A DNA stretch of 34,768 nt from Hellea sp. (GTDB taxonomy: Bacteria > Pseudomonadota > Alphaproteobacteria > Caulobacterales > Maricaulaceae): positions 1 to 34,768 of the forward strand of contig JAHDDT010000010.1 in assembly GCA_020629195.1 (NCBI GenBank), in the 5' to 3' direction. Below are positions 1 through 34,768 of this stretch, piece by piece (positions within the stretch are counted from its first letter, which is position 1; each line of letters starts with the position of its first letter). A program made the position numbers and the translations under genes. The notes below the pieces were generated by a model, which did not search any database, was not told the origin of the DNA, and was given only the letters and a program-made list of their open reading frames with translations.

Positions 1-54
1 AAGCGTGTTTAGGTTAATAGCCTAACGTGGGTTCGAATCCCATCCTCACCTCCA
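1..54 (+). tRNA. 3' part of a class II tRNA (Ser-like), truncated by the window start
   Basis: Long variable arm (TAGGTTAATAGCCTA), T-arm GTGGG-TTCGAAT-CCCAT, acceptor 3' strand CCTCACC, discriminator T and encoded CCA. The anticodon lies outside the window, so Ser vs Leu is not proven. Confidence 0.8.
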
Positions 55-56
55 GT

Positions 57-106
57 TGTCGAAAATACCGTTCGAGCGAAGCGAGGACTGTAGTGTATTT
101 TCGACA
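57..106. repeat. 12-bp perfect inverted repeat immediately downstream of the tRNA
   Basis: TGTCGAAAATAC (57-68) and GTATTTTCGACA (95-106), 26-nt loop, no following T-tract. Confidence 0.7.
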
Positions 107-138
107 CATCTTTCGACTAGTAACAACACTAGGACTCC

Positions 139-1317
139 ATGCCCTCATCCTACGACATTATCATTATCGGCGCAGGCGCTGCTGGCTTGATGTGCGGGGC
201 TGTGGCTGGCGCTCGAGGCAAATCTGTTCTTATCATCGACCATGCGCAAAAGCCCGGGGAGAAAATTCGTATCTCTGGTGGGGGACGGTGTAACTTTACG
301 AATGTTCATTGCGGGCCGGATAATTTTATTTCGCAGAACCCGCATTTCGCCAAATCGGCTTTGTCACGCTACTCACCTTATGATTTCATTGATCTCGTGG
401 AACGTTATAAAATCGCCTATCACGAAAAGACCAAGGGGCAGCTTTTCTGTGATGGGCGCAGCCAGCAGATTATTGATATGCTCCTGTCGGAATGTGAAGC
501 AGCGGGCAATGAAATACGCCTCTCGACTGAGGTGCTGGGCATAGAGAAATTTGAAAGCGGATTTGTGGTTACGACAAATCACCAATCGCTTAATACGGAT
601 AAGGTTGTCATCGCCTGCGGCGGGCCGTCTATTCCGAAAATGGGGGCGAGCGGTTATGGCTATAAAGTGGCTGAGCAATTTGGCCTGAAAGTCGTAAAGC
701 CTAAACCCGCCCTAGTCCCGCTTACATTTACCGACGGGTTGAAAGAGCCTCTGAAAACACTTGCGGGGGTCAGCACGGATAGCCGCGTCAATCATCCCGA
801 GGCCAGCTTTGACGAAGCTCTGCTCTTTACCCATCGCGGCTTATCCGGCCCAGCCATTTTGCAAATAAGCTCTTATTGGAATGCGGGCGAGGCTATTACG
901 GTTAACCTTGCGCCCGACACTAATATTTTAGACGCGCTGAAAGAGGCGCGAAACATCTCCCCCCGCCAGAGCCCGAAAGTCTGGCTCTCGCAATATCTTC
1001 CGGCTCGCCTTGCAGAATATATTGCCAGCCATATCAAGCAGCTTCGCCTCGCCGATATGAGTGATGCGGCGCTCGCTAACCTCGCTTTGATGGTCAATGA
1101 GTGGCATATAAAACCTGCGGGTACCGAGGGCTTTCGTACCGCAGAAGTCACCAAAGGCGGGGTGGATACGGATGAGCTCTCCTCTAAAACGATGGAAGCC
1201 AAAAAAGTCCCTGGGCTATACTTCATCGGCGAAGTCGTGGACGTGACGGGCCATCTGGGCGGACATAATTTCCAATGGGCTTGGGCGAGCGGTGTGGCTT
1301 GTGGGCAAGCGATTTAA
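139..1317 (+). CDS. NAD(P)/FAD-dependent oxidoreductase, HI0933/BaiN-like flavoprotein
   Basis: N-terminal IIIIGAGAAGLMCGAVAGARG dinucleotide-binding motif, GGGRCNFTN and C-terminal YFIGEVVDVTGHLGGHNFQWAWASG, typical of this family. Confidence 0.92.
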   Translation: MPSSYDIIIIGAGAAGLMCGAVAGARGKSVLIIDHAQKPGEKIRISGGGRCNFTNVHCGPDNFISQNPHFAKSALSRYSPYDFIDLVERYKIAYHEKTKGQLFCDGRSQQIIDMLLSECEAAGNEIRLSTEVLGIEKFESGFVVTTNHQSLNTDKVVIACGGPSIPKMGASGYGYKVAEQFGLKVVKPKPALVPLTFTDGLKEPLKTLAGVSTDSRVNHPEASFDEALLFTHRGLSGPAILQISSYWNAGEAITVNLAPDTNILDALKEARNISPRQSPKVWLSQYLPARLAEYIASHIKQLRLADMSDAALANLALMVNEWHIKPAGTEGFRTAEVTKGGVDTDELSSKTMEAKKVPGLYFIGEVVDVTGHLGGHNFQWAWASGVACGQAI

Positions 1318-2057
1318 ACCAGTCCATCCCAGAGCAGCTTCAGCCCGACCGCGAAAATCAATCCATATAAAATGCGGTAGAACAGCTCTTGGTCTATACG
1401 CTTAATCAGCCATACCCCTATCAAGACACCTACAGGGGCGAGCGGAATGAGTATGAGCGAGGTCGTGAGATTTGTTTTATCGAACTGTCCGAGCATGGCA
1501 TAGGGCACGAGCTTTACGAAATTCACCACAGCAAAAAACATCACAGCTGTGCCTGCGTAAAGGCGTTTTTCTAGCCCTTGTGGAATGGCATAGGCTTGGA
1601 AGGGCGGTCCGCCTGCATGAGCGATGAAACTCGTAAAGCCTGCGGCGACACTGGCGATAACGCCTAAAGGCTTATTGTCCTTTATAACATCCGTGCGGCC
1701 CTTGGGTTTGAAGATGGCATAAATCGGAAACAGCACCGCAATCAACCCCACGCAAATGCGGACAAATTGATCGTCGACATAGGCCGCCATACTCCAAGCC
1801 GCAAAGATACCCAGAACAGCGCCAGGCAGCATTAAAAAGAGCAGCCGTTTATCCCAATGTTTACGATAGGACCACATGCTCACCCAATCCATAATGATTA
1901 AAATAGGCAGCATGATTCCTGCGGCCTGTATCGGGGAAATGGTCAGCGCCATAAGCGGCACAGCCAATAGTGCTAGCCCGCCAAATCCACCTTTGGAAAT
2001 ACCTGTAATAATCACGGATATCACAGCCGTGATCCAAAAAATCGGGTTATCAATCAT
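1314..2057 (-). CDS. Sulfite exporter TauE/SafE family membrane protein
   Basis: 247 aa, multiple TM segments, GISKGGFGG near the N-terminus and GFTSFIAHAGGPPFQAY mid-protein. Confidence 0.9.
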   Translation of the reverse strand: MIDNPIFWITAVISVIITGISKGGFGGLALLAVPLMALTISPIQAAGIMLPILIIMDWVSMWSYRKHWDKRLLFLMLPGAVLGIFAAWSMAAYVDDQFVRICVGLIAVLFPIYAIFKPKGRTDVIKDNKPLGVIASVAAGFTSFIAHAGGPPFQAYAIPQGLEKRLYAGTAVMFFAVVNFVKLVPYAMLGQFDKTNLTTSLILIPLAPVGVLIGVWLIKRIDQELFYRILYGLIFAVGLKLLWDGLV

Positions 2058-2118
2058 ATCCCGTCTTGACCGTAAAATCGGCCATTTTCAATTAAGAATT
2101 AGCTGTTAAGAGAGAGCT

Positions 2119-2898
2119 ATGACATCAATTGATTTGAATGCAGACCTTGGCGAGGCAGACAATGCTGAGTGGGCGCGTAACGAGGCTGAAATGCTGCGCT
2201 ATATTACCTCCGCCAATATTGCTTGCGGCGGTCATGCGGGCACGGAGAAATCTATGCGCCATATGGTACGGGGCGCTAAAGAAAATGGCGTCCTCATTGG
2301 CGCGCACCCCTCCTATCCCGACAAGGCCCATTTTGGCCGCAAATCTATGACACTCGGCAAAGATATTTCGGCGGATGCACTTAAGGCCTCACTGCTAGAA
2401 CAAATCGCAACGCTTGCAGAAATTGCCGCCGAAGAAGATAGTTTTATTTCATACGTAAAGCCACATGGCGCACTCTATAATGACGCGGTGAGAGACGCGG
2501 AAAAAGCAGAGCTTATCGCAGAGGTTATTACCGCGATTGACCCTCGCCTGATAATGATGGGCGGGCCAAATAGCGAGATGGGACGTGCCGCGAAACGGCA
2601 TGGCCTACTATTTATCGCGGAAGGATTTATTGACCGCCGTTATACTGATGAAGGTCATTTACAGAGCCGCTCTATCGACGGCGCGGTTATCACAGACCAT
2701 AAAGCGCGGCTGGTCCAAGCGAAGAAACTTATCACATTGCAAAGCGTGACGACGGCGTCAGGCAGCGAGCTTCCTATTCAGGTCAAAACATTATGTTTGC
2801 ATGGCGATAGCGCGGGCGCGGTAGAGACGGCGCGTTTGGTGCGCCGCGAAATAGAAGCGCTCGGGATTAAAATAAAGGCTTTTGCCCATGTCCAGTAA
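2119..2898 (+). CDS. pxpA: 5-oxoprolinase subunit A (LamB/YcsF family)
   Basis: IDLNADLGEA, NIACGGHAG, GAHPSYPD, KPHGALYN and CLHGDSAGAV motifs; followed by pxpB and pxpC. Confidence 0.95.
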   Translation: MTSIDLNADLGEADNAEWARNEAEMLRYITSANIACGGHAGTEKSMRHMVRGAKENGVLIGAHPSYPDKAHFGRKSMTLGKDISADALKASLLEQIATLAEIAAEEDSFISYVKPHGALYNDAVRDAEKAELIAEVITAIDPRLIMMGGPNSEMGRAAKRHGLLFIAEGFIDRRYTDEGHLQSRSIDGAVITDHKARLVQAKKLITLQSVTTASGSELPIQVKTLCLHGDSAGAVETARLVRREIEALGIKIKAFAHVQ

Positions 2899-3559
2899 AA
2901 CTCCGACAATAAGGCGTTATGGGGATAGTGCTATTCTCATTGACTATGATGTTCCCGGCTATTCTGACCGTGTGCATACGCGGCTTAATCACCTCGCCCG
3001 AACATTACGTGCGCAGACAATGTGGCAAGAAGTCGTGCCAAGCTATAAAAGCATTTTATGCGTTTTTGACCTCGCGGCCATATCTCTGACACAGGCCCAA
3101 GAGAAAATAGAAGAGACACTCAAAAACCTGTCACGTTCGCCCAAGACAAAAGGTAAAGTTATCGAAATCCCTGTTGTCTATGGCGGACAATATGGCCCGG
3201 ACATGGCGGCGATTAAAAAATCTAGCGGCCTTAATCAGTCTCAGGTCATCGACCTGCATAGCGGACAAGATTACCGCGTTTGTATGATGGGGTTTATTCC
3301 CGGCTTTTGTTTTCTCTCCGAAGTGCCTGAAAGCCTACAACATCCTCGTCATGACACGCCCCGCGCCAATGTCCCTGCGGGCTCTGTTGGCATTGCAGGT
3401 TGGCAAACAGGTATTTACGGTCTCGACAGTCCGGGCGGCTGGCAAATTATCGGGCGAACACCGCTTAAGCTTTTTGATACAACACGGGAAAATTTATTCT
3501 TAATGGAAGCGGGTGATACGCTCCGCTTTATCCCCTCCTCAAAGGCGCTGTTCTCATGA
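2888..3559 (+). CDS. pxpB: 5-oxoprolinase subunit B (KipI/allophanate hydrolase subunit 1 family)
   Basis: GFIPGFCFLSEVPE, TPRANVPAGSVGIAGWQTGIYGLDSPGGWQIIGRTP. ATG at 2888 preferred over the TTG at 2882 used by the track. Confidence 0.94.
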   Translation: MSSKTPTIRRYGDSAILIDYDVPGYSDRVHTRLNHLARTLRAQTMWQEVVPSYKSILCVFDLAAISLTQAQEKIEETLKNLSRSPKTKGKVIEIPVVYGGQYGPDMAAIKKSSGLNQSQVIDLHSGQDYRVCMMGFIPGFCFLSEVPESLQHPRHDTPRANVPAGSVGIAGWQTGIYGLDSPGGWQIIGRTPLKLFDTTRENLFLMEAGDTLRFIPSSKALFS

Positions 3560-4491
3560 TTGAGGTTCTAAACGGCGGAACACGCGCCACGATCCAAGAT
3601 GCGGGCCGTCCTGGCTATCGCCACCTCGGCATTCCGCAAAGCGGCGCCGCAGATAAACTGAGCTTCGCACTCGCCAATTGGATGGCGGGAAATAGATGGG
3701 ATGCCCCCGCGATAGAATGCGCCTTAGGAGGTCTGCATTTGCGGTTTAAAGACAGCACGACAATCGCTCTTGCGGGCGCAGAAATGTGGGCGCAAATTAA
3801 CGGACAAAATGTGAAAAACTTCACAGCCATGCGCGTTGAGAAAGGCGATATTCTTACGCTCAGTTTTGCGCGAGACGGATGCCGGTCATATATTGCAATT
3901 GCTGGCGGACTTAAAGTTGCCGAGTTCATGGGCAGCGCCTCGACCTATCTGCCAGCCGAATTTGGCGGCTTTGAGGGCCGCGCCTTACGCACGGGAGATA
4001 CGCTGACGATTAGCAACAGACCGCGTGAAGCGCCGCGCAAAATTCCGCAAGGCTATACGCCGCGCCTTTCGCGCCATATTGTGTTGCGCGCACGGTCTGC
4101 GGCGGAATGGGAGGATCTGGATAAGCCTAGTCAAAGACATTTATTTGTCAGTCCTTTTCATGCCAGCGCCGCCACAGATCGTATGGGATCTCGGCTGCGC
4201 GGTGACCGCATTCAAACCTCTAAGAACCTCTCTATGACAAGCTCCCCGCTCTTGCCGGGGACGCTACAAGTACCGCCTGATGGACAGCCTATTCTTATGC
4301 TGGTGGATGGGCATTGCACAGGCGGTTACCCGCGCGCCCTTCAAATCATTCGCGCTGACCTCTGGCTTTTGGGTCAAATTGCGCCCGGCTCGCAGGTCAG
4401 TTTCCGCCGCTGTTTTACGGATCAACCGCCCCAAATATTACAAGCCCGCAATAGCTTTTACGGCGGGCTGATAGACGGGTTTGCCTTTTAA
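3556..4491 (+). CDS. pxpC: 5-oxoprolinase subunit C (KipA/biotin-dependent carboxyltransferase family)
   Basis: TIQDAGRPGYRHLGIPQSGAAD, DRMGSRLRG, PILMLVDGHCTGGYP; 4-nt overlap with pxpB. Confidence 0.94.
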   Translation: MIEVLNGGTRATIQDAGRPGYRHLGIPQSGAADKLSFALANWMAGNRWDAPAIECALGGLHLRFKDSTTIALAGAEMWAQINGQNVKNFTAMRVEKGDILTLSFARDGCRSYIAIAGGLKVAEFMGSASTYLPAEFGGFEGRALRTGDTLTISNRPREAPRKIPQGYTPRLSRHIVLRARSAAEWEDLDKPSQRHLFVSPFHASAATDRMGSRLRGDRIQTSKNLSMTSSPLLPGTLQVPPDGQPILMLVDGHCTGGYPRALQIIRADLWLLGQIAPGSQVSFRRCFTDQPPQILQARNSFYGGLIDGFAF

Positions 4492-4512
4492 GCCGCGCGG
4501 CTATAAGCGGCT
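4491..4512. repeat. Short GC-rich inverted repeats between pxpC and pabBC
   Basis: AGCCGCGCGGCT is a perfect 12-bp palindrome (4491-4502). A second GCGGCT copy at 4507-4512 gives an alternative pairing partner for AGCCGC. Confidence 0.5.
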
Positions 4513-4515
4513 AAT

Positions 4516-6267
4516 ATGAGCGCAACTTCGCCATATATTCTACTCGATGATCAGATAACGCATAAGCAGCGTTATTACTCTAGCCCCATTGATATAATCG
4601 AGGCCTATGAGGCTCAATCTGTCTCGGAGGCTTTCGCGCGGCTTAAACATTATCATGAGCAAGGCTATTATCTCGCGGGCTATGCGGCCTATGATTTAGG
4701 CTTCGCGCTAGAACCCAAATTAGCCAGTTTAATGCCAAAAAAACGCAGCGGCCCTTTAATGCAATTTGGCGTCTTTAAATCTGTCTCAGAAACACCCCCA
4801 GCGGCCTGCCTCTATACCGCTTCAGATGTCCATATTGCGCTCAAACCGTCTTGGTCAGAAGCAGAATATAAGGCACGTTTTGACCGCGTTATGGATTACA
4901 TCAAAGCGGGTGATGTGTATCAAATTAACCTGACATTCCCTATGCAAGGAGATTATGACGGCGCGGCAGATACGCTCTATGCTGCGTTTCGCCAGCGCCA
5001 AAAGGGGCGCTACGGCGGAATTGTCTCACTTGGGTCAGGGCCCGAGATTATTTCACTTTCGCCAGAACTTTTCTTTCGCAAGGAAAATCGCGCTATGTCG
5101 ATGCGGCCAATGAAAGGGACGCGTCCTCGCGCGGCTTTGGCGGAAGACGACAATGCCATTCGCGAAGACATGCGCGGCGAGGTCAAATCTCAAGCCGAAA
5201 ACCTTATGATTGTCGATTTACTCCGCAATGATTTATCCCGCGTGTCAGAAGTGGGCTCTGTTAAAGTGCCAGAGCTTTTTGCGCTTGAGACATATCCGAC
5301 GCTGCATCAGATGACATCGCGCGTGACTTCAGACTTAAAAGGCAATGTTTCATTTGAAGATTTATTTAAAAGCCTCTTTCCCTGCGGCTCTGTCACAGGC
5401 GCGCCTAAAATTCGCGCCATGGAGATTATAAGTGAATTAGAAGAAAGCTCACGGGGCGCCTATTGCGGCGGATTAGGCTATATCGATCCCGATGGTGATG
5501 CCTGTTTTAACGTCGCTATTCGCACGCTTATCTTAGAGGCAGGCAAGCTTCGTTATAATGTTGGTAGCGGATTAGTATTGGATAGCGGCGCGGCGGATGA
5601 ATACGCGGAATGTTTATTAAAAGCGGATGTTCTCAAGCAGCAAGACGCAGAGCTTATTGAGACCCTGAAATGGTCACCAAAAGAGGGTTATATCAGAGGC
5701 GAGGCGCATCTATCACGTCTGAAAAAGTCTGCGAAGCATTTGAACTTTCCTTTAAGCGCGCTTGAAAATGTATCGCGCTTACCCTCTCCTAGTGCGGACA
5801 CAGAGCAGCGCGTTCGCTTGAGCCTATCACCAGAGGGGCATCTTAAAATGCGCCATGAAGATTATCATCCTTTGGAAGGCCTAAAAGTTTCTTTGTCCAA
5901 ATATCCTCTCAGCGAAAATGTGCAGCACACGGCGAATAAAATTTCGCACCGGCAGTTTTATGACGGGGAAAGAGAACGGCTTAAAGCGCTCACAGGCGCA
6001 GATGAAGTCTTGTTTTTAAATGAGAATAGTTACCTCTGCGAAGGCTCTTTTACTTCACTTTTTATCGAGCTTGAGGGGCAGCTTTACACCCCGCCTCTAA
6101 GCGCAGGTATTTTGCCGGGCATATTACGCGCCGAATTAATGAAGACAGGACAGGTCATTGAAAAACAGCTGACGTTGAAAGAGCTTAATGCTGCTGAAAA
6201 GGTCTATTGCGGTAACTCTTTGAGGGGACTGATTGTGGCCGAGATCATAAGCGACGTGCCATGTTGA
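4516..6267 (+). CDS. pabB: Fused aminodeoxychorismate synthase component I and aminodeoxychorismate lyase (PabB-PabC)
   Basis: Chorismate-binding core: DVYQINLTFPM, RPMKGTRPR, LLRNDLSRV, GSVTGAPKIRAMEII. C-terminal class IV PLP-type half: LCEGSFTSLFIE, AGILPGILR, CGNSLRGL. Confidence 0.93.
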   Translation: MSATSPYILLDDQITHKQRYYSSPIDIIEAYEAQSVSEAFARLKHYHEQGYYLAGYAAYDLGFALEPKLASLMPKKRSGPLMQFGVFKSVSETPPAACLYTASDVHIALKPSWSEAEYKARFDRVMDYIKAGDVYQINLTFPMQGDYDGAADTLYAAFRQRQKGRYGGIVSLGSGPEIISLSPELFFRKENRAMSMRPMKGTRPRAALAEDDNAIREDMRGEVKSQAENLMIVDLLRNDLSRVSEVGSVKVPELFALETYPTLHQMTSRVTSDLKGNVSFEDLFKSLFPCGSVTGAPKIRAMEIISELEESSRGAYCGGLGYIDPDGDACFNVAIRTLILEAGKLRYNVGSGLVLDSGAADEYAECLLKADVLKQQDAELIETLKWSPKEGYIRGEAHLSRLKKSAKHLNFPLSALENVSRLPSPSADTEQRVRLSLSPEGHLKMRHEDYHPLEGLKVSLSKYPLSENVQHTANKISHRQFYDGERERLKALTGADEVLFLNENSYLCEGSFTSLFIELEGQLYTPPLSAGILPGILRAELMKTGQVIEKQLTLKELNAAEKVYCGNSLRGLIVAEIISDVPC

Positions 6268-6316
6268 CAGCCTAAGGCGAAATCCCCAAACTTTGACTTC
6301 ATGAGGGGTCTGCAGA

Positions 6317-7282
6317 ATGACAGGAATTATCCACGCTATTCACATTTCCAAGACAGGGAAGTCACGTCAGTTAACACCTGAAGAGTATAATTTTCGGCCC
6401 AAAAAAAACGGCTTTGTCTGGCTGCATTTTGACAGAAATCATCCCGACACAGAAACTTTTATGAATGATGATGAAGAAACGGATATTGCCGCAACACGCA
6501 CCCTTCTGGCTGATGATTCCCGTCCCCGTACCATTCTCGATAATGAAAATATTCTACTCAATCTCCGCGGCGTCAACCTCAGTGAGGGCAGTAAGCCCGA
6601 AGACATGGTAGGTATTCGGTTTTATGTGCAAGCCGACAGGGTTCTCTCAATCGAAAAACGGCACCTCAAAGCGACAAGCCATATGGCCAAATATGTAAAA
6701 AGCCTCAAATCTGCCCTAACACCCGGCGGTTTTATCGCAGCTTATTCTCAGGCAATAATCGAACATATGGGGCCGACAGTCACGGATTTGAATGAAGAGG
6801 TTGACGCCCTCGAAGAAAATATTGACGAGGTTCATGCCGCGCAAAGCAGGGGTGTGTTAGCCGAGCTTCGCCGCCAAGCCATTTTATTACGGCGCTATAT
6901 TGCCCCGCAGCGGGATGCTTTGAACACGCTGTCACAGCAAAATTTGAATTATGTTACAGCAGATGACCGTCTGCGTATTCGCGATTCTGCCGACCAAACA
7001 ACACGCATAACAGAAGAGCTAGAAGCCATCAGAGAACGCTGCGCAATTGTTAAAGATCAGCTCACCGATATGCGGGCCGAAGAAATGAACCGCAATATGA
7101 TGATTTTGTCTGTGGTTGCCGCCATCTTCCTGCCGCTTGGCCTTATATCGGGCATGTTTGGAATCAATGTTGGCGGCATGCCTTGGACAGATAATGTTCA
7201 CGGCTTTTGGATTGTGACCGCCAGTATTATCATTATTGCTATTCTACAGCTCATAGTTTTCAAAATTTTGAAATGGATTTAA
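6317..7282 (+). CDS. zntB: CorA-like zinc transporter, ZntB type
   Basis: C-terminal two-TM region with GLISGMFGINVGGMPW, coiled-coil with DALNTLSQQ; strong CorA/ZntB architecture. Confidence 0.88.
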   Translation: MTGIIHAIHISKTGKSRQLTPEEYNFRPKKNGFVWLHFDRNHPDTETFMNDDEETDIAATRTLLADDSRPRTILDNENILLNLRGVNLSEGSKPEDMVGIRFYVQADRVLSIEKRHLKATSHMAKYVKSLKSALTPGGFIAAYSQAIIEHMGPTVTDLNEEVDALEENIDEVHAAQSRGVLAELRRQAILLRRYIAPQRDALNTLSQQNLNYVTADDRLRIRDSADQTTRITEELEAIRERCAIVKDQLTDMRAEEMNRNMMILSVVAAIFLPLGLISGMFGINVGGMPWTDNVHGFWIVTASIIIIAILQLIVFKILKWI

Positions 7283-7307
7283 GCAAACTTACCCCTATAA
7301 GTGTCGC

Positions 7308-8021
7308 ATGAGCGGTCAAAGACTAAGACGTAAAACCTGGCAAATTCTGCCTTTATGCTTAGGAAGTTTATCACTTTCAGCTCTTGTTCTGGCGCAAAGT
7401 TCGGACCGCTTTGACAAGGCTTTTCGCGCGATGAAACGGGATGATAAATTACAATTTGAGTTACCGCCCGCCCCAGAACCGCCGAAATTAGATTGGCTCG
7501 AAAAGTTTTTTGAAGGTCTTGCGGCCTTTATTGATCTTATTTTGCCAATCTTAAAAATCATCTTTTATGTCGGGTTAGGCGCCGTTATTGCGCTTATCCT
7601 CTATGCGATTGCGAAGGTGATTTACGAAACACGCTTTAAGCGCGACGCTAAAGAGGTCATTGAAGACACACCCCCGCCGCTTTATGTGCCCGACCAAGAG
7701 CAAGCCCGTATTCTCCTCGAGGATGTAGATGCGCTCGCCGCAGAAGGACGCTTCGAAGAAGCTGTGCATGAGCTTTTATTTCGGTCCATCCAAGATATCG
7801 ATATTCGCCGGCCCAATACTATTCGCCGCTCACTCACCTCGCGCGAGATTGCGGCGCTGACAATATTAACGCCTGAAACGCGGCAAGCCTTTGCAACCAT
7901 TGGCGGCGTTGTTGAAACCTCTTATTTTGGCGGCAAAAAAATAGGACGCGAAGCCTTTGATATTTGCCGCGCAGCCTATGCGCAATTTGCACAAAAATCC
8001 GCGTGGAAGCAGGCCGCATAG
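7308..8021 (+). CDS. DUF4129-like membrane protein
   Basis: N-terminal signal/TM segment, single TM, C-terminal AAEGRFEEAVHELLFRSIQDI...RSLTSREIA region; position upstream of DUF4350/MoxR/DUF58 genes. Confidence 0.75.
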   Translation: MSGQRLRRKTWQILPLCLGSLSLSALVLAQSSDRFDKAFRAMKRDDKLQFELPPAPEPPKLDWLEKFFEGLAAFIDLILPILKIIFYVGLGAVIALILYAIAKVIYETRFKRDAKEVIEDTPPPLYVPDQEQARILLEDVDALAAEGRFEEAVHELLFRSIQDIDIRRPNTIRRSLTSREIAALTILTPETRQAFATIGGVVETSYFGGKKIGREAFDICRAAYAQFAQKSAWKQAA

Positions 8022-9353
8022 ATGGCGCAAGCTCCGCAGATAAAGAAAACTTCTCGCATCAAGAATACGCTTGAGGGCCGCGAAAAGCGCTCTGGCCTGG
8101 CGGCGCTCATGACGCCCAAAATGATTATGTCACTGGTCATTATTGGCATTTTTTCTTTTGCCGCGCTCGTGACCCTGTCGGGATATGCTGGGGATTTGCG
8201 CGAGAAGGATAATGGTCAAGCCCACGCGCTCTCTCGCTCCGCAATCGGCTTTGGAGGATTAACGCGCTTATTAGGCGATATGGATTACGATGTCCGAATG
8301 GCGCGCACCGAAGACGTTCTATATAAAGATAGCTCAGCCCTACGGGTCTTCACCATGTCGCGCCCCTTTCAAGCTGACGCTTTGGACGATCTGCAAATTT
8401 ACTCGCCAACACTTATTATTATGCCCAAATGGATTACGAGCCCCGTCAAAGGTAGCGGGGGTTGGGTGCAAAAAAGCTATGGTAAGAAACATGTCTGGGA
8501 CGCCGATAATCACGAGCGAGACCTGAAAGAATTAACGGGCGAGATTGATTTTACGATTATTGAGACTGACGACAAATCCGTCACTTACGCGGCCACTTCC
8601 ACGGTTGGCGATAAAGCCGCTTTGGATAAAATTGAAATTGAGAACCTACAATGGGTCAAGGGCAAAAAGCTCGTTGATATTATAAGCGTTAAAGAAGGCC
8701 CTGTTCTGGTTAAAATTGAAGACACGACGACTTACATTTTGTCTGATCCTGATTTTTTAAATACAATGGGCCTTTCCACTAAAAGCCGTGCCCGCTTTGC
8801 CGTAAATATCATTGACGCTGTTATTGCGGATGCAGGCGCCGACACGGGCCGCGTAGATTTTGACCTGACCCTTCACGGTTTTGGCGGAAAAACCAATGTT
8901 GTGAAAGTCCTAACACAGCCCCCTTTTCTTGCGGCCACGCTCTGTCTTCTCGCGGCGGGCGGGCTGATTGCCTGGCAAGCCTTTTCCCGCTTTGGCGACC
9001 CGCTCAAGACCCCGCGAGACTATGCCTTAGGAAAATTCTCTCTGGCAGATAATGCGGCGCGTTTCATTCGCATTGCGGGACGGGAGCCGAATATGGCCCC
9101 CGATTACGTGCGGCTTGTGCGAAAGCAGGTGATTAAAGCTTTAGATTTGAACGGACGACGCGCGCAGGACATAGATACGATTTTAGCGCGGCGAGAAGAA
9201 ACACTTGGTCTGCCAAACAGATATCTTGATCTGCATAACCGTGCGGGCGTGACAATAGATAATATGGCGCTCATGCAACTGGCCGAAGATTTGGGCCGTT
9301 GGAAAGTGCGCATGATTGAAAATACACCTCATAATAAGGGAGAGAGCTCATGA
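8022..9353 (+). CDS. DUF4350-like membrane protein
   Basis: N-terminal [39 protein letters not shown], second TM followed by cytosolic [18 protein letters not shown] region; gene context. Confidence 0.75.
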
Positions 9354-10306
9354 GCCTCGAGACTGTAAAAACACTTGCGGATACAATCCGCGCGGAAATC
9401 GGCAAAGCCATTATTGGCCAAACCGATACGGTTGATTTAATGCTCGTCGCGCTATTTTCGGGCGGGCATATTTTGCTCGAAGGTGTTCCCGGCACAGCTA
9501 AGACATTTTTGGCGCAGGTTTTCTCTCATGTCACCAAAATGGATTTCGGACGCATTCAATTTACGCCTGACCTGATGCCAGGTGACTTGCTCGGTACAAA
9601 TTTATTCTCCTTCCAAACCAATGAATTTAACTTGGTAAAGGGACCCATTTTTTGCGACCTCTTATTAGCCGATGAAATTAACCGCACGCCGCCTAAAACA
9701 CAGGCGGCACTTTTGGAGGCCATGCAAGAGCGGCAAGTCACGATTGACGGCGAAGCTTTCCCCCTCGGGAGCCGCTTTATGGTCATTGCGACGCAAAACC
9801 CAATTGAACAGCAAGGCACATACCCCCTGCCCGAAGCTCAGCTGGACCGTTTTATCTTCAAACACGTTTTGGATTATCCAAGCCGCGAAGAAGAAATTGA
9901 GATTGTGCGCCGTCATGGTGCGCGCACAGGCTCTCCAAAAGCCATTGATTTAGGCGTCAAAGCGGTTGTCTCTCGCAAAGATATTGACGCCGCTGTAAAA
10001 GCTGTCGAGAACGTGCGCCTGACCGAAGAGGTCACTCATTATGTTGTGGATTTAGTGCGCGGCACACGCAGCAACCCACTTTTTGAAACGGGCGCTTCCC
10101 CGCGAGCTGCCGCGATGATTTCAGCCGCGGCCCGCGCCCATGCCGCCCTACAAGCCCGTGACTTTGTTATCCCGGATGATGTCAAAGCCATTGCCCTGCC
10201 TGCGCTGCGTCACCGCGCTATTCTCTCTCCTGCTGCTGAGATTGAAGGCCGCACAGCCGATGAGCTCATCTTGCAGGTGATTGAGCAAACAGAAGCGCCG
10301 CGTTAA
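9350..10306 (+). CDS. MoxR family AAA+ ATPase
   Basis: [18 protein letters not shown] (Walker A), [34 protein letters not shown] (Walker B), [24 protein letters not shown]. Confidence 0.97.
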
Positions 10307-10318
10307 GGCCAAGCCCGC

Positions 10319-11632
10319 ATGATTTACCCCACACCCCGCGCAGCGATAGTGATGGCCATCGGACTGCCGGTGACCTTAATTATTGCTGTGCTTTTCCCAG
10401 CCCTCTGGGCTTTGGGCGCGGCCTGGATTGCCGGGTTGGTGGGTTTCATTATTTTAGACATTTTCCTGTCGGTTCCGCGCCAGAAAATGTCTTTTGATGT
10501 CAAAGCGCCAAGCAGTTTTTTTATCGGCGAGACAGAGCAAGTCTGGTTTAAATATGACTATGGAAGTGGCTCTGCCCCGCGGTCCCCAGAATGCAGGCTG
10601 TCTGTCAATGACCGCTTTTCTGTGGCGCCGCAGCACTTTTACGGCCAAGCCGCCAATGGTGCCGTTCTCGCAGCCTTTGATTTAAAAACGGAGCGGCGCG
10701 GTGACGGTGAAATTCAGCGTCTCTGGACGCGGTGGCAAGGCCCCTTAGGGCTTATCTGGCGTCAGACCACAGAAGTTCTCGATATAGATATACCCGTTGT
10801 ACCCAATACGCGATTGGTCAAAGATAAAGCGATTGAGATTTTTTCGCGCGACGCCACATTTGGTCAAAAAATTCAGGATGAGCGCGGCGAAGGCACGGAA
10901 TTTGACGCCCTCACGGAATTTCAAACGGGCATGGATAAACGCGCGATTGATTGGAAACATTCAGCCCGTCACCGTGTTTTACTCGCCAAGGAATTTCGGA
11001 CGGAGCGCAACCATAACATTGTTTTTGCGCTCGATAGCGGGCATCTGATGTGCGAACCTATTCGCGGCATGACCAAGCTAGACTGGTCGCTAAATGCGTC
11101 TCTGCTGATGGCCTATGTCAGCCTTAAAATTGGCGACCGCATTGGCTATTTTGCCTTTGACCAAAAGCCTTATTTTTATAGCCAGCCCATTGCAGGTGCT
11201 AATAGTTTTCCGCACCTCCAGCGCCTCACGAGCCAGATTGATTATTCGCATAATGAAACAAATTTTACGCTTGGGCTGTCACAGCTCGCGCAAAGCCTGA
11301 AACGGCGTACCTTGATTGTCGTCTTTACAGATTTTGTCGATACAACCAATGCAGAGCTGATGATTGAAAATATGGGCCGCCTGATGCGCCGGCATATTGT
11401 GATTTTTGTTGCCTTTCGCGACGAAGCGCTTGAGCAGCTTACCAGTAAAACAGCCAAAGATACGGATGATATTTCCCGCGCCGTTATTGCAGAAAATTTG
11501 ATGATGGAACGCGAAGTGGTAATTGCACGTCTACGCCGCATGGGGGTTCATATCGTAGATGTCGAAGCGGATAAAATCAGCAATGCCGTCCTCAATAAAT
11601 ATCTTGAGCTTAAGCGGCGGGAGGCGATTTAA
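10319..11632 (+). CDS. DUF58 domain-containing protein (vWA-like)
   Basis: EFDALTEFQTGMDKRAIDWKHSARHRVLLAKEFRTERNHNIVFALDSGHLM, classic DUF58 core; follows MoxR. Confidence 0.93.
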   Translation: MIYPTPRAAIVMAIGLPVTLIIAVLFPALWALGAAWIAGLVGFIILDIFLSVPRQKMSFDVKAPSSFFIGETEQVWFKYDYGSGSAPRSPECRLSVNDRFSVAPQHFYGQAANGAVLAAFDLKTERRGDGEIQRLWTRWQGPLGLIWRQTTEVLDIDIPVVPNTRLVKDKAIEIFSRDATFGQKIQDERGEGTEFDALTEFQTGMDKRAIDWKHSARHRVLLAKEFRTERNHNIVFALDSGHLMCEPIRGMTKLDWSLNASLLMAYVSLKIGDRIGYFAFDQKPYFYSQPIAGANSFPHLQRLTSQIDYSHNETNFTLGLSQLAQSLKRRTLIVVFTDFVDTTNAELMIENMGRLMRRHIVIFVAFRDEALEQLTSKTAKDTDDISRAVIAENLMMEREVVIARLRRMGVHIVDVEADKISNAVLNKYLELKRREAI

Positions 11633-12633
11633 TGGCAGGTCAAATCACCTTAAAAAGCCACCGCTTTAGAACTGAGCGCGAAGCCAGTTGGCGCGAATTA
11701 GAAGTCATCCTGAAAGCCATTGAAGGCCGCGGGATGAAGTCACTCTCTGACGCGCAAATCGTGGCCTTGCCGCGGCTTTACCGCTCAACACTGTCGTCAC
11801 TTTCTGTTGCGCGAGCGACCTCTCTCGACCAAGGCGTTATTCTCTATCTTGAGAGCCTCACCGCGCGCGCCTATTATATTCTTTATGGCTCTCAAGTTAG
11901 CCTTGGAAAACGCATCTCAACATTTTTTCTACGGGACTGGCCCTTAGCCGCGAAAGCCCTTTGGAAAGAAACGGCCATCTCTGCGGCGCTGACATTGCTC
12001 GCCGCCGTCCTCGCCTTTATCCTCGTAAAAAATAATCCGGATTGGTTCTATACCTTCATGCCAGACAGTATGGCGGCAGGACGCACGCCTGCGGCCTCGG
12101 CGGAGACATTGCGCGAAACGCTTTACCATGATGAAGGGGCAGACGGGCTGGGCATATTCGCCTCCTACCTCTTTAGTCACAATTCCAAAGTCGCCATGTT
12201 TGCCTTTGCGCTTGGCTTTGCGTTCTGCATTCCAACCGCGATTTTGCTGCTTTATAATGGCTTCATACTCGGCAGTTTTATTGCTATCTTTTCAGAGAAA
12301 AGCCTAGGCTTTGAAGTCGGCGGATGGCTTATTATTCACGGCGCGACAGAAATATTTGCCATTATCCTCGCTGGCGCGGCAGGTATGCATATCGGAAAGG
12401 CTGTGGCATTCCCGGGCGAGCTCACCCGAACGGAGTCCGCCTCCAAAGCGGGAGGAGCCGCCTCGCTGCTTATGGCGGGGGTTGTAATTATGCTCTTTTT
12501 TGCAGGATTGCTGGAAGGGTTTGGACGGCAGCTTATTACAAATGATTTCATACGTTACGCTATTGGCCTCAGCACGCTTACGATATGGGTGCTGTATTTT
12601 TATGGCCCTCGCCGCAAAGAGGCTGACACATAA
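11632..12633 (+). CDS. Stage II sporulation protein M (SpoIIM) family membrane protein
   Basis: FLFSHNSKVAMFAFALGF-like segment (YLFSHNSKVAMFAFALGFAFCIPTAILLLYNGFILG) and HGATEIFAIILAGAAGMHIGKA. Confidence 0.9.
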   Translation: MAGQITLKSHRFRTEREASWRELEVILKAIEGRGMKSLSDAQIVALPRLYRSTLSSLSVARATSLDQGVILYLESLTARAYYILYGSQVSLGKRISTFFLRDWPLAAKALWKETAISAALTLLAAVLAFILVKNNPDWFYTFMPDSMAAGRTPAASAETLRETLYHDEGADGLGIFASYLFSHNSKVAMFAFALGFAFCIPTAILLLYNGFILGSFIAIFSEKSLGFEVGGWLIIHGATEIFAIILAGAAGMHIGKAVAFPGELTRTESASKAGGAASLLMAGVVIMLFFAGLLEGFGRQLITNDFIRYAIGLSTLTIWVLYFYGPRRKEADT

Positions 12634-13490
12634 TGGCGAGTGTCATCTCACAGCGCAAAGTCGATCAAAGGCGGCTTATCACGCCTGAAGGTATCGACTT
12701 ACAAGTTCAGCTCGCGGATATTGGCGCGCGTATTGGCGCCTACGTAATTGACCAAATCATTATCAATGTTGGGCTGGTCGCGGCTTTTTTCCTTATTATT
12801 TTTGGCGGTATATCCGCAGGACCCGACGTCGCGATTACAATTTTTATATTGGTCAATTTCTTTGTACGTAATTTTTATTACATGTTTTTCGAAATGGGGC
12901 CCAAAGCCGCAACACCTGGCAAACGCATGAGCAAAATTCGCGTGGCCTCTCGCACCCATGCCCGCCTGACCGCCAATGCAGTCTTTGCCCGTAATGCCCT
13001 ACGCGAAATAGAAATTAACCTGCCGCTTTCATTCTTGTTTATGAGCGGCAGTGCCGTGGATGGCTGGATATCTTTACTAGGTCTGCTTTGGAGCGGTATT
13101 TTCCTTTTCTTCCCGCTCTTTAATAAAGACCGCCTCCGCGCGGGCGATCTGATTGCAGGAACATGGGTTGTGCGCGCGCCGAAACCGATATTGGCTAAAG
13201 ACCTCGCCTCAGAAAACGCCGATTTAGACTCTGCCTTTACCTTTACGCCTGAGCAGGTCGAAGCTTATGGCGTGCATGAGCTACATGTTCTGGAAAATGT
13301 CATCCGCGCGAATGAGCCCCAAACCGTCAAAGATGTGGCTGATCGTATTCGCAATAAAATAAAATGGTCCAAAGGCATGTCCGAAGGCGATTTAGATTTC
13401 CTAAAAGCCTATTATGCAGCCCTGAGAGGACGCCTCGAAACCCGCCTTCTATTCGGGGTTCGCCGTAAAGATAAGTTTGATAAAACGTAA
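12633..13490 (+). CDS. RDD family membrane protein
   Basis: ADIGARIGAYVIDQIIIN, ATPGKRMSKIRV, FFPLFNKDRLRAGDLIAGTWVV. Confidence 0.9.
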   Translation: MASVISQRKVDQRRLITPEGIDLQVQLADIGARIGAYVIDQIIINVGLVAAFFLIIFGGISAGPDVAITIFILVNFFVRNFYYMFFEMGPKAATPGKRMSKIRVASRTHARLTANAVFARNALREIEINLPLSFLFMSGSAVDGWISLLGLLWSGIFLFFPLFNKDRLRAGDLIAGTWVVRAPKPILAKDLASENADLDSAFTFTPEQVEAYGVHELHVLENVIRANEPQTVKDVADRIRNKIKWSKGMSEGDLDFLKAYYAALRGRLETRLLFGVRRKDKFDKT

Positions 13491-13556
13491 GGTAACGCGC
13501 TATTGAACCCAAAGACGCCCTGCCTTAAAGACGAGAAAATTTTACGAGGATCCCTC

Positions 13557-14513
13557 ATGGCGAATATTGTCATTTCAGGCTGCGGAAATATTGGAAGCCG
13601 CCTTCTACAATCTGTTTCAAATATTGATGATCCAGATATCGGCACGCTTGATATTTACGGCATTGACCCGTTTCAAAGCTCACTTGACATGTCCACCGAG
13701 CGCTTCCATCAAGAAAATAAAGGGGGGCACAACCTCCATATGAGTATCGAGAATTCTGACCTGCCCTCAGAAACCGACCTTCTCATAGTTTCCGTGGACG
13801 CCGCTAATCGATTAGCTGCTCTGACCGCTGTGCTTGAGCACTGCAAACCAAAAGCTATTATTTTAGAAAAAATTCTATTCAACAAGTTTGAAGAATTTGA
13901 CACGGTTCAGACCATTTTAGATGAACTTGGCGTTCCTTGCTGGGTCAATTGTTCGCGCAATATATGGCCAGGCTATCAATCTCTTAAAGAGACTTTAAAC
14001 GGCAAGCCTGTTAAATCCTATATAGTTTCAGGTTCGGATTGGGGCTTGGGATGTAACGCCATTCATTTCATAGCGGCCTTGGAATATGTCGCAGGAGACA
14101 CAGTAACTTCGCTAGAAATGGACCAAGATACAGCGCTGATCCGAAAGTCAAAACGTGCAGGCTATAAAGAAGTCACGGGCACACTCCGCGGCATAACCGC
14201 CTCGGGCGGCACAATTTCGCTGTCTTCCCTACCTGTTGAAGGGCAAGCTATTTCCGTTGTCCTAGAAGCCGGAGACGATAGTTATGAAATTGCTGAGGGA
14301 AAAACGATAGCTCTTAATGGCGGCGACAAAGACCCCTTCCCAATGCTATATACGAGTCAACTCACAGCGCCTCTGGTCAAAATTTTAAAAGAAGGACAGT
14401 CTGATTTACCAAGCTATACACAATCCGTTCATCAGCATAAGATATTGTTCAAAGCTCTAAATGATGTGTTTTATGGAGTGGGAAATAGTGAGGTTCAATG
14501 TCCAGTGACATAA
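13557..14513 (+). CDS. Gfo/Idh/MocA-like NAD(P)-binding protein (putative sugar oxidoreductase)
   Basis: N-terminal Rossmann IVISGCGNIGSRLLQ, AIILEKILFN at the usual EKP position, CWVNCSRNIWPGYQSLKE. ATG 13557 with ACGAGGA upstream preferred over the track TTG at 13503. Confidence 0.65.
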   Translation: MANIVISGCGNIGSRLLQSVSNIDDPDIGTLDIYGIDPFQSSLDMSTERFHQENKGGHNLHMSIENSDLPSETDLLIVSVDAANRLAALTAVLEHCKPKAIILEKILFNKFEEFDTVQTILDELGVPCWVNCSRNIWPGYQSLKETLNGKPVKSYIVSGSDWGLGCNAIHFIAALEYVAGDTVTSLEMDQDTALIRKSKRAGYKEVTGTLRGITASGGTISLSSLPVEGQAISVVLEAGDDSYEIAEGKTIALNGGDKDPFPMLYTSQLTAPLVKILKEGQSDLPSYTQSVHQHKILFKALNDVFYGVGNSEVQCPVT

Positions 14514-16552
14514 AGACAGTAGAACATGCTGAAACTGACGCGGAAAACCCAAAAACCGCTACATCAACGCCGTGCAATATTGTCTTTTTATCCATTCCTC
14601 CTGCTGCGCTCGACACGCCCCTAACAGGCTATGCAGCACGCATAATCAAAGAGTCTGACGCAACGCTTGTTCTAAACTTTGGCGGAAAATTAATGGATTT
14701 TGTGCGCCGGCAAGGGCCGCAAAACCTCATGAGTCTGTCTGATTCACGCAATCTAGACTCCGCGACAGAGCGGGAACTCTTCTCACTTGTCAATTATGAT
14801 ATCTCAACGATTGGCCTCGCTTTAGACGATGTTCGCGTTTCCAAAGTGCCTACAGGATCAGCTTGGGCCTTGGGATTAAGACCCCTGATTTTCAGAGAGC
14901 TCTATGCGGCACATCGCTTGCGCCGGGTTATGGAAGAAGGGTACCGCTCAATTGTTGTGGTTAGCAGCGCAATCTCTATTGTTGAAAAAGCCGTTTTATC
15001 GCGGCTGATCGACTTGCAGCGCAATGGCGACGTTATTGTCAATGGCGTAGGCCAGATAAAAAAAGGCTTAGTGGAAACAGTAAACGTTGCTGACATTATG
15101 ACGATCAGAGCCAAGCTCGCTAAAAGACGACATAACCTTGAACTCACCGCCGCGCCATTTGACGTGGAAACACTCGCAGGGGATTTTAGCGCCATTAAAG
15201 GAGAGCAACCCTCACCCGCGGATGTTTTGCTCTTACATCTGACGGATAATGCGATGTTCCACCAGAATGTCATCCCCGTATTAGACGAGCTCCAAAGACG
15301 GAAAGTCAACGCAGCCGTTTTGATGGCCGGAGGCTTTAGCACAGAACTCTATAAAGGCCGAAAATTAGCCGAAAAATGGAATGTTGCCTCTGTAAATCAG
15401 AAGTTTGAAATTACGGATGTCGAGCAAACCGCGAGAATACAAAACGCAATTCGAGATCGCATTGAAGCGAGCTGCATAGGCCTGATACCGCCTGTCAGTT
15501 GGGCTCCGGTGCTCGCAACGCAATCAAAATCTTACATGAACAGAACCGTCAATCAACTTCTGATCTTTCATAAGGCTTTCAACGTTATGATAGGACGGAC
15601 GAAAGCGACGTCTATTTATATGACTCAATCGCCAGACACCAATCCATTGGCTTATCTGGCAGTAGCCGCAAGTGGCAGCCGGGCAAGATCCTTTTATAGT
15701 TTTTCTGCTTTTCTTAATGGTAGTGAAAGAACACTTCCATTCGTGGCCCCTGCCATACTTTTGGCGGGCGGGCAGCATGATATCGATATTTTAAAAGCGC
15801 GAAATAGTGACGTGGCCGCAGAAGCTAGCGTAGTTGGAATACCTGCTTTGGATGCTTTAATTGATGCCAATAAAGACGACGAACGTCTCAAGCTCGCGAG
15901 CGTCTTGGACGCCTCTGCGCGACGTCCAATTATAACCATCATGACAAGCCGTACCTCTCCTGAAGATGAAGATCCGTGGATAGCTCGCCTCGTTAGATGG
16001 AGTGCAAAACAAGATATAGATGTCATTTTAGCCCGTACTTCTCGTAAAGGGACCGCAGATTTGTCAAAGTTTATGAATATGGCAAAGAGCCAGGACTGGA
16101 CTCATGTGACTCTCGTTGAGCAGACAGATCTTGTGAATGCCGCTCTAATTGCTAGCGATTTAGTCGTTACGAATAAACCCGCTTTGGTCTATAGTGCGAT
16201 CTCTACAGGTGTTCCTATAATACAAACAACTATTGGCGACAGCCTCCTGATGCCTGTAGAAAAAGGTATGGGTTTTACGGCTTCATCTGAAACGCAATTG
16301 CAAGACATCATAAATAGCGCATTATTAGATGACGGATTTATTCCTGCTGATATTCAACAACGCAGAAAAGAGTTTTTAAATAGACTCAACGATGGCACCA
16401 CAGAGACGGCAGCGCAACGCATCGTACAAAAATTCCTAGATACAGATGGAATTATAAATTTTGAGACACCTTTTGTTGAAAAACTTATGCCAGGGCGTTT
16501 TCCGAATGAAATTTTTAGTATCATTTCGCGCGCTAATTTCAATACAGTTTAA
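14498..16552 (+). CDS. Large protein with GT-B-like glycosyltransferase C-terminal half; putative surface glycan transferase
   Basis: 684 aa. Repeating beta-alpha segments and C-terminal TDLVNAALIASDLVVTNKPALVYSAISTGVPIIQT, resembling nucleotide-sugar-binding halves of GT-B/CDP-glycerol-transferase-like enzymes. Overlaps the previous CDS by 16 nt with GAGG upstream. Confidence 0.5.
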   Translation: MSSDIKTVEHAETDAENPKTATSTPCNIVFLSIPPAALDTPLTGYAARIIKESDATLVLNFGGKLMDFVRRQGPQNLMSLSDSRNLDSATERELFSLVNYDISTIGLALDDVRVSKVPTGSAWALGLRPLIFRELYAAHRLRRVMEEGYRSIVVVSSAISIVEKAVLSRLIDLQRNGDVIVNGVGQIKKGLVETVNVADIMTIRAKLAKRRHNLELTAAPFDVETLAGDFSAIKGEQPSPADVLLLHLTDNAMFHQNVIPVLDELQRRKVNAAVLMAGGFSTELYKGRKLAEKWNVASVNQKFEITDVEQTARIQNAIRDRIEASCIGLIPPVSWAPVLATQSKSYMNRTVNQLLIFHKAFNVMIGRTKATSIYMTQSPDTNPLAYLAVAASGSRARSFYSFSAFLNGSERTLPFVAPAILLAGGQHDIDILKARNSDVAAEASVVGIPALDALIDANKDDERLKLASVLDASARRPIITIMTSRTSPEDEDPWIARLVRWSAKQDIDVILARTSRKGTADLSKFMNMAKSQDWTHVTLVEQTDLVNAALIASDLVVTNKPALVYSAISTGVPIIQTTIGDSLLMPVEKGMGFTASSETQLQDIINSALLDDGFIPADIQQRRKEFLNRLNDGTTETAAQRIVQKFLDTDGIINFETPFVEKLMPGRFPNEIFSIISRANFNTV

Positions 16553-16590
16553 GGACCTAAGCCACTGCCATAAGTAACTGGACTTAACAT

Positions 16591-16633
16591 TAGAATGGTA
16601 TTCTAGAGGTGAAGTTTTCAATTGTTTCCTCTA
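16591..16633. promoter_or_regulatory. Inverted repeats upstream of the small ORF
   Basis: TAGAAT-GGT-ATTCTA (16591-16605) and overlapping TAGAGG (16604-16609)/CCTCTA (16628-16633). Confidence 0.35.
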
Positions 16634-16707
16634 ATATTTTTGACTAGAAGGCCACAAAGCTTGGGGCGAATGCTAGGCTAATAATTGAATATTTTTGGAG
16701 AAATATC

Positions 16708-16875
16708 ATGAGACAAGTTGCAAAGAAATCAGTTGCAGAACTAAAATCTCTAAGCGAAGAGCTCGCACTTGAAGCTTCTATTGCGCAATATCGTGCTGAC
16801 ATCGTCGAAGCTAATGTGCGCAAAATGAAAAGCCAAGCGGAATATACAAAACTCCGCAATGCTATTAAGCGCTAG
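16708..16875 (+). CDS. Small 55-aa charged, probably helical protein (absent from the supplied ORF track)
   Basis: ATG with GGAG 7 nt upstream; translation MRQVAKKSVAELKSLSEELALEASIAQYRADIVEANVRKMKSQAEYTKLRNAIKR*. Below the apparent 60-aa track cutoff. Confidence 0.7.
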   Translation: MRQVAKKSVAELKSLSEELALEASIAQYRADIVEANVRKMKSQAEYTKLRNAIKR

Positions 16876-16883
16876 AAAATTAT

Positions 16884-16914
16884 GGCCCCGACCCAAACTT
16901 TAGGGTCAAAGGCC
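16884..16914 (+). promoter_or_regulatory. Possible stem-loop between small ORF and 1277-aa ORF
   Basis: GGCC-CC-GACCC-AAACTTTA-GGGTC-AAA-GGCC: two stacked short stems with an internal loop. Confidence 0.35.
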
Positions 16915-16936
16915 AAGACTTTACCTACACATACTT

Positions 16937-19900
16937 GTGACATATTCAGCTGAATATGAGACGCAACGAACGGGCCTCAGGCTCGTTCTACTGTCTTTGA
17001 TTAACCGTATTTTTTTATGGTTTCTGACTCGCTTCTCGTCTCAAGCTGGTACAAGTCCCTTGTGGCGGCTTTGCAGCCGCTTTTTGTTTGCAGAAATGCG
17101 CATTCGCCAATGGCGTGGCCCTTTATCCGCAAAACCCTATATTCAGTTCGAACATTTTTTTGCTAATTCCCCAGAGCATCTAGAACGCTTTCAGAATTTT
17201 GTAGCGGGTCAGGAAATTTTCGTTGATCTCTTAGCGGCAAATTGGTTCGAATATTTACCCATTAAAGACCGTGTCCCAGTTACCTCACTTTTTCGGCGTA
17301 TATATGAAAAAGAAAATGTGTGGCTGTCTTACCGGAACCGCCCAGCAATTGTTGACCGGATTCAAACCTTAGAAAATGTGGATCAAGACTCTCTTCCAGA
17401 AGATGTTTTCAGATCACCCGAACCCTCTGTTAGTGGCGGCATGGCCCTATGGTTAGTCCTGTCGAAATCAGTTTCAGCTTTCTGGAACACGATCGAAACA
17501 GGTTTTTCAATCATTTTTCGTACTATAGACAAGTTGTTTTCTTCAATAACCCTCGCAATTTTAACGATACCACTTTTGATTATAGGTCTTTTCAGATTTG
17601 TCTCTCCATCGGTTGGAGCATGGATAACACGTTGCAAAATAAGCCAATTAGCGGGCTTAAAACCTGGATCAAAAAAGATCGGAAACCTGCTCAGCGGGTA
17701 TGAAACAAAATATACAAATAATGCTGACCAAGTAAAAAAAATCGGACAAATTTTAAGTCAGCCCGCCATGCGCCCTGTTCTTTCTGAGAACGGCCTCGAT
17801 AATCTTGAATTTAAAGACCGTGTATTAGTCACATCCCTTTTGCGCCGCTGCGCAGCCAGTGATCCCGAGTTCAAAAATGTTATAGACAGAGCTGCACTTA
17901 ATGAAGCCATCGCAGTTAAAAACCAACGTGATGTCGCGCAATTAACGCGTCCAAACGAAAAACAGAAAGCCGAATGGGAAATCTTTAAAAAGACTAATCC
18001 TGGAAACAAACATAAACACGCGAAATCTACTGACAAACCTACAGAAAACAAAAGACCTGTTCGGGCATCACTTCCCCCCACAAGTGAGTCTGTGCTTCAG
18101 AAGGACGGCTGGTTCCTGCCAGCAGATCCTATGGCTATGCAAGTGGCGACAGCGGTGCGGGAACGTGCTTTTGGTGACGCGACCAGACTCATAAATAATC
18201 CTGACAATTTTGAAACGCTTTCTCAACCAATGAAAGTGAAATCCGCTGCCATTATGGCTTTGTTACAAGAGCCGCTCGCTCATGATGTTACGGAATATGG
18301 AATTGATGAAGAGCTTTTGGTTCCCAAGCGCATTACGAACCGCGCCGCCAAAGCCCAAGCTGACGCCGCTTTTGCAATGGCTGCGAAACAGCTCTATCCT
18401 GTTTTTGAAGGCGAAGCCGCACGTTCTCCTATCGCGTGCTGGACGACGCTTGAGGACGTATTAGATGACGATACAGAATTTTCATATGCCGCAGAAATTT
18501 TAACAGCTTCATATTCAGATATCCCGTTCAGGCGAATCTCTGACAGATCAGTATCGTTTGATATTTTCTTGATTTTACGACTCGAAGAAATTTTAGAGAA
18601 AATCCGGCTCTGGGTTGACTGGGACGCCTGCCCCGCATCTGCCCTTACGGCTTATGCCTATGCAGCAGCAATGATTGGCGACAAATCTAATTTCGATTTC
18701 TTCATCGCGACATTAGACGGGTTTGACGATGTTCCGCAGCGCTTTGTTATTAATCTGAGAGATAGTTTCTTTAAATATGGAATGCATAGAATTGATGCCG
18801 TCCTATCACCTGGCACCGCTCGTTCAACACCTTCACTTTTGGAGTCTCTGGATAAAGAAAAAAAATATTTGTGCTTGGTCGAGCGCGGCGCACGCATCCA
18901 AGTCCTGCGGCACATTGAGGGCGTTAGTAATAATTTGACTTGCGGGCCTGTCGCGCCCGTCGATGCCGTAAAATACCCGTCTTCGGCGAACTTAGTTCAA
19001 GCCGAAGATTTTATTCCCATTTACTCCACGGAAGATATGGAAATCGGCTTGGAAGTTGATCGCCTGACGGAACATTATCTAAACCATGCAGCGGATAAAT
19101 TCAGAGAGACAGGCGTTGCAGAGCTATATGAAAAAGGCATCGAAATCGCTCATGCCTTGGTATTTTTAGCACTTTACCGCTCAATGATTTCAGCCAGAAT
19201 TTGTGAAAAATTAATGGCGCGAGCCAAAGAATATGATGGTATCATTCTACTCACTAAGACTGGTGATATTTTGGGTAATATGATCGCTCCTGCGATTAAA
19301 GCCGTTGGTAGTGAAAATGTTTTTGTTTCCCTTGGTTCCAGACGCTCTGATGAATATTTTAGCGCCCTAACCACAATGCGGGCTTGCGCCAGAACAACCC
19401 CGGAAACTCGCCCTGTAAAACCAATACCTGTCCTCGATAACCCTGACGCTTGGATGGCTGGGATGACGAGTTGGATTTCTGAGACTATTAGCTTTCACAG
19501 CAAAGCTGTTAAAAAGCTGGGCCCTGGCCCCTATTCCATAATGGGATTTGAACAAGTCAACGGATTTTATGACAGCTACAGGGCTTTGATACGTGAGGGA
19601 CTACCCCATAGTCATGTCGAGCTTTTCAGCTCTACTGGCAATGTTCAGCTTCACGACCACATGCTAGAAGGCGGATTTGCGCCTTATGAAACTGATTATG
19701 AACTTCGACATTGCGTTTTACGCAGACGCTCTCCAGACGCCAGAAATTGGGTTACGCCTTTTGTTCAATCACTTCGCGAAGGTTTTGATGACATCGAAAG
19801 TCCCTACCTGCCGATGTTCAAAAATCTATTTGTAAACAGTGCTGAATCAGCTTTAGCGCAGCGTCTTCCGCAATCCATGGACGCTCTGAGCTATTTCCGC

Positions 19901-20770
19901 ACCCGCTTTGATAAAGGTTTACCTGACTATGTCTTCACGGCGCCAAGTCAGCATATGATTTCACGCGCGGCTGCTTATTGTGCAAAAGCGGCAGGCGTTC
20001 CATCTTATGACTTTTTGATTTTGGCTAACACAAATCATCCCCGTTACAGACCCATCATTGCTGACTACGCTTATCTTTACGATCCGTGGTATAAAGAAAT
20101 TTATCAAAGCTTCTTTGGTATGAAAGAAGAGCAACTGCGGACCGCAGGGCCTCTCTTTGAATACAGCGAACGCCTCAAACAGGCTCCTAATTTGGATTAC
20201 GCAGCTCCGCGCGGAAAAACACATATTGTCTTCTTCTCTCAGAGTGCCAATTTTGACAATTCTAAACTTATGTTGGAAGCAATCTGCCAAGCCACAAATG
20301 AACGAAACGATATCTATATAACGCTTAAGTTACACCCGCATGAAAGCCCGGCGAATGTGGGACGCTACACACAAATAGCAGCTGATAACGGTATTAAAGG
20401 AAACATCCATGTCTTCCACCACGGGGATGCGGTTGCTTTGCTAAACCAAGCGGATTTAGTCGTACAAAGCTTTTCTAATATTGGTCTCGATGCGCTTTTA
20501 TTGAAAAAACCTGTCATTACGTTTAAGCCTAAAACAGACTTAAAAGCGCGAATATTCCTTTATGAGAAGGATATCGGTTACGTGGTGAGTACAAAACGCA
20601 CCCTAACAAATAAAATTAAAAAGTTTCTCAAAGATCCCAAAGATCGGGTCGAGATGCAAAAAATTGCAGATAAATTTGCTTCAGAGAACGATCATTTTCT
20701 ACGCGGACAAAATGCAGCCCGCGTGATGAAGGCCGTTCAGGAAGACATCAAACGACTAAACCACTCTTAA
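16937..20770 (+). CDS. Very large (1277 aa) putative membrane-associated glycan transferase: duplicated N-terminal domain flanking a hydrophobic segment, GT-B-like C-terminus
   Basis: GTG start per track (start uncertain). Internal repeat KDRVPVTSLFRR / KDRVLVTSLLRR, hydrophobic SITLAILTIPLLIIGLFRFVSPSVGAW, C-terminal ITLKLHPHESPANVGRY...ADLVVQSFSNIGLDALLLKKPVITF, similar to capsule/teichoic-type GT-B transferases. Confidence 0.6.
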   Translation: MTYSAEYETQRTGLRLVLLSLINRIFLWFLTRFSSQAGTSPLWRLCSRFLFAEMRIRQWRGPLSAKPYIQFEHFFANSPEHLERFQNFVAGQEIFVDLLAANWFEYLPIKDRVPVTSLFRRIYEKENVWLSYRNRPAIVDRIQTLENVDQDSLPEDVFRSPEPSVSGGMALWLVLSKSVSAFWNTIETGFSIIFRTIDKLFSSITLAILTIPLLIIGLFRFVSPSVGAWITRCKISQLAGLKPGSKKIGNLLSGYETKYTNNADQVKKIGQILSQPAMRPVLSENGLDNLEFKDRVLVTSLLRRCAASDPEFKNVIDRAALNEAIAVKNQRDVAQLTRPNEKQKAEWEIFKKTNPGNKHKHAKSTDKPTENKRPVRASLPPTSESVLQKDGWFLPADPMAMQVATAVRERAFGDATRLINNPDNFETLSQPMKVKSAAIMALLQEPLAHDVTEYGIDEELLVPKRITNRAAKAQADAAFAMAAKQLYPVFEGEAARSPIACWTTLEDVLDDDTEFSYAAEILTASYSDIPFRRISDRSVSFDIFLILRLEEILEKIRLWVDWDACPASALTAYAYAAAMIGDKSNFDFFIATLDGFDDVPQRFVINLRDSFFKYGMHRIDAVLSPGTARSTPSLLESLDKEKKYLCLVERGARIQVLRHIEGVSNNLTCGPVAPVDAVKYPSSANLVQAEDFIPIYSTEDMEIGLEVDRLTEHYLNHAADKFRETGVAELYEKGIEIAHALVFLALYRSMISARICEKLMARAKEYDGIILLTKTGDILGNMIAPAIKAVGSENVFVSLGSRRSDEYFSALTTMRACARTTPETRPVKPIPVLDNPDAWMAGMTSWISETISFHSKAVKKLGPGPYSIMGFEQVNGFYDSYRALIREGLPHSHVELFSSTGNVQLHDHMLEGGFAPYETDYELRHCVLRRRSPDARNWVTPFVQSLREGFDDIESPYLPMFKNLFVNSAESALAQRLPQSMDALSYFRTRFDKGLPDYVFTAPSQHMISRAAAYCAKAAGVPSYDFLILANTNHPRYRPIIADYAYLYDPWYKEIYQSFFGMKEEQLRTAGPLFEYSERLKQAPNLDYAAPRGKTHIVFFSQSANFDNSKLMLEAICQATNERNDIYITLKLHPHESPANVGRYTQIAADNGIKGNIHVFHHGDAVALLNQADLVVQSFSNIGLDALLLKKPVITFKPKTDLKARIFLYEKDIGYVVSTKRTLTNKIKKFLKDPKDRVEMQKIADKFASENDHFLRGQNAARVMKAVQEDIKRLNHS
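16941..16958. repeat. 18-bp perfect palindrome CATATTCAGCTGAATATG
   Basis: Read directly; the sequence equals its own reverse complement. It lies just after the annotated GTG at 16937. Confidence 0.85.
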
Positions 20771-20789
20771 CGTGATCAATGCCACAAAC

Positions 20790-20832
20790 TTGCCTTTACT
20801 AAATGTGGTATGGTATGAACAAATCAAGGCAA
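20790..20832. promoter_or_regulatory. Inverted repeat in the leader of the PhyH-like gene
   Basis: TTGCCTT (20790-20796) and AAGGCAA (20826-20832), just upstream of the ribosome-binding region CGGAG. Confidence 0.4.
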
Positions 20833-20848
20833 AATATCGGAGAATTTC

Positions 20849-21895
20849 ATGAGCACAGTATGCTATGACGGCCCTAGTAACTTTATCGACATTGTCGAAA
20901 AGGACGGGTATTTCTTGATTAAAAACTTTTTTAAGCGCGAAGCTGTCGAAAAGGCACGTGCAGAACTAAAAGTTATTCTCGACAAAGACGAAGCCCGCCG
21001 CAAAAAGAACCCTGGCCCTCACGTTGATTCAAGTGTTGAATACAGGTCGATTTATACAAAGCTGATGCACACAATTTGGTTTCCAAGTTTGCAGTCACCG
21101 ACCTACTTAAATCTTACAAATGACATGTTTTCCTCAGCCGTTATGAAGGACTTTATCAGAGGTTTGGCTGGTGATAATTTCCGCATGCGTGTTGACCTCA
21201 TACGCCGCAGTTCAGGCGATAATGACTGGGTCGATGACTTTCAACTCCCTCATGTTTGGCACCGGGATACTTTGGGTGAATTTACTTTCGGTATCTTCTT
21301 TGATGATATGCCTGAATCTGGCGGTGGTGGTACAGCTGTAATTCCAGGTACACATTGGGATACGCGCGACCCCCGTTGGGATCTTATGCTTGGCCCTGAG
21401 AAAAACATGACGCGCAAACATCATTTGGGCAATAGAGACCTCCTTACAATGCCAGCGGACTACGTCGCCGATGCCAAACTCAATCAGCGTGTTGCGAAGA
21501 AAGCCAATAAAAAGAAAGTCGAAATTTCAGGCCAAATGGGAGATATATATTTCTTCTTGAATGATACGTGGCATGGCCGTGCCCCTAACATTACAGATAA
21601 GCGTTGGATGATTTCACGCATAGGCTGTTTCGGTACAGAATTTCCTTTCAAAGACGATATACCCCTCCCTGCTAGCATTAAAAATCTCACAGGGCCGATG
21701 AGTGAGCATTTTAACCGTCATCAAACACCTAATACGCAAACAGATACTTTGCTGCGCCGAATGGCTTATAAGCGCAAATCAAATCTATTGACCCGTATGG
21801 CCGCACGAGAGAAAGATAAGCTCTTGACCCGGTTTTACAGCCAGCCTGATATCGCGGCTGCACGTGAAGCCGTCCTTAATGCGCATAACGTTTAG
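20849..21895 (+). CDS. Phytanoyl-CoA dioxygenase (PhyH)-like Fe(II)/2-oxoglutarate-dependent oxygenase
   Basis: VWHRDTLGEFTFGIFFDDMPESGGGGTAVIPGTHW (HxD plus following strand) and NDTWHGRAPNITDKRWMISRIG (distal His, Arg). Confidence 0.8.
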   Translation: MSTVCYDGPSNFIDIVEKDGYFLIKNFFKREAVEKARAELKVILDKDEARRKKNPGPHVDSSVEYRSIYTKLMHTIWFPSLQSPTYLNLTNDMFSSAVMKDFIRGLAGDNFRMRVDLIRRSSGDNDWVDDFQLPHVWHRDTLGEFTFGIFFDDMPESGGGGTAVIPGTHWDTRDPRWDLMLGPEKNMTRKHHLGNRDLLTMPADYVADAKLNQRVAKKANKKKVEISGQMGDIYFFLNDTWHGRAPNITDKRWMISRIGCFGTEFPFKDDIPLPASIKNLTGPMSEHFNRHQTPNTQTDTLLRRMAYKRKSNLLTRMAAREKDKLLTRFYSQPDIAAAREAVLNAHNV

Positions 21896-21912
21896 GTCTA
21901 AACTCCACTGGA

Positions 21913-23565
21913 ATGTCCACCACGTCTAAAGAAAACCGCGCTTATTTAAAGCGCGCTTGGCGGCACATTCTGGGCACAGGATTGTGGCGTCATAAGGGAC
22001 GAGCCTCTGTCATATTTCTGACAGGCTTCTTGACAACAGCCATTCAAATTTTTGCGGTTCTACTTTTAGTCGGAGCCGCCCGCGCTTATGATGCAGAGGG
22101 GCTCTTATCTTACGGCCCTCTCAATATTGATTTATCTAAATCGGCAGGTAACAATCAGCTGATTTATGCCAGCCTTGCAGGCGCAATGTTGATATTTTCC
22201 ATATTGGCTGGAATTGGACATAAACTGATCGTGACCCGTATCGGCCGTAAATTTTACGAGGATCTGTTGATGGACACACGGCACCGCTTGGTCGATGCTG
22301 TTAAAGGTGGACGTGGCTTTGATCGAAGTTCCTATCTTCAATATCTCAGCCGTGACTGCCGATATCTCAGCCTGAGTTATGTTCGTGTTATGAATCTGAT
22401 ACAGCCTGCACTGCTTCTGATATCCGTCTTTATTATATCTTTGATGACAGCCCCGATCGCCGCGGCTTTTTTAGGGATTGCGGGATTACTGGTTCTGCCG
22501 CTGAATATTTATCTCGTGCTGTGGGCCGCTCGCACCTCCCAAGATATTCAAAATTCGGCAAAGCTCAAAAGCAAAGAAGAGGCGGATTTTGTGACGCGCG
22601 TTAGCTCCGACCCCTTCATCACAGAGTCACAGCCAAAAGACCTTATACAAACAAACCGTCCAGGAGAGGTTGGATTCCTAGGAGCCTTTGTCAAAAGGCA
22701 ACGTATGGGCGCCTATAGTCAATCCATCACCGATCTCATGATGGCCTTGGTTGTCATTGCTCTGGCCGCATTTTTATTCTTTGGCGACGGCAATGCCCTC
22801 CTCCTTAAACTCTCTAGCCTTTTAATTCTGCTCATCTTATTTCGCTTTATCACCGGCTACATTTCCAATCTCTCACAAGCCATTATGATGGTCTCCTCTT
22901 ATGAACCTTTTTTCCGGCCCTTGCTCGACTTGCGCGGTGGGCAAGATACGCCGCATGTTTCCGCAGTGCTTAAAAGCGAGCTGGACAGTCCTGTTCGTGC
23001 CGCCGTATTCCAAATCAAAAAGAGCGATTGGTCTGATGTCAGCGCAATTACGACCGCTTTGAAGTTAAATTGTCCCTTGCAAATTGTAACGTCCGATTTC
23101 ACCGTCGAGGCATCACGCGTAACAACTATTTTAAAAACTATCGCAACAGGTGAGCTAAAGCTCAGTGACGCTGTTATGGCCGAGTTACAATCCTATAGTA
23201 ACGGGACGTCAGATATGCTGTCCAACACAGCCAAACTTTTTTTAACGCTGTGCTTTGGAGTCGCCCAAGAAAATACCGGCTTTCTGATAGATGGAGCGCT
23301 GTTGCGCGATTTGGACCGACTTGATTTGCGTACAATATTTAGCGCGGCTGGGGACAAACCCATTATCGTTATTTACCGCTCTGTTCCTCGCCGCCTTGTT
23401 CTACCGCCTCGGTTTCAATTGATTAGCCGTAGCGAGTCAGATTTTTCATTGATTTGCAATGCACATGAATTTGCCGAAAAACGTGATACAATTTTAGAAA
23501 AAATGCAAACGCCTCAAAGTGTAGCCGAAGACAATAGCAATGACTCAGCTGATATTATTATCTAG
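21913..23565 (+). CDS. ABC exporter-like protein with transmembrane domain and apparently degenerate nucleotide-binding domain
   Basis: About five to six TM segments over the first 330 aa. The C-terminal part has an NBD-like layout but no GxxGxGK[ST]; Walker B-like GFLIDGALLRDLD lacks the Glu; the H-loop-like IIVIYRS has Tyr. Confidence 0.6.
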   Translation: MSTTSKENRAYLKRAWRHILGTGLWRHKGRASVIFLTGFLTTAIQIFAVLLLVGAARAYDAEGLLSYGPLNIDLSKSAGNNQLIYASLAGAMLIFSILAGIGHKLIVTRIGRKFYEDLLMDTRHRLVDAVKGGRGFDRSSYLQYLSRDCRYLSLSYVRVMNLIQPALLLISVFIISLMTAPIAAAFLGIAGLLVLPLNIYLVLWAARTSQDIQNSAKLKSKEEADFVTRVSSDPFITESQPKDLIQTNRPGEVGFLGAFVKRQRMGAYSQSITDLMMALVVIALAAFLFFGDGNALLLKLSSLLILLILFRFITGYISNLSQAIMMVSSYEPFFRPLLDLRGGQDTPHVSAVLKSELDSPVRAAVFQIKKSDWSDVSAITTALKLNCPLQIVTSDFTVEASRVTTILKTIATGELKLSDAVMAELQSYSNGTSDMLSNTAKLFLTLCFGVAQENTGFLIDGALLRDLDRLDLRTIFSAAGDKPIIVIYRSVPRRLVLPPRFQLISRSESDFSLICNAHEFAEKRDTILEKMQTPQSVAEDNSNDSADIII

Positions 23566-23567
23566 CA

Positions 23568-23633
23568 ATGGCTATGGATATGCTTAAAACACAGTCAAGC
23601 GGGCCAAAGGATATTGCTGTAAATGCTATTTAA
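23568..23633 (+). other. Possible 21-codon upstream ORF overlapping the MBOAT start
   Basis: ATGGCTATGGATATGCTTAAAACACAGTCAAGCGGGCCAAAGGATATTGCTGTAAATGCTATTTAA (MAMDMLKTQSSGPKDIAVNAI*). Its end overlaps the MBOAT start codon at 23623-ish. Confidence 0.25.
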
Positions 23634-25119
23634 TTCTTACACATTCATCTTTCTGTTTGTGCCTTTGACGCTGTTGCTCACAGGGCTTGCCCGCCGTTTT
23701 GCAGGGGTACGCGGAGCTTCTGCCATATTGGTCGCAGCCTCACTCTTTTTCTACGCCTATCACGACATACGCCTTCTAGCCCTTATTGGCGGATCTATCG
23801 TCATAAACTATCTACTTACGGGTTTAATCTTCCAGGCAGAGGGGCGACGACGTTATTGGACAACTGTTCTCGGCGTAGTACTCAATTTGGCTCTGCTCGC
23901 TTATTTTAAATATACAAATTTTTTTCTGGAAAATATTTCTGCACTTTCAGGCGCTGAATTCGATTTTAAAAAGATTGCCCTGCCTATTGGCATCTCATTT
24001 TATACGTTCCAGCAAGTTGCCTATAATACGGATACTTACAGCGGTAAAATCAAAGAACGGGACTTTCTATCGTACGCCCTTTTTGTAGCCTTTTTCCCTC
24101 AGCTTATCGCGGGTCCAATTGTCCATCATGGGCAGATTATTAAGCAATTTGCTTCTGAGGCTTTTGGCCGGATTAAGTGGGAAAACATCCTCATTGGCGC
24201 GAGTATCTTTGGTTTAGGGTTGTTTTCGAAAAAGATACTGGCTGATACATTTGCAGGATATGCAACACCCGTTTTTGTCTCTGCAGATCAAGGTGATGCG
24301 GTAAGCTTTCTAATGGCCTGGAAAGGATCCCTTTCCTACACGTTCCAGATTTACTTTGACTTTGCGGGCTATTCAACCATGGCCATTGGGTTGGGCCGCA
24401 TGTTTGGCGTGAAGCTTCCAACTAACTTTTTCTCGCCCTATAAATCTACAAATATTATCGAGTTTTGGCGCCGCTGGCATATCACGCTCTCGACCTTCCT
24501 CAGAGACTATCTTTACATCGCTATGGGCGGAAACCGTAAAGGAAAAGCCCGCCGCTGGTTCAACCTGCTTGCTACGATGGTTCTCGGCGGACTATGGCAT
24601 GGCGCAAGCTGGAACTTTGTCATCTGGGGTACGCTTCACGGAATTTACCTCGTTATAAACCATGCTTGGAATATGCTTACGAAAAAAGTCGCGCCGCTGG
24701 GCCGCATGCAAAAAACGACGGCTTGGAAACTTGTCGGATGGCTCATTACTTTTATTGCCGTCGTCGCCGCTTGGGTTGGTTTCCGCGCGGTTACGCTTGG
24801 CGGAAACCTGTCCCTCTTGTCTTCAATGTTTGGCTTTAAAGGTCTTGGCGACATGGGTGCCGACCTTGCCACGCTAGATCTAAAATTCTGGCTTTTCTTA
24901 GTCGCGGGCTTCTTTATCGCACTTGGCATGCCGAACATGGCTCAAATATTTGGAAATGTGCGGGCCACTTATGAAGAGCATGGCCCGGCCAAAGCTTTTG
25001 GCCTTATCACCATTAGCTATAGGCCTAATCTGATATGGACAGCGGCCATGGCTATCATTGCCGCCATCGCAGTCTTCTATCTGTCCCCCACCACTGAATT
25101 CTTATATTGGGCATTCTAA
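23623..25119 (+). CDS. MBOAT family membrane-bound O-acyltransferase (AlgI-like)
   Basis: LPIGISFYTFQQVAYNTDTYSG, QLIAGPIVHH, FDFAGYSTMAIGLGRMFG, EFWRRWHITLSTFLRDYLYI, LGGLWHGASWNFVIWG with the conserved His. Confidence 0.96.
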   Translation: MLFNSYTFIFLFVPLTLLLTGLARRFAGVRGASAILVAASLFFYAYHDIRLLALIGGSIVINYLLTGLIFQAEGRRRYWTTVLGVVLNLALLAYFKYTNFFLENISALSGAEFDFKKIALPIGISFYTFQQVAYNTDTYSGKIKERDFLSYALFVAFFPQLIAGPIVHHGQIIKQFASEAFGRIKWENILIGASIFGLGLFSKKILADTFAGYATPVFVSADQGDAVSFLMAWKGSLSYTFQIYFDFAGYSTMAIGLGRMFGVKLPTNFFSPYKSTNIIEFWRRWHITLSTFLRDYLYIAMGGNRKGKARRWFNLLATMVLGGLWHGASWNFVIWGTLHGIYLVINHAWNMLTKKVAPLGRMQKTTAWKLVGWLITFIAVVAAWVGFRAVTLGGNLSLLSSMFGFKGLGDMGADLATLDLKFWLFLVAGFFIALGMPNMAQIFGNVRATYEEHGPAKAFGLITISYRPNLIWTAAMAIIAAIAVFYLSPTTEFLYWAF

Positions 25120-26666
25120 TGAGTGAGCATTCTGTCGATAACACCATCAGCTACACGCAAAAGCCGGGCTGGAAAATGCTCGTCTTTCTCTGCGTGTTCC
25201 TCATTGCGGGCGCCATTTCTATTGTAAAGTTTGACAGCTACTTCACCGACTTTTGGAAAATCCGTAAATGCAATCCCGAAGGCTATGAACGTGGGGACTT
25301 TATGACTTCGTGCGGCGGTATTAAAGTTGATCGTTACGCATTCGGATCCATTTATTTGGGCTCACAAAAAAATGCTGTAAAAAATGCAAAGACAGCAGAT
25401 GTTATTGTCTTTGGTAACAGCCGCACCATGCGATCTTTTTCAACAGATGCTATAGATAACTATTTCAAAAACAAAGGCTTGACCTATGTTATTTTCGCAG
25501 TTGAAGGTGCCAGTTATGCCTCTGCTCAGTACACCGTAAATAAATTAGGCCTTAAGCCCAAAATTGTCATGACCAATACTGAAATTCTCCATACCGATGT
25601 TGTTGGGGCTGCCTTTGGTGATTTGGTTTACTTTCCCGATAAATATAAAACTAGATTTGACTTTTTCCATGCCGCTCAGAGCGTACAAAAATGGGCCTGC
25701 AGCAGCGGCATTGAAGCTCTTGAAAATTACTACTGTAAGGGCCGCCAAGGCGCAGGCTGGAGATCCGCTGTTACAGGGCGTTTCAAATGGGAACTTGTAG
25801 CTGAACCAGAAAAAAATAAAGTTTTCACAGCGCGTAAAGAAGCAAACCCTCCAGTGGGCCGACTGAATACAATATTACCAAATGCCCGTGAGTTCCTCGG
25901 AAACTCTAATTTCAAGGACTCTTGCCATGTGCTGTATTTGGTTAACTCTCCAAGCTCAGAACCTAATCTGCAGACTGCTTTGGCGGCTGAGGTTGGCGCC
26001 TTACCAGTCTATACGCCTTTTAATGATCTTCGTACATATGACAAAAGTCATCTTGACCGTCCAACATCGGAACGGTGGGCAAGTGCGTTCGTGAAGGATT
26101 TAGACCCTATCCTTGATAAGTGTCTTGCAGGTGAAGGTAAGTACGAGCCGGAAGAAATTGAAAAATTTGATATCGAAACATCCGACATCGCCGGAATGAC
26201 AGATTTCGAAACATGGACATTTCGTGAGGGCGCGTCAGTAGAAGATGCGGCTGCAAAAGGTCTAGATGGCAGTAAGACTGCCGACATCATAAATATTGAA
26301 AAAGCTGGAGCTCGGCTGCAAAAAATATATCGGGAAACGGCCATTAAAGCTGGAATGACGGTCACATTTGGCGGTTGGTTTTGGTCCGATGAGGACGTTG
26401 CTATGCGGGCTCAAATTGTTCGGTCTTGCTCACGCAAAACACCTGTCGAGGCTTTAGATACATATTTCAGCCTGTCTAAACAACCGAAGCGTCATGAAAT
26501 AAGCTATACTTTCAAACAAGATCATGCCTGCGCCCTTGTCCAAATTACAACAACCCGCGATGACAGCACTATTTTCGGATGGCGTTATCGCACTGATTTC
26601 ACCCAAGCGCCTGAAACGCCTACCGATAACACGCAAGAAAATTTTCCAGTTGAACCTCAAGAATAA
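25119..26666 (+). CDS. Membrane-anchored SGNH-like protein with C-terminal beta-rich/CBM-like region; probable partner of the MBOAT
   Basis: N-terminal TM (MLVFLCVFLIAGAISIV), GNSRT (25413-25427) as SGNH block I-like, DKSHLD (26040-26057) as Asp/His block. TAATG coupling to the MBOAT gene; ATG 25119 preferred over the track TTG at 25107. Confidence 0.65.
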   Translation: MSEHSVDNTISYTQKPGWKMLVFLCVFLIAGAISIVKFDSYFTDFWKIRKCNPEGYERGDFMTSCGGIKVDRYAFGSIYLGSQKNAVKNAKTADVIVFGNSRTMRSFSTDAIDNYFKNKGLTYVIFAVEGASYASAQYTVNKLGLKPKIVMTNTEILHTDVVGAAFGDLVYFPDKYKTRFDFFHAAQSVQKWACSSGIEALENYYCKGRQGAGWRSAVTGRFKWELVAEPEKNKVFTARKEANPPVGRLNTILPNAREFLGNSNFKDSCHVLYLVNSPSSEPNLQTALAAEVGALPVYTPFNDLRTYDKSHLDRPTSERWASAFVKDLDPILDKCLAGEGKYEPEEIEKFDIETSDIAGMTDFETWTFREGASVEDAAAKGLDGSKTADIINIEKAGARLQKIYRETAIKAGMTVTFGGWFWSDEDVAMRAQIVRSCSRKTPVEALDTYFSLSKQPKRHEISYTFKQDHACALVQITTTRDDSTIFGWRYRTDFTQAPETPTDNTQENFPVEPQE

Positions 26667-26726
26667 AAAAATACGCCTAAGTGATTTCGCTCTGTGTGCT
26701 TTTACTAAACAAGACAATTTCAGATC

Positions 26727-29105
26727 GTGATTGTTTTTGACTACATTTATTATTTAGCCGCAAAGCTCATATATGAATTGAGACGCCGCTTACCATTATA
26801 TGCTGATGATACAGCGCGCATAAATTCGTTATATGCATTTGCGCTCCTTAAGTATTTTCAATCTCCACGATTATCGCTTCAAAGAAAAAAACACTTTTTT
26901 GACCTTTACGCTAAACGTTTCTCTATGCCGGTTTCGGTAAAACGGATGGCGAAAACACTTTATTGCGATCCGAAACGTGCCGAGTTTCTGTCATATCTGA
27001 GCAACGGTGAAAACACCCTATCTACGGAACGCATGAGGCAGCGCGTTATTCAAGCTTTAGGGCGCCTTCCAAAACACCAACTTAATCTTACCCCCAAGCT
27101 GATAGATAAATTGACTCGTCCGGTGCTGCCATATTTTTCGTCTCGTTACACGCGTTTGTTGTTTCACTCTGGACGGAGCCGAGCAGAAAGTTTCAGTGTT
27201 ATAGAACATGAAATCGCAAACGGTTTAGACAGAAAGGGAAAAGCTATATTATGCCTCCCACTTGGAAGGCTTGTCAAAGCGGACCTTCAAGCTCTCAAAG
27301 GTTACTCTGAGATCATTATTATGCCGCAAATGCCATGCAACAAAATCCTTATCAAAGACGAATTGACAGCTACATTAGGAACTAACCTCACAGTCAAATT
27401 TTATAACCCTAAAGACCATCACGCTGCCCCCTATTCCCGCGGGGACTCCTTCATATCCAAAGCCTGTGATGACTTGGGACAACAATTTATTAATGCGGCT
27501 CTAGCGTCACCCTCCATTCGCCGCTTCATTCCTGAAACTTTGGATCAAGATTTAGCCCTTGATATCTCGGATATCATTTACCGTCCGGTACAACGTTTCT
27601 ATGCGACACTGAGGTCGATTGAGACTCAGGGCCCTAATATTCCTGTGTATTTCAGCGGCCCGTCAAATGCTCTCCCGCGTACATTGGCATTGATGGGACT
27701 GAACCCCGTTTACATATTAGGCCAAGGCTCAGGCGTCGCAAGCGATGAGGACACACAAGATGAGTGGCTTTTGGAACCTTCAGCCAAAGAGATGAGCGCT
27801 GGACTAAACGTCTTCATGAAAGCTATAAAAAAGCGGCTGCTTGGCGCACTTCCGCCCATCCCGAATGACGGACAAAAATGCATTTATATTGCCACCAATA
27901 CGCGCTCGAAAAGTTATGAACTGGCACATAGCTTAGTTTTGCAAGAACTGCTGAAAATAGCCCCAGTCACAACATTTGATTTCGCTGCGCCTAAAGGCAT
28001 CAGAAACCTCTCTAAAGCCAGCCTCACGCCTTGCCTTTATAATGCCCTGCACAGCGCCGATAGCGGGGAACGGGCTTTGCTGTCTCATTTTGTCCAAGCG
28101 GGTAGCCGTATGACCTTAGACGGCCAAAGTATTGGGGCGTTCCCTGCCAGCGAAATGAAAGAGATTGTAAGCATCGCACTGGAGCAAAATATAGGCGCGC
28201 TCATCGGGAATGTTATTCTCTACCGCCTTATGGTTCAAAAGCTGAAAGAGGTAAAAAATGCGCAGCTTCTTTTACTGCCGGGGCGGCACGGAAATATACG
28301 CTGTCTTGCCCGCGCTTTTGAGACAGCCGGTCTCCCTAGTCTCGATGTACAGGTTCTATTTGTCTCAGAAATGGCCCGATACAAAGCGCCAATGACCAGC
28401 TCAAGCACCGTCATCGATAGCTATGCCAAAACCCGTTACGTCAAGGATTGGGGGCAATCTAGCGAAAGCGTTCACGTTATTGGCGCCATAAATCTTGATG
28501 AAGATATAAAAAAAGCCAAATCTTATGACAGACAAGCAAGCCGTAAAGCCCTGCTCGGATCGAATAAAACACGCACCGTAACTTTTGCGGCTCAACCGCT
28601 GCCAGATACTGAAATTGAGGCCGCCGTTCAAACCATTGCCAAAACGGTCAAAGCACAGAAAAATCTTCACCTCTGCATTAAACTTCATCCTTCACAATCG
28701 GAAAGCTTACTGGGACATCTAAGTGAATATTTAATGTCAGAGTTTGGAGATAAAACGCGCTTCACAGTTTTGCGCAATGTAGGCTTTGCAAAAGTCATTG
28801 CCGTGACAGATATTTTAGTCAGTTATTTTTCCAATGTCTGCCTTATGGCACCAGCCTTTAATGTTCCAGTGATAACACTGCCAAGTTCAGCCCCCATGCC
28901 CGCTCTCACATTGTCGAAAATGGGCCTAGCAGTCGCAGCAGAAAGCTTGGAAGATTTTGAAAAACAGTTGGCTCTGATTTTAAACCAAATGGGGACTAAA
29001 GATGAGAGCCTACCGCCATTTCCTTATCTGGAGGAAAACCCCCATATGATGAAACCTGAGTCTCTTGAGAGGCTAGCTAAAATTGTTAAAGACGGGTTTC
29101 TCTAA
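26727..29105 (+). CDS. Large (792 aa) GT-B-like putative glycan transferase
   Basis: C-terminal LHLCIKLHPSQSESLLGHL...AVTDILVSYFSNVCLMAPAFNVPVITL, parallel to KLHPHES...VVQSFSNIGLDALLLKKPVITF in the 1277-aa protein. GTG start per track. Confidence 0.55.
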   Translation: MIVFDYIYYLAAKLIYELRRRLPLYADDTARINSLYAFALLKYFQSPRLSLQRKKHFFDLYAKRFSMPVSVKRMAKTLYCDPKRAEFLSYLSNGENTLSTERMRQRVIQALGRLPKHQLNLTPKLIDKLTRPVLPYFSSRYTRLLFHSGRSRAESFSVIEHEIANGLDRKGKAILCLPLGRLVKADLQALKGYSEIIIMPQMPCNKILIKDELTATLGTNLTVKFYNPKDHHAAPYSRGDSFISKACDDLGQQFINAALASPSIRRFIPETLDQDLALDISDIIYRPVQRFYATLRSIETQGPNIPVYFSGPSNALPRTLALMGLNPVYILGQGSGVASDEDTQDEWLLEPSAKEMSAGLNVFMKAIKKRLLGALPPIPNDGQKCIYIATNTRSKSYELAHSLVLQELLKIAPVTTFDFAAPKGIRNLSKASLTPCLYNALHSADSGERALLSHFVQAGSRMTLDGQSIGAFPASEMKEIVSIALEQNIGALIGNVILYRLMVQKLKEVKNAQLLLLPGRHGNIRCLARAFETAGLPSLDVQVLFVSEMARYKAPMTSSSTVIDSYAKTRYVKDWGQSSESVHVIGAINLDEDIKKAKSYDRQASRKALLGSNKTRTVTFAAQPLPDTEIEAAVQTIAKTVKAQKNLHLCIKLHPSQSESLLGHLSEYLMSEFGDKTRFTVLRNVGFAKVIAVTDILVSYFSNVCLMAPAFNVPVITLPSSAPMPALTLSKMGLAVAAESLEDFEKQLALILNQMGTKDESLPPFPYLEENPHMMKPESLERLAKIVKDGFL

Positions 29106-29728
29106 GCAATTGCAGCCGGATTACCATAAGCCGTCGCGCCGTTTGGAATATCACCTATGACAACGGCTCCTGCGCCAATGGTTACAGTCTCGCCAATACT
29201 CACAGATTGTTTTAGCGTTGAACCTACACCAATGAGGCTATGCTTACCCACGGTGACATTGCCAGAACATGTTACGCCTGGCGCGATGTGAACATGGTCT
29301 CCAATGTTTCCGTCATGGTCAATAATCGCCCCTGTATTTATGATACAATTTTTACCAATCACTGTGCCTGTATTGACGATCGCGCCTGCCATTAAAACGC
29401 TGCCTGCCCCGATGTTAACGCCGTGTGACAACATCGCCATAGGGTGGATAGCCACAGCAGGCGTTAGGCCAAGCTTAATGACTTTATCAAAGAGTTCAGC
29501 TCTTAGAGAGGCTCCGCCTTTAACGCTGCCTATACCGATAATAAAGCTGCTAATAACGCCGCTCTTAATTAAATCTGGAATATCAGCGTCACCCCCTAAT
29601 AACGGTAAAGGCAACTCAGCAGAAACATTATTGTCAATAAATCCTGCGGCTTCCCTATTGGCGGCTTGCAAAATAGAGGCGACCACACGGCCGTGACCTC
29701 CAGCGCCTATAATCGCTATTCCGCTCAT
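29102..29728 (-). CDS. neuD: NeuD/PglD-type left-handed beta-helix acyltransferase (LegH candidate)
   Basis: IAIIGAGGHGRVVASILQ N-terminus; hexapeptide repeats (IGAGSVLMAGAIVNTGTVIGKNCIINTGAIIDHDGNIGDHVHIAPGVTCSGNVTVG). Confidence 0.92.
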   Translation of the reverse strand: MSGIAIIGAGGHGRVVASILQAANREAAGFIDNNVSAELPLPLLGGDADIPDLIKSGVISSFIIGIGSVKGGASLRAELFDKVIKLGLTPAVAIHPMAMLSHGVNIGAGSVLMAGAIVNTGTVIGKNCIINTGAIIDHDGNIGDHVHIAPGVTCSGNVTVGKHSLIGVGSTLKQSVSIGETVTIGAGAVVIGDIPNGATAYGNPAAIA

Positions 29729-30903
29729 GTGTTTATCCCGTGAAAAGCTTTGCGCGGTCCATGCCCTGCCTTAAGAAAATCAGACACAGCCATAACAATT
29801 TTATCAGCCGCATGACCATCGCCATAAACATTGAGGCGCGCATCACAAATAGTTTTAAACTCAGACGTTTGCGCTTTTAAAATCGCAGCTTTCAGAGCCT
29901 TTACATTACCCTCAGTCTGAATGAGGTTAGCTGATGCCTCACGCCCCTTTTGACGGTCACCAATATTGACAACGGGCAAGCCGAAACTGGCCGCCTCCAA
30001 AATACCGCTAGAGCTATTTCCAATCATCATTGCCGCATGTTCCATGGCCGAATAATAACCTTTTGCGCCCATATGACCAATGAGCATTTGACCTTCGGTT
30101 TTTGCTACAAAATTCTCTATCTTCGCGTTGAGAGCGCGGCCTGCTGTATCGGCATTCGCAGCGGTGAAAACGCAATTGATACCTGTCTCGCGAATAGTCT
30201 CAAAGAGCGCCTTAATCTCAGCGGCCGTTGCCTCTAAATCGAGCGTAACGGGATGATAGGTTATAAGGGCAAAGTCGCCGCTTTCAGGCAAACCAAATTG
30301 CTTGGCGAGTTCAGTACGGGATAATCTCGGCACGGCTGCAATATTATCAAGGGCGGGAGCCCCGCTGACGATTATCCGCTCAGTTGGTTCACCCATTTGG
30401 CGGATGCGGGACGCTGCAAGTTCTGTCGCGCAGCAATGTAAATGCGAAAGTTTCGTCAGCATGTGGCGCAGAACATTGTCCATTGCGCCTTCGGTTTCCT
30501 CGCCGCCATGAAGGTGACAAATAGGAAGCCCTCGCGGCACGCCAGCAAGAGCGGCAGCCGCCATCTCAAAACGGTCACCCAGAACCATCAGCATGTCGCA
30601 CGCTATAGTCTCCAGCGCGTCCGCCATGCCTCGCGTGGCTTGCCCCATGCTGAGTCCAATATCCTTGGCCGTATCACCAGAGGTCAAACACTCAAATTTT
30701 GCCGCAATCGGCCAGCCGCTTTTTTCGACTTCAGTAAACGTATAGCCAAATTCTTCTGACATATGCATGCCTGTCACGATGAGTGAGGGACGAATATCTG
30801 GATGTGCCTCAAGCGCGCGTAAAACGGGTTGGTAGATAGAAAAGTCAGCTCGGCTGGTTGTAAGAACAGCTACGTGCCACGGCGTTTTAGGCGTAGAGCC
30901 CAT
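29725..30903 (-). CDS. neuC: Hydrolysing nucleotide-sugar 2-epimerase (NeuC/LegG)
   Basis: VLTTSRADFSIYQPVLRAL, VLGDRFEMAAAALAGVPRGLPICHLHGGEETEGAMDN, GNSSSGILEAASFGLPVVNIGDRQKGRE. Confidence 0.95.
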   Translation of the reverse strand: MGSTPKTPWHVAVLTTSRADFSIYQPVLRALEAHPDIRPSLIVTGMHMSEEFGYTFTEVEKSGWPIAAKFECLTSGDTAKDIGLSMGQATRGMADALETIACDMLMVLGDRFEMAAAALAGVPRGLPICHLHGGEETEGAMDNVLRHMLTKLSHLHCCATELAASRIRQMGEPTERIIVSGAPALDNIAAVPRLSRTELAKQFGLPESGDFALITYHPVTLDLEATAAEIKALFETIRETGINCVFTAANADTAGRALNAKIENFVAKTEGQMLIGHMGAKGYYSAMEHAAMMIGNSSSGILEAASFGLPVVNIGDRQKGREASANLIQTEGNVKALKAAILKAQTSEFKTICDARLNVYGDGHAADKIVMAVSDFLKAGHGPRKAFHGINT

Positions 30904-31946
30904 TAGCCTAAATGCTCCATCCCGATCACAGTGTCGGCAGCAATATCCGCTTTAGCTTTACGGCCCAAAACAAGGGGAATAAGGCGCGGCGCAAGACCAG
31001 TCCCAGGACGTTTGCAGATGAGATGTTTATCTTCAATGACGGTTCCCGAAGGAATATCGCAAGCCGAAACGATAGAACGCCGCGCGACCTTCGCCGTGTC
31101 AAATTCGGACGGTTGCGGACGCTTCACACCATCACCCAGCGCCGCTTCGACATCACGGAGTTTACGGATAAGGTCAGCAAATTCGGTAGGCTCTAAGGAC
31201 GCCTTATGGTCGGGGCCAGGCATAGATGTATCTAGCGTGTAATGCTTTTCCAAAATTTTTGCGCCGCGCGCTATGGACGCCAAAGCAATCGCATCGCCAA
31301 GCGTATGATCTGACCACCCGACAGGCACATTGAAAGCCGCTGACAATGTATCCATAGCGCGCAGGTTTGCTTCCTCTGGCGCTGCGGGATAGTTACTGAC
31401 GCAGTGCAGGATCGCGAGCGGCGGGTTACCATTTTCACGTATCGTTGTGACCGCTTCTTCAGTCTCGGCCATATTCGCCATGCCGGTTGAGATAATCATT
31501 GGTTTTCCCTTACCCGCCATATGGGCGAGCAACGGCAGGTTCGTCAGATCGCCAGAGGAGACTTTATAGCCCTCAACCCCCACATCTTCGAGTAGGTCTG
31601 CCGCCTCTTCATCAAAAGGCGTAGACAGGAAGACCATTCCAACTTTTTTGCAGTATTTTTGACACGCTTGCAGATCAGCTTTAGAAAGCTCCAAGCGTTT
31701 CAGCATCTCAATTTGGCTACCTGCCTCGCCATCATTTTTCTTTTGATAGGCGGCTTTTTCAGCTGTGCGCGTGGCCAGTTTCTCTGCCGAAAAGGTCTGG
31801 AATTTAACCGCATCAGCCCCCGACTCAACGGCAACATCTATCATTTTCTTTGCGAGCTCAAGCGAACCATTATGATTAACGCCAATTTCACCAATGACGA
31901 TGCAACCGTCTTGCCCGTTAAACCAATTTGCAAAAGCGTTTGTCAT
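30903..31946 (-). CDS. neuB: N-acetylneuraminate/legionaminate synthase (NeuB/LegI)
   Basis: CIVIGEIGVNHNGSLELAKKMIDVA, ADAVKFQTF, ISTGMANMAETEEAV, HCVSNYPAAPEEANLRAM, GWSDHTLGDAIALASIARGAKILEKHYTLD; C-terminal SAF/antifreeze-like region. ATG at 31944-31946 preferred over the more upstream track start. Confidence 0.95.
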   Translation of the reverse strand: MTNAFANWFNGQDGCIVIGEIGVNHNGSLELAKKMIDVAVESGADAVKFQTFSAEKLATRTAEKAAYQKKNDGEAGSQIEMLKRLELSKADLQACQKYCKKVGMVFLSTPFDEEAADLLEDVGVEGYKVSSGDLTNLPLLAHMAGKGKPMIISTGMANMAETEEAVTTIRENGNPPLAILHCVSNYPAAPEEANLRAMDTLSAAFNVPVGWSDHTLGDAIALASIARGAKILEKHYTLDTSMPGPDHKASLEPTEFADLIRKLRDVEAALGDGVKRPQPSEFDTAKVARRSIVSACDIPSGTVIEDKHLICKRPGTGLAPRLIPLVLGRKAKADIAADTVIGMEHLG

Positions 31947-32066
31947 AATTATCAATACCTTGGACTCTGTCCATACTTGTGCGGCTCTCATGAACATTCA
32001 AGTTGATTTTTGCAAGTCTATATGTGACGTAGCGAACAAAGGGCGCAAACAGACTTGGGACTTAAC

Positions 32067-33164
32067 ATGATTATCGAGACCAATAAGATTGAAGTCGAAG
32101 CCACGACTCCATTACGAAAAGCCTTGGAAATGCTAGAGGCTTCTCCGGTCAAAATTATTGTTGTGCTTAAAAGCGACCGAACACTTGTTGGCACTGTGAC
32201 AGATGGTGATTTCCGCCGCGCTATATTACGCGGGATGAATATGGACAGTTACGTCATTGATATTGCAAACCGTGAACCCGTATCCGTTCACGAGGACCTC
32301 AATGCAGGCGAGCTTAAATCCCTCATCAGAGAGCGCAATGTGCGCTACATTCCCGTTATTGATGATGACGGGCGGCTTAAGGGGGTTTATGATGGATCTG
32401 TTACCCCTACAAGCTCAGACCTAAAAGTACCTATTGTCCTCATGGCGGGCGGATTAGGCCGCCGGCTCATGCCTTTAACGGCAGACTGTCCCAAGCCTTT
32501 ATTACCGCTCGCAGATAAACCGATCTTAGAACATATTATCGTGAAATTTCGCGACCAAGGTTACAGACGGTTTTACATCTCTATAAATTATCTAGGCCAT
32601 ATGATTGAAGATTACTTTGGAACGGGAAAAAACTGGGGTGTCGAAATATCCTATCTGCGCGAGAACATGAGATTGGGCACAGGCGGCGCGCTCGACTTAC
32701 TTCCAAATAATATGCAATTTCCGTTCTTAGTTATGAATGGCGACCTAATTACGGAAATGGACTTTGACGATATTGTCCGAAATCACATTGAAGCCGGAGC
32801 CGCAGCCACGATGTGTGTGCGAGAATATATGACAGCTGTTCCGTTTGGTGTCGTCAAATTTCACGGCAACACTTATTTAGACGTAGAGGAAAAGCCTACT
32901 TATACCCATCACATAAATGCGGGTATTTATTGCTTGTCTAAAGACGCACTTGAAAATATCCCGAGTGGTGAGTTTTATGACATGCCGACTCTGTTTGAAG
33001 ATTTAACCGCGAAACAGCACCCATGCGGCGTTCACGTCATGCGCGATAGCTGGATTGATATTGGCAACCCCCGTGAATATGAATCCGCCCAAAGCCGTTT
33101 CCGCGCTAAGGCAGAAGCCGACGCTAAAAATGCAGAGAAAAAAGGCCGCCGCGCAGATGACTAA
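32067..33164 (+). CDS. ptmE: Nucleotidyltransferase with N-terminal CBS domains (PtmE-like)
   Basis: N-terminal CBS pair (LVGTVTDGDFRRAILRG, GRLKGVYDGSV), then IVLMAGGLGRRLMPLTADCPKPLLPLADKPILEHII nucleotidyltransferase motif. Confidence 0.88.
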   Translation: MIIETNKIEVEATTPLRKALEMLEASPVKIIVVLKSDRTLVGTVTDGDFRRAILRGMNMDSYVIDIANREPVSVHEDLNAGELKSLIRERNVRYIPVIDDDGRLKGVYDGSVTPTSSDLKVPIVLMAGGLGRRLMPLTADCPKPLLPLADKPILEHIIVKFRDQGYRRFYISINYLGHMIEDYFGTGKNWGVEISYLRENMRLGTGGALDLLPNNMQFPFLVMNGDLITEMDFDDIVRNHIEAGAAATMCVREYMTAVPFGVVKFHGNTYLDVEEKPTYTHHINAGIYCLSKDALENIPSGEFYDMPTLFEDLTAKQHPCGVHVMRDSWIDIGNPREYESAQSRFRAKAEADAKNAEKKGRRADD

Positions 33165-34386
33165 TTCACCCCTCTCTAAAACGGCCACCGGTCGTGACAG
33201 CTCCATGTTCACAAGCGACCTCACAGAGGTCGATAAAGCTATACGAGATGCCGTTCAGGGCGCGCGCATTCTCGCCGTGGGCGCCGCAGGGTCTATCGGC
33301 TCCAACACCGTTCATACGCTCGTTAAATATGCGCCTAAAGCCCTGCACGTTGTAGATCAAAATGAAAATGCGCTCGCGGAATTGGTCCGCGAACTCCGCT
33401 CTTCGCCAGAAGGCCTGAGCGTTGGCGATTTCCGCACGCTCCCGCTCGATTACGGTTCAGCGGCGACCAAGCTCCTCATGACAGCAGACGGCCCCTATGA
33501 CCGCATCCTAAACTTTGCCGCCATCAAGCACGTCCGTTCTGAAAAAGACCCCTTTTCTATCCTGCAAATGCTCGACACCAATATCGTCAAGCAAGCGCGT
33601 TTGCGCCGCTGGATAGCCGAGACTTCGCCCGACGCCGATTACTTCTCGGTCTCAACCGATAAAGCTGCCAACCCTGTGTCCTTTATGGGCGCGACCAAGC
33701 GCATCATGGAACACGTGCTCTTTGACGGCGCGCGCGAGGCGGGGATGACAGGTAAAATAACCACAGCCCGCTTTGCCAATGTTGCCTATTCCAATGGCTC
33801 TCTATTGCAAAGCTTTGAGAACCGTTTGGCGCGCGGCGAACCGCTTGCCTCCCCGCTCAACATTGACCGGTATTTTGTCAGCCTTGAGGAGTCAGGCCAT
33901 ATCTGTACGCTGGCGTCCATCATTCCGCCCCATGCCCATATCGCCATTCCGCGATTGGACCCGAAAGAGCATTTAGTGCCGCTCCAGCAGGTCGCCGAAG
34001 CTTTCTTGGCTCATCACGGATTAAAGCCTGAATTTTTTGAGGATGAACGCGCCGCCTGCACTTCTGTTGAAGCTTGCCGCGCCAAGGGCAAATATCCGCT
34101 GCTCCTCACCCCGGCCAATACGGCGGGCGAGAAGCCTTATGAGGAATTTGTCGGTAAGCGCGAAACAACTGCTGAAATCGGCCTGCCCAACATGCTCGCC
34201 GTGCCTTATGCAGGTGTTCAGCAAGGCTCTATGGCAGACGTTCTTAGCCGTTTGGATAAGGTGGTCGCAGGCGAAGATGAAGCGTCAAACTCGAAAGACG
34301 CCATCAAAGAAATCATCGGCTCCATAGAACCTGACTTCATGGAAAGCCATATTGAGAGCAAACTGAATTTGGATCAGCGGGTCTAG
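33157..34386 (+). CDS. Nucleotide-sugar 4,6-dehydratase / polysaccharide biosynthesis SDR (LegB-like)
   Basis: ILAVGAAGSIGSNTVHTL, NFAAIKHVRSEKDPFSILQMLDTNI, VSTDKAANPVSFMGATKRIMEHV. Start at ATG 33157 (MTNSPLSK) preferred; the track start at 33055 lies deep inside ptmE. Confidence 0.85.
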   Translation: MTNSPLSKTATGRDSSMFTSDLTEVDKAIRDAVQGARILAVGAAGSIGSNTVHTLVKYAPKALHVVDQNENALAELVRELRSSPEGLSVGDFRTLPLDYGSAATKLLMTADGPYDRILNFAAIKHVRSEKDPFSILQMLDTNIVKQARLRRWIAETSPDADYFSVSTDKAANPVSFMGATKRIMEHVLFDGAREAGMTGKITTARFANVAYSNGSLLQSFENRLARGEPLASPLNIDRYFVSLEESGHICTLASIIPPHAHIAIPRLDPKEHLVPLQQVAEAFLAHHGLKPEFFEDERAACTSVEACRAKGKYPLLLTPANTAGEKPYEEFVGKRETTAEIGLPNMLAVPYAGVQQGSMADVLSRLDKVVAGEDEASNSKDAIKEIIGSIEPDFMESHIESKLNLDQRV

Positions 34387-34398
34387 CTAGGAGGTCTA

Positions 34399-34768
34399 AT
34401 GATGTCAGACGAATTTATTCCGCTCGCTATTCCGAATATTACAGAGGCCGAAGGCGCAAACCTGCAAAAATGTATTGAGACAACCTTTGTCTCGACGGTC
34501 GGCGAATTTGTTGTCGAATTTGAAGAACGTGTCGCCAAACTCTCAGGCACTTATTTCGAACCTGACAGCGCGCTCGGCTCTTGCGGCGGCATTGCCATGG
34601 GCGCAGGCACGATGGCGCTCCACATGGCACTTCATGGCTCCAATATCGGGCAAGGCGATTTGGTTATCTGTCCGAGCTTCACCTTTATCGCTTCGGCCAA
34701 TTCTATACGTCACGCCAATGCGCGGCCTTGGCTCTTTGATGTCAGCCCTGACAGCTGGACGATAGACA
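34399..34768 (+). CDS. LegC-family nucleotide-sugar aminotransferase, 5' part only (runs off the window)
   Basis: AGGAGG at 34389-34394, then ATGATGTCAGAC: MMSDEFIPLAIPNITEAEGANLQKCIETTFVSTVGEFVVEFEERVAKLSGT...GTMALHMALHGSNIGQGDLVICPSFTFIASANSI (DegT/DnrJ/EryC1 type). Not in the ORF track because no stop codon is in the window. Confidence 0.88.
   Translation, partial: MMSDEFIPLAIPNITEAEGANLQKCIETTFVSTVGEFVVEFEERVAKLSGTYFEPDSALGSCGGIAMGAGTMALHMALHGSNIGQGDLVICPSFTFIASANSIRHANARPWLFDVSPDSWTID

Follow-up and report, generated by a model that had tools for sequence, protein, structure and literature searches.

ABC transporters are defined by their use of ATP. In the SbmA/BacA (SLiPT) secondary peptide transporters, the nucleotide-binding domain (NBD) has been dropped entirely, and an exporter-type membrane domain with a glutamate ladder operates without an ATPase, powered by the proton gradient (PMC13316013). 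Many exporters are heterodimers in which one of the sites is degenerate (PMC7756269); in TM287/288, TAP, and Pdr5, catalytic residues are replaced, but an intact half and one complete site are kept. A functional precedent only, of unrelated family and fold context, is EcpK, a catalytically dead tyrosine pseudokinase from the EPS pathway of Myxococcus, for which a scaffolding role in polysaccharide assembly and export has been proposed (PMC12004946). Searches of open-licence literature turned up no description of an ABC exporter family in which Walker A is wholly lost.

Here, we describe a family of this kind, the pseudo-ABC exporters, starting from a gene of Hellea sp., a genus whose family we take to be the Robiginitomaculaceae of the Caulobacterales. 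Hellea and its relatives are marine stalked bacteria. The window, i.e., the whole stretch of DNA that was analysed, comprises 34,768 nucleotides and is a single contig (JAHDDT010000010.1) from a 2.18-Mb assembly that is 76.5% complete (GCA_020629195.1). The gene occupies positions 21913–23565 on the + strand and encodes 550 amino acids from an ATG start, exactly as first described. Like the type IV (type I) ABC exporters (MsbA, PglK, Atm1, and Cgt), its product has a homologous membrane domain, matches such exporters over their full length in Foldseek searches, and has a C-terminal domain at the position of the fused NBD with the same order of segments. Unlike them, it has lost Walker A, the signature, the catalytic Glu, and the H-loop His, and the loss of Walker A and the signature extends throughout its family. 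It resembles the SLiPTs in having an exporter-type membrane domain, but it keeps a pseudo-NBD and no glutamate ladder is seen; PF05992 (SbmA/BacA) matches neither the window protein nor anything in its own genome. With the degenerate-site exporters it shares the replacement of catalytic residues, including a Tyr at the H-loop His as in Pdr5, but no intact half was identified for it and it has no complete site. Searched against Pfam, NCBIfam, and the PDB sequences, the 550-aa protein gave no match, PF00664 and PF00005 were unmatched by the window protein and by any of the 10 members scanned, and a plasmid search gave no match. The novelty of the family rests on these absent curated matches and on the lack of a described counterpart in the open-licence literature that was searched.

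Conservation of the Gene and Its Family

The reading frame is unbroken and the gene order identical in three Hellea genomes: that of the window, that of Hellea balneolensis DSM 19091 (protein 84–85% identical), and a Hellea single-cell-type assembly (75%). The gene is retained across isolate, single-cell, and metagenome assemblies, and in these three genomes it is under strong purifying selection. The dN/dS values, which are rough because dS is saturated in several of the comparisons, are 0.03–0.05 for the membrane domain, 0.13 (closest pair) for the Walker A half of the C-terminal domain, and about 0.03, where estimable, for the stretch from the pseudo-signature to the pseudo-H-loop. The membrane domain is better conserved than the C-terminal domain, whose best-conserved part runs from Walker B to the H-loop (95% and 85% identity in the blocks at residues 461–500). 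The preliminary description had supposed that an intact ORF without ATPase landmarks is selected for a non-ATPase function, and these values support that supposition.

Eleven relatives, with identities down to about 15–20%, were found in two families of the Caulobacterales, so that the family has 12 members including the window protein. A scan of the genome collection with a narrower alignment recovered the two Hellea orthologs alone. No members outside the Caulobacterales were found among the 385 genomes of the class and 399 of the phylum that were sampled, and the weak profile matches obtained beyond that order proved to be either intact exporters or noise. The degenerate residues were checked, as had been proposed, in the 85% and 75% identical orthologs and in the nine distant relatives: all of them lack Walker A, and the loss is therefore neither local decay nor a sequencing error.

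The architecture varies within the family. In genomes G108 and G114, the proteins are about 950 aa long (L029:12366–15218 and L030:13934–16792) and combine one membrane domain with three tandem pseudo-NBD-like units. When these are compared with the single C-terminal domain, support for homology is strong for the third unit (Prob 93, E 3e-7), moderate for the second, and weak for the first, although IVLDE can still be read in the first unit of G114. The relative in G296 (L080:7250–8419, the same gene as L038/L053) has 389 aa, which form a membrane domain followed by an acidic tail; it lacks the C-terminal domain altogether. In G047, a second copy of the gene has been split by transposase genes (L026:1744–2637 and 3733–4311), about 2 kb from the intact copy. 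This broken copy is what can be said for a functionless, decaying gene, an explanation that is scarcely credible in view of the intact frames in independent assemblies from three Hellea species and the low dN/dS of the membrane domain; for the lineage of the window, it is refuted by the purifying selection.

A Probable Degenerate Nucleotide-Binding Domain

The C-terminal ~200 aa (aa 341–550; 22933–23562, + strand) are very probably a decayed NBD, to judge from profile tests and from Foldseek searches with an AF2 model of the domain. A motif scan found a P-loop, LSGGQ, or a Walker B Asp-Glu nowhere in the window protein, and Walker A, even as a relaxed pattern, and the signature are absent from all 12 members. 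On the missing motifs, the scan agrees with the preliminary description, which had reported a transmembrane region followed by an NBD-like order of segments with no P-loop and with every ATPase landmark lost; the profile tests confirm the segment order, and the region before it is an exporter-type membrane domain.

One placement had to be moved. Walker A had been sought at PLQIVTSDF..., from aa 388, whereas this segment (aa 388–399; 23074–23109, +) is the equivalent of the strand that leads to the Q-loop, aligned with ALVTNEFPLIENDPF of G264. The pre-P-loop strand, “i.pGe..aiv”, is still recognised in the less-decayed relatives (score 29.5–31), and the Walker A-region remnant is therefore relocated some 25 aa upstream, to aa 359–385 (22987–23067, +). 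Here, SPVRAAVFQIKKSDWSDVSAITTALKL aligns with GEIISICMNGAAFSWSAAVTAL, GDIIAVAMNGATFSWAAAL, and GETLGVVANQPLFDW of those relatives. Trp373, which recurs across otherwise highly divergent sequences, sits where the start of the P-loop/helix 1 is expected. The remaining landmarks were located by alignment of a core profile, built from 15 domain cores of 11 members, with intact NBDs of the same lineage (a 15-domain profile). The signature-region remnant (aa 434–447, DMLSNTAKLFLTLC; 23212–23253, +) retains just “LS” at the place aligned with LSGGQ. The Walker B/D-loop remnant (aa 455–468, TGFLIDGALLRDLD; 23275–23316, +) has Gly in place of the catalytic Glu, and the H-loop remnant (aa 482–491, KPIIVIYRSV; 23356–23385, +) has Tyr in place of His: Asp460-Gly461 aligns with Asp-Glu and Tyr488 with His. 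The earlier assignments of the Walker B-like strand (FLIDGA, aa 457–462) and of the H-loop-like strand (PIIVIYRS, aa 483–490) were thus right by profile.

In this alignment, the signature, Walker B, D-loop, and H-loop are in register with the intact NBDs at a score of 27.0. Profiles with permuted columns (200 of them) scored 11.1 ± 2.0, with a maximum of 20.7, and the profile read in reverse scored 10.8. Cutting the core windows around the pseudo-Walker B favours the alignment somewhat, but both kinds of control were made from these very columns. The profile of the whole single domain scores only marginally against NBDs (18.9, with a null maximum of 18.0). The statistics for NBD ancestry come from the core of the domain, from the relatives, and from its position, and the whole C-terminal domain on its own is not significant.

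That marginal score, together with the Pfam and PDB searches that found no match, could be taken to mean that the C-terminal domain is unrelated to NBDs and was fused to an exporter-like membrane domain. The structure models, which were built from three close sequences, are of low confidence and serve as supporting evidence. The model of the C-terminal domain (pLDDT 60, pTM 0.56) matched P-loop NTPase-type folds, none below E 0.001; the first were Csn2 rather than exporter NBDs, and the further matches included the NBDs of PCAT1 and IrtA. The preliminary description had proposed structure prediction as a check and had named two refuting outcomes, a C-terminal fold unlike that of an ABC ATPase and orthologs with intact Walker A/B motifs; neither of them was seen. 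We regard an unrelated domain as improbable: the core profile is in register from the signature to the H-loop well above the null, relatives keep the strand before the P-loop (“i.pGe..iv”) and have a third domain that is homologous to the single one, and one of them retains IVLDE.

The Search for an Intact Partner

A degenerate NBD may also be one half of a heterodimeric exporter, or a regulatory half, with an intact partner encoded elsewhere in the genome, as the preliminary description had suggested. The commonness of exporters with one degenerate site and the Tyr that Pdr5 has at the same H-loop position speak for such an arrangement. The description had found no intact partner in the window, and the motif scan agrees: in the loci examined, each searched over about ±15 kb, no ORF carried both Walker A and a signature, and none of these loci yielded an intact ABC gene. 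Farther afield, an exporter group with a C39 peptidase (L008/L071/L072) occurs in the three Hellea carriers of the pseudo-ABC gene but went undetected in two non-carriers. This co-occurrence would suit a partner, but the group was rejected as an ordinary peptide exporter. The other intact exporters are either conserved in non-carrier Hellea or not shared by the three carriers, and no dedicated partner was identified among the intact exporters of these genomes. The three tandem pseudo-NBDs do not fit a heterodimer. Moreover, because this half has lost both Walker A and the signature, each of the two composite ATP sites would miss a half and neither would be complete. A heterodimeric or regulatory half is for these reasons very improbable.

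The Nonulosonate Locus

By its predicted gene content, the surrounding region is a nonulosonate (legionaminic-type) glycan locus. Just upstream of the glycan genes lies an ordinary DUF4129/MoxR ATPase/DUF58/SpoIIM/RDD cluster (7308–13490). On the + strand there follow genes for a Gfo/Idh-like oxidoreductase (13503–14513), with homologs in the loci of G033, G047, and G134; a 684-aa protein with no family match that is conserved in the Hellea loci (14498–16552); a 1277-aa glycosyltransferase-like protein with a Glyphos_transf/Capsule_synth C-terminus (16937–20770); and a PhyH-type dioxygenase (20849–21895), which is immediately upstream of the pseudo-ABC gene with a gap of 17 bp. The N-terminal ~900 aa of the 1277-aa protein have no family match, and its identity between Hellea genomes is 66–67%; the dioxygenase is 88–91% conserved in Hellea. 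Downstream, also on the + strand, are predicted genes for an MBOAT/DltB-like O-acyltransferase (23623–25119), a 519-aa protein with a weak DUF1574 match (25107–26666), and a 792-aa GT-B-like protein with an Epimerase_2 match (26727–29105); the window includes an MBOAT pair. Homologs of the 792-aa protein adjoin or neighbour the pseudo-ABC gene in G033, G047, G134, and G378.

The sugar genes proper come next. Three are on the − strand: a NeuD-type acetyltransferase (29102–29728; TIGR03570 above cut-off), a NeuC/NnaA-type hydrolysing UDP-GlcNAc 2-epimerase (29725–30903; TIGR03568 above cut-off), and a NeuB nonulosonate synthase with a SAF domain (30903–31997). Three more are on the + strand: a CBS-nucleotidyltransferase of the LegF/PtmE type (32055–33164), a Polysacc_synt_2 dehydratase of the LegB type (33055–34386), whose ORF overlaps the previous gene and whose true start is probably later, and a DegT aminotransferase of the LegC type (34399–34767), which is cut by the end of the window.

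The linkage recurs across the family. Genes for nonulosonate synthesis stand no more than about 15 kb from the pseudo-ABC gene in G006 (H. balneolensis), G004 (the other Hellea), G033, G047, G134, G108, G114, G264, and G378, the last seven of which are genomes outside Hellea where the gene stands among nonulosonate/glycosyltransferase genes. The G264 locus, for example, has genes of the CBS-nucleotidyltransferase, LegB, LegC, and NeuA types. Two relatives are exceptions: that of G300, on a contig too short to tell, and the membrane-domain-only gene of G296, in another glycan locus, in which NeuB was not detected. The type of glycosyltransferase beside the gene differs between loci. A protein of about 540–590 aa is encoded nearby in G108 (L029:17085–18716), G114 (L030:16798–18414), and G264 (L078:8450–10222); the L029 copy has no Pfam match, and BLAST finds no relative in the window. 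In G264, an ORF of at least 2123 aa (L079:5630–12001), running off the stretch, adjoins the nonulosonate genes.

Since NeuB is present in 81 of the 136 genomes of the family, its presence alone is common, and what is specific is the physical linkage and a shared subtype of NeuB. Of the seven top-scoring NeuB genes in the list of 136 genomes, six are linked to a pseudo-ABC gene (the seventh, from G008, is on a 5.3-kb contig), which suggests that the linked genes form a distinct subtype.

The Membrane Domain and the Question of Translocation

The first ~340 aa (21913–22932, +, with the boundary at 22933) are, by profile comparison and hydropathy, a type IV ABC exporter membrane domain. The membrane-domain profile matches ten intact exporters with an hhalign Prob of 97 (E 8e-11) and larger exporter sets with a Prob of 96.9 (E 1.6e-10), and aa 1–340 contain about six hydrophobic segments. 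With the full-length model, whose confidence is low (pLDDT 46), the best 50 Foldseek matches in the PDB were without exception type IV ABC exporters, with alignments that span their full length, headed by the cyclic-glucan transporter Cgt (E 3e-5). The conserved charges of the membrane domain are Arg. Arg150 (22360–22362, +), which directly follows the counterpart of coupling helix 1, and Arg311 (22843–22845, +) are invariant in 12 of 12 members, and position 262 holds Arg in 11 members and Lys in the remaining one. The final hydrophobic segment (TM6) contains Arg311, which is aligned with a Phe of an intact exporter, and a basic residue there would suit an anionic ligand. In the family alignment, no acidic column is conserved inside the hydrophobic segments, and there is no Glu/Asp ladder; the acidic columns kept in most members (Asp60, Asp137, Asp148, and Glu252) are loop sites only.

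These features bear on the possibility, which we consider rather unlikely, that the protein is an ATP-independent translocator, which would flip or export a nonulosonate glycolipid by alternating access, powered by an ion gradient or by downstream polymerisation, while the pseudo-NBD would do no more than stabilise the dimer. The membrane domain is that of a genuine exporter, it is conserved more strongly than the C-terminal domain, and a relative reduced to this domain stands in a glycan locus; the Cgt match fits as well, and SbmA provides the precedent of an exporter membrane domain run by protons after the loss of the NBD (PMC13316013). In addition, neither a Wzx-type nor any other flippase was detected in the pseudo-ABC loci, and this, together with the strong conservation of the membrane domain, favours translocation as a candidate role. 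Against this reading, Wzx-type genes occur elsewhere in the genomes that carry the gene, no intramembrane acidic ladder is conserved, and comparison with SbmA of the same genus gave no sequence link, although with a single sequence this is a weak test. Proton coupling of the SbmA type is unsupported by the conservation of acidic residues.

A Docking Module in Glycan Assembly?

We propose, with a probability of roughly one half (0.48), that the pseudo-ABC exporter has an ATP-free role in building or exporting nonulosonate surface glycans and that its NBD is a dead docking module. The type IV exporter membrane domain, presumably homodimeric, would lie in the inner membrane, while the fused ATPase domain would have retained its fold and lost all of its ATP chemistry. 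Most likely, the membrane dimer would bind, position, or move the acidic glycan or the lipid that carries it, and the pseudo-NBDs would form a cytosolic docking platform for the glycosyltransferases of the locus instead of a motor. If the pseudo-NBD docks rather than drives, the protein would work without ATP. The comparisons above demonstrate the homology, the family-wide loss of the motifs, the selection, and the linkage to nonulosonate loci; that the protein dimerises, binds the glycan, and serves in docking is what we infer from them. In favour of the proposal are the absence of Walker A and the signature from all 12 members despite the purifying selection, the relative that lacks a C-terminal domain, the recurrent linkage to nonulosonate genes and to the top-scoring NeuB genes, the invariant Arg150 and Arg311, the loci in which neither a Wzx-type flippase nor an ABC gene was detected, and the precedent of EcpK. 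Against it are the low confidence of the models, the weak score of the whole C-terminal domain, the unequal support for the tandem units, and the glycosyltransferases that differ from locus to locus.

Two features of the sequences favour docking. First, the conservation from Walker B to the H-loop is what would be expected of a binding surface. Second, three tandem pseudo-NBDs cannot form a two-NBD ATP sandwich, and this fits a binding platform. The docking and translocation roles are not mutually exclusive.

Implications

As the family is conserved beside the genes for sialic-acid-like surface sugars, its role there is probably one that consumes no ATP. More broadly, and somewhat more tentatively than the proposal for the window protein, we suggest that a lineage of exporters has given up ATP, turning its NBD into a docking module, which was tripled in some relatives and lost in one, and leaving an ATP-independent translocator or scaffold. 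The route by which SbmA went from an ABC exporter to a secondary transporter would have a parallel, and since the pseudo-ABC family keeps its dead domain, it could catch a route different from that of SbmA. With a conserved family that has a fused dead domain in a fixed pathway context, it becomes testable whether lipid-linked sugars can be moved or held by an exporter membrane domain in the absence of ATP, and what purpose a pseudo-NBD serves. The finding points to a part of the machinery for sialic-acid-like glycans in the Caulobacterales that has so far gone unrecognised.
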